Positions 1 through 64,000 of a stretch of 64,000 nucleotides of DNA are shown piece after piece. Where the stretch lies: assembly GCA_016946835.1 (NCBI GenBank), contig JACVTC010000045.1, forward strand, positions 528,501-592,500, written 5' to 3'. The DNA is from Neocallimastix lanati (nom. inval.). Lineage: Eukaryota; Neocallimastigomycota; Neocallimastigomycetes; Neocallimastigales; Neocallimastigaceae. Within the stretch, counting starts at the first letter, position 1. Each line of letters opens with the position of its first letter. Position numbers and translations under genes: made by a program. The notes beneath the pieces are model-generated. The model did no database searches, was not told where the DNA came from, and saw nothing but the letters and a program-made list of their open reading frames with translations.

Positions 1-261
1 ATTCCTAACGTTCCTACATATATCTCTAATGACCACGAGCATCAGAACGGAACCATTAACTCCTCCCTAGTGGGTGTAATCATTGGCGATTGGAAATTTT
101 ACAATCATCAAGATCTATGCTTCAATTCAAAGCGTAGTATCAGGGTTGGGTGAAATAATCATCTGAGGGAAAGCCTTATGGACATCACGTGTGGTCTCAT
201 GATATCCCAGGATAGAAACCTCATCCGATTATTTGGTGCCATGCCGAGGATTAAAGTTTAG
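1..261 (+). pseudogene. Unidentified coding-like island, cut by the window edge
   Basis: These bases have clearly higher G+C than anything until about 5 kb, and the composition drops abruptly to almost pure A/T after 261. Frame 1 reads through 50 codons from the window edge to a TGA at 151-153, then continues open for a further 35 codons to a TAG at 259-261. No domain was recognised. It may be the 3' end of a host gene with one in-frame nonsense codon, or part of a transposon or virus-like insertion. The other frames and the minus strand are interrupted more often. Confidence 0.3.
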
Positions 262-437
262 CAAAAATAATTAAATTTATATTATTGATTGAATTTAATT
301 TAATTTTAATTTAATAAATCATTAATTTTATTTTTAATAGATTGATATAATTGGTCATTTTAAAATTATTATAAATTAAAATTTGAAATGTATTAAATAA
401 AAATATTATAATATATTAAAATTTTATTGATTATAAA

Positions 438-477
<40 letters not shown>

Positions 478-659
478 TTTCTCGGATACTTTAATTTTAA
501 TTTATTTCTTGAACATTATTTGTTAAAATTTTAGTGTAAAACTTTAATTATTAAAATTTCTATTATTATATTTTCTGTGGATTGTTTCTAATTTCAACGT
601 TAATTATTTGTTAATTTTTCTTAATTGTATTTTATTGTATATTAAAAATTAAATTAATT
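262..659. other. AT-rich spacer with a long T tract
   Basis: This stretch has no gene. It is nearly pure A/T and contains an uninterrupted T run of about 30 bases around 440-470. Confidence 0.6.
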
Positions 660-1783
660 CATAATATAGGTATATAATATCTTTATATTATTTTGAATTG
701 TATAATGTAAGAACGGATTTTCTTTGTGAGGATATATTATTTAATATTTAATAATTTTATTATTTTATTAATTATATATTTATTTATATAAAAAATAAAT
801 TATGTTTATATTATATATTAATACTAATATTAATTTTTATAAATCATTTTTATTTTTCTCTTTTTCAATTAGTTAATTTTTTTATTTTATGTGTTTCATT
901 AATACTTAGTTAAAGATAGTTATTATTAATTAACTTGAATAAACAGATTATTTGTAATTGATAATTCTTAGTCTTAATAACTTAAAATGACTATTACTTT
1001 AAATTTAAATATTTAAAGCTTCACTAGTTAGATTATTATTTTTATTTTTTTTTCTATTATTTTCAATTTAGTTAATCTAGTTGACAATCATTTTATAGTT
1101 AATTATTTACAACTTAAATAACTAATCAACCATTATTTTATTTTTATTGTTAATCAACCTAGCTAGTTGACAATTATTTTTATTTTATTATCAATTATTC
1201 ACAACTTAGCTAGTTGACATTTATTTTTTATTTTCAATAATTTTCAACTTAGATAGACCAGTTGACTATTATTTTATTTTAATATTTTCTTTTTTTTTAA
1301 TTATAAGTATATGTATTTATATCATTTTTTTATTTTTAGAAAATTAATAATAACTATTACTTATTACAATAAGCATTTTATTTTAAATTTTATATCCTTA
1401 ACATTCTCACAATTGTTCTGTAATATTTTCTTATCGATATTGGTTATTACGTTTTGTTTCTATAATATTTTATATAAATAATGAAAATATATTTTTATTA
1501 GTTTGATTATTAATGATAAAATGATTTTTTATTTTATATAATTCTACTTAGCTTTATTGATAGCTCAACTGAAGAGTTGAGACTCTTAATCTGTGAATAG
1601 TATAAATCTCTTTTTTTTATTATATAAGAATAAAGAATAGTATATGTACAGAATTTTATACTTTTTTATGGCATTTATAGTAATCATAATATGTGGCTTT
1701 TTGTTACTATAGGTCACATATCTTACACTAATATATTAATTTATATAACATTACTATAAATCTTAATATTTTTGTTTCTAACA
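660..1783 (-). mobile_element. Fossil copia element, 5' part: LTR (1592-1783), primer site and leader
   Basis: Read on the minus strand, 1783-1592 is a 192-bp LTR that begins TGTTAGAAAC and ends CTATTCACA. It is followed directly by the primer-binding site at 1591-1577. The leader to the left contains several spaced dyads of the CAACTTAGCTAGTTGA type (about 1060-1280). It resembles the leader of the element at 28603-34648 in order and sequence. No coding part is attached, so this is a broken 5' fragment. The same LTR type recurs as solo copies elsewhere in the window. Confidence 0.6.
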
Positions 1784-2055
1784 ATTTAATTTAAATTATA
1801 ATTTAACTTTATTTTAATTCAAACTCAATTAGTAGATTGAGACTCTTAATCTTTTAGACACACTAATATTTATATAATTAAATAATAGTTTAATTTATTT
1901 ATATAATAGATATTATATTATTTATTAATATATTTTTTATGAAAATATAACTGAAGAAAAACGTATTCATTTAGAAAGCTTTTATACATGAATATTATTT
2001 ATTAAATTAATTGATCTGTTAATATAAAATGAAATATAGTAAATATATTTTAACA
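1784..2055 (-). mobile_element. Fossil copia fragment: 204-bp LTR (1852-2055) plus primer site
   Basis: The minus-strand LTR starts TGTTAAAATATATTTAC at 2055 and ends at 1852, abutting the primer site at 1851-1837 (TTGAGACTCTTAATC on the plus strand). A short leader remnant follows. It is the same family as the LTRs at 50597-50802 and 63528-63733 but more diverged, so it is an older insertion. No coding sequence remains. Confidence 0.7.
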
Positions 2056-2099
2056 AAAATTAAGTTAATTCATATTATATCTGTATTAAATTTTTTATA

Positions 2100-2622
2100 T
2101 TGATCTGAATTATATGAAGTCAAAACATATTTTAGTGTGTGGGGATAAAATATTTTATAATTTTTTTTATTATATTAATTATATATTTATTTATAATAAA
2201 AAAAATTAAGTTTATATTATATATGATTGTTAATATTAATGTCAATTTTTATAAATCATATTTATTTGTCTCTGTTAAGATTAGTTGTTAATTTTTTATT
2301 TTATATGTCATCAATATTAAGTTAAAAATAGTTATTATTAATTAACATTAATAAATAAGTTATCTTTCATTGATTATTCCTTTTCTTGATGACTTAAATA
2401 ACTATTAATTTATATTTAATTATTTTCATCTTAGCTAGTTGACTATTATTTATATTTTAATAAGTTTTAAAATTTAATTTAATTATTTTTTATTTTATTT
2501 ATAGATAAAATAATATATAGTTTATTATTATTATTGGTCACATATTTTTAATAAATATATTAAAATATAGCATTACTTCTTATATTAATATAATTATAAA
2601 CTTAATATTTATAATTCTAACA
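2100..2622 (-). mobile_element. Fossil copia leader plus degenerate LTR
   Basis: 2100-2490 repeats the leader seen at 700-1290, including a CATCTTAGCTAGTTGACT dyad near 2430. About 2490-2622 is a degenerate minus-strand LTR ending at TGTTAGAAT (reverse of 2614-2622) with the conserved 'GGTCACATATTTTTAATA' segment. It is broken and lacks a coding part. It may be a second copy of the unit at 660-1783. Confidence 0.5.
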
Positions 2623-2879
2623 TAATGGTTTAGCCATATACATATGAATTAATTTTAATATATAATTGGAATTTTTATTTTCATTAATAAAAAAATTTAC
2701 TTTTAGTTATGATTGAATGCAGATAATATTTTAAATTTATATTACACTCTAATAATTTATATTTAATTAAACTAATATCATAATAAACATATTTTTTATG
2801 CTATTGTTTAAGATTCTCTAGAATTTCATTCTTTCATATTTGATTTGATAATTAAAATTTATAAAGAAAGAAATATTAT

Positions 2880-3310
2880 TTAAGCGTTATTAGGATTCCA
2901 AAATATATTGATTATTTAAATGTTACGTCATCATAAACTATTATTAAAAATAATTTTAGAGTTTGGTTTTGTGATATTACCTACGAAGAATAAATTTTTG
3001 ATGAAAGTAAATGTATGATAAATATCATTGACTGTTATTTAATGATTATTAATATGATTTAATTGTACCATTTAACTTTAAATTTTTTAATTGATAATTT
3101 ACAAAATATAACTTTTCATTGAAGTTTATAGTATTTATTTAAATTATTTAGTTTTGTTTGTAATGTTAATAGAAACATACGAATCAAAGATCCAGCAAAG
3201 TAATTCTTTCATTTTCATATCAGGATGAATGATTTTTTCAATAAAATCAATATTAATAGAATCTTTAGTATTGTAGTGTATTATAGAAAAATAAGTATAA
3301 ATAATATTAT
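2880..3310 (-). mobile_element. Fossil copia pol fragment (protease region)
   Basis: Minus-strand reading gives a stretch like CWIFDS..SINIT, matching the protease active-site region (CWxxDSGASINIT) of the copia copies in this window. About 150-350 bases further on are pieces like the 'VYYSP.INKNLISIGNLIK' segment that follows it in those copies. The fragment is heavily decayed, with many breaks, and no end repeats could be assigned. This is the oldest-looking pol piece here. Confidence 0.45.
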
Positions 3311-4981
3311 AATTATCTTTCTGGATATAAATGAACTAATTTTTATTATTATTGGATTTTATATTCATATTTTTTCAAAGTTTTTCTTTTAAATAAATTT
3401 ATTTTTCTTATTCAAAAATATAAATTTAATTTATTTCAGTAAATGTAATTTACCCTGGAGTCAATTGTTCGTATTTCATTTATATTTAAATTTATACTTT
3501 AATAAAATTTTTTATTTAAATATAATTAAATTATAACATATTTTATTTTATTTTATAATTGGAAGGATTAATAAATTTTTTCTACTTACTCTATTTTTAA
3601 ATCGTATTTGCTATAAGATTTTGATTATTTTTCTATATATCAATTAATTGTTTTATAGGTTTTCAATTATAATAAAATATTAGTATATCGTATTTTATAC
3701 TTAAAAATAATGCTTCAACACTGAAAGTGAGACCATTAATATGTCAAAATAAATATTTTCTTTAATATAAAAAACTATGATTAAATTAGTATAACCCATA
3801 AAGCAAAAATAAAAATGATTTAATTATTGTTATAAATTTTTTATTGTTTAATATAACATTTTATTTAAGAGATTTATATATTTTTTTATAATCAGAAAAA
3901 TATAGTAAATCTAAAATATTACAATATGAATAATTTATTTTTTATTTGATATTAGAATAATATTTGACAATTATTATAAATAAATATATATATTATAGAT
4001 TTAAATCTATTTTTTAGTAAATATTAATAAAATATTATTTAAAAAAAAACGCTTTCAAATTTAATATGTCTCTATTTTTTTAATAAACAAAATATATTTA
4101 TTATATTATATGATGAAGTTCAGAATTATAAAATTAAAAAATAAAATAAAAAAAATTATTTATAATAAATAGATAGTAATAAATTTTAAATTATAAATTA
4201 TAAAAAAAAAATATTAACAACAACTTTAATAATATTAATTAATATAAAATATTATTAATGAATAAATTTTATTATATATTTATTTATTAATGTGAATTTT
4301 AATTTATTGCAATAAATTTAAATAAAATTATTAAAATTATTTTATATATGAAATAAACAAAAAATAACCTTTTAATAATTAAAAGATTACTAAAGGAAAC
4401 TGAATATAAATTTAAAGTAATATTTCAAAATAAAAAAAAAGTAAGAATAAAATAAAATATACTATTTGGATTGAATTGTATTAGAGATATACTCTTTCAC
4501 TCTTTTTTTATTATTTTTAAAATATGAATATTGTTTAAAATTTTTTTTTCATTTATTTTAATTATTAATATTTCATATCACCGTTAATATCATTTTTATT
4601 ATTTTATTCAATTCAAATAACCATAACTAATTAAATATAACTTCTAAAAAATGGGTGTACGATTTTTTTTAAAGTAAATACTTTAATAAATTTATATATG
4701 ATAGTAATATAACTTTTTTATAGAATAATTTAAATAATATAAGATATTAACTATATTTAATATATGAAAATATTAGGTCTATAATATTATTAATCACATT
4801 AATATTCAATTTAGTATATGCAGGTTAAACTTTATATTATTAAATATAATAATAAAAAATAAAATATTAAAGCTATTAATAAAAATAAAATAAATTAATT
4901 TTAATTAAAAAAAGTAAAAATATTTATTAAAAATATTTAATTTTTTAATTAATAAATTTAAATTTAATATCTAATACATAG
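3311..4981. other. AT-rich spacer upstream of the Cys-rich gene
   Basis: About 1.7 kb of nearly pure A/T with no coding pattern on either strand. It must hold the promoter, and possibly one or more 5' exons and a long intron, of the gene whose visible exon begins at 4982. An acceptor-like CTAATACATAG ends at 4981. Nothing else is recognisable. Confidence 0.5.
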
Positions 4982-6584
4982 GTACGAGCTGTACTTTTAA
5001 TTCAAGTAGTAATCAATGGGATGGATGTAAGTTACCAATAAATATAAAAAATTTAACGAAAAAAAATTTCAATATTAATACATTATTATGATAGGTGTAA
5101 AAGAATATTATTTATTTAATGCAAAATGTAATAAAGGAACTGATTGTTCTGAAGGTAATACAGGTAAATATTTATTTAAATGCTCTTCTTCTAATAGCTG
5201 TTCAGAAATAACTGAAGCTGGGTATTATTTAAATCAAAATAAATCAAATGACTCAAGTAATGAATTATTTAAATGTAAAAGTGAGGGTAACTGTAGTTTA
5301 ATTACTGAATTTCCAATAGATTCGAATGAAACCACTTTTTACTTAGATGGTGCTTCTAAAAATACTGAAAATAAATATAACGAATTAATAAAATGTGAAG
5401 GAAATAATGTCAATCATCAAAGTCGTAGAAGTAATGGAGATAGTAGTAATGCTGAATTTAACTGCGAAAAAATTAACAATAGAGCATCAAATAATTCAGT
5501 TGATCATTATATTTCAATGGAGGAAGAAAAAGATAGTATTATTACATGTACTGAACAAGGATGTTATGTAGAGGAAAATATTTCAGGATATTTTATCAAT
5601 ACAAATTCTGGTAATTCTGAAGGGAAAATAATTGTATGTGAAAAAGAAAATGAATATTGTGATATTGTAGAAGATGATAATATTTGTTTTGGTGCTGGTG
5701 ATGTTATTGTAAAAAAAGAAAAAGATGGATCAAAAAAAGGTTATATTTGTACTTCAGATTCTGAAGATGAAAAAGATATTATTGAAATTCAATCTAATAC
5801 GGAAAATATTAAATATATTTCAATTACTGTAAATAATCCTGTTGATAATGAAGATGATGAAGATAATTTTTTAAGCCTTAGTGATGGTAGTAAAGTTTGC
5901 ATTAAAATTGGGGAAGGAAGTGTTATTCCAGTAGATGATAAATATTGCCCAAAAGAATGTGACATTAATACAGGAACAAATTGTGTTGAAAATTCCTATT
6001 ATCTTGTTCATGAAAAAACACTTAATAATATTGCTACTGGATCTGGATTATTATACTATTGTAAGACAGAAAAAGAATGTATACAAATTACAGAAACAGG
6101 TTACTATATTGTAGATAAGGATACAATTTATTTCTGTTCCAATACTACCTGTAGAAAAGATGATACTGTTGGTGTATGTGACAGTAATGCAATTGGAAGA
6201 ATTGTTTATAAAGACAATAAACTTTCAATTTGTCTTGATGGTAAAATTTCAGTTGATATATTAAAAAGCAATAACGGAAATTATATGGTAACTGGTAGTG
6301 GAAGAAAAGGTAATAGTGACAATGGTAGTAGTAACTCAGAGGAGGATACCTTATTCACTTCAAAAGGAAAATTTGCAATTATATCAATAAAGGATCAAGT
6401 AATTACATTAAACTCAAAATACAATAATAATGTGAAATATGTCTATGTTAATAATAGTAGTAGTGGAAATCTAAAAGTTATTGAAAAAGGTGATACATGT
6501 CCAATGGAGGATAACAAAATAACTAATGTTTTGGAATTTGAATGTAATAATGGAGTATGTACAAAAAAAACTAATACTGCTTGA
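4982..6584 (+). CDS. Cys-rich GYY-repeat protein, scaffoldin-like (5' end not found)
   Basis: Two exons are visible: 4982-5026 and 5095-6584, joined across a 68-bp intron with GTAAGT at 5027 and TAG at 5092-5094. Splicing yields a Cys codon across the junction (TGT), giving a Cys just before KEYYLFN, which fits the repeat spacing. The ATG at 5088 lies inside that intron and is unlikely to be the real start. The protein, about 500 residues, repeats a pattern of Cys pairs followed by an [I]TE.GYY[LI] block (CSEITEAGYYLN, CIQITETGYYIV, and looser versions), with long Ser/Asn/Asp-rich linkers. There is no signal peptide in the visible part and no C-terminal membrane segment. Such repeats are known in large extracellular proteins of anaerobic fungi, including cellulosome scaffoldins; cohesin function here is inference. 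An upstream secretory exon is expected. Confidence 0.6.
5027..5094 (+). other. Intron in the Cys-rich repeat gene
   Basis: GTAAGT donor at 5027, TAG acceptor ending at 5094, TTAAC branch-like sequence at 5053-5057. Removal keeps the reading frame (phase 1) and places a Cys where the repeat expects one. Confidence 0.6.
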
Positions 6585-7655
6585 TATGATTAAAAAAATT
6601 AAAATCATTAAAAAATATGAAGTATGTATGTCATCTAAACTTTATATAAAAGTTTAAAATAAAATTTTATTTATTTATTTATTTATTTATTATTTTAATA
6701 TAAAAAAAATAAAAAATAAGAAATTATGATATATAATTATTATTATTTTTAATTTAATTTTTATACAAAAAGCTTTTTATAAAAAATATATTATAATTTT
6801 AAAATATGTAAACTTTTTTAAAATAATTCAATAATAAAAATCAGTATTTTATATTTATTTACAATAGCTTCTATTAATTTGATGATTAATAAAAAATTAA
6901 AAATATTTAATTATTGAATATTTATTAATAAATAAAAAAATTTAAAACTAAAATTTATAATTTTTTTTTTTCACTTCTGTCATTAAAGTTAAATAAAAAT
7001 ATTTATTATTTATAAAGGCATATCTTTAAAATTATATAATTATTTAATTAAAAAAATGTATTTGTCTTATAGATTATTCAAGTCAAACATTATATTATAT
7101 ATATATTATAATGTTTTTTATTATTTTTATGAAAATATATTATTAAATAATTTATTATTTTATTATAAACAAATTTATTTACTTTTTGTTTTTATAATAG
7201 TAATATTTTTCAATCTACTTTCGTTCAACGAAACTATAAATAATAATTCTCTCAATGAGAAAATTTTTTTATTTTCAAGTAAGAGTTTAATGGACACCAC
7301 ACAGTTTTTTTTAAAGGGGTTATTTTAGTTATATTAAATTTTATTACTTATCATGTTACTATTTATTAATCTAAGTCATACTGAAATTTTTTTTAATTAT
7401 GAACTGATTTTTAATCTATATTATATTAAATTTTCTATAATTCGAAATTTTTTTTTATGTTTTATATTTTTTTTTATATTATTTTTTATATGTTATTTTA
7501 ATTTTTGGTTATTTTCTATAAAATTTCTTTATTAAATTTAAATTCCAAAAATTTTTAATTTTAAATTTTATTAATAAAAAATTTTAATTCAAAAAAAAAT
7601 AATATTTATTTTAAATTTCACTAAATAAGAAGAATATTTTAATATTATTGAAGTT
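6585..7655. other. AT-rich spacer, 3' of the Cys-rich gene
   Basis: No credible gene. There is a short TTTA microsatellite at about 6666-6692. Two open frames (90 and 60 codons at 7056-7328 and 7353-7535) are Phe/Leu/Ile/Tyr-rich translations of A/T sequence and look like chance. Confidence 0.6.
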
Positions 7656-7775
7656 ATAAAAACTAGATTTAAAAATTATGTCAACTTTATTAATATTATT
7701 TATAATAAAAAGTTACAAATATAAAATTATTACGAATTATATGTTTTTATTCTTTTAAAATGTAGCTTATATTCT
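7656..7775 (+). repeat. Direct repeat, left copy, flanking the LINE relic
   Basis: This segment and 9600-9712 share a block including ATGTCAACTTTATTAAT, TAATAA..GTTACAAA and ATTATTACxAATTA in the same order and orientation, with scattered differences. The two copies bracket the LINE relic at 7790-9310. Confidence 0.5.
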
Positions 7776-7789
7776 CTCCTTATATTTAA

Positions 7790-9310
7790 AAGTTTTGAAA
7801 ATTCTATATTACCCTGAACAAAACCCCACAATGATATGGATTGTTTTTCAAGGGCCATGGACAGTTGATGGAAAATAAATAGTATATATCAGATTTAGAT
7901 TAATTTTCATCAAAAAAGGAAATTTTAAGCATTTACTGGAATAGAGATATGACAGTAAAACTAATCAAGGTTAAAGCTAATAATAAAAATAAATTTGAAA
8001 AAACTAGAGACTACCTAAAGATTAACTTAAAATAATCTGAATTTAACATTAGCTTTCGATGGGTACTTTAAAAATAGCAAAAAAAATTCAGAAAACAATT
8101 ACTATATTAGACATAATTCTACTATAGCTTTATCTCGTGATCTATGCATCCCTCCTATTGCTGGTATCTGCGCAGCCTTATAAGTTAAATCTTATGCAAA
8201 ATGGAGTAAATCAAATTGTATTATAAAGGATCTTATTAAGTCTATTCCCAAAATGCTTTATTATTCCTGGACTAAAGATCTAGAACACTTTACAAAAAAA
8301 TCAAAAATTATAAATGTATGAAATATGATGATATTATAGAACGTTACTGGAATTCAGTTTCCAAATTTCAAGGTATAACAGGTCAAAATTACAATAGTAA
8401 CAAGTTCTCAAATAATAAAATTATAATAAAGCTTAGCTTAAAATATCCCCAAATCAACTTAGGATTTTGGTGGATTATACGTTTACACTGTGGTTATAAA
8501 TACAATACTACTATTGCTATTAGAATGGGTAGAATTTCAGAATATTTTCCTACGACTTGTCCCTGTTGTGGTAAAAGTAATCAATTTTTTGAGCATTGGA
8601 TTTTTAAATGAAATACTTTTGTATTTTTCAGATGAAATTATTTAAATTTTATCGATGATCTCTATGTTTTGTTCGTTAGGAAGATTAGAGCGTTTAATCC
8701 TCTTTATTCCTATGACTCTACTTCTGATTTTGAAGATTATATCAAACATTTTAATTACATGTTTCTTCTTGGTGGAACTTCAGCTTTAAATGAAGTTCCA
8801 TATGTATTTTTTATAATAAAATTTAATAAAATTATGGAAGCGTATTCTCTTCCCTGTCTAAAAAAAATTTCAATAGGTACTTAGGAATCCCTGATTAGTT
8901 TTCTTAATGCTATCTTTGCTACGAATTTAAAATGAAATATTTTAAAAATATTTAAATTCTTTATGAAAATTTTTTATAATAACTAAATATTTCCTAATAT
9001 CTAATAGTAATGCAAGCTCTGTTATCATAAATATGAATAATTTAGAATAAAGTACAGATTCTGATAGTAGTTATGAAGTATATTATTTATTATTAAAAAA
9101 CGCCATTCTGCTGCTCTCTTTACACCAATTATGTCTCGAGCTAGTACTCGACAAGTGTTGCTATTCCGAAAGTAAAGGCTTAAACTAACCAGGAGCAACA
9201 TTACTGAAAATGCAGTAAGACGGACTAGTAGGGCCAATGCCTCAATCTTAAGGAGAAGACTATAATTTTTTTCAGAAAGATTATTACAACCCTAACCATA
9301 AAGAAATGAG
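7790..9310 (+). mobile_element. LINE (non-LTR) relic, 3' end of the RT-bearing ORF
   Basis: Several broken plus-strand frames read as the C-terminal part of a LINE ORF2. 8318-8611 gives a 97-residue piece ending in a CPCCGKSNQFFEHWIF zinc-finger-like motif. 8640-8884 gives a piece with NFIDDLYVLFVRKIRAFNPL and a hydrophobic FLLGG block. 9085-9290 gives a basic Arg/Ser-rich tail (ALFTPIMSRASTRQVLLFRK). These are typical of the region after the RT domain in LINEs of this genome type. The reverse-transcriptase core is absent. Several frameshifts and stops show it is dead. A 70-codon minus frame at 9025-9237 is only its shadow. Confidence 0.6.
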
Positions 9311-9599
9311 TTTCGTTGAATAGGAACTACTATTTCTAAATTTAAAATGCACTTTCTTTTGAATATTTCATGTTGTTATTTTATATATTATTATATTCTA
9401 TTTGAGCAAATAATATTTTTTTTTTGTTAATTATATTTATTTTTTAAATTAAACAATATTTATATAATTAATAAATAAATATATAAGTAAAAATTAAAAT
9501 TCATAATAATTGCTGCTTTAAAAAAAAAATCATAAAAAATAAAATTAATTTTAATTTTCAATAAAGAGAAAGAAATAATTAATATAATTAAAAATCATA

Positions 9600-9712
9600 A
9601 AAATTAAATTTATTAACTATGTCAACTTTATTAATGTTCTTTATAATAATAGGTTACAAAGATTAAATTATTACAAATTACATGTATTTATACTTTTTCA
9701 ATGCTTATATTT
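9600..9712 (+). repeat. Direct repeat, right copy, flanking the LINE relic
   Basis: Second copy of the block at 7656-7775, at a rough 80% match by eye. See that entry for the shared words. Confidence 0.5.
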
Positions 9713-10083
9713 GGTTAAATTTTTATATAATTAGATTTGTATTATTATGATTATTGTCTAAGGTTAAAATCATTTTGAGCTCTAATATAAACAATGACTT
9801 AGTTATGTACTTATATTGAGTTTAATGGAACTTTTTATAATATAATATAATAATTATATTATTAATATTAATATTATAATAATTATTATTAATTAATATA
9901 TAATACAATAATTATTAATTATTAATAGATGACATAATTTTTTAATAGTGAATTTATTAATTTTTAGTATAGATAATAATATTTTCTTTTATGAATGTAA
10001 TTTGTAATGAAAAACTTTATATTTAATTGTTAAACTATTTTATGAAATTAGAATTTATTGCTTGATCTGTTAGACTAAAATTG
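9713..10083. other. AT-rich spacer
   Basis: Nothing recognisable. It contains low-complexity ATTATTAATA runs at 9838-9930 and would include the 3' untranslated region of the minus-strand SGNH gene. Confidence 0.6.
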
Positions 10084-11218
10084 TTAGGAAGTTGATTTAT
10101 TTAAAGAACTGAGTAAATTATTAATATTTTCTGCTAAAATTTTATTTGCTAAATCTGATATATGTGAATTAGCCCAGAAATAATCATTAACGTTCTTCTT
10201 CTTGTCACGTCCCCATGTATTAATGCAATCCTTGAATTTATATTCATTACAATTTGATATTATATTTTCAAATATATCAACAGTGCTATAATAAATAAGA
10301 TTTATATCGGTATGTTTATTAAAAAATATATTCGATTTTGCAATTATTTCATCATTAAATGTTAAAACTTCATTTTTTAAAAATTTGATACAATTTTCAT
10401 CTGAAATGCCTCTACATTTACTGAAGTTTCTATGACTTGGTATTATATACAAAGGAGGGGCACTAAGTATTAATATATTTCTTAGACCGTAATCATACAT
10501 TCTCTTAATTAAATTAAAAAAATTTTCTGAAAGTTCCTCAATTGTCTTATAATTATGATTTCTGAATCCTATATCAATTGTACCAAACCAAAATGCAAAT
10601 AGAGAATTATTTTCATTCCATGTATTACAAAATTTCTTTCCTTTTGTCATATTTTCATAAAAATAATCACACTGGGTTTTTAAGTCTCTGGAATCATTAA
10701 ATAATTTTTCATAGATAGGGGCTCTAGGGGTTGCATAATTCCATAACTTCATATTATTAAAATCTTTTAAATATAATGGTCAATTTTTACCACCGGAATG
10801 ATTCCTTCCAGTATATGTCATATCAGTATAATTTGTACCAACTACTGAATGTGAGTCTCCAAATACAATTAAATTTTCAATTCTATTGTAGTCGAACTTT
10901 CTGGAATTAGATAAAAGTATTAATGAAAAATTTTTGCTTTGAAAAAGTATATTATATAAGAAATATTATTATTTTTAAAATTTTCATTATTTTCATGTAT
11001 TTTATTATTATCAGAAGTTTTATTTTTATCTAATCCATCTAATGAAAGACATTTTTTACAAAACCATTTTAAATATTTTTATTGGAACATCTTTTCTTGT
11101 AACGTAATAATGATCTTTGATTCTTCGATGTTCTTCTCGTTAAAGCATAGTTTAATTTAGGTAATAATATAGTAAAAATTAAAATAGTAATTAATAAATA
11201 TTTATTATTTATATTCAT
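10084..11218 (-). pseudogene. SGNH/GDSL hydrolase pseudogene with N-terminal Cys module
   Basis: Reading leftward from an ATG at 11218 there is a clear signal peptide (MNINNKYLLITILIFTILL), then a KKRCSNKNI...CKKCLSLD four-cysteine-type module (11041-11115). A low-complexity linker and the hydrolase domain follow. Block I is FGDSH (about 10851-10862), followed by NYTDMTYTG, GGKN, FWFGTIDIG in the block III place, ILSAPP, and ANSHISDLANKIL with the catalytic His. Against the paralogue at 24305-25606 it has a TGA where a Trp codon is expected (10780-10782) and an apparent frameshift inside the Cys module. Only the last 222 codons (10752-10084) are open, and these lack the catalytic Ser. It has no introns where the paralogue has several. 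Family role: secreted esterase acting on acylated sugars. Confidence 0.65.
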
Positions 11219-12317
11219 CTTTATATTTATATGTTATAATTTAAAAAGGAAAATTATTTTTAAAATAGAGTAATATTTTAAATCCATTTTTTAATTTATA
11301 TAAATTTTAAACATTAGAAATAATATTTAGAATTTAAGTTTCATTTAATTTTAAAGTTATATTGTTTATTTCTTGAATAATTTATAAATTTTAATTGTTT
11401 ACATAATTGTACTGTTGAATTATTTTAATATTTAAATGTTTGTTTATTACGTATTTTTCTTATTAATTATGAAATTCTTATTAGAAATTTTGTAAATTTA
11501 ATTAAATTTTAAAAAATATTAAAATTATTTTAGATCTTTTGATTTTTTAAAATAAATTATTTTACCATTATTGAAAATTCTTTGTGTGAAATTCATATTT
11601 TTGAGAATCTTTAAATTCATTTGATTTGTTTTTTCAAATTCTTAAAATTCATTTTTATTTATTTTTTAAATTTAAATTTGTTTGTTATTATCGGAAATTT
11701 AATTTTAAATTTTAAATTATTGAATGTAATTTATTATGTATTTAAAATTTTAATATATTTATTAATATTTTCTTTGGTAATAGAAATATTAATCTTTTTA
11801 TATATCTTTAATGCATAATATGTATGTAATTTAATTTTATTTTCTTATATTTAAATTTAATAAAATATTTTATTAGTTATTCAAAATTATAAACTAAAAA
11901 AATATTTATTAATTAGGTAAAAAAAATTGTAATATTTATAATAATTTTTAAATAAATAGAAAGTCAAGTTTTTAAAAAAATAAAGTATAATTAAATTTAT
12001 GAAAATAAATAAACTTTTAAATTTAAAACAAAAAAATTAAAATAAAATAAAATTTTATTTTTAAAATATAAATAAAAGAAAATTAAAATGTAATATATTT
12101 AATTTAAATTAATTATTCAAGAAGGGGAACAATTCAATTACATATTTAATTCAGTAATTATCGTATTTTGAAATTCAAATTAAACTTTTAGAATTTTAAC
12201 GTCAATTTCATTAAACTTTTTTTTTTAAAAATTATATAAATTATTAAATGATTTCTTATTTGAATAATTTTATCTATAAATTCATTTATATAGAATTTAA
12301 TATTCAATAATAATAAA
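11219..12317. promoter_or_regulatory. Divergent intergenic region between SGNH and GT92-GT8 genes
   Basis: 1.1 kb of AT-rich DNA separates two divergently oriented genes and must hold both promoters. No specific element can be named. A 65-codon Phe/Leu-rich frame at 11621-11818 looks like chance. A somewhat less A/T-biased patch (AAGAAGGGGAACAATTCAAT, 12119-12138) stands out. Confidence 0.35.
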
Positions 12318-14354
12318 ATGAAAATTTCCTATAAAGTGTTTTTAATAGTCTACGTATTTTGTTTTTTGATTGAAAAAATCAATACCTTTTCTAGAAATGC
12401 TTTATTTAAACACTGTTTGAGATGCCAAAAATTTAATATTAAAAATAGTTTAAAATATTGTAAAAAATGTTCTGCAGATAAAATACTAACCAAATTGTCT
12501 TCACTATCTTCAGAAAGAAACAATAACAAATCAAATATAAATGTAATAACACAAAGTAAAAGGGATATACCTCTTAAAATAGCTGTTTGTGCTATTGGAA
12601 AAAATGAAAATTTATATATTAGAGAATGGGTTGAATATTATAAAAATTTAGGAATAACTAAAATATTCCTATATGATAATAATGATTTGAACGGTGAAAG
12701 ATTTGAAGAAGTAATTAATGATTATATAACTAATGGATTTGTTAAGATTTCAAATTGGAGAGGAAAAGTTAAAACTACTAAAAATCTCAAAGAACACCGA
12801 AATGGAACGATAATACAAGGACAAGTTTACAAAGATTGTTATTATAATAATTATAAAAATTATGATTGGATTGCTTTTTTTGATATTGATGAATTCCTTT
12901 CTATTGATTATAATTATAATGATATCATTGAGTTTTTAAACGATTTTAATGATTATGACGGAATAAAAGTTCAATGGAGAATGTATGGAGATAATGGAAA
13001 TTTATATTATGAAAATAAACCGGTAATTGAAAGATTTAAAAATAAAGAAAATATAAGATACTCTAAACAAATTAAAACAATATTAAAATCCAAAAAATAT
13101 AACTTCAATTTAAAATTTAGTGCTCATACTGCTATGAATGAAGAACTTTATATTGTAAATTTAAAAAAGGAACGAGTCATGGATTTTTGGAATGATATTA
13201 ATATTTATAAAAATTTACCAGTATATTTAGATCATTTTTATAGTAAATCTACCGAAGAATATATTAAAAGGAAATATAAAAAGACATCCGCAGCTCATGG
13301 TGAATTAAGCATATGGAATTTTAGTTTCGAATCCGTTAAAAAAAGATATTTTAGATATAATAAAATAACAGACGAGAAAATAAATTTGTTATATAAATAT
13401 AAAAAAGAATTTGATGAAAAATTCAATTTGAAAAATTATAAATATTGTTTATGTACAATATTAAATGATGAATCTGTTATAGGATATGAAACCATGTTAT
13501 ATTCATTTTACAAGCATAATAATTGGTTTAATGGAGATATTCTAGTAATGCATGATGATAATTACAATATTTTGTCAGAAAAATCTCAAAAAGAAATACT
13601 ATTAAAATTTCCTAATATAAAATTTTTAAAAATTAATACTTCAAAATATAATAAAGTAAATATTAACTTTATAAAAAAAAAAAATGTACCACACTTAATA
13701 AAATTTGAAATTTTTGGATTAACAAATTATGATAAAGTATTATATATTGATTCTGATACTTTAGTTTTATCAAATATTTTTGAATTATTTGACAGAAACG
13801 AAGATTTAATATGCTTTACCAATGAAAGTCATTTAGTTAAAGATAAAGAAATATGGAATAATATTTTTGATGGATCAAAAAATACATATATCAATAATGG
13901 TGTAATATTTATAAATAAAAATAGGTTAGATAAAAGTCATATTGACGGAATGTTAAATTTAGCTTATAAATATAATAAATCGTCCGCACATTATAATGAA
14001 TATCCAGATCAAGATATTATGCAAGAATATTTCATTGAAAACAATATTGAAGTAACTTTAGGACCTAATATCTATAATACTATTAATAGAGTATTTTATG
14101 GTAATAACAAGAAAGTATCTGACGAAAAAATAATTCGTTATATTATAAAAAAGCCTTGGAATTCAAATGAACCTGAATATGAATATATTAATAACATATG
14201 GCATATTTATTATGATGAATTTGAAGAACTATATAAATTAAAGAAAAATAGATCAAATAATCCGAAATTATTATTACGTTGTAAGAAAAGATGTTCAAAT
14301 AAAAATATAAAATTAAGAAGATTATGTAAAAAATGTCTTTCATTAGATATGTAA
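12318..14354 (+). CDS. Two-domain glycosyltransferase (GT92-like + GT8-like) with terminal Cys modules
   Basis: 678 codons without interruption. Residues 1-24 form a signal peptide or anchor (VFLIVYVFCFLI). Residues 33-51 carry a Cys module (C33, C36, C48, C51). Residues 86-360 form a GT92/Glyco_tranf_2_4-like domain: AVCAIGKNENLYIREWVEYY, LYDNND, then the DxD motif at 189-191 (FFDIDEFL) and VYLDHFYSKS. Residues 375-635 form a GT8-like domain: DKVLYIDSDTLVL with DSD at 478-480, YINNGVIFIN, PDQDIMQEYF, and HIYY with H629. Residues 655-673 carry a second Cys module (RCKKRCSNKNI...CKKC). Both domains keep their metal-binding DxD, so two sequential sugar transfers in the secretory pathway are plausible. 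Both look bacterial, which suggests gene transfer. After the TAA the frame stays open for about 20 codons that resemble the SGNH linker, so the present stop may be secondary. Confidence 0.8.
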   Translation: MKISYKVFLIVYVFCFLIEKINTFSRNALFKHCLRCQKFNIKNSLKYCKKCSADKILTKLSSLSSERNNNKSNINVITQSKRDIPLKIAVCAIGKNENLYIREWVEYYKNLGITKIFLYDNNDLNGERFEEVINDYITNGFVKISNWRGKVKTTKNLKEHRNGTIIQGQVYKDCYYNNYKNYDWIAFFDIDEFLSIDYNYNDIIEFLNDFNDYDGIKVQWRMYGDNGNLYYENKPVIERFKNKENIRYSKQIKTILKSKKYNFNLKFSAHTAMNEELYIVNLKKERVMDFWNDINIYKNLPVYLDHFYSKSTEEYIKRKYKKTSAAHGELSIWNFSFESVKKRYFRYNKITDEKINLLYKYKKEFDEKFNLKNYKYCLCTILNDESVIGYETMLYSFYKHNNWFNGDILVMHDDNYNILSEKSQKEILLKFPNIKFLKINTSKYNKVNINFIKKKNVPHLIKFEIFGLTNYDKVLYIDSDTLVLSNIFELFDRNEDLICFTNESHLVKDKEIWNNIFDGSKNTYINNGVIFINKNRLDKSHIDGMLNLAYKYNKSSAHYNEYPDQDIMQEYFIENNIEVTLGPNIYNTINRVFYGNNKKVSDEKIIRYIIKKPWNSNEPEYEYINNIWHIYYDEFEELYKLKKNRSNNPKLLLRCKKRCSNKNIKLRRLCKKCLSLDM

Positions 14355-14429
14355 GATAAAAGTAAAATTATCGAAAATAATAATATTCCTAAAATAAATG
14401 CTAAGTTGAAATAAAATGATATCATATAT

Positions 14430-14600
14430 TAAGCTTGATTATTCTTTAGAATTTTGGCATTTATGAATGAAAGAATTACTCTTATGTCAATTTTATCTAG
14501 ATAATTCAAACATTTTTTATATAGAAAATTTAATTAGAGTATTTTATTGTCCGAACAAAATAAGCATTTACTTTTTTTAAATTTAATAGGATTAACACAT
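14430..14600 (-). pseudogene. Fragment of another Cys-module protein
   Basis: On the minus strand a single frame, with one stop in it, reads KSKCLFCSDNKIL then LYKKCLNYLDKID. This is the same C-x2-C...C plan and the same LxKKCL..LD ending as the modules in the neighbouring glycosyltransferase and SGNH genes. No start codon or attached domain is visible. It is probably the stump of a third gene of this family; about 50 codons are recognisable. Confidence 0.4.
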
Positions 14601-15095
14601 TTTATATTTTTAAGATAATATTATTAAAGGACAATTATATATTATATATAAATATTTTCTTGATTTTTAATTATTTCCTAAAATTATTTTAATTTAAAAT
14701 TATTTTTTTTATATAGTATCTAATATTAATTAGTTCAATTTTATTTAATTATATTATTTCTTTGTATAAAAATATATTTCATTCATTATTATTTTGTAAG
14801 ACATTACCAAAATATTAGAAATAAAAAAATTAAAAATAAAAAATAATACTTATTTTAATATTTCTTTCTTAAATTATATGTCATTTGAATTTATATATTA
14901 ATTATATATTTAATTTTATAAGAAATTTAAATATTATAAATATTAATATTAAAAAACAATAAATTCTAATTTTAAACTATTTAGAGATTTATATTAGAAA
15001 TAAAATATATATTAAAAATGATATGAAAATAACAATAAAATATATTTTAATTTTCATTTTTATAAAAAATAGATATAATTTTCTTTTATTTATTA
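14601..15095. other. AT-rich spacer
   Basis: No gene, RNA or repeat recognised in about 500 bases of A/T-rich sequence. Confidence 0.6.
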
Positions 15096-15190
15096 AGTCA
15101 AGCCAGATTATATAATGGTTGTTAGTCAATGAACTAGCATATAAGAGGTTCAAGGTTCAAACGAGCCGTATGACTATTTCCAGGATTTCC
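15096..15190 (+). repeat. tRNA-like or SINE-like segment
   Basis: A patch of higher G+C contains an A-box-like TATATAATGGTTGTTAG (about 15110-15126) and, about 30 bases on, a B-box-like GGTTCAAACGAGCC (15152-15165). That spacing is typical of RNA polymerase III internal promoters. It does not fold into a proper cloverleaf by eye, so it is not called a tRNA. A tRNA pseudogene or the head of a SINE is the best guess. Confidence 0.3.
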
Positions 15191-16743
15191 TCACAAAGAG
15201 GTTCTTAAATATTATAATGGTTAGAGTTACAAGTTAAATGGTATTTTAACATTATTGAAAACAAGACGTTATGTCAATCCTCCATAATGTATGATTATTC
15301 AAAAGATATTATTAGAGATTCACAATGTACTTCATTATATAATGTAGATGATAAAAATTACAATTTGATTTTAAAAAAAAAAAAATACATTGTTCAGTTG
15401 AAGAAATAAATTTAACAATATATAATTTAGAAAATAATAATGAGATGTATAATAGATCAAATTATATTCGCTTAAAATTAGTGTTTTAAATTTTGTATTA
15501 AATTATTAAAAATAACAGTAATAATAAATTTAATAATGCCATAACTAGAAGATACAGTATTGAAGATTATATGAATGTTCAATATGAAAAGAATTATGAA
15601 GCTATAAGATAAACATTAAGTATCACAACTTAAACGTAATCATAAATTAAAATACAAAATAATACCTCACTCTCAGTCACTTTATAGAAATTCCTGATGA
15701 AATAAAAAGCATAAATAGATTAATGAGTAAAGATGATTTTTATAAATCTATCAATGGTGAGATTATAAAAGAACTTTAAATGTTTAGTAAAGCGAAAAAT
15801 GACTTGACACTCAACTAAACTCACAATTGACATAACAAATAAAAAAGGAATTACTAATAATATTGAAGATAATAGTAATATATATAGTTTATTAATAAAG
15901 GCGTTAATGACGATTATTCTCTTCCTAATAATAATCATGTATACTTTTAAAGTTATTTCTTTAAATATAAATTATTTATTAGATCTTGTAAAACAAGTTT
16001 ATTTATATTTCTAAAGATAGTAAAATCAACAGTAAATCCTCTATTATTAATAATAATACTAAAAGTAAAATTAAAAGTAATAATCAATATGCAAATTACA
16101 AACCAATAATTGATAGTCATCATGCTATCTCAACTAAAAATTAAAGAAATTATCGATCTATCATTTATTAATTACTATTATATTAATATGATAAATAATA
16201 AGTAAACAAATAGTACAAGCAAATAATAAATAAAATTATAATAAATTAATATATAAATCAAAAAATAAAAATTAAATCATCATAAAATTCATGGTAATAA
16301 TATTAAATGAATAAAAATATAATAAAAGTAATAATTAAAAAATAAATAAATAAAAAAGTAAAAGAGATAATCATAAGACCTTCTTAACCTATAAATGTAA
16401 CCAAGAAATTACTACTTTTTAATTTTTACAACAGAATTTATTAACAATTCTTTTATTATAATTAATATTAATTAAAGATAAAAAAATATATATATATATA
16501 TTTATATATAAAGTAACCGAAATTGTAATAATAACTTACTGGAAATTCGAGAAAAGAAACTTTTAGTATATTGAATCTGATTACTAATAGATGAAAATTT
16601 TAATATAAGGATGTTATTGGAAACAAGAATTTTGTTTCTCTGATGTTATTTGAATTTACATTACTTATCTAGTTGATATGCTCTAGACATTGAAGTATTG
16701 CGTAAAAAAAAAAACACCAATCACAATTGAAAGTAAGGGGGAA
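15191..16743 (+). mobile_element. Decayed retroelement interior (probable)
   Basis: The stretch is richer in short coding-like words than the surrounding spacer, but no frame stays open. About 15690-15790 reads IPDEIKSINRL..DDFYKSINGEIIKEL, resembling the segment before the reverse transcriptase of copia elements. The right end is a purine tract (AAGTAAGGGGGAA, 16730-16742) directly before a TGTTAG LTR, as expected for the 3' end of an LTR element. Very old and broken many times; the family assignment is tentative. Confidence 0.3.
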
Positions 16744-16906
16744 TGTTAGAATTTAAAATATATATAAATAATTTATTAAGTTTAAAAATAAAAATAAATT
16801 AACTCTTTTTCATATATTTTATAATACATTATTTGTATTATTATTAAAAATAAAAATATTATTTTATATTATAATATATTTGCAATATTTCTCTTCAACT
16901 CTAACA
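16744..16906. mobile_element. 163-bp LTR with perfect TGTTAGA/TCTAACA ends
   Basis: It begins TGTTAGA and ends TCTAACA. A purine tract precedes it on the left (GGGGGAA), and a tract on the right, read on the minus strand, ends GGGTGAA, so either orientation is possible. It does not match the other LTR types in this window. Confidence 0.5.
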
Positions 16907-16934
16907 TTCACCCAAAGTTAGATTTGAGGGGGAA

Positions 16935-17139
16935 TGTTGGAAACAAAAATATAAAGTTTTATAGTTATATTAATTAAAGGAGTAATGTTATATATATTAA
17001 TGTATTAGTGTAAAATATGTGACCAATAATAATAATAAGCCACATATTACGTTAATTATAAATAGTATAGTAAAGTACAAAATATATATACATATTATTC
17101 TTTATTCTTATATAATCAAAGAGATTCCTACTTTTCACA
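16935..17139 (+). mobile_element. Solo or 3' LTR, TGTTGGAAAC type
   Basis: A 205-bp LTR from TGTTGGAAACAAAAATATAA to TACTTTTCACA, preceded by a polypurine tract (GAGGGGGAA). It contains the conserved GTGACCAATAATAATAATAAG block shared with minus-strand copies at 1592-1783, 41352-41530 and 48044-48247 and the plus copy ending at 39913. No primer site or leader follows, so it is a 3' or solo LTR. Confidence 0.65.
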
Positions 17140-17559
17140 AAAAAACTTATTTAATTAAATTTTTTTTTTTTTTTTTAATTATCGTAGATTAATATATAAT
17201 AAAAAATTAATGAATTATAAATATATATAAATGAATTAATATTTATAAAATAAAATTATACATATTTAAATATTAAAAAATAAAATTTAATGTTTTTAAA
17301 TATATATATCTTATATTAGGATACCGTATAAATAATATTAAATTAAAATATTTTAATAAAAGTAATTAATATAAATGATTATTGATATATTTAATTAATG
17401 ATCTAGTAAATATAATTAAAATTTCTTTTCAAAAGAGAATTAAAATTAATTATTAATAAGAATATAGATGTTTTTTTAAATAAATTTATATAATTAATAG
17501 AACTAAATTATAAATTATGGAAATATACATATATAATATATTGATAATGATTAAATTTA
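17140..17559. other. AT-rich spacer
   Basis: Starts with a T run (about 17160-17176). No gene or repeat otherwise seen. Confidence 0.55.
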
Positions 17560-17571
17560 AAATACACTTAC

Positions 17572-17734
17572 TTCTAATACTTCCTGTTATAAAGGCAGAA
17601 TTTTCCCTACTGGACGAATTTACTGATTGTTTCATAATTGGCCTTCTGATATGCATATTGTTATTGTGAATTTTACTAGTATTACTTCTTTGATATATAA
17701 ATATCAATATATATTTATTACTTTTATACAACAT
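17572..17734 (-). CDS. Possible single exon of an unidentified gene
   Basis: A patch of less biased sequence reads on the minus strand as RSNTSKIHNNNMHIRRPI followed by a Ser/Asn-rich stretch ending ENSAFITGSIR. A GTAAGT donor-like site comes right after it (around 17570). No continuation exon, domain or start could be confirmed. It could equally be chance or a relic. Confidence 0.2.
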
Positions 17735-18350
17735 ACACAGAGAATATATATTTAATAAAAATATATTATGAAATACTGAAAAAGTAATATTTTTTTTATT
17801 AAAATAGAAATTTTAAATGTCACATTAGTAGTATTCATAATATTAATATTAGTAAAAACTTTAATATTAATTTTAAATTTTATATTTATTTAAATAAAAA
17901 AGTATTATATTAAATATTTAAAATGCTAAATTTAAATAATTTTAAAAAATAATAATTTTTCTCATGTATATATATTTATTATTTTTTTACATATTAAAAA
18001 TGATATTTATAAATTATTTAAAATTTTTATTAAAAAAGTATTAAATAAATATGAGAAATCAGTAATAATAATTATAATTCAATAGTTTTCTAAATTTAAA
18101 TAAAAATAAATTATAAGTATATATGAGACATAACTATAAATAATTTGGATGATTTTATTACATATACAAAAATTATTTAAATTTTATCAATTTTCAAAAT
18201 TATTTTGTATTTGATTTTAATTTTATTACAAATATTTGTATTTTTTATATGGATTTTATTAGTAATACTACAGTTCAAAAAATTAGAGTATATGATGATT
18301 TCTACTAAAATAATGAAAATATATCTAGAACTCAGGAGGATCGAAATCAA

Positions 18351-19535
18351 ATGCAAATAAATATTTCAAATTTAACTCCTAATATTCTGACTTCTATTAC
18401 TACTGGGAGTGAAGCTACCCTCAATGAAAGTCTTCCATCCCTTCAACCTAAAAAAAGAAAACGTTTATACTGGGCTGATTGTGCTCGTATCTTCTCTATG
18501 TTTGGAATTATTTTATTACATAGTGCGGGTTATGGATGTGAAAAAACACTCCTCAAACGAAAGGACTCAAATGTAATGATCATTTGCTTCTATAATTGTA
18601 TGACACGTTTCGGCGTTCCAATGTTCGTCTTACTTTCAGGAACATTTATTCTTGACCCATCCAAGACTTTTTCATTCAAAAAATTGTTTAGACATAATAT
18701 TTTGAGATTAGCAACAGCATTTGCTTTTTGGTCATCAATCAATGCATTAATTAATATTTTTCTTTATAAAAAGAACAAAGCGTCTGAATTCTTAAAATTA
18801 TTTGTAGTTGGTGAAGAGTATCTCTGGTTCATATTTATGATTATTGGTTGTTATCTTATTTCACCTTTTTTACGCCTTTTTTCTAATGACATTACCCTTG
18901 CCAGATATTTTTTAGGACTTTGTGTTTTTTGGGGATCGTTAATTCCAACGCTTAAAAATATTTTTAGTTCTTGTCAATGGAAGGAAGCTCAAGACGAGTT
19001 AAACATATGGACTAGTCGTTGGCATTATCATTTCACTTTGGAATTTGTAGGGTATTTTGTTGCTGGTTATCATATTGTCTATCATGTCAATATTAAATCA
19101 TTAAAAATTCGAGTTCTACTCTATGTATTAGGATTGGCTGATGTTTTTCTTATTTTTTATATGACCTATAGTATGGAAATGAAAACTGGACGTTATTCTA
19201 AAGAATTTCGTGATAGTTATACTTTAACAGTAGCATTCTATACAGTAATACTTTTTATTTTTTTTAAACATGAAATTGGACGAATTAATTTTTCAGAAAG
19301 GAACATAAGAATAATTTCAAAATTGTCGTCTTTAACTTTCGGGATGTATCTCTCTCATATGATTCTGAAAGGTTTATTATCGAGATATGCCCACATAAAA
19401 CAAGAAGAATTTTTAGGTATAAAATTTAGTTCAACTATCGGCTGTCCCATTTTTTGGATTGTTATATCTGGAAGTAGTTTACTCGTAAGTTATCTCTTAT
19501 CTATTATACCAATTTTAAAAAATTATGTAGTGTAA
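18351..19535 (+). CDS. Acyltransferase-3 membrane protein, left copy, N-terminally shortened
   Basis: Integral membrane O-acyltransferase (acyltransferase 3 family) of about ten membrane segments. Such proteins move acetyl or succinyl groups onto extracellular sugars. The body is essentially identical to the intact copy at 27053-28339, including the R-x10-H motif (R in DCARIF, H in LLHSAGYG) and FGVPMFVLLSG. Upstream in the same frame the leader matches the right copy from an ATG at about 18250, but a TAA replaces a Ser codon near 18307. The usable start is therefore the internal ATG at 18351, giving 394 residues that lack about 34 N-terminal residues. Because that tail is hydrophilic and outside the fold, activity may survive. 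Its higher G+C than the spacers and bacterial look suggest horizontal origin. Confidence 0.75.
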   Translation: MQINISNLTPNILTSITTGSEATLNESLPSLQPKKRKRLYWADCARIFSMFGIILLHSAGYGCEKTLLKRKDSNVMIICFYNCMTRFGVPMFVLLSGTFILDPSKTFSFKKLFRHNILRLATAFAFWSSINALINIFLYKKNKASEFLKLFVVGEEYLWFIFMIIGCYLISPFLRLFSNDITLARYFLGLCVFWGSLIPTLKNIFSSCQWKEAQDELNIWTSRWHYHFTLEFVGYFVAGYHIVYHVNIKSLKIRVLLYVLGLADVFLIFYMTYSMEMKTGRYSKEFRDSYTLTVAFYTVILFIFFKHEIGRINFSERNIRIISKLSSLTFGMYLSHMILKGLLSRYAHIKQEEFLGIKFSSTIGCPIFWIVISGSSLLVSYLLSIIPILKNYVV

Positions 19536-20444
19536 AAAAATTGAATTTATTATATTAAATAATATAGAATTTATTTTAAGAATAGAAAAATTTTATTGAT
19601 TTTTATATATAATTTATTAATTTTAATCTTTATATTATAAATATTATAGAAAAGTAATATTTATTATAATAGAAATTAAATTTTATTAAGTTTTTAAACT
19701 ATTTTTTTATTTTTCTTCTATTTGAAATTTTATTTTATGTTATTTTTATTTTAATGTTTATATTTGTACTTTAAATGAATAAACAAATTTTAAAAATATA
19801 TATTTTAACTAAAAGTTATTTTTTTTAATTTAAAATTAAAATTCTATAATGGAAAATATTAAAACATATTTTTAAAATTGAAGTAATTAAATTTATATTT
19901 TTTTGTAATTTTAAACAATTTTATTGTAATAAAAGTTAATATATAAAGTTATCAATTTAATATATTTTTTAAAACAAAAATTGAAAATAAATAATTATTA
20001 TTTAATATAAAAATTTAAAATTATTTTTCATTATAAAAAATAAATTTGTATTAAACAGGAAAAAATTATATTTAAAAATTATTTTTAAAAATTTAAAAAA
20101 TTAAACAAATATGAAAATAATTAAAATTAAATTTAATAAATTTTATTTTGAAAAAATTTATATTTTACAAATTATTTAAATGTTCATTACTTATATGAGG
20201 TATTTAATATTAAATATATATATATATTTTTTTAAAAAATTAAATTTTAATAAAATATATTTTATTAATTAAAATTATTTAATTTTAAATATTTTATAAT
20301 TATATTAAATATTGTTAGTATTATTTATACAAAATATTTTAAAAAATATACTTTAATGCTAACTATACATGATGTAATAAAATAAATAATAAAATTTTAA
20401 TTTAATATAAATATAAATAAATTATCTTTTTTTTTAATTACAGT
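19536..20444. other. Spacer inside the duplication, left copy
   Basis: AT-rich spacer collinear with 28340-28602 plus 34649-35299. A pyrimidine tract followed by AATTACAG ends one base before the GT2 start codon, like a 3' splice site. The GT2 transcript may therefore have a spliced 5' leader. Confidence 0.5.
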
Positions 20445-21057
20445 ATGAAAAAAATGAAATTGATTATAAATGTGTTTTTTTATATTTATATTTATTTTGA
20501 AATATTTTTTAAAAATATAAATACATTAGCATTATCTATTGTAGTTCCAGTATTTAATACAAGTCCTTATTTAAATCGCTCTATTAATTCTATTTTGGAT
20601 CAAACTTTCAAAGATTTTGAATTAATCCTTGTTGATGATGCATCAACAGATAATTCTTTGGAAATATTAGTAAATTATAGTAAAATAGATAATAGAATTA
20701 AAACCATTCATTTTGAAATAAATAAAGGGGTCAGTGCTGCGAGAAATGCAGGCATAGATATAGCTAAAGGTGAATTTATAGGATTTGTTGATAGTGATGA
20801 CTTTATTGATAAAAGATTTTATGAAAATTTACTTAAAAATTCAAAAGATTATGATGTTATAGAAGGAAATTTTATCGCTGGTACCAATATCTCGGAAAGT
20901 TATAAAAAATTAAATTTACGTTTTCATTGTTCAATTTTTGATTCAATATGGAGAAGAGATTTTCTAAATAAATATAATCTTAGATATGATGAATCAATGA
21001 GAAATGGAAGTGATAAAAAATTTAGAATGGAGGTCTATTAATATAAACCAAGAATAA
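20445..21057 (+). pseudogene. GT2-family glycosyltransferase, left copy, truncated
   Basis: The first 198 codons equal those of the full-length copy at 35300-36124, including the N-terminal hydrophobic anchor, SIVVPVFNTSPYL, VDDAS and the DSDD metal site. At codon 199 a TAA stands where the other copy has CAA (Gln). About 18 bases later the homology stops and a minus-strand copia fragment begins. The C-terminal 76 residues, including acceptor-side sequence and a basic tail, are gone. Probably non-functional. Confidence 0.75.
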
Positions 21058-21387
21058 TAAAAATAATAATTTATTAGTTCTTTGGTTTTATTAAAAGGTA
21101 AAAATAGAAAAATTTAATTTATATTATAACATAACTTTATTTTAATTCAAAATCAATTAGTAGATTGAGACTCTTAATCTTTTAGACACACTAATATTTA
21201 TATTATTAAATAATAGTTTAATTTATTTATTTATATTATAGATATTATATTATTTATTAATATATTTTTTATAAAAATAGAACAAAAGAAAAACATATTC
21301 ATTTAGAAAGCTTTAATACATGAATATTATTTATTAAACTAATTGATCGGTTAATATAAAATGAAATATAGTAAATATATTTTAACA
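21058..21387 (-). mobile_element. Fossil copia fragment: leader, primer site and LTR (21180-21387)
   Basis: Minus-strand LTR of the TGTTAAAATATATTTAC type, followed by the primer site at 21179-21165. About 120 bases of leader follow that closely match the leader of the element starting at 50597. It abuts the truncated GT2 copy. No coding part and no right-hand continuation of GT2 after it, so the junction involved a deletion or recombination. Confidence 0.75.
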
Positions 21388-22289
21388 ATGATATATGCAT
21401 ATTACAATTTTTATATTTTTATAATAATTAATTTTTTTTAAATTATTTTATTTAATGCTATAATAGAAAATATTATGCATATTTGAACATGTTATAAGGA
21501 AATACATATCAAATTAAAAATTAAATATTAATTATTATTTTTTGATAATTTTGTTAGTATTCATCATTATAGTCATTACCACCAATGAATCCAATAAATT
21601 CCATTTTTAAAATTTCAATTTTTTCTTTGTTTTTTTTAAAATAATTAAATATTCAAATATTTAATTATTTTAAAAAAATTAAATTTTTTTCTTTTATAAA
21701 TCATTTCTAATTTTCCATAAAATTATATGTTGATTCATTATTAATTAAAATTAATTAAAAATCTTTAATAGTTAATTCAAAATTGTATTTATCCAAATAT
21801 ATAATTATGAATCTGTATTAAAAACATGAAAAACAATATATTAAGTAAATTATTAAATATTTTTCTTAAATATTTGTAAATATAAATAAATTATTAAAAA
21901 TATTAATATGTTAAACTTAATATTTTTTTGTTTATTAAAAATTAATACTTTTTCAATAAAATTTTAGTTTTAAAAAAAATCTTAAAATTAATTGAAATTT
22001 ATATTTTTAATTATAAATTTTTGAAATATTAAAATTTTCAAAGGAAAAGTAAATAAATTTAATTCTTTTCTAATTAAATAATATTTTAATTTTTAATTCT
22101 GTTAAAATTTATTTAATTATAAATTTTAATTTTGCTAAATACTAAAATTATTGTTAAATTTTATTAATTTTATAAAATAATTTTAATCTTTTTCTTAACA
22201 TAGTATTAATTATATAAATATTTTAAATTAGTTTTAATTATATACCTTGATATAAAAAATATCTAAATATAATAGAATTCCTATTGAAT
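21388..22289. other. AT-rich spacer with a possible GT2 scrap
   Basis: Mostly A/T with no gene. On the minus strand about 21565-21640 reads KMEFIGFIGGNDYNDEY, resembling the KGEFIGFVDSDD region of the GT2 enzymes nearby. It is too short to be sure and has no flanking homology. Confidence 0.35.
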
Positions 22290-23375
22290 TTTATAAAGCT
22301 TTAGTTCTTCCGAATGACCAAAATTCAGTAAATAATTCTGCTTCTGGTTTAAATTGTTAACAGAAGATATACTCTAGAATTTGGAATGGAGAATTTCCTA
22401 GCACATGGAACGAAGCAAGTATTATATCTATTCCTAAAAAAGGAGATGTTCTATCAGATTGTGACAATTATCAAGGAATCTCTCTGATTGACAGCGATAT
22501 AAAACTCATTTCGAAAATAGTCTCCAAAAGAATTTCGAAATATGGACTTAAAAATAATTTTACTAGGCCAGAGCCATTTGGATTTCGTAATAAAGAAGAA
22601 AGTGCTTGTTTATTTATTTCAAATAGAGAAATATGTCAAAGGTGTAAAAATGATAATAAAGAAACTTACCTTGCTTTTCTAGATTTGAAAAAGGCATATG
22701 ATTCTGTTCCAATAGGTAATATTTTATATAAATTAGATTCTTTAGGTATTAGAGGTAAATGTTATCAATTTATAAAAAATCTATATTTGACTTCCAAAGC
22801 CAGTGTTAAAATTGATGATCAATATTTGGAATCTTTTAATATTATGAAAGGAGTTAGACATGGTTGTCCATTATCACCAGTTCTTTTCAATCTATTTATT
22901 AATGACATTTTTAATGATTTTTCAGAACTTGGAATTCGCTCACGCGAATCTAGATGTTGTGGTGGACTCATTGCAGATGATATTGTTCTCTGTGCACCGT
23001 CAAGAACTAAGTTAAAAAAAATGCTTAAGAAGGTAAATGAATGGGTTAAATTTAATTTGATTAATTTTGGAATTAGCAAGTGTACAACAATGGTGATGAA
23101 TATCATAATTTCGTATCTTAAAATTATAATTAATATTGTGAGGTCAAAATTAATTATCTTACTTCAGTATAATAATGCCCTTGTGAAGTCTTACAGATAT
23201 TAATTAAATGTAATTGGAATATTTTATACCATTATTTTATTTTATTTTGTTTTATTTTGTGTTTTTTTGTTTCATTTATATTTTTATTTATTTTTTTTTT
23301 AATATATGTATTTTTTCAAATATTTAATTAATAAAGATGAAAAAAGTTAGTTGCCGTTAAAAAAGAAAAAATCTA
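22290..23375 (+). mobile_element. LINE (non-LTR) relic with reverse-transcriptase core
   Basis: 22361-23203 is open in one frame and reads as a LINE RT domain: IWNGEFPSTWNEASIISIPKK, NYQGISLI, FGFRNKEES, TYLAFLDLKKAYDSVP, GVRHGCPLSPVLFNLFINDI, then IADDIVLCAPS. The usual F/Y of the (F/Y)xDD box is replaced by I. FGISKCTTMVMN follows. A stop just before 22361 cuts the N-terminal part, and the zinc-finger region is missing. After about 23100 the sequence becomes a 3' tail ending near TTGCCGTTAAAAAAGAAAAA. It is a truncated, internally deleted copy. The only internal Met-like start is a TTG and has no meaning. Confidence 0.75.
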
Positions 23376-24304
23376 AATATAATATAATATTTTTGTATTT
23401 TAAAAAAAATTAAATTAAAAAATACCGTAATAAAGAAATAATTCGTAATAAATTTTTTATAAGTATGCTTTTTAATAAAAATTTTTAAATTACATACTTA
23501 GTAAAATAGGTAAAATAAAATTTACCTAATTAATATCAAATTTAATTTAATATAAAGCAATACCAAATAAAATAAAATAATTATTTATTTATTCACTGCT
23601 TTCCTAATTTAAACTATAATTTTAAAATTAAAACTTTTCCTAAAATAAAACTATTTTAACATTATATTTAATAATGTTTATACTTTTTTTTTATTATTAT
23701 ATAACTTAATATCAATTTATAAATTGCAATAACTTAATTGAGACACTAAAAAATAATTATAAAGTAATTAAAAATTTTTTAAAAATAATTAATTAAATTA
23801 AAATTATTAATAATACTTATTTTTAATACTAATTATTTCATTATTTTTTATACTATAAATACTTATCATTATATATTTTAATAAAATATATTATTATAAT
23901 ATTAATATATTTATATTATATTAAAATAATTTTTAAATAATAAGATATTATATAAAATCTAAAATATATTAACTAATTTAAATATAATTTTTTTTTATTG
24001 AAAATATAAATAATTAATTAATTGTGTATAAAGTATGTTGTATTTTAAATATTTTTAATTTTCAGGTATAAAATAATTAAAGTAATTTATTTTTAAATAT
24101 AGTTAAAACTTTCTATATTTAGATAATATATATAGTAAATTTTTTTAGATTTTTATATTCTATTTATATAACTTAAGAATATTATTATAATATAATAAAA
24201 AATATAATATCAAAAATTATTATATAAATACTCTTTTTTTCTTTAACAAAATAAATTTTTTTATTATTTATTTTATTATTCATACAATATTTATTTAAAA
24301 AGAA
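23376..24304. other. AT-rich spacer upstream of the SGNH gene
   Basis: No coding pattern or repeat found. It presumably contains the promoter of the gene at 24305. TATATAAA-like strings are too common in this composition to be informative. Confidence 0.5.
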
Positions 24305-25606
24305 ATGAAATTCTTTATATTTATCACAATTATAACTCTTCTAAATTGCGAATTAATTGAAAATAAAATTTTAAAGAATGGATTAGCAGAAGTATTTCTC
24401 TCTAATTCATTCATATTTAATTATGACAAAATTGAAAACTTAATTGTATTTGGGTAATATAATAAATATTTTTTTTATTTTATTTTGACCAATATTAATT
24501 ACTTTATTTCTTAAATTTTTTACTCATAAAAAACCAATAAAAGAGACTCCCATTCTATTGTTAATACAAATTATACTGATATGACCTATACAGGAAAGGT
24601 AAAATTTAATAAATTATTATTAAATTTATTTTATATAATAAATTATAAAATTTTTAAAAATAAAATTTTAAAAAGAATCATTCAGGTGGAAAAAATTGGC
24701 CATTACAATTAAAAGATTTACATAATATAACTTTATGGAATTTTTCAATTGGAGGGTCACTTATTGACATAAAATTGTAATATTTAATATTGAATTATTA
24801 ATTTATTAATTTAGTTTTTTTTATTTTAAATATATTAAATATTTTTCTATTAAAAATAATCATAATATTATATAGACTTGATGACCTAAAATTGTAATAA
24901 TTACCTTTAAATAATATATAAATTTTATTTAGTTTTTTATATAATTATATACATATGTTAAATATATTATTTTAAAAATATTCCATAAATAATATATAGA
25001 ATTAATGAATGTAAATGGTGCAAAAATGATTTAAGAGAACAGTATTCATATTTTTATGAAAATATGTTGAATAATAAATTTTTTTTTCAAAAATGGAATA
25101 GTAATAATGCATTATTTGTTATTTTTACGGGACATAATGATATGAAAAAAGTGCGTAGAGTAAATATCGAGATGGATATAAGTAGTATTACAAATGGATT
25201 TTTTAATATAATAGAAGATTTATATAAAGTTGGGGCAAGAAATATATTAATATTTGAACTTCTACCAGTATATAGAGGTCCAGCTAAAGAAACATTTTAT
25301 AAAAATGTGAAAAAAGAAGATATATTAATGTTTAACAATTATATAAAAATAAACGCTAAAAAATTTTTCAATGAACATCCAAATACAAATCTAATTATTT
25401 ATAATATTTTAGAAAGGGCTGAGAATATTATTGATAATTGTTATATGTTTGGATTTAAAGATTGTAATCATGCTTATAAAATTTATAGGAAAAATAAGAC
25501 AGAAAATATTGGAGATTATTTATGGTATAATTCTCACCTATCAGAAAAAGGAAATAAAATTCTTACCAATGATATTGATAGCATATTATCTTCATTAAAT
25601 GATTAA
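24305..25606 (+). CDS. Secreted SGNH/GDSL hydrolase, five exons
   Basis: Exons 24305-24453, 24544-24598, 24676-24776, 24876-24893 and 25000-25606 join in frame through GT...AG introns and give 309 residues. Residues 1-15 are a signal peptide (MKFFIFITIITLLNC). Block I is FGDSH with the candidate catalytic Ser at 52. GGKNW follows at 72-76, GHND (block III) at 152-155 and NSHLSEKGNKIL with the catalytic His at 287. The expected Asp three residues before that His is Tyr 284; the only nearby acid is D280. A short C-x2-C (ECKWCK) follows the fourth exon. Family role: serine esterase removing acyl groups from carbohydrates outside the cell. The fourth exon (18 bases) is the least certain. The internal ATG at 25064 would omit the catalytic Ser and is rejected. 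Confidence 0.7.
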
Positions 25607-26647
25607 AAATGAAATTGATATCTGAATTTATAGTTGGTTTTAATTAATTATATATAGAAGTTGTAAATAAATAAATAAATAATTCTATATTATATTAATA
25701 ACTTTTTTTTTTTTTATTTTCTAAAATTAGTCATAAAATTAAGATAATAAAAATAAATAATATTAAAAATCATTGTATATTATTTATAGAAATATTGTTT
25801 TAAAAAATTGTTTTTCCAATAAGTATTATTATTTATAATATTATATATAATAAAAAATCAATTTATTTTATTACGAAAAATTTAATAAATATTATTAATA
25901 TTGAAGTTTGTTTTATTTTTAATTAAATTAAGACTTGGTTTAAATGATAAAATAATCATTTGAATAATATATTTCTGAATAATATAAAATAATAATTTAT
26001 TTATTATTTTAAAATTAAAATTAAATTAATGGTATTGATGTATCGTTATTTTTGATAATTTCTTTTTAAATATGATAATTATAATTAAATATTTACTAAA
26101 ATAATATTTATTAGTATTTATTAATAAATTTTAGAAATAAGAATCTCTTTTTTATGTGAAAATATTAGATTGGTATATTAATATAATATATTATATTTTA
26201 TAATATAATATATTATAAAATTTGTACTTGAATAAATACTTTTAAAAAATCTATATCTGATAACTCTTTAAAATCTTATTTATAAATGAATTTATATAAA
26301 TTAATTTTTCTTATCTTTAAATAAATAATATATTTTTCTTATCTTATATATTTTTGTACTTGGATAATTTATAAAATTTAAATATTATTTTTAAAATATT
26401 TATATATTTTTATATGTATATAAAATGTATATAGAAAATATAACTTTACTAAAAATATATTATAAAATATTAAAAATAAATATTTTCTTTAATGTTATAA
26501 TAGAAATCTTAAATATAAATTTATATGTAAATTTATAATAAATTTTAAATATTTTATATTTAAAATAAAAATTATGACTTTCCCATATACTATAAAAATA
26601 GATATAATTTTAAGTTTGTTTTCAAAATATTAATATAAATTATTTAT
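25607..26647. other. AT-rich spacer with an LTR scrap
   Basis: No gene. About 26128-26190 matches the end of the TGTTAGAAA-type LTR on the minus strand (TTTTAGAAATAAGAATCTC...). The rest is low-complexity A/T, including T and AT runs at 25702-25716 and 26180-26220. Confidence 0.45.
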
Positions 26648-27052
26648 CACAATAATAGTATTCATAATATTGAGATATAACTTTATAATAATTTAAATAA
26701 GAAAAGTATTATATTAAATATTTAAAATGCTAAATTAAAATTATTTTAAAAAATAATAATTTTTCTCATGTAATATATATTTATTATTTTTTTACGTATT
26801 AAAAATGATATTTAAAAATTATTTAAAATTTTTATTAAAAAAGTATTAAATAAATATGAGAAATCAGTAATAATAATTATAATTCAATAGTTTTCTAAAT
26901 TTAAATAAAAATAAATTATAAGTATATATGAGACATAACTATAAATAATTTGGATGATTTTATTACATATACAAAAATTATTTAAATTTTATCAATTTTC
27001 AAAATTATTTTGTATTTGATTTTAATTTTATTACAAATATTTGTACTTTTAT

Positions 27053-28339
27053 ATGGATTTAATTAATAATACTACAGTTCAAAAAAGTAGAGTATATGAT
27101 GATTTCTACTCAAATAATGAAAATATATCTAGAATTCAGGAGGATCAAAATCAAATGCAAATAAATATTTCAAATTTAACTCCTAATATTCTGACTTCTA
27201 TTACTACTGGGAGTGAAGCTACCCTCAATGAAAGTCTTCCATCCCTTCAATCTAAAAAAAGAAAACGTTTATACTGGGCTGATTGTGCTCGTATCTTCTC
27301 TATGTTTGGAATTATTTTATTACATAGTGCGGGTTATGGATGTGAAAAAACACTCCTCAAACGAAAGGACTCAAATGTAATGATCATTTGCTTCTATAAT
27401 TGTATGACACGTTTCGGCGTTCCAATGTTCGTCTTACTTTCAGGAACATTTATTCTTGACCCATCCAAGACTTTTTCATTCAAAAAATTGTTTAGACATA
27501 ATATTTTGAGATTAGCAACAGCATTTGCTTTTTGGTCATCAATCAATGCATTAATTAATATTTTTCTTTATAAAAAGAACAAAGCGTCTGAATTCTTAAA
27601 ATTATTTGTAGTTGGTGAAGAGTATCTCTGGTTCATATTTATGATTATTGGTTGTTATCTTATTTCACCTTTTTTACGCCTTTTTTCTAATGACATTACC
27701 CTTGCCAGATATTTTTTAGGACTTTGTGTTTTTTGGGGATCGTTAATTCCAACGCTTAAAAATATTTTTAGTTCTTGTCAATGGAAGGAAGCTCAAGACG
27801 AGTTAAACATATGGACTAGTCGTTGGCATTATCATTTCACTTTGGAATTTGTAGGGTATTTTGTTGCTGGTTATCATATTGTCTATCATGTCAATATTAA
27901 ATCATTAAAAATTCGAGTTCTACTCTATGTATTAGGATTGGCTGATGTTTTTCTTATTTTTTATATGACCTATAGTATGGAAATGAAAACTGGACGTTAT
28001 TCTAAAGAATTTCGTGATAGTTATACTTTAACAGTAGCATTCTATACAGTAATACTTTTTATTTTTTTTAAACATGAAATTGGACGAATTAATTTTTCAG
28101 AAAGGAACATAAGAATAATTTCAAAATTGTCGTCTTTAACTTTCGGGATGTATCTCTCTCATATGATTCTGAAAGGTTTATTATCGAGATATGCCCACAT
28201 AAAACAAGAAGAATTTTTAGGTATAAAATTTAGTTCAACTATCGGCTGTCCCATTTTTTGGATTGTTATATCTGGAAGTAGTTTACTCGTAAGTTATCTC
28301 TTATCTATTATACCAATTTTAAAAAATTATGTAGTGTAA
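27053..28339 (+). CDS. Acyltransferase-3 membrane protein, right copy, complete
   Basis: The first ATG in frame is at 27053, giving MDLINNTTVQKSRVYDDFY and 428 residues; the frame is open 12 bases further up only through a TTG. Residues 1-72 are a hydrophilic Ser/Asn/Thr-rich tail, and a KKRKR charge cluster precedes the first membrane helix. R80 and H91 form the R-x10-H signature essential in acyltransferase-3 proteins. FGVPMFVLLSG at about 121-131 is the next family landmark, and about ten membrane helices follow. Family role: transfer of acyl groups across the membrane to extracellular or Golgi-lumen glycans. The closest-looking relatives are bacterial surface-polysaccharide acyltransferases. 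The gene lies upstream of a GT2 gene on the same strand, now separated by a retroelement. Confidence 0.85.
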   Translation: MDLINNTTVQKSRVYDDFYSNNENISRIQEDQNQMQINISNLTPNILTSITTGSEATLNESLPSLQSKKRKRLYWADCARIFSMFGIILLHSAGYGCEKTLLKRKDSNVMIICFYNCMTRFGVPMFVLLSGTFILDPSKTFSFKKLFRHNILRLATAFAFWSSINALINIFLYKKNKASEFLKLFVVGEEYLWFIFMIIGCYLISPFLRLFSNDITLARYFLGLCVFWGSLIPTLKNIFSSCQWKEAQDELNIWTSRWHYHFTLEFVGYFVAGYHIVYHVNIKSLKIRVLLYVLGLADVFLIFYMTYSMEMKTGRYSKEFRDSYTLTVAFYTVILFIFFKHEIGRINFSERNIRIISKLSSLTFGMYLSHMILKGLLSRYAHIKQEEFLGIKFSSTIGCPIFWIVISGSSLLVSYLLSIIPILKNYVV

Positions 28340-28602
28340 AAAAATTGAATTTATTATATTAAATAATATAGAATTTATTTTAAGAATAGAAAAATTTTAT
28401 TGATTTTTATATATAATTTATTAATTTTAATCTTTATATTATAAATATTATAGAAAAGTAATATTTATTATAATAGAAATTAAATTTTATTAAGTTTTTA
28501 AACTATTTTTTTATTTTTCTTCTATTTGAAATTTTATTTTATGTTATTTTTATTTTAATGTTTATATTTGTACTTTAAATGAATAAACAAATTTTAAAAA
28601 TA

Positions 28603-28871
28603 TGTGAAAAACAAATTTATAAATCTAAGACAAACACTGTATTAATAAAAACAATATAACAAAGTATTTTATGTTATGAGTAATATTATAAAATGTTTAT
28701 TAATAATTTTTATTATGAGGATATATATATTTTTCTAAGAGATATTTTTACATTAAATTTATTTCATATTTTATATCTTAGTTAACATTATTTAATTTAA
28801 TTAAAGATTAATTATTGGTTGATATAAATTAATAATATAAATAAATGTATGTAACGATTTCGTCTCTAACA
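28603..28871 (-). repeat. 3' LTR of the copia element 28603-34648
   Basis: 269 bp, TG...CA ends; abuts target duplicate AAATA on the left and the polypurine tract on the right. Confidence 0.9.
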
Positions 28872-29107
28872 TTCCCCCACAATTAAAACCTATTTTTTAA
28901 GGTTAAAATTGATTATTTTTTTTATTTTAAAAAACTTAAGTTAATAAATTTTTAAGTCCATTGGCTGTGTTAATAATGAATTTCTAAATTTATCCATGGA
29001 AGATCCGTTTAGATATTTCGTAAAGCCATCTGCTAAATTGTTTTGAGATTTTACATATTTCAATATTATTTTATTGCTCTTTACTAATTCTTTTACGTAG
29101 TGCAATC

Positions 29108-30600
29108 TTACGTCCATATGCTTTGTTCTTGGATTAATCGATTGGTTTTTTTTACATTATAGATTGCGGCTTTATTGTCTATGTTGACTTCAATACCACT
29201 GATGTTGTATTTTAATTCCTTCAATAAATTTATGTACCACATGCAATGTTTGCTACATTCGCTAAGACTATAATATTCGGCCTCAGCTGTGGAAGTCGAT
29301 ACACAATGCTGTAATTTTGAACACCAACTAGTAGGTGAATCTCCTATTGTAATTACAAATCCTGTAGTCGATCTTCTTGTTTTTGTGTCCCCAGCGTAGT
29401 CTGCATCTACGAAAGCTTTGACATTTGAGTTTCTTGATATGTTAATACCATATTTTATTGTTCCCTTTAAATATTTTAATATTCGTTTTAAATTTTCCCA
29501 ATCTTCCAAGTTAGGTTCTTTTGATTTTTGTGCCGCTTTGGATACTGCATATAATATATCGGGTCTAGTACAGATACCTAAGTATAATAAGCTTCCAACA
29601 GCGCTTCTATAAGTAGTTTCATTCATTTTCGTTTTTCTTAATTCTTCATTTTCAATTGGTGTTATATTATGAATAGGAGTAGCACTTGACAATCCATATT
29701 TGATAATTATATCGTTTATATATCTTTCTTGATTTAAGAAATAACCGTTTTTATTCTTTACAAATTTTATTCCTATTATGAAATTGACTTCACCGATTTC
29801 TTTTATTTTGAATTTATTTTTTTATAATATTTTTGATTTGATCTACTTTTGCTTTGTTACCTGCAAGTAGTATATCGTCCACATAAACAGCTATGAGGCA
29901 TGTAATCTTGTTATGTTTATCTGTTGTAAAGTATATACATGGTTCACAAGTCAATCTTTTGAAGCCAATGTTTAGTAGATGCCCATTTAATTCATTGTTC
30001 CATTCCATTCCGCTTTGCTTTAAATCATATATGGCTTTCTTGAGTTTCCAGATGTATTTCTTGTGATCGGGATGTCCTTTTGGAGGCTCCATGTATATTT
30101 CTTCCTTTAGATGAGCGTTTAAATAAGCAGCATTAACATCTATTTGTTCTATTTGGAAATTATTTCTTGCAGCTATATGTGTAAATATTCTTATCGAATC
30201 TAGTTTTAAGGTGGGTGCAAATGTATCTTTATAGTCTATTCCATGTTGCTGTGTGAACCCTTTTGCTACAAGTCTTGTTTTTCTTTTGACTATGTCCCCT
30301 TTAGAATTTCTTTTGTATTTGAATATTAGTCTGGATTTGATAATATTAGCTTCTTCTGGGATTTCATCTTTATTTACTTGTTCATAAACTTTTAGGTCTC
30401 TCAAGTTGCCAAATTCATTTTCAGCAGAGTTAAACCATTCTTCTTGATCTTCGAGGTTGTATATATCGTCATAGTCTAAAGATTCTCTTAAATTTTTATT
30501 TAATACTTGATTGTTACATATAAAAATATTATTATTGTTAGGTGTTTGGTTTCCTTTAACTTTATTGTTTTGGTTGCTTATAATACTGTTGATATTCATA
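29108..30600 (-). mobile_element. Reverse transcriptase-RNase H part of the copia element
   Basis: Copia RT signatures are visible: FKYKRNSKGDIVKRK, ARLVAKGFTQQHGIDY, the YVDDIL catalytic box and a KAFVDADYAGDTKTRRSTTG RNase H segment. Broken. Confidence 0.8.
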
Positions 30601-30844
30601 TCGTTTGTTTCAGAATGAATGTTCGTATTTAAATGATTGTTGTTGTTTTTTGTTTGATTAGTGTTGATATTATTATCATTGCTTTGAGTAGTATTAATAG
30701 TGTTATTTTGATTATTATTGATGTTGTTATTTTTGATAGTGCTGGTAACTTTGGGTTGATTTGTGCTATTAGTTGTATTTAGAGTAGAAGTGTTATTAGT
30801 GTTTTGGTCTTTTCCTTGTTTATTGAAATGAACTGTGTTTTTGT

Positions 30845-33406
30845 TTATGCTGTTTTCTGGAATAAATATTGATGCTGGTTTTGCGTTAATAGGATTTTTG
30901 TGTAAGAGTTATTGTAGTAATAAGAACTACTATTCCCCCAAATTTCATAATTGGGAATAAAATTTTGATGGTCAGTACAGCAATTAGTCGTATAAAAATT
31001 TCCAGGATTGGATTCAAAAAATTCAACACTACGTGAGAGTATTATTTTATTGTTAGATGTGTCTAAAATTTTATAAGCTCTGGGGTTATCTGAATAACCA
31101 AGAAAAATACAAGGAGAAGCATTATTTTGAAATTTTGTTCTAAAGGATTTTGGGATGTAGTAATAGACTTTACATCCAAATACTCTTATATTTGAATAAT
31201 CTACTTTTGATTTGTTTAGCCGTTCATATGGGATGATGTTGTTGATTCCACGATGTGGTAGTCGATTATGTATATAATTAGAGGTGTGAACGGCGTCTTC
31301 CCAAAAGTGATTACTCAGCTTAGCATCGTTAAGCATTACTTTGGCAGATGAGATTAGAGTTCCATTGAATCGCTCAGCTCTTCCATTTTGCTGAGGATTG
31401 TGTGGAACAGTAAATTGTTGAATGATTCCGTAAGATTGACAGAAGTCCTTGAAGTTATTATTGCGTAATTCCGTACCATTATCAGACCGTAAATATTTTA
31501 TTCTAGTATTGTACAAATTTTTTACGTTATTGAACCATTTATAAAAAGCGGGAAATGTATAATCTTTACCTTTTAGAAAAAGAACCCATCCGTATCTAGA
31601 GTAATCGTCTAAAATAGTAAAAAAATATTTGTTTCCGTGAATGGATTCAGGTAATGGACCTACCAAGTCCAAGTGTAGTAGTTCAAAGATATGCTTAGTA
31701 GTATTGATATTTTTTGAATAAGGTTTGTTTTTAATCTTGGATCGAGCACATAGAGGACATTTTAATTTGATATCTGTCTTAAGTAATTTGTTTTTAATTG
31801 ATTTTATATTGAAGTGACTAAACCTTCTGTGCCATAAATTTAATTTATCAGGAATCTTCATGTTAATATAGTTGATTTCATCATTTGTGTTTCTGGTATT
31901 ATTGTCGTGTAGAAATATACGTTGGGTTGATAACCAAATGTTGAATGTGTTATTTGCATTTGAAATAATATTGGCGATTTTGTTTTGGTATTTGTCATAG
32001 ATCGTGACATATGATTTGTTGTGATTGGTGTTAAATAAAATTTTATAATTTTGTTTAATTAAGTTTCCAATTGATATTAAATTTTTATTGATTAATGGTG
32101 AGTAATAAACATCTTCGATTGTAAATTCGTATTCATTAATGTATCCTATGAAGGTGCCTACTTTATTAATGATAATCGATTGATTGTTTGCAAAAAATAT
32201 TTTTTCATTGCAATATTTAATATTTGTGAGTTTATCTAGTCTGTTGGTGATGTTGATTGAAGCTCCTGAATCTATGGTCCAACAGATTAATTCTTTATTA
32301 ATAGACTTTGTTGATTTATTTTTATTATCTATTAAGTCTATAGTATTTGATTCATTTGTGTTGTAATCTTGAGAAAAACACTCTGCATATATATCGTTAT
32401 AGTTGTTTCTTTGAATGTTATCTATAACCTTTTTGTTTTTTATATTTGATTTATTATAATTGTTTTTTCTTTTAAAATTTGTATTGCTTCGTCTTCTTAA
32501 TTGGTTTCTTTTTCTTTTAAAGCAATTGTAAAAGAAATACCCTCTTTTACCACAGTAGTTGCATTTTATATTTGGTCGTTTTGTATTTTTATTGATATTC
32601 TTGATGTATCGTTTTGATTTTTCTTGATTCTTTTTGTATGTACTCTCAGCTGAAAAAATGTTTTTATTATTGTTTTCTTTAATGTAATTTGATTCTGTTA
32701 GATTGGATAACAAGATTTGTGGTATTACATTTTTTACATAATCGGTACATTTTTCCCAATCACTGTTGTATTGAAATACATTGATGAATCGAAGGTTTTC
32801 CGGTAGCGCCCTATTCAAAATACCGACTTTTGTGCTGGTGCTTAGATCTTCATCTATTTTTTCTAATTCTTCAATAGTGTTTTGAAGATCTGCCATAAAT
32901 ATATTTATATCTTGTTCTTCTTCGAACTTTAACTCGTTTAGTTTTTTCTTTAGTTCTAACTTTCTAGATTCCTTTGATTTAGTAAATGATTTCTCTAAGA
33001 GTTTCCAAACTTGATGAGCTGTTTTTCCATTTCCCTTTACTATTTCTTGAGTCTTTTCTCCTAAGGTGTTAAGTATCATCCACTTTGCTGTAATATCGTT
33101 GTTAATGTCATTTTCATTAGTATTTTTAGCATATACTAATGTGATGTCAAATTGGTCTTCCGTATAGTTTAATATGTCCTCTTTGATGTCTTTCTTTCTT
33201 AATTTCTTAATTTTTTCTTTAGTGGCGTAAAGTACTAGATCATTTATGGTCAATAAATAAAGGATGTTTCCTTTCCATCTCGGATAATTTTCAGTTGTTA
33301 ATTCAATTACTCTATTGAAATTCTCAGAGTAATTGAAATTCACTATCTTCCTTGGATTGTCAGTAGCTTCCACGTTGATTACTTGATTAATTCTTCTTGG
33401 TGTCAT
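30845..33406 (-). mobile_element. Gag-protease-integrase part of the copia element
   Basis: An 853-codon open region that starts with a UBN2-type gag. It continues with a CNYCGKRGYFFYNC zinc knuckle, the CWTIDSGASINITN protease site, an integrase HHCC region (LWHRRFSHFN...CPLCARSK), DLVGPLPES, RSDNGTEL and PHNPQQNGRAERFNGT. It ends in the FLGYSDNPRAYKIL C-terminal region. Confidence 0.85.
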
Positions 33407-33839
33407 TTTATTCTTTATTAATAATTGAAGTAATATTAATATATCTTATATTTAATTTTTAATATTGTTTTAAATTATTTAATATCAGAAGAGAATTTTG
33501 TGTTTCAGGATATTCTATTTTATATATATTATTTTTATTATTTTATTAATTATATATTAAAATTATATATATTTATATTAAAAATAAATTTTGTTTATAT
33601 TATATATGTCCTTTGATTCGTATATAAAAATAAAAAATATAAACCATTTAAATTCATTGGGTACTATTAATAGTAACAAATTTTGTTTTGTATATATATA
33701 TATTGTTGTGAATATTGAAATTAATTTGTCTATAACTATAAATGTATTTGATTGCTTTTATTCTATATTAATTTAATTTAAGTTTTATTTATTTTTTAAC
33801 CCCTAGTTTTAATGACATAAATTACTATTATTTATTTCA

Positions 33840-34060
33840 ATTATTTTCAACATAGTTAGTTGTCAATTATTTTTATTTAATAGTCAAGTATTTACAACTT
33901 AACTAGTTGATATTTATTTTATTTTTATTTTTATTCAACCTAGCTAGTTGACAATTATTTTTATTTTAATATAAATTATTTGCAACTTAGCTAGTTTGCA
34001 TTTATTTTTTATTTTCAATAATTCTCAACTTAGATGAACTAGTTGACTATTATTTTATTT
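33840..34060 (-). repeat. Spaced short hairpins in the copia leader
   Basis: About five short dyads of the form GTCAAC-TAGCTA-GTTGA recur about every 45-50 bases in the leader between primer site and gag. The stem bases vary between units while pairing is largely kept (for example TGCAA with TTGCA in one unit). A similar set is at 1060-1280. Confidence 0.6.
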
Positions 34061-34124
34061 TATTTTTTATTTTATTTATATTTATAATTTTTATTTATAT
34101 AATTATGTATATATATTTATATTA

Positions 34125-34158
<34 letters not shown>

Positions 34159-34378
34159 TCAAAAATAACTATGGCCTATTACAATATATTCTCACCATTG
34201 TTTTGTAATATTTGTCTATTAATATTGGTTATTACTTTTTGTTTCTATAATGAATATTATGAAAATAATAAAAATATAATTTTATTAGTTAGGATATTAA
34301 TGATAAATTGATTTTATGTTTTATTTATTCCAACTTAGCTTTATTGATAGCTCAACTGAAGAGTTGAGACTCTTAATC

Positions 34379-34648
34379 TGTGAAAAACAAATTTATAAAT
34401 CTAAGACAAACACTGTATTAATAAAAACAATATAACAAAGTATTTTATGTTATGAGTAATATTATAAAATGTTTATTAATAATTTTTATTATGAGGATAT
34501 ATATATTTTTTCTAAGAGATATTTTTACATTAAATTTATTTCATATTTTATATCTTAGTTAACATTATTTAATTTAATTAAAGATTAATTATAGGTTGAT
34601 ATAAATTAATAATATAAATAAATGTATGTAACGATTTCGTCTCTAACA
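34379..34648 (-). repeat. 5' LTR of the copia element 28603-34648
   Basis: 270 bp, followed in element orientation by GATTAAGAGTCTCAA, the primer-binding site. Confidence 0.9.
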
Positions 34649-35299
34649 AAATATATATTTTAACTAAAAGTTATTTTTTTTAGTATAAAATTAAAATTTT
34701 TAATGAAAAATATTAAAACAAATTTTTAAAATTGAAATAATTAAATTTATATTTTTTTCGTAATTTTAAACAATTTTATTGTAATAAAAGTTAATATATA
34801 AAGTTATCAATTTAAAATATTTTTTAAAACAAAAATTGAAAATAAATAATTATTATTTAATATAAAAATTTAAAATTATTTTTCATTATAAAAAATAAAT
34901 TTGTATTAAACAGGAAAAAATTATATTTAAAAATTATTTTTAAAAATTTAAAAAATTAAACAAATATGAAAATAATTAAAATTAAATTTAATAAATTTTA
35001 TTTTGAAAAAATTTATATTTTACAAATTATTCAAATGTTCATTACTTATATGAGATATTTAATATTAAATATATATATATATTTTTTTAAAAAATTAAAT
35101 TTTAATAAAATATATTTTATTAATTAAAATTATTTAATTTTAAATATTTTATAATTATATTAAATATTGTTAGTATTATTTATACAAAATATTTTAAAAA
35201 ATATACTTTAATGCTAACTATACATGATGTAATAAAATAAATAATAAAATTTTAATTTAATATAAATATAAATAAATTATCTTTTTTTTTAATTACAGT
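34649..35299. other. Spacer inside the duplication, right copy
   Basis: AT-rich, collinear with 19794-20444. As in the left copy, a pyrimidine tract and AATTACAG precede the GT2 start. Confidence 0.6.
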
Positions 35300-36124
35300 A
35301 TGAAAAAAATGAAATTGATTATAAATGTGTTTTTTTATATTTATATTTATTTTGAAATATTTTTTAAAAATATAAATACATTAGCATTATCTATTGTAGT
35401 TCCAGTATTTAATACAAGTCCTTATTTAAATCGCTCTATTAATTCTATTTTGGATCAAACTTTCAAAGATTTTGAATTAATCCTTGTTGATGATGCATCA
35501 ACAGATAATTCTTTGGAAATATTAGTAAATTATAGTAAAATAGATAATAGAATTAAAACCATTCATTTTGAAATAAATAAAGGGGTCAGTGCTGCGAGAA
35601 ATGCAGGCATAGATATAGCTAAAGGTGAATTTATAGGATTTGTTGATAGTGATGACTTTATTGATAAAAGATTTTATGAAAATTTACTTAAAAATTCAAA
35701 AGATTATGATGTTATAGAAGGAAATTTTATCGCTGGTACCAATATCTCGGAAAGTTATAAAAAATTAAATTTACGTTTTCATTGTTCAATTTTTGATTCA
35801 ATATGGAGAAGAGATTTTCTAAATAAATATAATCTTAGATATGATGAATCAATGAGAAATGGAAGTGATAAAAAATTTAGAATGGAGGTCTATCAATATA
35901 AACCAAGAATTTTTGTGTCTCCGGATGAAGGAATTTATTATTATTATAAGAGAAGAGTAGGCTCTCTTTCAAATTTTAGTGAAATACAATTGAAATATTT
36001 AAATAAGGAAGCTTTTAAAGAAATCAGAAAACAAAAAAGAAATAAAAATAAACATAAAAAATTAATTAAAAGAGAAAAATTAAAAAAAAAAAAAAATTTA
36101 AAAAATGAAGAAAATAATAATTGA
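35300..36124 (+). CDS. GT2-family (GT-A) glycosyltransferase, complete copy
   Basis: 274 residues. Residues 5-25 are a hydrophobic signal or anchor (LIINVFFYIYIYFEIFF). The GT2 core follows: SIVVPVFNTSPYL (31-43), the ELILVDDAST nucleotide-binding loop (59-68), NKGVSAARNAG (93-103) and the GEFIGFVDSDD metal site (DSDD 116-119). IWRRDFL is in the expected place and GSDKKFRMEVY comes near residue 190. The last 45 residues are very Lys/Asn-rich. Family role: inverting transfer of a sugar from a nucleotide sugar to a growing glycan, here probably in the secretory pathway. At 274 residues it is short but has a complete catalytic core. It shares a duplicated block with the acyltransferase, so they may act on the same glycan. 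A bacterial origin is plausible. Confidence 0.8.
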   Translation: MKKMKLIINVFFYIYIYFEIFFKNINTLALSIVVPVFNTSPYLNRSINSILDQTFKDFELILVDDASTDNSLEILVNYSKIDNRIKTIHFEINKGVSAARNAGIDIAKGEFIGFVDSDDFIDKRFYENLLKNSKDYDVIEGNFIAGTNISESYKKLNLRFHCSIFDSIWRRDFLNKYNLRYDESMRNGSDKKFRMEVYQYKPRIFVSPDEGIYYYYKRRVGSLSNFSEIQLKYLNKEAFKEIRKQKRNKNKHKKLIKREKLKKKKNLKNEENNN

Positions 36125-37299
36125 TTTATTTAAAATATTTAGAAAATTAATTAAATAATTTATAATAATTATATAGTTAAAAATTAAAAAGTAATGATAT
36201 ATGAATATTTCAGTTTTTAAATTTTATATAATTATTAATTTTAATTAAATTATTTTACTTAAGGTTAAAATTAAATAAAATAATAAATAAGAAATATTTG
36301 AAATTAAGAATTAAGAATTAATATTTTTATTTCTTTATAATTTTACTTTGTATATTAATTAATACTTATTTTATTTTTATAATTTTATAAATATATTTAA
36401 TATAAATATATTTGGAATATTATTATAAATTAAATTATATACTATAAATTATATTATTTTCTTTAATTTATTACTTTTTATATTTTTATTGTAACTTCTT
36501 TTTAAGTTTAAAAATATATTTAGGGTTATATTTAGTATAAAAATAATTAATTAAAAAAATGTAAAGCTAATTAATTTATTCAATATGTTCTATTATTTAT
36601 TAATTTAAATCTATTATTTGAAATTCTTTTAATTTTTTTTAATTTAATTAATAATTTTTATTATTATTATTTTTTAAATTTTAAATTAAAAATAAAAATA
36701 TATATATAAATCAAATTAAAAGTTTTTATATCTAATAAAAAAAAGATTAAATAAATATAAAATGTTAAATTTAAAAAAGCTATATCTAAAAATAAAACTA
36801 TGAAATTTATATTTAAAAATATAAATTTATTACAATACTAAAAAATTCAAATTTTATTAAGTAAAATAAAATTTTTTGATAATCTTTAACAAATATACAT
36901 ATTAAAATTAACAATTTTATCAATTTAAGGAGAAATGTTATATTTAATGAAACTTGTACAAAATATATAGCTAATAATATTAATAATCCATATATTAAAT
37001 ATCCTACAAATATCATAAAAATATAAAATATAAATTTTTTTTTTAAAAAAGATAAAAATAATTTTTATATTAACAAATTAAAAGTCAGATTCTCAATTTC
37101 AGTAGATTGAAAAAGAAATAAAAGTTAGAATCAAGGTAATAAGATAAATTTCATTATAAAAATCTAAAAAAAATTTTTTTATTATATTACTATAAAATTT
37201 TTATATTATTAATTAATATATTATTATCAAGTCTGTTTAAAATCATTAATAATTAATGATTTTAATAAAGTATAATAATTAGTCATCATTTTATTATTA
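36125..37299. other. AT-rich spacer
   Basis: No gene recognised. A 67-codon hydrophobic frame at 36813-37016 on the minus strand has no family features and is taken as chance. AAAAAT and TAT runs dominate. Confidence 0.55.
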
Positions 37300-37535
37300 T
37301 TTACTATAGAATGAATAATAATTAATTGATTTAGAAAATAATAAGTAATTTTATAAAATGTTTAATAATAATTTTTATTACGAAGATAAATATTTCAAAA
37401 AATATATAATTTTATATTAAATTTATTTCATATTTTTATATCTTAGTTACATTATTTATTTTACTTAGAGATTAATTATTGGTTGATATAAATTAATAAT
37501 ATAAATAAATATTTTTAACAATTTTGACTCTAACA
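37300..37535 (-). mobile_element. Solo LTR, older copy of the 28603-34648 type
   Basis: It matches the LTR of the young element over most of its length (for example AAATTTATTTCATATTTT, ATTATTGGTTGATATAAATT and the ACTCTAACA end) but with many differences. No coding sequence is attached. It is an old solo LTR. Confidence 0.65.
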
Positions 37536-38570
37536 AAAATAATATTTAGTATCCTATAAATAATTAAATTTATTTATATATTAATATTAAAATAAATTAA
37601 AAATATTAAATAATTATTATTAATATATCAATAATTATTAATGATTATAAATAACAACGAAAAACATGAATTAAAGAATAATATATATCTATTAAAAAAA
37701 AAAAAGGATAATATTAAATTCTTATTGATGTAGATAAATCTTTAAATAATAAATAATAATAATATATCAGGTTATATTTTAAAATAAAGTAAATGAAAAA
37801 TAAGAATTTGAATTAACTATAATTATGTACTTTATTAATTCATAATAGTATATTTATATGTATATTATCAAATTAAATGAATTTAATATTTTCATTTTAG
37901 TTATTCTTTTTCGTATTCTTCTATTTTCTATTTCAATTTTATTGTAATCAATTAATAAAAATTTCAAAAATATATTATGTATTAATTAGTAAATCATAAA
38001 TTTAAACAATATATAATAAGTAATAAATAATTAATACTAAATAATTAAAAACATTGATCAATTATAATTTATAATTAACAAATAAATAATAATATAATTA
38101 AGTATAATTAATGAAAAATAATAAATAATAAATATTATATTATGAACCATATTTGTTTATTAATAATAGAAATTAATTATTAATAATAAATATTAAATAA
38201 TATATTTATAATTAATCATAATGAATAATTGAGATTTCAAATTAAATAGTTGTATTAAATAATAAAAATTTTAGATTATAAGTATTTATTAATTATTAAT
38301 AATAAATAATAATAATTGTTAACTAAATTGATGTAAAGTTATTATATTTATATTATATTAGTTCTAAAAAATTAACACTAATTGAGCTTAAATCAAAATA
38401 AGTTTAAGTTATTTAAAATTTTTTTTATTTCTTTTTTTTTTTTTTTTTTTTAATATAAATAAAGATCTAATAATTAAATATCTTAATTATTGATTATACT
38501 TTTATTAATTTCTGAATTGAATTAATAAGTTATTAAATAATTTTTTTTTAATTAATTATAAATATAATAT
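37536..38570. other. AT-rich spacer
   Basis: Nothing but A/T-rich low complexity. There is a T tract of about 20 bases near 38428-38450. Confidence 0.55.
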
Positions 38571-38574
38571 TAAT

Positions 38575-38665
38575 TATACATTAAATTAAAATAAAAATGA
38601 TATCATCAGGATATAAAAATTAAATAAATTAAACTATTAACTGATGATATCATTATAAATTTGAA
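38575..38665. repeat. Isolated hairpin like those of copia leaders
   Basis: AATGATATCATCA (38595-38607) pairs perfectly with TGATGATATCATT (38642-38654) around a 34-base A/T loop. The same TATCATCA...TGATGATA stem recurs four times in the leader at 51030-51280, so this is probably a leftover of such a leader. Confidence 0.5.
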
Positions 38666-39324
38666 ATAAAAAATACTATTATTATATAAAAAAAAATATG
38701 AAAAAATGTAATTCATATAAGATTGAAAAAGATAAGTATAATTTATAATTCATACAGTTTTTAAAAAAGATTAGTGTCATTTATATCTTATATATTTTAT
38801 TAATAAAATATAATTTATTTATCCTATATAATTAATTTTATTATAATAAAAAAAATTACTATTAAAAGTGGCAATTAAAAAAGTTAAAAAATAAAAAATA
38901 AACAAATTAAATATTACGTTAAATATAATAATAAAATTATAGTATAGCTTAAGTTTAATAAAATATCATATCAATCAATAATTAATATCTAAGAAATTAA
39001 ATAATTTTAACTAAGATATAAAAACATGAAATAAAATTTATGTAAAAATTATCTTTTTGAAATATATATCTTTATAATAAAAATATTATAATTAAATATT
39101 TTTTAATATTACTCATAAACAAAAAAAGTACTTTATGTTTTCCTAGTTTAGTTTTTTTTTCTTAGTATTATAAGTTTTAGTTTTTCTTAAATCTCTGTTA
39201 ATCATTTATATATATTTGATAAATAAATAATAATATATATTAATTAATAATCAATCTTTTATTAATTAAGTGTCACAGTTGAAAATAACTGACAGCCTTT
39301 AATGTTTCGTTTACTAGTTTTCCA
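38666..39324. other. AT-rich spacer
   Basis: No gene. About 38960-39130 vaguely resembles the LTR of the 28603-34648 element (ATCAATAATTAATATCTAAG...), but too weakly to delimit. Confidence 0.4.
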
Positions 39325-39715
39325 ATTTCAAAATGTGGAAAAAGTTCCTTATTAACATTTTTAAAGCTAAGAACTTTCTTACATCTTCACTTTCAATATT
39401 TTTAATTAAGCTGATAAAAATAATGAAAATTTTGGAGAGATTGATAAAAAAAATTTGAAAATCTTTACTTATTAAGACTTTGGATGAATGAATTTATAAA
39501 GATATTGAGGATTTGGAATATGCATATGATATTATCAAGAAATTGAAAGTGACAAACCAATATGTAGATGAACTTATTGTTGAAAAATTAGTCAAACTAC
39601 TATATGGAAGTTTTACAATGTTTATCTAATATGAGTGAAAATGATAAAATTCAATATATGTTTAAAGCATTACCAAAATAATTACAAATTGCTATCCTGT
39701 CAGCATTTGTATTAA
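39325..39715 (+). mobile_element. Fossil gag fragment of an LTR element
   Basis: Broken plus-strand frames resemble a UBN2-type gag. One piece reads DIEDLEYAYDIIKKLKVTNQ and a later one MSENDKIQYMFKALP, the usual place of the conserved LP motif. Many breaks; old. The LTR type cannot be assigned. Confidence 0.4.
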
Positions 39716-40140
39716 AAATATAAAATAATAAGTTTTATAATTATAGTAATTTAAGTAGTAATGCTATATATATTAATATATTCATGTGAAATATGACCAA
39801 TAATAATAAGCCACATATTATGTTAACTATAAATATCATAAAAATGTACAATATTATTTTTCATAGACTATTATAATATTTTCATATAATAAAAGATATT
39901 CTTATTTCTAAAAGATTAAGTGTCTCAATCTTACCATATTGACCAAAAACAAGTAAGTTAAGTATTCAATATAATAAGATTATTTCCTATTATAATACTT
40001 AATGTAATAAAAATAGTAAAAAATTAGTAAAGTCAAACAAAAATAAAATTAAAATGTTAATTTTTAATATAACAAATTACATTAATAGATAAATCAAGAA
40101 TCAACAGAATTAAATATTATCAAAGTTTAATAAATGGTCT
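39711..40140 (+). mobile_element. Fossil copia LTR, primer site and leader
   Basis: A degenerate plus-strand LTR of the TGTTAGAAA type ends at 39913 (TTATTTCTAAAA). It is followed at 39914-39928 by GATTAAGTGTCTCAA, the primer site with one change. The leader to about 40140 matches 51530-51670 of the element at 50597 (TTTTTAATATAACAAATTA, CAGAATTAAATATTAT). No coding part. Confidence 0.6.
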
Positions 40141-40554
40141 ATATCTTACCAATCAAAATTAATAATACTTTTTTTTCTAAATCAATTTATCAATATGAAT
40201 ATTACTAAATAATGTTTTATAAATATAGCAAAACGAATAAATTTCAATCTATAAATTGTATAATTAATTATATTACCAAACTTTAATTAATAATATCTAA
40301 ATAAATTCATTAACGAAATAAATTCAATGTATAATAATCAAATGCATCAAAACCATCACTATCATGACAATTATTAAATCATAATAATTCAAACAGTCTA
40401 ATATATGTTAAAACCTCACAAAAATCTAAATTTAAACTATTTTTTAAAGATTCGCAAAAATTTTAAAAATGGACAGGTAAATGTAGAAAAATAAATTAAA
40501 AAGTTATTAAAATTCGGAATAATAAGATATAGAAAATTTTCTACCATAATTTAT
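40141..40554. other. AT-rich spacer
   Basis: Nothing recognisable. Confidence 0.5.
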
Positions 40555-41000
40555 GTTAACATTCATATTATATCTTTTTTTTTAGCAAATAATTTGACTA
40601 TATTTAAATTATTGGAATCTACAGCAAGAATTATTAAACCTACTTTATATGAATTAAACCAATAAATATTTAAAATATTACCTTTTAAATTATTTAATTG
40701 TAATTTAAATATATCAATATTATTTACATCAATAGCTTTTACTATTGTAAAAATTATAGCTTTAAAAAATCCTTAATAATTATTTCCAAATTTTTTTATT
40801 AATGGAAAATTTACAAATTTGCAAATATTATATTCTATTGTATATTCCAATGAAAATTCATAAATATTATTAACGCTTTTATCTATTTCTAAATTATTTT
40901 TTTAATAAAAAATAAGCTAAATTATTTACATCATTTTTCAATTTCTTATTCATTACAATAACTAAAGTATTTTTATAAATATTAAACAGATTAACATTAA
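40555..41000 (-). pseudogene. Ankyrin-repeat protein relic
   Basis: One minus-strand frame is open for about 110 codons with a single internal stop. It ends in GLIILAVDSNNLNIVKLFAK, a good match to the ankyrin-repeat consensus (PLxxAvxxnnxeiVklLlxkgA). Upstream pieces (EYTIEYNICKFVNFPLIKKF, YKNTLVIVMNKKLKNDV) fit weaker repeats in another frame. Ankyrin proteins are abundant in this kind of genome. It is a decayed host gene. Confidence 0.45.
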
Positions 41001-41036
41001 AATGTAAGAATGAAGAATTATTTAACTAATTTTTAT

Positions 41037-41242
41037 TGTTAAAATATATTTACTATATTTCATTTTTATATTAACCAATCAATTATTTAATAAATAATAT
41101 TCATGTATAAAAGCTTTCTAAATGAATATGTTTTTCTTTAGTTCTATTTTTTATAAAAAAATATATTAATAAATAATATAATATCTATAATATAAATAAA
41201 TTAAACTATTATTTAATTAAATAAACATTAATGTGTCTAAAA
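41037..41242 (+). mobile_element. Solo LTR, TGTTAAAATATATTTAC type
   Basis: A 206-bp LTR very close to 50597-50802 and 63528-63733, with a handful of differences. No primer site follows (ATTAATCATT instead), and no clear target duplication was found. A fairly recent solo LTR. Confidence 0.8.
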
Positions 41243-41351
41243 TTAATCATTCAAAGAAAAGTAATCATTTAATATGATTGTTTAAATAATCCGATTTTAA
41301 TATTTTCATTCATAATGGTTTTACAATAACAAATTTTTTGAGTCCATTATT

Positions 41352-41530
41352 TTTAGAAATAAGAATACCTTTATTATGATAAAAAATAATAATAATATAA
41401 AATTATAAATTGACATAATATACGACTTATTATTATTACCCATCTTATATCTTACACAGATATATTAAAACATATAACATTACTCCTTAATTTAATCTAA
41501 TTATAAAGCTTTATATTTATATTTCTAACA
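41352..41530 (-). mobile_element. Solo LTR, TGTTAGAAA type
   Basis: Minus-strand LTR from TGTTAGAAATATAAATATAA (41530) to CTTATTTCTAAAA (about 41352), with the shared GGAGTAATGTTATATGT block. Diverged. Confidence 0.65.
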
Positions 41531-41944
41531 ATTATCAATAATTAAAAAAAAAACAAAGTAGTTATATTGAAATTTATACATTTTGATAATTAATATAATA
41601 TATAATGTGATTAATATAAATTTTAAATAAATAGAAAAAATATTATTAATATAGAATTTAATATTAAATTATAAAATTTAAAAAAATTTTAATTTAATAT
41701 TTATTTTTTGAAATTAATTTTTTAAAGCGAAAAGTAATAATGTACCCGTAATATATTACAAATATTTTATCAATTTAATTAAGAATACATTATTTAGTAC
41801 ATTCTTATAACAATTGATATAGTTCATAAATATTTAGGAATAAAATAACAAATAAATACAAAATTAAAAATTACCATATAAAATGATTTCTTTTTTAAAT
41901 TTATACTTATATATATATAAAATTATAAAAGAAAACTATATAAT
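41531..41944. other. AT-rich spacer
   Basis: No gene or repeat recognised. Confidence 0.5.
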
Positions 41945-44900
41945 AATTTTAGATATATAAATATGGTATATAATTTTATAATGATTTAATTTTATTTCTA
42001 TTAAGATATAACTTTTTATTTATTAATATATTTTTAGTAATAGAATAGAAAAAACATATTTGCATACAAAGCTTTTATACATGAATAATATTTATTAAAA
42101 TAATTTATTGGTTAATAAAAATTAAAATATAATAATTATATTTTAAAACTCCTCCTCAAATGTAAATTCGATTTAATGTTACATATATTTAATTTAAATT
42201 TTTAGAATTATAGTCTTAAGTTTTCAATTTTATATAATTAAGGATTTCAAAATATTTCTATAAGAGTGTAGTTTAGACATTTTTTAAATCCATCGGCTAA
42301 TTTATTTTGTGATTGAATGTATTCTTTTGAACACTAAAATTATAAAAGTACACTAATAAAGTATGTAATATTAATATATAATTTTATTTCTTTATTATAT
42401 AAAAATAACTACATTTTTATGAACTATTTGTAATTTTCTTTTCTTATTTTGTTTGTATGTATAATATGATTGGTAGACATAATATTCGACATATTAATAA
42501 TATCATTTAACACTTCCCCTCAAATCTAACTATCAGTAAAGGTACGTGAATTTTCTCTTAATAACCATTCATTTCTGTAAGTAGTGAATTTCTAAATTTG
42601 TCCATTAAGGAGTTACAAAGATACTTTATAAATCCATCGGGTATTTTTTTTTTTAGAATTAATATATTTTAAATTTACTTTATTTTCCTTAATAAGGTCC
42701 TTACGTGATGATATTTAATGTCTATATGCTTTGATTTTGGGTTTATTGACTGATTCTGGCAATTGTATATTGCGGCCTATTATCAATGTTAATGGTAACG
42801 AAATTATATTTATATTCAATTTATTTAATATATTCAATTTATTTAATATGTTCATGCACCATAAGTTACACTTTGCACACTTACTAACAATATAATATTC
42901 CGAATCAGCGGTAAATGTCGTTACACATTTCTGCAGCTTAGAATACCAGCTAGTTGGCGCATTTCCAATCATCATCAAGAATCCAGAGGTTGACTTTCTC
43001 GATTCGGTGTCGCCCGCGAAATCTGCATCTACGTATACCTTCAACGACCTTTCCTTTGTGAATTTTATCCCGTAGTTGATAGTATAACTCAGATATTTGA
43101 ATATTCGTTCAACATTGGCCCAATCCTCTAAAGTTGGATTCTTATTCTTTCTGGCAGCCCTGCTTACGGCGAACATTATATCAGGCCTAGTACAGACAGC
43201 TAGATAGATTAATTTTCCAATAGCGCTCCTGTATAATGTTTTGTCGCATTTTCTTTTTCTTAAACTAAGATTCCCAATGGGTTTCAAGTTTTTAACGGGT
43301 AAGCAATCATTTAGTTTAAACTTAGCTAATAATTCTTTTATGAAACCTCGTTGTTGCATGAAATATTCATCGTAATATTTTTTAAATTTTATTCCAATTA
43401 CAAAATCAATATCACCTATATCTTTAATATTAAAATATACTTTAATTTGTTCTTTTATATATATAATTTCTTTTTCTTTACCTATCAGTAATATATCATC
43501 TACGTAGACTGCTACAATACATAGAATCTCTTTTGATTCGTTTTCCATGATGTATAGACATGGTTCAATAATTAATCTTCGGAAGCTCATCTTTCTAAGT
43601 GTGTTGTTCAGTGTCTCGTTCCATTCTCGTTCCTGCCTGCTTTAACCCATACATGGCTTTGTCAGGTAGGTTAAAGATGTCATTAAAGTCATTTGGTTCA
43701 TTGAGTTTTTGATTATCTCTACGTTTCTCGGTGTTTATTTGGTTTAATTCAGTGGTTGTGTCGTTTATTTTGTCTTCATTGTTTGAGGAAATATTTTTAT
43801 AATTTATTTTACTACTGTTGTCGATTTGACTTTGCGAGTTTTGTTTATTGTAAGAAAAGTTAATAAAATTATTAAACTTATTTACAATATAGGTGTTGCT
43901 CTCCCTGATTTCAGAAATTGGCATAAAATTTGGGATATTTTTAAGATCTGTGAGAGATATTTTGGAGTTTCCAGGAGTATCTTCGAAAAATTCGACTAAA
44001 CGAGAGCGAACTATTTTATTATTAGCGATGTTCAGAATTTTATAGGAATTAGTTAATGGATGATAACTCAAGAAGATATCAAGAAGAGAATTATTGTCGA
44101 ATTTGTTTCGTTGTGATTTAGGAACAAAGAAACACCCGAAGACTTAAAAATGCGAATAATCCATTTTGGTTTTGAATAAAAATTCAAAAGGGATTTTGTT
44201 GTTGATACCAGAGTGGGGAATACGATTGTGTATGTAATTGGCAGTGTCTATCGCGTATTCCCAGAATTCTTTACTAAGTTGTGAATCGTTAAGTAGAGAT
44301 TTAGATGAAATTATGAGGGCGTCATTAAATAGTTCAGCTCTCCCATTTTGTTGATGATTATGGTGGAGAGTGAACTGTTGAACAATACCCCTCTAAGAGC
44401 AGAAATATTTTAATTTATTGTTCTTAAATTCCGTAACATTGTCGGTACGAATGTAAGTGATGGTTTTATTAAATATATTTTCATTAGATTTGACCCAAAA
44501 AGGGAACTTTTCGAAAACGTCACTCTTGTTTAGGATGAAGAGGACCCAGCCGAAAAGAGTATAGTCATCAAGAATGGATAGGAAATATTTATTGTAATGA
44601 ATAGATTCTACTACCGGACCCACGAGATCCATGTGGATTAGTTAAAAGGGAGCTTTTGCTCTGTTGTTCGATTTTCGATGAAGTATGTTTCTTTGTTTTG
44701 ATTGAGAGCATTGGACATTTAGATTTGATATTAATTTTTAATAGTTTATTTTTAATAGGATTAATGTTGAAATGGCCATGGTGTCTGTGCCATAAATTAA
44801 TTTTGTCTAATTTGTTTAGAGTAGAGAGGTGCATCAACAAGGTTTTGTTGTGTTTTGGATCGTTGTTTGAAATTGACTTAGTTGATAGCCATAAAATAAA

Positions 44901-47690
44901 GATGTTCTGGCTGTTTAAACTGACGCTGGTGATTCTTTTGCCGGAATCATTGTAAATGGTTAAATAGGGTTTGTTGTTGTAATTGAAAAATATGATTTTA
45001 TAATGTTGTTGAATAAGCTTGGTAACTGATATTATACTTTTGTTTATACTATCATCTTAGAACACGTTCTTTAATGTAAGTTTTGAATTTTCGATATATC
45101 CGGTAAAATTACCGTAGGCGAAGGCAACAACTGTCGTACTGTTTGGGAGAATAACTTCTTCATTACATTTTTTAATATCTGTAAGTAAGTCAATACATCC
45201 TATGATATGTATGGAGGGGTCTGAGTCCATTATCTATTGTGATATGTGGTTTTATGGATTATGGTTATTGCGGACAACATTTGTAATACAATTTGTAATA
45301 TACCATTTCAGTATTATAATCTTCGAAGATATCTTGAGGTTTTTCAATGGCATTCACTTGATTCCTATGTTTGTTTCTAATATTCTTGGAAGTACTTGAA
45401 ATGTTGTTACTCTAACTCTTTCTGAGGTTCTTTTTGAATGGTTTCCTTTTGAATCTGTATTTGGCTTTGTTTCTGCATTTGTAAGAGTAATGTCCAAAGG
45501 TACTATAGTTGAAGCATTTACCATTCTTTCTTTTTCTTGCTGTGATAACCTTAGAATTTTTGTTTCTATTCTTGGCTTGAGATTCAACTAGGAATAATTT
45601 GTTCTCTTCCATTTTGGATATCTCTTTAGTGTTGGAGAATATGATGTCTGGAATGACATCCTTATCGTAATTTTAGAGTTGCTTCCAATCATTTTTATAT
45701 TGGTTAAAATTTATAAGCCATAGGTTTTCAGAGAGTGACCTATTCAAAATACCAGTCTTGACAGATCACTTAACTCATAATCAATATTTTCTAGCTCATA
45801 TATAGCGTTTTGGAGTTTAGCAATAAAGATATTAATATCGTCTTCTTCATTATATTTCAGATTATTTATTTTGTTTTTGATTTCCAGTTTCCTTTTCTAT
45901 GGATTCATTGTTAAGGACTTTTCTAACATAGTCCATATTTGATGGGCTGTGTTTCCATTACCTTCAATTATCTTTTTTGTTTTTTTTTTCCTAGACTGTT
46001 TGTAATGATTCATTTTACCATTACATCGTTTTTTATGTCTTTTAACGATGTGTTCTTATCGTATACCAGGCTGGGGTCAAACTTGTCTTCTAGGTAGTTT
46101 TCAAGGTCATCCATTAGATTTCTTTTTCTAAGTTTCATTATTTTTTCTTCTATTACGTATCCTTCTAAGTTGTTAATCATCAGTACATATAGAATGTTCG
46201 TTCTCCAGTTAAGATAATTTTCTGTAGATAGTTCAATAACACGATTGAAATTTTCCGTGTAATTGAGGTGATGCCTTTTGTTATGGTTTCATCAGTGTCA
46301 ATATAGTTATAGGAACTTTGTTTCTGTTTATATTCATATTGTTATCTCCTTTTTGAATTTTTAATAAATGTTTTCTTGAGGAAGGATTTTTTTTTTTCGT
46401 TTGCTAAGTTTTTGAAATTTTATGTTAGCAAATGATATGATTGCTGTTTATTTATCTTATTTTATTTTATTATTTAATTTAATTGGTTGAAATACTATTA
46501 TTTGATTTGTTGAATGATTATATTTTTTTATTTTTTTTTGTGTTAAATTTAATTGGTTAAGTTATAATTACAGTAATTTTTATGTTTTAAATTATTAGTT
46601 TAAATTTTGATATTAAGTTCTTCATTGTTTTATATATTTATTTAGGACGAATTAAATTCACTTTTAATTTATTATTAATTTAATATTTTTTTATTTTATT
46701 TTAAATTCAATTTGCTAAATTATTTGTTAATTCCTTTGTTCTTAATATGAATTATATTTTATTTTAAATCTTATTATTTAATTAGAATTTTAATAAGATT
46801 TTTGTGTTGTCACTAACTATTTTCAGTGTGATGTCTATTATTTTCTGCTGACTATTTCAGCATAGTATTATTTAATTCTTATTTGTATAAGTGTTTTTTT
46901 TTTTTTGTATAAAAGTTAAAAGGTGAATTGTTTCTCTTCTTTTAAATATATATGTATTATGTTGAATTCGATTAAAAAAATTCCTTTTTTTCTTTTTGTT
47001 TTGTTTTTTTTATATATTTTATTTTTTTTTAGTATTTTAATACATAAATTATTAAGAATTTATTTTATTATTTATTTTATACTATATATATTGTAATACT
47101 TAGCTTTACATGAGTTGAGATCTTTATTAGGTGAGTTGAGACTCTTAATCTTTTGGACACTAAAATAATAAAAGTACACTTATAAAGTATATAATATTAA
47201 TATAGCATTTATTTTTTTTATAATAAAAAAATAATTACATTTTTATGAACTATTTGTAATTTTCTTTTCTTATTTTGTTTGTATGTAAAATATGAATGGT
47301 AGATATTATGTTCGAAATATTAATATTATCGTTTAAAATATTCTAATTTTTTAAAATTTTAATTATTATTTTTCTAATATAATGAATTATTATATCAATA
47401 TGTTTAGTATTCGAATTAATAGATTGATTATTGCTGTTGAAGATTGCAACTATGTTATCTATATTTATTTTATTATAATTAATATTATAATATAATAATT
47501 TCATTACGTTTAAATACTAAATACAGTGTTTACTACATTCGCTTAAACTATAATACTTCGAATCTGCAGTAGATGTTAATAAGCAATGTTGCAATATGGA
47601 ACACAAGCTAGTGGGTGCGTTGTCCATTGTTACTTAAAAACATGTCATTGTTCTTCTGGTCTCAGTATCCCCTACAAAGTCAGCAATGTA
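41945..47690 (-). mobile_element. Old copia element (3' LTR and RNase H end), host of a nested element
   Basis: A degenerate minus-strand 3' LTR lies at about 41945-42148, with a purine tract (GAGGAGGAGT) beside it. The RNase H/C-terminal end of pol continues at 42150-42319, is interrupted by 42325-47338, and resumes at 47344-47690 with the QHCxxTSTAxSxYYSLSEC region. The rest of the element is missing. It is broken, with several breaks, and older than the element inside it. Confidence 0.65.
42325..47338 (-). mobile_element. Nested copia element, old and heavily broken, with LTRs and TATTC target duplication
   Basis: LTRs are 42325-42512 (3') and 47151-47338 (5'), 188 bp each, with several differences. 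TATTC occurs on both sides (42320-42324, 47339-47343). The primer site is 47150-47136 and a purine tract abuts the 3' LTR (GAGGGGAAG). Parts in order: leader about 46350-47135, gag with zinc knuckle (CFNYSTFGHYSYKC) about 45350-46320, integrase about 43900-44850, reverse transcriptase and RNase H about 42700-43600 (YVDDILL, VYVDADFAGDTESRKSTSG). At least ten breaks. It lies inside an older element of another type. Confidence 0.8.
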
Positions 47691-48043
47691 ATAATTTATT
47701 TAAAATATTAATTAAAATTAGATTACTAATATCTTTTAAATATAAAAACCCAATCAAATTAATATTTAAAAAAACTTAATTACCGATTTTACTAAAATTT
47801 TATAAATTATAAATTAATTAAAATAATAAAAAATAAATAATATTTTTAAATAATCATTATAATAAATTTATTTATATTATTTTATTATATATATTAAATG
47901 AACAAATAATAAATTATTTTTTTTATAATAACTTTTGAAAAATAAATACAATAAAAATTAATTTATTAATTATTAGAAAATAGCTTTATTTTATAAAAAA
48001 TAAATTTATACTTTTAGATACAATAAGCCACTTTGGCTGTGTG
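47691..48043. other. AT-rich spacer
   Basis: Nothing recognisable. Confidence 0.5.
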
Positions 48044-48247
48044 TTTTAGAAATAAGAATCCTTTTATTATGTTAAAATATTAGAATTGTATATGAATATA
48101 ATAGTATTCATTTTTATGGTATTTATTGTCAATATAATATTTGGCTTATTATTATTATTGACTACATATTTTACATGCATATATTAAAATATATAGTATT
48201 ATTCCTTAAATTAATATTATAAAATTTTATATTTATATTTCTAATAG
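48044..48247 (-). mobile_element. Solo LTR, TATTAGAAA/TGTTAGAAA type
   Basis: It matches 41352-41530 and 1592-1783 in order: TTTTAGAAATAAGAATCC end, TTATTATTATTATTGACTAC block, ATTTATATTTCTAATA start. A diverged solo copy. Confidence 0.6.
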
Positions 48248-48429
48248 TGTGGCGTTAGTTAGGTGTTAGGGTTAGAGTTTTATTAAATATAAACTTATTG
48301 AAAAAAATTTCTGTTTATCGTTAAAAATTATGTTTTTTCTGTAAATTTTTTTTAATGAAATATTATTTGAAATAACATTTTTATTTTCGGTATGGCTTCT
48401 CTTAATATTTTTGTGAAATATTTGATAAT

Positions 48430-49345
48430 TTTTTTTTTGTTATTATTTTTTTCCCTTAAACGACAATCTTTTGAAAAAGGTACTAAATCCTCATTATTCC
48501 AGCATTTAACATTATTTTTATTATAATTTTTTTTTTTAAATTATTTTTACATTTGATATTATTTTTTGGTTGTATTTTTATATAATAATTATAATTAAAT
48601 ATTTTATTAAAAGTTCTATTATTATTTTTATTATTATAATTAACTTCATTTTTAATTTTTGTGGTTAATGCAATTTATTCATTTAATTCAGGTTGAACAT
48701 TCTTTTTTTCTAAGTTATTCAGATACTATTATATTTCAATTATGAATTTGTTTACTTATTCCAAAGATGCCTGGTAATTTATGTAATATTATTCAAATTT
48801 TAAAACTTCAGGTAGAGAATTTTTTCTTTTTGATTTCATTAATAATTTAAATTGCAAAGTTTATTAAATTTTATATTAATATAAGAAATTTAATTTTACT
48901 TATGAAATTTTTTATATTTTTAAACTGCTGTTTATATCACTCACATTTATACTTTTGATTTTACTATATATTTCAAAAGCCGAAGAAGACATAAAGTCGA
49001 GATTATAGATAACTTCTTTTTAAATACTATTAAAAATAATTTTTTTAGCTTTGACATTAAATTTTAACATAGATTTTGTAATAGTTTTATCATGGTATTT
49101 CTTTTTTGTTATTGGAACTGACTTATAATTTTTACTTTCTTCCTCAGGAATTGTATCTTCAAAAATTTATTTTGTTTTTTTTCTTTTAAGATAAAATTTC
49201 CTAAATCTCTTTATTCTAATAAAAGAAATATATTTTATTTCCAAGATTTGAAATAGGAATCATCTAAGATTTCAAAGGAAGAATTTTCTTTATTCACTTA
49301 TTGAGTTAATGAAACTCTTAATCTTTTATTTTTCAAAATTATTGT
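48430..49345 (-). mobile_element. Fossil LTR-element 5' part: primer site and gag
   Basis: A degenerate primer site lies at about 49323-49309 (GAAACTCTTAATC on the plus strand). Just downstream in minus orientation, broken gag follows: NVKAKKIIFNSI, YNLDFMSSSAFEIYSKIKS (UBN2-like), then an Asn/Lys-rich stretch and a zinc-knuckle remnant (FSKDCRLR). The leader is short, unlike the other elements here. Many breaks. The 5' LTR, beginning near 49324, could not be delimited. Confidence 0.45.
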
Positions 49346-50591
49346 AACGATTCCTAATATAAGAAATCATAATTATTCAATAATGAATAATTAATATTTC
49401 TTATAATTAATAAAAAAACATTAATAATTTATAATTATTTATAAAATAATAATTATTTTTTTAAAAATATTTATTTAAATAATAATTAATATATCATTGA
49501 TTTTAACTAATAAATTTATTTAATAGTAATATTTTCATATATTGATCTAAATTTATTTTTATATTATAATTTATACATTTATATAAATAATATCAAATTT
49601 ATTTAATTATTATTATTATTCATTTAAATAGAATTTTTACAAAAGATTATGTAAATTTGTATTTAATATTTTACCACAAAAATATTAGTTATTTTAATTA
49701 AAATGAATTATGTACTTTATAATGTATTATAAACTATAAATGTAACTAATCTATCATATTATTTAATCTCTATTTTTTAAATGAAAAAAAAATCTTTTAT
49801 TTTTTTAATTCCTATCTTATAAATATTTAATATTTTAATAATTAATTTGAAAATCGGTAATTAATGTTTTTCTTAAAAAATAGGTTTTCTTTAATTATAC
49901 AATGATCAATATGATTAGAATACTGATCCAAAAACTATTTAGGTTTTTCTTCTAATCTTTTCCTAAATAGATTTTTTGTTAAGATTAGAAAATAAATTTA
50001 TTTAACCTATTGATTTTTTTGAAAAAATATAAATAAGACTCTTGAATTCTCTTTCAGAAATCAAGAGTTATTATTTTAAGAAAATATAATAAATAATAAC
50101 TTGTAAAATAAATTTTATATTTATATATAAAAAAAAATTATTATTAATCATAAAAGCTTTTTTTATATTTTTTATTATTTTCAACTACTATAATGCTATT
50201 GCTTAGTTATTGTTTATTATATTTACTTATAATAAACTCTAAATAATTAGTTAAGTATAAATTTAATTTTTTTTTCTCAATTTTAATATGATCAAAAAAT
50301 TAATATTAAAATTGTAGATAATAGTTATATTAATTAAATTTAGTATAAGTATAGCTATTACAATAACTCTTTTAATTTAATAATTAGAAAGCATTACTAC
50401 AATATATTATAATAAAATTAAAAAAAAAAAAATATTTTAATTAAAATCAGTATAATTGATTGGAATATCTAATAGAATAGTAAATGGAAGAAATAATAAT
50501 AAATTGATTAGTTTTATAGTATTAATTATTGGAATGAATATATATTAAATAAAAAAATACATTTATTTTAGTTTATAAATAAAAATTTATT
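49346..50591. other. AT-rich spacer with clustered inverted repeats
   Basis: No coding sequence. 49879-50068 contains interleaved perfect inverted repeats (see findings) in otherwise featureless A/T DNA. Part of this stretch could be the unrecognised 5' LTR of the fossil to its left. Confidence 0.5.
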
Positions 50592-50596
50592 AAATA

Positions 50597-50802
50597 TGTT
50601 AAAATATATTTACTATATTTCATTTTATATTAACCAACCAATTAGTTTAATAAATAATATTCATGTATAAAAGCTTTCTGAATGAATATGTTTTTCTTTA
50701 GTTCTATTTTTTTATAAAAAATATATTAATAAATAATAAAATATCTATAATATAAATAAATTAAACTATTATTTAATTATATAAACATTAATGTGTCTAA
50801 AA
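50597..50802 (+). repeat. 5' LTR of the outer copia element
   Basis: 206 bp, TGTTAAAATATATTTAC to GTGTCTAAAA; abuts GATTAAGAGTCTCAA. Confidence 0.9.
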
Positions 50803-51029
50803 GATTAAGAGTCTCAATTTACTAATTGAGTTTGAATTAAATTAAAGTTAAGTTATAATATAAATTAAATTTTTTCTATTTTTACCTTTCAATAAAACCA
50901 AAGAACTAATAAATTATTATTTTTATTATTTATTATATTTTATTTATTACCGAATCAAATCCATAAGAGATAAAGATATTTTTTTATCTACAATAAATAA
51001 AATTATAGTTAAATTGTCAAATAATAAAA

Positions 51030-51280
51030 TTAATATCATCAAGATGAAAAAAAAAAAATAATTTATTGTCAACTGATGATATTAATATTAAAATAAAATA
51101 AAAATGATATCATCAAGATGAAAAATTTATTGTCAACTGATGATATTAATATTAAAAATAAAATAAACATAGTATCATCAAGATGAGAATTAAATAGTCA
51201 ACTGATGATACTAATATTAAATTAAATTAAATCTAATATCATCAAGATGAGAAATAAATAGTCAACTGATGGTATTTAGA
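51030..51280 (+). repeat. Tandem array of four hairpins in the outer element's leader
   Basis: Four units of about 65 bases (starting near 51032, 51106, 51172 and 51236). Each has TATCATCAAGATGA, an A-rich loop and GTCAACTGATGATA. The TATCATCA and TGATGATA arms pair. In the third unit the next outward pair changes from A-T to G-C on both sides (AGTATCATCA with TGATGATACT), and the fourth has a G-T wobble. This argues for an RNA stem kept by selection. Confidence 0.8.
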
Positions 51281-51785
51281 TAAATTTGAAACTAAAATAT
51301 TATTAATATAAAAAATATAAATAAATTAAAATAATAAAAAAAATTAATTATATGTATTAAATAAAATTTTGAATAAATTTCATTATGTAATATATCAAAT
51401 ATATTAAAATGAAATTATAAAACTAATCAATGAATAAAATAAATAAAAAAATCTAATCAAATAATAATCACCTTTTATTTAATCAAAATTAATAATAAAT
51501 TAATATATAAATGCCTTATTTATTAAAGTTTGGTATTACAATACTAAATGAGATAAAAATAGTAACAAATTAATGAAATCAAATTTAAGTAAAAATTAAA
51601 ATGAGAATTTTTAATATAACAAATTAATACTAATAAATTAATAAAAATTAACAGAATTAAATATTATAATATTTTTTTAAAAAAAAAAAACTACTAAAAT
51701 ATTTTTTTATTAATTGAGATATTAAAAAATAGTTATAATTAATTTAAAATAATAATAAAAATTTAAGATTTCAAAAGTATTCGAA

Positions 51786-54569
51786 ATGGCTGGAAGAAGA
51801 AGAAACCAAGAACAAGTTATCAACCTCACCGGAGAAGATATTACACATAACGGAATAACCTTTAATTATTCCGAAAATTTCAACCAAATTACTGAACTAA
51901 ATACAGAAAACTAACCTGGTTGGAGAAGAAAAATTCTGTATTTGCTAACAATAAATAAATTAACCAAATATGTCCTTCATCCAATTGTAAAGAAGTTAAG
52001 AAAGAGAGACATAAGAGAAGAATTAACAGATTACCCGGAGGATCAATTTGATAGTTCGTTAGTTTATGAAAAGAACACTAAAAACATTGATATAACTAAC
52101 GACATCACGGCCAAATGGATTATCATAAATGGGCTTGGAGAACAAACACGAAAACTAATAAATGGAAATGAAAAGACCGCTTTTCAAATTTGGAACATCT
52201 TCCAAGAATCGTTTACCAAAAGCAAGGAAAGAAGAAAAATCGAAATCCAAAACAAAATTGAAACAATGAAGTTTGACACCAAGACCGATATAAATATATT
52301 CATTGCCAATTTGCAAAATTTAATATACGAACTTGAGAAAATTGACAATGACCTTAGTATAAATACAAAAATCGGCATTCTTAATAGATGCTTACCAGAA
52401 GATCTAAGGTGGATAAACGTCTTTCAACATAAGAGTTGGGAATCATGCTGCACCTATGTTAAGGAAATCATCCCTAATATCGTTTTATCTAATTTAAAAG
52501 AAAAAAATTCCATTCAGGAAAACAACAATAATGTTCTCTTCAACACTGAAACAAGAAAGAGCAAGAATTATCGAAACAATAATAGAAATAAAGGTAAAAG
52601 AAAAAGCCTCAAAAGGAGTAGTGGAAGATGCAACTATTGTGGAAGAAGAGGACATTACTTCTATGAATGTAAATTCAGAAAAAATAATTTATATAAAAAT
52701 CAAAACAAAAATAAATTTAATAAAAGAACTAAAAACAAAAGAAAATTTCAAAACGATATTAATTATCTGAACACTAATGATGCCTCTTCAAGTAATTATG
52801 ACACAATATACGCAGATGCCTTTACTAAAGATTATAATACAGAAAATAATATTGAATTAAATTACTGTAACGTTGAAAAAGAATTTTTAAATGAAGATAG
52901 TGACAAAAACTTTCTTTCATGTTGGATTTTGGACTCCGGTGCTTCAATCAATATCACAAGCAATCTTAATCTTCTAATAGACATAAAAAAATGTAATGAA
53001 GAAATTAATCTAGCTAATGGACAAATAATTACAGCTGTCCATAAAGGAAAATTTAAGGGGTATGTAAACAACAATGAAATAATACTTAATGGGGTATACT
53101 ACTCTCCGGCTATCAATAAAAATTTAATATCCATATGCAAATTACTAAAAGAAAATTACAAAATTGTTTTTAATAATTCAAATAATAAATCATATGCAAT
53201 CATTTACAATAGCAACAATAAAAGAATAGTTAACATCACTGCTACCAAGACTAATACATTTAAAATTTGGTTTTCCAATAATAAAATAAATCTCAATAAT
53301 AATAACAATCAACATAATAATTTAGTAATAAATTTCACTACACCAAATGCAGCAAAGAGATTAAATTTATGGCATAGAAGATTATGTCATTTTGATATTA
53401 GTCATATTAAAAACAAATTATTAAAACTTAATACACCAGTTAATCAATGCCCAATTTGTATGAATTCAAAACTTAAAAATAAACCATATAAGCAAACAAT
53501 AAATAAGTCGAAACATATATTTGAATTACTTCACATGGACTTGGTTGGTCCTCTTCCTGAATCACTTTATGGTAACAAATACCTTTTTACAATCCTCGAT
53601 GACTATTCACGCTATGGATGGACTTTGTTTTTAAAATCTAAAAGTGACACCTTTAACTCATTTTACAATTGGTTTTTAAGTATTAAAAATAAGTATAATA
53701 CTAGAATTATATATATTCGAACGGATAATGGTACAGAATTTTGCAATAATAATTTTAATTTATTCTTTAAATCTTACGGTATTAAACATCAACTAACTGT
53801 ACCATATAACCCACAACAAAATGGAAGGGTGGAACGCTTCAATGGCACCCTAATTAACTCCGCCAAAGCTATGCTAAATGACTCTAAACTTAGTCACCAA
53901 TTTTGGGAAGATGCTACCTCTACTGCTAATTATATACATAATCGCATTCCTCACAAAGGAATAAATATGAAAATACCATATGAAATAATTAATAAAACAA
54001 AGGTCAACTACTCAAATATTAAAGTATTTGGATGCAAAGTTTATTTCTTTATTCCTAAAATCTTTAAGTCTAAATTCGATAACAATACTAGACCAGGTAT
54101 TTTTCTACTATTCTCTGAAAACCCATCAGCTTTCAAAATTTTAGATATTACTACTAATAAAATAATCCTATCTAGATCTGTTGCCTTTTTCGAATCCAAT
54201 CCTGGAAACAGTTATCTTAAAGAATGCTCACCTGAATTTTCCAATTTTATTCCGGATCACGAAATCAGGGGAGATAATACATATAATACATATTATAATA
54301 AAAATACATACGATACCAATACATATAACATTAATCATAATATTCAACAAAGATTAAATAAAATTGATTATCCAGGTTCTAATGAATTTTTTAATTCAGA
54401 AAACATTCTAAGTAATTCACCAATATTAAATAATAGCAATATACAAAATATATACGAAGATATAATCAATAAAAATAATTCTAAGAATAAAAGAAAATAT
54501 AATAAAAAACAAAGAAATAATAATCACAGTAACAATAATAGTAACAATAACAATGAAAATATTAATAAT
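51786..54569 (+). mobile_element. Gag-protease-integrase part of the outer copia element
   Basis: The gag begins MAGRRRNQEQVINLTGED. Recognisable parts: CNYCGRRGHYFYEC zinc knuckle, LDSGASINITSNLN protease site, LWHRRLCHFD...CPICMNSK integrase zinc region, DLVGPLPES, RTDNGTEFC and NPQQNGRVERFNGT. It ends in an Asn-rich spacer where the nested element sits. Broken. Confidence 0.85.
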
Positions 54570-54855
54570 TGTTAAAAATATATTTTAATATAAAATTTAA
54601 TCTATGATTATTCAATATTTTACAAATACAAAATACTCGAAATACTATAAAACGTGCTTAAATAATAATCCTAATTTTTTTTTTCTCTTTAACAATAAAA
54701 AACCTTAATATATATATACTATCATACATACTTAATTAAATATATTTATAATAATAAATATTAATATATAATAAAGAATATAAAACATCTTTACTTAAAC
54801 ATAATTATAATATTATCTTAATATTGTGTGTCTCTTAATTGTGTGTTTATTAACA
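54570..54855 (+). repeat. 5' LTR of the inner copia element
   Basis: 286 bp, TG...CA ends, preceded by the target duplicate ATAAT. Confidence 0.95.
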
Positions 54856-54890
54856 GATTAAGAGTCTCAATCTCAACCGATTGAGATAGA
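54856..54890 (+). other. Primer-binding site for a 5' half of tRNA-Lys(CUU)
   Basis: GATTAAGAGTCTCAA directly follows the LTR. Its complement contains CTCTTAA, a standard anticodon loop with CUU at 34-36 and U33. Further complementarity (CTCAACCGATTGAG) mirrors a D-arm with the GG of the D-loop. The primer would end at about nucleotide 40 of the tRNA, as in the half-tRNA priming known for Drosophila copia. Confidence 0.75.
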
Positions 54891-56289
54891 ATGAAAGTTA
54901 AGTATTAATAGCTACAGTAATATATATACTTATTTAAGACAAATAAATATAAATTCATACTAATTTATTTTTTTTTTTTTTTTTCATTTATTTTAAATAA
55001 TAAAAATAAAATAAAATTAATAATAATATATAAAATAATAATAATTCAACAAAATATCCAACTCTAAACAAAAACATTAAAAAAAAATAATTTCATACGA
55101 GTTATTAAAATAATATGATAATATAAGGAGCCGATTAATCAAAAATAAAATTAAATTATAGTTTTAAAAGTTTAAATAGAAATTGACAATAAAATCAAAA
55201 ACTTATAAGCTGAATAAAAGATAAAAAAAAGAGTCAGCTATCAAAAATATAAGCTGAATAAAAGATAAAAAAAAGAGTCAGCTATCAAAAATATAAGCTG
55301 AATAAGAAGATAAGATGTCAGCTATCAAAAGTATAAGCTGAGTACTATAACTAAATAAAGTCAGCTATTTAATTCATAAGCTGAATAAAAATGTCAGCTA
55401 TCAAAGACATGAGCTGTATATCAATAAATTATTTAAAAGGTCAGCCATGTGATTAATAAATTAAATAAAATTAAGTCAGCTATCAAGTATATAAGCTGAA
55501 TACTAAAAAAAATAATAATAAAGTCAATTTCTTTTCTATAAACTAATTTTAAAATTATAATGTCAGACATCCATATAAAAATAATAATAAATAAAACGTC
55601 AATAATACTAACTCTACAAAATACAATAAGTTAAAATATAAATAAACATAATTCAAATTAAAGGTTATACAATAAATAAATAATAATAAAAATCGGTCAA
55701 ATCACAAAATAAATAAATCACTTTTAATATAAACAAATATCATAATAAAAATTTAAAATATTTTCATAAACAACTCACCAATAGTTAGATTTTTTAATAT
55801 AAACTAACAATAATAATAAAATATAAACATGACAATCAAATAACTATTTTTTCATAATTAAAATCAACAAATGATCAATACTATAACAAAGAAAATATTA
55901 ATAAAATAATAACGACAATATAATTTTATTAATATTAATTTATTTATATTATATTGATCATGTTTAATATAAACAAAATATACAGATGTCATCTGATTAA
56001 TCACTTCATATATAAATAAAAATTTTCTTAACGTTCCAATTATATATATTAATTTAATAAATAATCAACCAAATAAAATATTGAAATAAATCATGTTTCT
56101 AAAAATAATAACCAATATTTTTTATTTAAAGCAAAATTAATATTTTACGAATTCAAATAGTACTTTTTAGAAATATAAATAAACTCAAATTATATTTTTT
56201 TACTTTTCAAAATTATTTAAAGAAAGTAATAAAATAATTAATAAGCAATTATAATTCATAATAACATTTTTTTTTGGAATTAAACTAAC
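54891..56289 (+). other. Long untranslated leader of the inner copia element
   Basis: About 1.4 kb between primer site and gag with no sizeable open frame, including the hairpin array at 55200-55505. Copia-type leaders are usually much shorter. The rest is A/T-rich. Confidence 0.7.
55200..55505 (+). repeat. Tandem array of six to seven hairpins in the inner element's leader
   Basis: Units spaced about 35-65 bases alternate TATAAGCTGAATA and GTCAGCTATCAA (GCTGA arms near 55208, 55253, 55297, 55337, 55380, 55495; TCAGCTA arms near 55234, 55278, 55318, 55361, 55394, 55476). AGCTGA pairs with TCAGCT. One unit reads CATGAGCTG...CAGCCATG (about 55408-55448), changing both arms together so that pairing is kept, which argues for RNA structure. 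Confidence 0.8.
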
Positions 56290-59200
56290 ATGAGCAGAAA
56301 TAACTTAAGAAGTAATTCTAGAAATAGTATCAATTCTACCCAAGACCAAATAATAAACATCAGTGAATATGAACCCACACAAAAGGGGTTCACTTTTAAC
56401 TACAGTGAAAACTTTAATCATATTACGGAATTGACAACAGATAACTTTGTTAACTGGAAAACAAATATCCTTTATCTCCTTTGTATTAATAACCTCGATG
56501 ACTACATAAGTCATGAAAAAGTGAAAAAGATAAGAAGGAGAGATATAACAGAAAGCATTGAAAAATATACGATTGATAAATTCGATAATTCCCTTGTGTA
56601 CGAAATCGGAACAAGCGAAAAAGATATTAAAAATGACATATTAGTAAAATGGATCATAACAAATAATCTTGGTGAGAACACCAAGAAAATATTGGAAAGT
56701 CAAAGCAAAACGGCCTTCCAATTATGGGAACTACTTAACAAGTCTTTTACCATAGGACCTGAACAAAGAAAAATGGTCCTAAAAGACAAAATCAATAAAT
56801 TGAAATATAATTTAGAAGATGATGTCCATATTTTCTTAGCTGTCTTACAAAATCTCCTGGATGAATTGGAAAGAATAGACTCCGATATTAATGACAATGT
56901 TAAGGTCGGTATTTTAAATCGAGCTCTCCCTGAAAACATTAGATTCATTAATGTTTTCCAATACAATAATAATTGGACAAAATGCTGCGACTATGTCAAA
57001 AGGATAATACCAGATATTGTTTTCTCCAATATCAGAGAAACAGCTTTAATTGAACAAAATCCGAAGAATATATTTAGTTTAGGAAATGGACGAAAAATCT
57101 CTAAACCTAAGAAAATAAAATACAAGAAAAGAAAAAATGGAAAATGCTACCTTTGTGGAAAGTTCGGACACTACCGAAAAGACTGCTTAAAAAACAAATA
57201 CAATAAAAACAAAAGAAACAACAAACAACATAAAAGAAAAGGTAATACAAAAAAATTCAACAAAGAAAAACCAAGAGAAGGCCATGCATATCTATTAAAC
57301 GATAAAAAGGATTATAATGAAAACTACCAAGAAGACTTCTCAAGAGATTATAACTCAGACAACTGTTTTGAATTAAACAATTTAGAGATTAACAAGCCAA
57401 CAAAAATTGATATAAGAAGCAACAATAATAATATTACACAATGGATTCTGGATTCCGGTGCCTCAATTAATGTAACAAATAACATTAATATATTATCAAA
57501 CATCAGAAAAGAAAAAATAAAAATATCTCTTGCCAATGGAAAGGAAACATATGCTAACTACATTGGTGATTTCAATGCATATATAAACAATCATAAATTT
57601 ATTTTAAAGAACGTTCATTACTCTAAATTTATCAAGAAAAATTTAATATCAATCAATCAATTAATAACACAAAATTATAAAATTGTTTTCAATAACTATA
57701 AAAACTCACAAATCGCAATCATCTATGACGACAAAGGTAATAGAATATATCAATCAGCAGCAGACAATAAAAATATATTTAAAATATATTTATCAAAAGC
57801 ACCATCCATTTTTCATAAGAACAATAATTTCGAAAATTTAAATGAAATTAATTCAACACATATCAACAATAAACAAGATTTTGATCTTTGGCATAGACGC
57901 CTGGGTCATTTCGACATTACTAAAATAAAAGATAATTTAAAAAATACTAATACAAATACAAATCACAAATGTCAAATATGTTCCAATTCAAAATTAAGGA
58001 ACAAATCTTTCAAAAGATCAATTAATAAAACAAAACACATTTTCGAACTTATACATCTTGATTTAGTGGGCCCCGTATTGCCATCCTTAAATAAGAATAT
58101 ATACTTCCTCACAATCCTGGATGACTTTTCTAGATATGGCTGGGTCTTATTCCTACAACATAAAAATGAAACATTTAATAAATTCATTATTTGGTACAAA
58201 GAAGTTTTAAACACATTCAACATTAAAATCAAAAATATTCGATCAGATAATGGAAGGGAATTTTTTAATAATAATTTTAAAATATTCTGTCAAAATAATG
58301 GTATAATACATCAATACACTATACCATATAATCCAGCTCAAAACGGGAAAGCTGAACGATTCAACGGCATACTTATATCTTCCCCAAAAGCTCTACTAAA
58401 TGAATCAAAACTTTCTCATAATTTTTGGGAATTTGCTGTCGATACAGTAAATTATATTCACAATCGTTTACCCCATCAGGGTATAAACAATAAAGTACCA
58501 TTTGAGATTCTATATAATAAACCTGTTGATTACAGCATATTTAGAGTTTTTGGATGCAGAGTATTTTTCTTTATACCAAAAGAACTACGATCCAAATTTG
58601 ATAATAATTCACACCCTGGAATTTTCTTAGGATATTGCAATAACCCATCATCTTATAAAATCCTTGATTTAACCAACAATAAAATCGTGCTATCTCGAAC
58701 TGTCCAATTTTTTGAAAACAATCCTGGAAATTCAGTCTTACTAAACTATAATTCCAATAACGAATTCAGGGTGAATGATTACTCAGTCAAAAATTTTTCA
58801 AACAATAATTATAACAATTATAATTATCAAAAATACAACAACAACAATCACAACTATCAAAACAACTATAATAATATTAACGATTCACAATATAATAGCA
58901 ATATTTTAAGAAATAAAAATAAACATAAAACTTATAAAAAACAAAAACAAAATAAAAATGATAATCCAGAAGATAATAATAATTCAGAAAATGACAACAT
59001 TACTTCAAATAATATCAACATCAATAATGAAAACAACATTAACAATACTAGTAATAATACTTTCAATAATAACAATAAAAATAACACTAATAATCAAAGT
59101 AATATCTATATCAATGATTCATCAATCAATAATAATAAAAAATTAAACAACAATAATATTTGCAACACTAATACAAGAAACTATAGAAATAATGAATTTA

Positions 59201-60999
59201 ATGACAATAATATTACCAATAATCTTAATAAAAATAATGATAATATTCCTAATAAAAATACAACTGAAGAATCTAATATGGAAAGTACAATTAATTACGT
59301 AAATAAATTAAACAATACTAATAACAATAAAATTGAAATATCCCACTATCAACACAATACAACAAACAATAATACAAATAAAAGAAACATTAATTATGAA
59401 GCAAAAGCATCAAGCAAAAGAATAAAATATAGTGAAAAGAATATATCAAAATTAAATGAAGAAAACAATATATTCAGAGAACCATATAACTTTAAAGATA
59501 TATTTAACCTTAAAGATAAAGAGCAATGGATGGAAGCCGTAAATGAAGAATTAAAAAATATGGAAAAGCTAAATGTTTTTCAGATTGTAAATTCAGTTCC
59601 AGAAGGATCTAACGTTATATCATCACGTTGGGTATTTAAATATAAAAGAGACTCCAACGGTAATATAATAAAAAGAAAAGCAAGATTAGTTACGAAAGGT
59701 TATACGCAGCAGTATGGAATTGATTTCAAGGAAACGTTTGCTCCAACTTTAAAACAAGATACAATAAGGATTATCACAGCAATAGCTGTTCAGCATAATT
59801 TTAATATCGAACAAATAGACATTAACTCTGCATACCTTAATGCAGATTTAAAAGAAGATATATATATGAAATCTCCCGAAGGTCATCATTCATTCAATAA
59901 ATGTTTTTGGAAGCTTAAAAAGGCCCTTTATGGCTTAAAGCAAGCTGGAAAAGAATGGAACGAAAAATTGAATAATGAGCTTTTTAAATTAAATTTTAGA
60001 AGAGCTAAGAGTGAACCTTGCGTTTATATTAAGACAGATAGGAATAATAAAATAATATGCATTTTGTCGGTATACGTAGATGATATATTAATTGCGGGAA
60101 CAGATCATGAAATCAAAATTGTAAAAGATTCAATAAAAAGAAAATTTAATATTAAAGATATAGGTAATGTAGAATTCGTTATAGGAATTAAATTTAATAA
60201 GATCAGAAATGGCTATATTTTACATCAAATAAAATATATTAACGATATATTATTCAAATATGAAATTAATAAACTTACACCATCGAAAAATTTAATACCA
60301 GTGGAAAATAATAAATTGAAATGCATAAAATTTAATGAAACGAAATACCGAAGTGCCATTGGGAACCTATTGTATCTTGCTATTTGTACCCGACCTGATA
60401 TCCTATTTGCTGTGAGCAGAGCAGCAAGAAAATCCAATAACCCTAACTTAGAGGATTGGAATAATGTTCTTAAAATATTCAGATACTTAATGTACACAAA
60501 AAACTATGGTATAAAAATTGAAAAAGGTATTAACCTTAAGGTTTATGTAGACGCAGATTTCGCTGGAGACTCAATCACAAGAAAATCTACTTCAGGATTC
60601 CTGATGATGATGGGAAGAACGCCAACCAGTTGGTTCTCGAAATTGCAACATTGCGTATCTACCTCAACGGCCGAAGCTGAATATTATAGTTTGAGCGAAT
60701 GCGCAAAGCATTCATTATGGTATAAGAATTTATTAAACGAACTTGGAATAAAAATTAATAATGTAAAAATTTTCGTCGACAATAAAGCAACAATATATAA
60801 TAGTAAGAATCAGTCAATTAATCCCAAGTCGAAACACATTGATATTCGGTATCATCATATTAGAGATCTTGTTAATAAAGGATTAATCAAATTGAATTAC
60901 ATAAACACTAAAGAAAATTTAGCCGACGGATTCACGAAATACTTAAACAATACTTTAATGGATAAATTTAGAATTTCCCTTCTTACTAAAATTGAATAA
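56290..60999 (+). CDS. Gag-pol polyprotein of the inner copia element
   Basis: 1569 residues in one frame. Parts in order: UBN2-type gag about 1-270; zinc knuckle CYLCGKFGHYRKDC at about 286-299; protease with DSGAS at 388-392; integrase with LWHRRLGHFD...CQICSNSK near 532-570, HLDLVGP, RSDNGREF near 652 and an FLGY C-terminal domain; a very Asn-rich spacer about 830-1040; reverse transcriptase with WVFKYKRDSNGN, ARLVTKGYTQQYGIDF and YVDDIL at 1262-1267; RNase H with KVYVDADFAGD near 1418; the LADGFTKYL tail. This is the standard Ty1/copia order with integrase before reverse transcriptase. It looks whole; no separate gag stop or frameshift signal is seen. Confidence 0.95.
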   Translation: MSRNNLRSNSRNSINSTQDQIINISEYEPTQKGFTFNYSENFNHITELTTDNFVNWKTNILYLLCINNLDDYISHEKVKKIRRRDITESIEKYTIDKFDNSLVYEIGTSEKDIKNDILVKWIITNNLGENTKKILESQSKTAFQLWELLNKSFTIGPEQRKMVLKDKINKLKYNLEDDVHIFLAVLQNLLDELERIDSDINDNVKVGILNRALPENIRFINVFQYNNNWTKCCDYVKRIIPDIVFSNIRETALIEQNPKNIFSLGNGRKISKPKKIKYKKRKNGKCYLCGKFGHYRKDCLKNKYNKNKRNNKQHKRKGNTKKFNKEKPREGHAYLLNDKKDYNENYQEDFSRDYNSDNCFELNNLEINKPTKIDIRSNNNNITQWILDSGASINVTNNINILSNIRKEKIKISLANGKETYANYIGDFNAYINNHKFILKNVHYSKFIKKNLISINQLITQNYKIVFNNYKNSQIAIIYDDKGNRIYQSAADNKNIFKIYLSKAPSIFHKNNNFENLNEINSTHINNKQDFDLWHRRLGHFDITKIKDNLKNTNTNTNHKCQICSNSKLRNKSFKRSINKTKHIFELIHLDLVGPVLPSLNKNIYFLTILDDFSRYGWVLFLQHKNETFNKFIIWYKEVLNTFNIKIKNIRSDNGREFFNNNFKIFCQNNGIIHQYTIPYNPAQNGKAERFNGILISSPKALLNESKLSHNFWEFAVDTVNYIHNRLPHQGINNKVPFEILYNKPVDYSIFRVFGCRVFFFIPKELRSKFDNNSHPGIFLGYCNNPSSYKILDLTNNKIVLSRTVQFFENNPGNSVLLNYNSNNEFRVNDYSVKNFSNNNYNNYNYQKYNNNNHNYQNNYNNINDSQYNSNILRNKNKHKTYKKQKQNKNDNPEDNNNSENDNITSNNININNENNINNTSNNTFNNNNKNNTNNQSNIYINDSSINNNKKLNNNNICNTNTRNYRNNEFNDNNITNNLNKNNDNIPNKNTTEESNMESTINYVNKLNNTNNNKIEISHYQHNTTNNNTNKRNINYEAKASSKRIKYSEKNISKLNEENNIFREPYNFKDIFNLKDKEQWMEAVNEELKNMEKLNVFQIVNSVPEGSNVISSRWVFKYKRDSNGNIIKRKARLVTKGYTQQYGIDFKETFAPTLKQDTIRIITAIAVQHNFNIEQIDINSAYLNADLKEDIYMKSPEGHHSFNKCFWKLKKALYGLKQAGKEWNEKLNNELFKLNFRRAKSEPCVYIKTDRNNKIICILSVYVDDILIAGTDHEIKIVKDSIKRKFNIKDIGNVEFVIGIKFNKIRNGYILHQIKYINDILFKYEINKLTPSKNLIPVENNKLKCIKFNETKYRSAIGNLLYLAICTRPDILFAVSRAARKSNNPNLEDWNNVLKIFRYLMYTKNYGIKIEKGINLKVYVDADFAGDSITRKSTSGFLMMMGRTPTSWFSKLQHCVSTSTAEAEYYSLSECAKHSLWYKNLLNELGIKINNVKIFVDNKATIYNSKNQSINPKSKHIDIRYHHIRDLVNKGLIKLNYINTKENLADGFTKYLNNTLMDKFRISLLTKIE

Positions 61000-61159
61000 T
61001 ATAGTGTAAAATGTGCTATCTTTTTTTCTTATATATAATAAGTTTTTTTTTTAAGAAAGCTCTCCAAATCAAATTAAAAGTAGTATAATTTTTCAAAATC
61101 TACCTTCATTTTTTTTCTTTGTATTAAGTTTTTTTTTTGAAGCTAGATTTTAGGGTGAA

Positions 61160-61446
61160 TGTTAAAAATATATTTTAATATAAAATTTAATCTATGATTA
61201 TCCAATATTTTACAAATACAAAATACTCGAAATACTATAAAACGTGCTTAAATAATAATCCTAATTTTTTTTTTTCTCTTTAACAATAAAAAACCTTAAT
61301 ATATATATACGATCATACATACTTAATTAAATATATTTATAATAATAAATATTAATATATAATAAAGAATATAAAACATCTTTACTTAAACATAATTATA
61401 ATATTATCTTAATATTGTGTATCTCTTAATTGTGTGTTTATTAACA
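61160..61446 (+). repeat. 3' LTR of the inner copia element
   Basis: 287 bp, preceded by the polypurine tract TAGGGTGAA, followed by the target duplicate ATAAT. Confidence 0.95.
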
Positions 61447-63463
61447 ATAATGATAACCATAACAATAATTTCATTAATAATAATACAAATAATAAAAATG
61501 ATATAAACAATAATAATAACATAACCAATAATAATTTTATCAATAATAATAATACAAATAACGGTAATGAAAATAATACAAATAATAGTAATAATAAAAT
61601 TAGAATTAATAATAATAATATTGAAAATAATAATAATAATATTGAAAATAATATTAATAATCAAAATAGAGAAGATACTAATAATAAAATAAATGATAAT
61701 ACAGCCAATAAAACAATCAATAAAAATAATAATATTGAAAACAGTAGAGTAAATGACAACACAATTATCAATAAAAATTATATTCAACGTAATGGAAACG
61801 AAATTATAAATACTTTATTGACTAATAATAATTCATTTAAATTAAATAATATCGAGACCAATAATAAAAAAAGAACTATGAATGTTATAAATGAAAGTAA
61901 TAACAAAAGAAGAAAGACAACAAATACCTTAAGAGAACCAGAAAATTATAAAGACATTCAAAATTTAATTGATAGAAAAGAGTGGATTAACGCAGTAAAT
62001 GAAGAATTAAGCAATATGAAAAACTTAAATATATTTAATACAATTAAATATATACCCAAAAATGCCAATGTAATTACCTCACGATGGATTTTCAAATATA
62101 AAAGAAATGCGAATGGCGAGATAACAAAAAGAAAGGCAAGATTGGTAGCACGAGGTTTTACCCAAGAATTTGGAATAGACTTTCATGATACTTTTGCACC
62201 AACGTTAAAACACGATTCTATCAGAATTTTAACTTCAATTGCTGCCCAAAATAATTTTAATATAGAACAAATCGATATAAACGTTGCTTACCTTAATGCC
62301 AAGTTAAGTGAAAATATTTATATGAAACCTCCAGAAGGTCATCCAGATTTTAATAGAAAATACTGGAAATTAAACAAGGCTATATATGGTCTGAAACAAA
62401 GCGGACGAGAATGGAATAAAGAAATCAATAAATTTTTAACTAAAATAGGACTTAGAAGAATGGTAAGTGAACCATGTATTTATGTAAAAAACGATAAAAA
62501 TAAAAACATTTTATGTATCGTAGGTATTTATGTTGACGATATTTTAATCGCTGGAAAAGAGAATGAAATTAAATGTATAAAAGATTATTTCAAAAGAAAA
62601 TATAAAATAAAAGAAATTGGCGATGTGGATTTCGTTATCGGAATCAAATTTGTTAAACACAAAAATGGATATTTTATGCATCAAAGAAGATACATTATAG
62701 AGGTTTTAGAAAAATTCAATATGAATAATGAAAAACCATTAAGGAATACAAAACCAATTACGGACGACAAACTTAGAAATATAAAGTTTAATCAAACTAC
62801 TTACCGAAGTGCAATAGGAAATTTACTCTACATTGCTATATATACACCAGACCTGATATTCTATTTTCGGTAAGTAAAGCAGCACGAAAATCAAATAATC
62901 CGAATATGGAAGACTGGAACAATGTCGTAAGAATACTAAGATATCTTAAAGGAACAACGAGTTACGGGATAAACTATACAAGGAAACTAGGAATAGAAGC
63001 CTTTGTTGATGCCGACTTTGCAGGAGACACTGAAACCAGAAGATCAACAACAGGTTTTTTAGTAACTATGGGCAACGCACCAACTAGCTGGTGTTCCAAG
63101 CTACAACACTGTGTGTCAACATCTACTGCAGAATCGGAGTATTATAGTCTGAGTGAATGTGGCAAGCACTGCATTTGGTATTTAAACTTAATGAAAGAAT
63201 TATAATATTAAATGTATTAAATTAAATTAGATAACAAAGCTGCCATATTCAATAGCAAAAATCAATCCATTAATCCGAAGACAAAGCATATTGATATAAG
63301 AATTCATTATATTAGAGAAATAATAAATAAAAATTTTATAAAATTAGAATATATTCAATCTCAAAATAATTTGGCCGATGGATTCACTAAATATCTAAAC
63401 AACACCCTTATGGAAAAATTCAGAAATTCTTTGTTATATAAAATTGAGGATTTAAAATTTTAA
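61447..63463 (+). mobile_element. Reverse transcriptase-RNase H part of the outer copia element
   Basis: It begins in the Asn-rich spacer, then WIFKYKRNANGEITKRK, ARLVARGFTQEFGIDF, YVDDILIAG, FVDADFAGDTETRRSTTG, QHCVSTSTAESEYYSLSEC and an LADGFTKYLNN tail. A minus-strand Ile-rich frame (61404-61787) is only a shadow of the Asn codons. Broken. Confidence 0.85.
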
Positions 63464-63527
63464 TTCTAAAAATATAGTTAAAATTAAACAAATGTAACAT
63501 TGAAACGAAGTTACATTTGAGGAGGAG

Positions 63528-63733
63528 TGTTAAAATATATTTACTATATTTCATTTTATATTAACCAATCAATTATTTTAATAAATAATATTCATGTATA
63601 AAAGCTTTCTGAATGAATATGTTTTTCTTTAGTTCTATTTTTTTATAAAAAATATATTAATAAATAATAAAATATCTATAATATAAATAAATTAAACTAT
63701 TATTTAATTATATAAACATTAATGTGTCTAAAA
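63528..63733 (+). repeat. 3' LTR of the outer copia element
   Basis: 206 bp, two differences from 50597-50802; followed by the target duplicate AAATA at 63734-63738. Confidence 0.9.
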
Positions 63734-63738
63734 AAATA

Positions 63739-63877
63739 AATATAATTTTAGTTAGTGAACAAAAAATTTATTCAAGAAGTCTTAATACAATGTGAGAGTT
63801 TTTTCATCGATCATCCAAATTCATTCCAAAGCGATGAAAAAAAAAATACATATGTCATAAATAAACTAAATGGACAA
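63739..63877. other. Flank of the outer element with mixed composition
   Basis: Less A/T-biased than typical spacer (GATGAAAAAA, TTCATCGATCATCC) and possibly part of a decayed minus-strand gene continuing from the next entry, but no frame stays open. Confidence 0.25.
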
Positions 63878-64000
63878 CCTATTTAATTTTGATTTCTAAT
63901 ATAAACTCAGAAAATCCACATTTAAATGTTCTAAAATTTTCTTTAATTCTTGAAACAATTTTAATAATGCCGAAATTTTCACATTTAAATAACATATCAT
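63878..64000 (-). CDS. Possible C-terminal end of an unidentified gene, cut by the window edge
   Basis: From the window edge one minus-strand frame is open for about 40 codons (LFKCENFGIIKIVSRIKE, then TFKCGFSEFILEIKIK) to a TAG at 63880-63878. Its amino-acid mix is more protein-like than chance A/T frames. No family was recognised and the start lies outside the window. It could be chance. Confidence 0.25.

Follow-up and report, generated by a model that had tools for sequence, protein, structure and literature searches.

A tandem dyad array in the long leader of a Neocallimastix copia retrotransposon, a candidate cis-acting RNA domain

The leader of a copia retrotransposon of Neocallimastix lanati, located in a stretch of 64,000 nucleotides of contig JACVTC010000045.1 (the window), carries a tandem array of short dyads. 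Does the array act as RNA, as DNA, or not at all? The way in which copia-type elements select their RNA for packaging is, to our knowledge, poorly defined outside yeast. If a repeated hairpin platform recurs with changing sequence, it would provide a compact packaging or dimerisation signal, and its natural variants could be compared by number of hairpins and size of loop. Should the array be a DNA insulator instead, it would be a fungal copia parallel to the gypsy insulator.

The host of the array, element A, is an intact Ty1/copia LTR retrotransposon, with LTRs, an ATAAT target-site duplication, and an integrase located before RVT_2 in one frame. The main features of A are the following.

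54570 to 54855, forward strand: 5′ LTR, 98.6% identical to 61160–61446 over 287 columns
54856 to 54870, forward strand: primer-binding site (PBS) GATTAAGAGTCTCAA, directly after the 5′ LTR and common to the copia elements of the window
54864 to 54887, forward strand: hairpin CTCAATC..GATTGAG, overlapping the end of the PBS in the minimum free energy (MFE) fold of the leader
56290 to 60999, forward strand: gag-pol open reading frame of 1569 aa, with gag, CCHC knuckle, integrase and reverse transcriptase (RT)
61160 to 61446, forward strand: 3′ LTR, followed by ATAAT at 61447–61451

Direct reading places the other copy of ATAAT at 54565–54569. The polyprotein exhibits the order Retrotran_gag_2, rve, RVT_2 (E 3.1e-63 for RVT_2) in a single open frame, and the zinc knuckle of Gag, CYLCGKFGHYRKDC, is of the CCHC type. 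The near-identical LTRs, the ATAAT on both sides and the open 1569-codon gag-pol with copia matches show that an earlier note on this DNA, made from the letters, was correct in calling it a whole copia element. Between PBS and gag the leader measures 1434 nt, with 16.7% G+C.

Element A is nested within another copia element, B, whose LTRs lie at 50597–50808 and 63528–63739. The insertion point in B (50597–63739) is an Asn-rich stretch between integrase and reverse transcriptase, and B has a stop near the gag start, at about 51912. Gag of A displays only 47–54% identity with Gag of B and of a third element, C.

The complement of the PBS resembles a tRNA anticodon arm whose loop is CUCUUAA, which we take to be that of tRNA-Lys-CUU; this suggests half-tRNA priming of the kind used by Drosophila copia. 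The window contains nine PBS-like sites with up to 2 mismatches. Those beyond the sites of elements A to E are at 39914, 49309, 21165 and 1837; the 1.7 kb following each of these four, read by eye, contains no array of its own, and the stretch from 1837 runs into D. The sites at 21165 and 1837 are remnants resembling the LTR and early leader of B. The hairpin adjoining the PBS changes in step on its two sides, being CTCAATC/GATTGAG in A, CTCAATT/AATTGAG in B, and CTCAACT/AGTTGAG in C and D; it is poorly kept in E and F39 among eight aligned PBS regions read by eye.

Attempts to follow the PBS into other collections gave candidates that were set aside. The PBS 16-mer matched 11 stretches of viral contigs (GC 0.37–0.59, no tRNA by ARAGORN) and was judged to do so by chance. 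The PBS pattern with 2 mismatches gave 4 matches in the metagenome-assembled genome (MAG) G001, described below, vs 9 for the reversed control, again chance.

The array itself and the structures discussed with it are as follows.

55155 to 55187, forward strand: 5′ side of a 32-bp enclosing stem, from the MFE fold and pair probabilities
55205 to 55499, forward strand: dyad array in the leader of A, seven AGCTG-type and seven TCAGC-type arms alternating
55408 to 55449, forward strand: variant unit CATGAGCTG..CAGCCATG, 7 of 8 pairs with AGCTGA-type arm first, pair probability 0.98
55441 to 55464, forward strand: decayed short-loop unit TCAGCC-ATGTGATTAATA-AATTAA, which retains the spacing of 12 and 5 of 8 pairs
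55523 to 55561, forward strand: 3′ side of the enclosing stem, from the MFE fold and pair probabilities

The AGCTGA-type arms start at 55208, 55252, 55296, 55336, 55379, 55412 (variant AGCTGT) and 55494, and the TCAGCT-type arms at 55234, 55278, 55318, 55361, 55394, 55441 (variant TCAGCC) and 55476. Thus the six to seven dyads in about 300 bases that had been described are indeed present, with seven arms of each type. Tandem Repeats Finder (TRF) reports period 44 with 4.6 copies at 55194–55390 (score 211), and period 33 at 55352–55420. To assess chance, 1274 overlapping 350-nt segments were scanned for 6-mers with at least 2 G/C that are not self-complementary. Eleven segments had at least three exact copies of such a 6-mer along with its reverse complement, and all of them cover the leader of A (with up to 6 copies) or of B (with 3). 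In 20 simulated Markov-1 sequences a count of 3 was reached once in 25480 segments and never exceeded. By this comparison the dyad array of A is not a product of chance. For C, D and E, where the arms of the arrays vary, the count in the same scan stays below 3.

Array A can be read in two phases. In the phase chosen by the earlier note, AGCTGA followed by TCAGCT, the six units have loops of 20, 20, 16, 19, 9 and 23 nt and keep 8, 8, 8, 8, 8 and 7 of 8 pairs; an A is bulged. Read instead as TCAGCT followed by AGCTGA, the short-loop phase, the array has seven units that keep 8, 8, 8, 8, 7, 5 and 8 pairs, and all seven have the spacing 12 in the form AT-N7-AT-R, the central bases varying while the spacing stays. 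Boltzmann pair probabilities per unit range from 0.32 to 0.98 in the former phase and from 0.00 to 0.98 in the latter. The array can pair in both phases, and energetics choose neither. Among the elements, C and D fit the short loops, E fits the AGCTGA-first phase and A fits both.

Repeats of this kind raise the question of whether any function is needed, since dyads could spread and be kept by tandem duplication, through slippage or template switching, in a permissive AT-rich leader. Units 1 and 2 of A (55205–55248 and 55249–55292) are identical 44-nt tandem copies, which shows recent duplication, and units also decay, at 55441–55464 in A and in D. We regard an array without selected function as unlikely, because the spacing of 12 is kept in all units of A though the central bases vary, and two further findings given below, the enclosing stem and the similarly placed arrays of other elements, also speak against it.

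The earlier note had argued for selection on RNA structure from one unit in which both arms changed together with the pairs kept. The variant unit is as the note described it: one pair is compensated, from A-U to G-C, one pair is lost, and by direct reading an outer C-G is gained. As a sign of RNA selection the argument is not supported, since a single unit with a single compensated pair stands behind it. When the 3′ arms were reassigned among the units in the AGCTGA-first phase, 120 of 720 permutations paired as well (p about 0.17), a result that fits the absence of selected function. In the short-loop phase every one of the 5040 permutations pairs equally well and the test is uninformative; there, the changed arms fall in adjacent hairpins, of which one is decayed. 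Covariation within array A thus has no statistical support. A comparison of the elements by direct reading finds one compensated position, TCAGCT/AGCTGA in A and TCAACT/AGTTGA in C and D, with A against A in B. In E, direct reading shows two compensated pairs and one G-U between its two hairpins. All these are few events.

The RNA-structure reading does not depend on that argument, and the part of it that stands is a foldable domain. In the MFE fold of the leader a stem of 32 pairs closes the whole array, 28 of them with probability above 0.9. The stem duplex has −24.9 kcal/mol vs a shuffle mean of −7.9, and 0 of 2000 shuffles were as stable, the flanks for this comparison having been picked once the fold was known. 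When the flanks were fixed at 60 and 150 nt, 0 of 500 shuffles reached the same stability. The 407-nt domain of stem and array folds with z −4.86 in sense (0 of 200 shuffles) and −4.02 in antisense, and in a separate run, on 431 nt, z was −4.16 (0 of 100). The array without its stem lies modestly beyond shuffles, with z −1.97 in sense (11 of 200) and −2.47 in antisense (4 of 200). A search of 50600–63800 on both strands against Rfam 15 at the gathering score gave 0 matches. Origin of the stem from a MITE or foldback element was considered and rejected, there being no second copy of the domain in the window among the matches listed and no target duplication at the ends.

Copia elements B, C, D and, weakly, E of the window carry arrays in their leaders as well.

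51031 to 51275, forward strand: dyad array in the leader of B, GTCAACTGATGATATT..AATATCATCAAGATGA, TRF period 64, 3.2 copies
33830 to 34048, reverse strand: dyad array in the C leader, with arms of the TCAACT..AGTTGA type spaced by 5 or 10
1030 to 1268, reverse strand: dyad array in the D leader; element D is decayed and related to C
46801 to 46868, reverse strand: two hairpins in the leader of the decayed element E, TGCTGA-AATAG-TCAGCA and CACTGA-AAATAG-TTAGTG

Counted from the start of the PBS, the arrays occupy nt 349–644 in A, 226–470 in B, 331–545 in C, 325–566 in D and 286–343 in E. The arrays fold with sense z values of −6.49 (B), −5.20 (C) and −5.37 (D), each with 0 of 200 shuffles, and −2.41 for E (6 of 200); the antisense values are −6.03, −4.40, −3.74 and −0.92. 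Sense lies further below shuffles than antisense in 5 of 6 comparisons, which are not all independent, the exception being array A without stem. The antisense folds of A to D also beat shuffles, as expected for inverted repeats, and the folds thus do not separate RNA from DNA. The enclosing stem is a feature of A. With 60-nt flanks 75, 57, 393 and 68 of 500 shuffles were as stable in B, C, D and E, and with 150-nt flanks 370, 289, 97 and 413 of 500, none of them significant.

The similar placement of arrays in the leaders of B and C, whose Gag is so distant from that of A, and the motif GTCARCT found in them, count against mere spreading of dyads. The sequences of C and D provide a point on the other side. 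Their leaders have a mean column identity of 83%, and per 60 columns the identity is 0.79–0.90 up to column 540, 0.73 in columns 541–600 and 0.56–0.61 in 601–840. Within their array the arms are no better conserved than the spacers (62 of 75 vs 119 of 140 positions), as absence of selected function would predict. Farther along this alignment of 1086 columns the identity is back to 0.88 in columns 841–900, as if a segment had been exchanged.

GTCARCT occurs 6, 4, 2 and 4 times in sense in arrays A, B, C and D, and 0 times in antisense. Outside the arrays there are 4 copies on both strands of the 64 kb, at 7680, 9621, 54003 and 2443, and the LTRs of A contain none. The R in this motif was chosen after looking, with GTCAGCT in A and GTCAACT in B to D. 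AAGNTGA, with N being C, T or A, is found 6, 4, 1 and 1 times in sense and 0 in antisense in the same arrays, and 24 times elsewhere. Beyond the first 60 nt of each leader, the GTCAACT-type words TCAAC and CAACT in B, C and D lie all inside the arrays.

Other words tie the arrays together to different degrees. Four 6-mers recur at least twice in both B and C (0 of 300 simulations), and four 5-mers do so in each of the leaders of A, B and C (0 of 300). In A the shared 5-mers TCAAC, CAACT and GTCAA lie wholly outside the array, and TGTCA lies twice inside and twice outside. The shared 5-mers, being mostly outside the array in A, do not tie array A to the others. No 6-mer with at least 2 G/C at two or more copies is common to A and B or C, and none of the best five blast hits between leaders A and B and between A and C touches the array of A. 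Thus the link of A to B–D rests on GTCARCT, position and architecture.

These clusters of GTCARCT in arrays A to D would also suit a binding site in DNA. The main rival explanation is accordingly an array of clustered sites for a host protein within the transcribed leader, working as an insulator or enhancer, and the dyads account for the folds of both strands. Sequences in the untranslated leader region of Drosophila copia are bound by chromatin proteins in vivo, according to the portion consulted of one report (PMC2443393). The gypsy insulator, in the available part of its description (PMC2374998), comprises 340 bp in the 5′ UTR with 12 binding sites in AT-rich sequence, and so resembles the present array, where short sites are likewise repeated over about 300–340 bp of AT-rich 5′ UTR. 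Within that part of the source the gypsy sites, for Su(Hw), are not described as hairpins (PMC2374998), whereas A has dyads and a 32-bp stem. A DNA-level array gives the enclosing stem no role. The spacing of TCARCT to its partner varies widely among elements, from 5 or 10 in C and D through 12 in A to 41–42 in B, and this suits variable hairpin loops more than a fixed dimer site. In addition, GTCARCT is always in sense in the arrays and is absent from the LTRs of A. We therefore hold the DNA-level explanation to be somewhat unlikely. The untranslated leader of Drosophila copia contains tandem enhancer repeats; we know of no hairpin arrays there.

The explanation that we favour, tentatively, is that the array region is a cis-acting RNA domain, most likely one recognised by Gag for packaging, dimerisation or both. 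The reasons are the place of the array between the PBS and gag, the sense orientation of the motif, the hairpins whose loops vary while their base stays similar, and, in A, the closing of the domain. Array A sits in the genomic RNA near its 5′ end. If this RNA folds in cells as predicted, a structured domain would lie between the PBS and gag, in which the 32-bp stem would close a multibranch loop holding about six small hairpins bulged by a single nucleotide. Gag, through its CCHC zinc knuckle, might then bind the RNA of its own element via the array, and the domain could promote packaging or dimerisation into virus-like particles. Since hairpin arrays are similarly placed in other copia elements, the repeats suggest a duplicated recognition unit.

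Ty1, also a copia-type element, offers a parallel. As far as the accessible sections of one study of Ty1 RNA go (PMC4974528), its main packaging, dimerisation and priming signals are near the 5′ end, in a region that corresponds to the one occupied here, and are bound by Gag, and PAL sequences are implicated in intermolecular contacts. Ty1 differs in having a pseudoknot, and those sections do not mention a tandem hairpin array for it (PMC4974528). A wider proposal is that the copia elements of this fungus share a modular leader. Its bulged-hairpin array would keep the base GTCARCU/AAGNUGA constant and leave loops and inner stems free between families, forming a multivalent platform for Gag that in one element is closed by a long stem. 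We consider this generalisation doubtful. A search of the open-licence literature found no paper on tandem hairpin arrays in the leaders of LTR retrotransposons.

Another RNA-level role would be in translation, with the structure letting ribosomes reach gag past the 1.4-kb leader by internal entry, shunting or reinitiation. The leader of A has 12 upstream ATGs in its 1434 nt, which makes simple scanning to gag hard, and its large closed domain is shunt-like. Since 7 of the 12 lie outside the domain and another one lies at its very end, jumping the domain would help little. Nor is the number of upstream ATGs clearly below that of shuffles in A, B and E, where 186, 390 and 115 of 500 shuffles were as low. 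Translation control thus appears very unlikely as the role of the array. ATGs are below shuffles in the leaders of C (33407–34378, reverse strand; 6 vs 12.9, 2 of 500 as low) and D (601–1591, reverse strand; 9 vs 14.0, 11 of 500 as low). This low number, unlike that in A and B, might point to translation by scanning in the family of C and D.

No other copy of element A was found in the viral, genome, phage and plasmid collections scanned. The Gag alignment pattern gave 65 stretches with 0 relatives in viral contigs, and 514 stretches with one relative, contig L001, in genome contigs. Searches with RT gave 14 stretches and 0 relatives in viral contigs, and the RT alignment gave 310 stretches and 0 relatives. 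RT matched nothing in phages, and in plasmids 3 distant records with 29–35% identity. Hairpin patterns in viral contigs (57 and 12 stretches) had one match listed per stretch, hence no arrays, and were dropped as chance.

Among 138 genomes of the family of G001, RT had matches in one, G001 itself. This genome is a Methanosphaera stadtmanae MAG, in which L001 (SUTQ01000038.1) matches C at 513–5502 with 98.8% identity over 4993 nt; contig 12 of the same MAG (L014) carries a second copia fragment. These copia contigs are apparently mis-binned eukaryotic DNA in a prokaryote collection. A tblastn search with gag and RT pieces of A against 87 collected loci hit L001, L013 and L014 only. L001 is the sole outside copy of a window element that includes gag and the leader side. 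Its match to C ends 34 bases gag-proximal to the array of C, so that L001 is without the array, an absence that may be a real rearrangement or an assembly join.

Element C itself lies in a 3.2-kb duplication of the window, 99% identical between 17876–21055 and 26679–28603 plus 34648–35910. One copy is interrupted by C (28599–34648), and thus the other copy shows the uninterrupted site.
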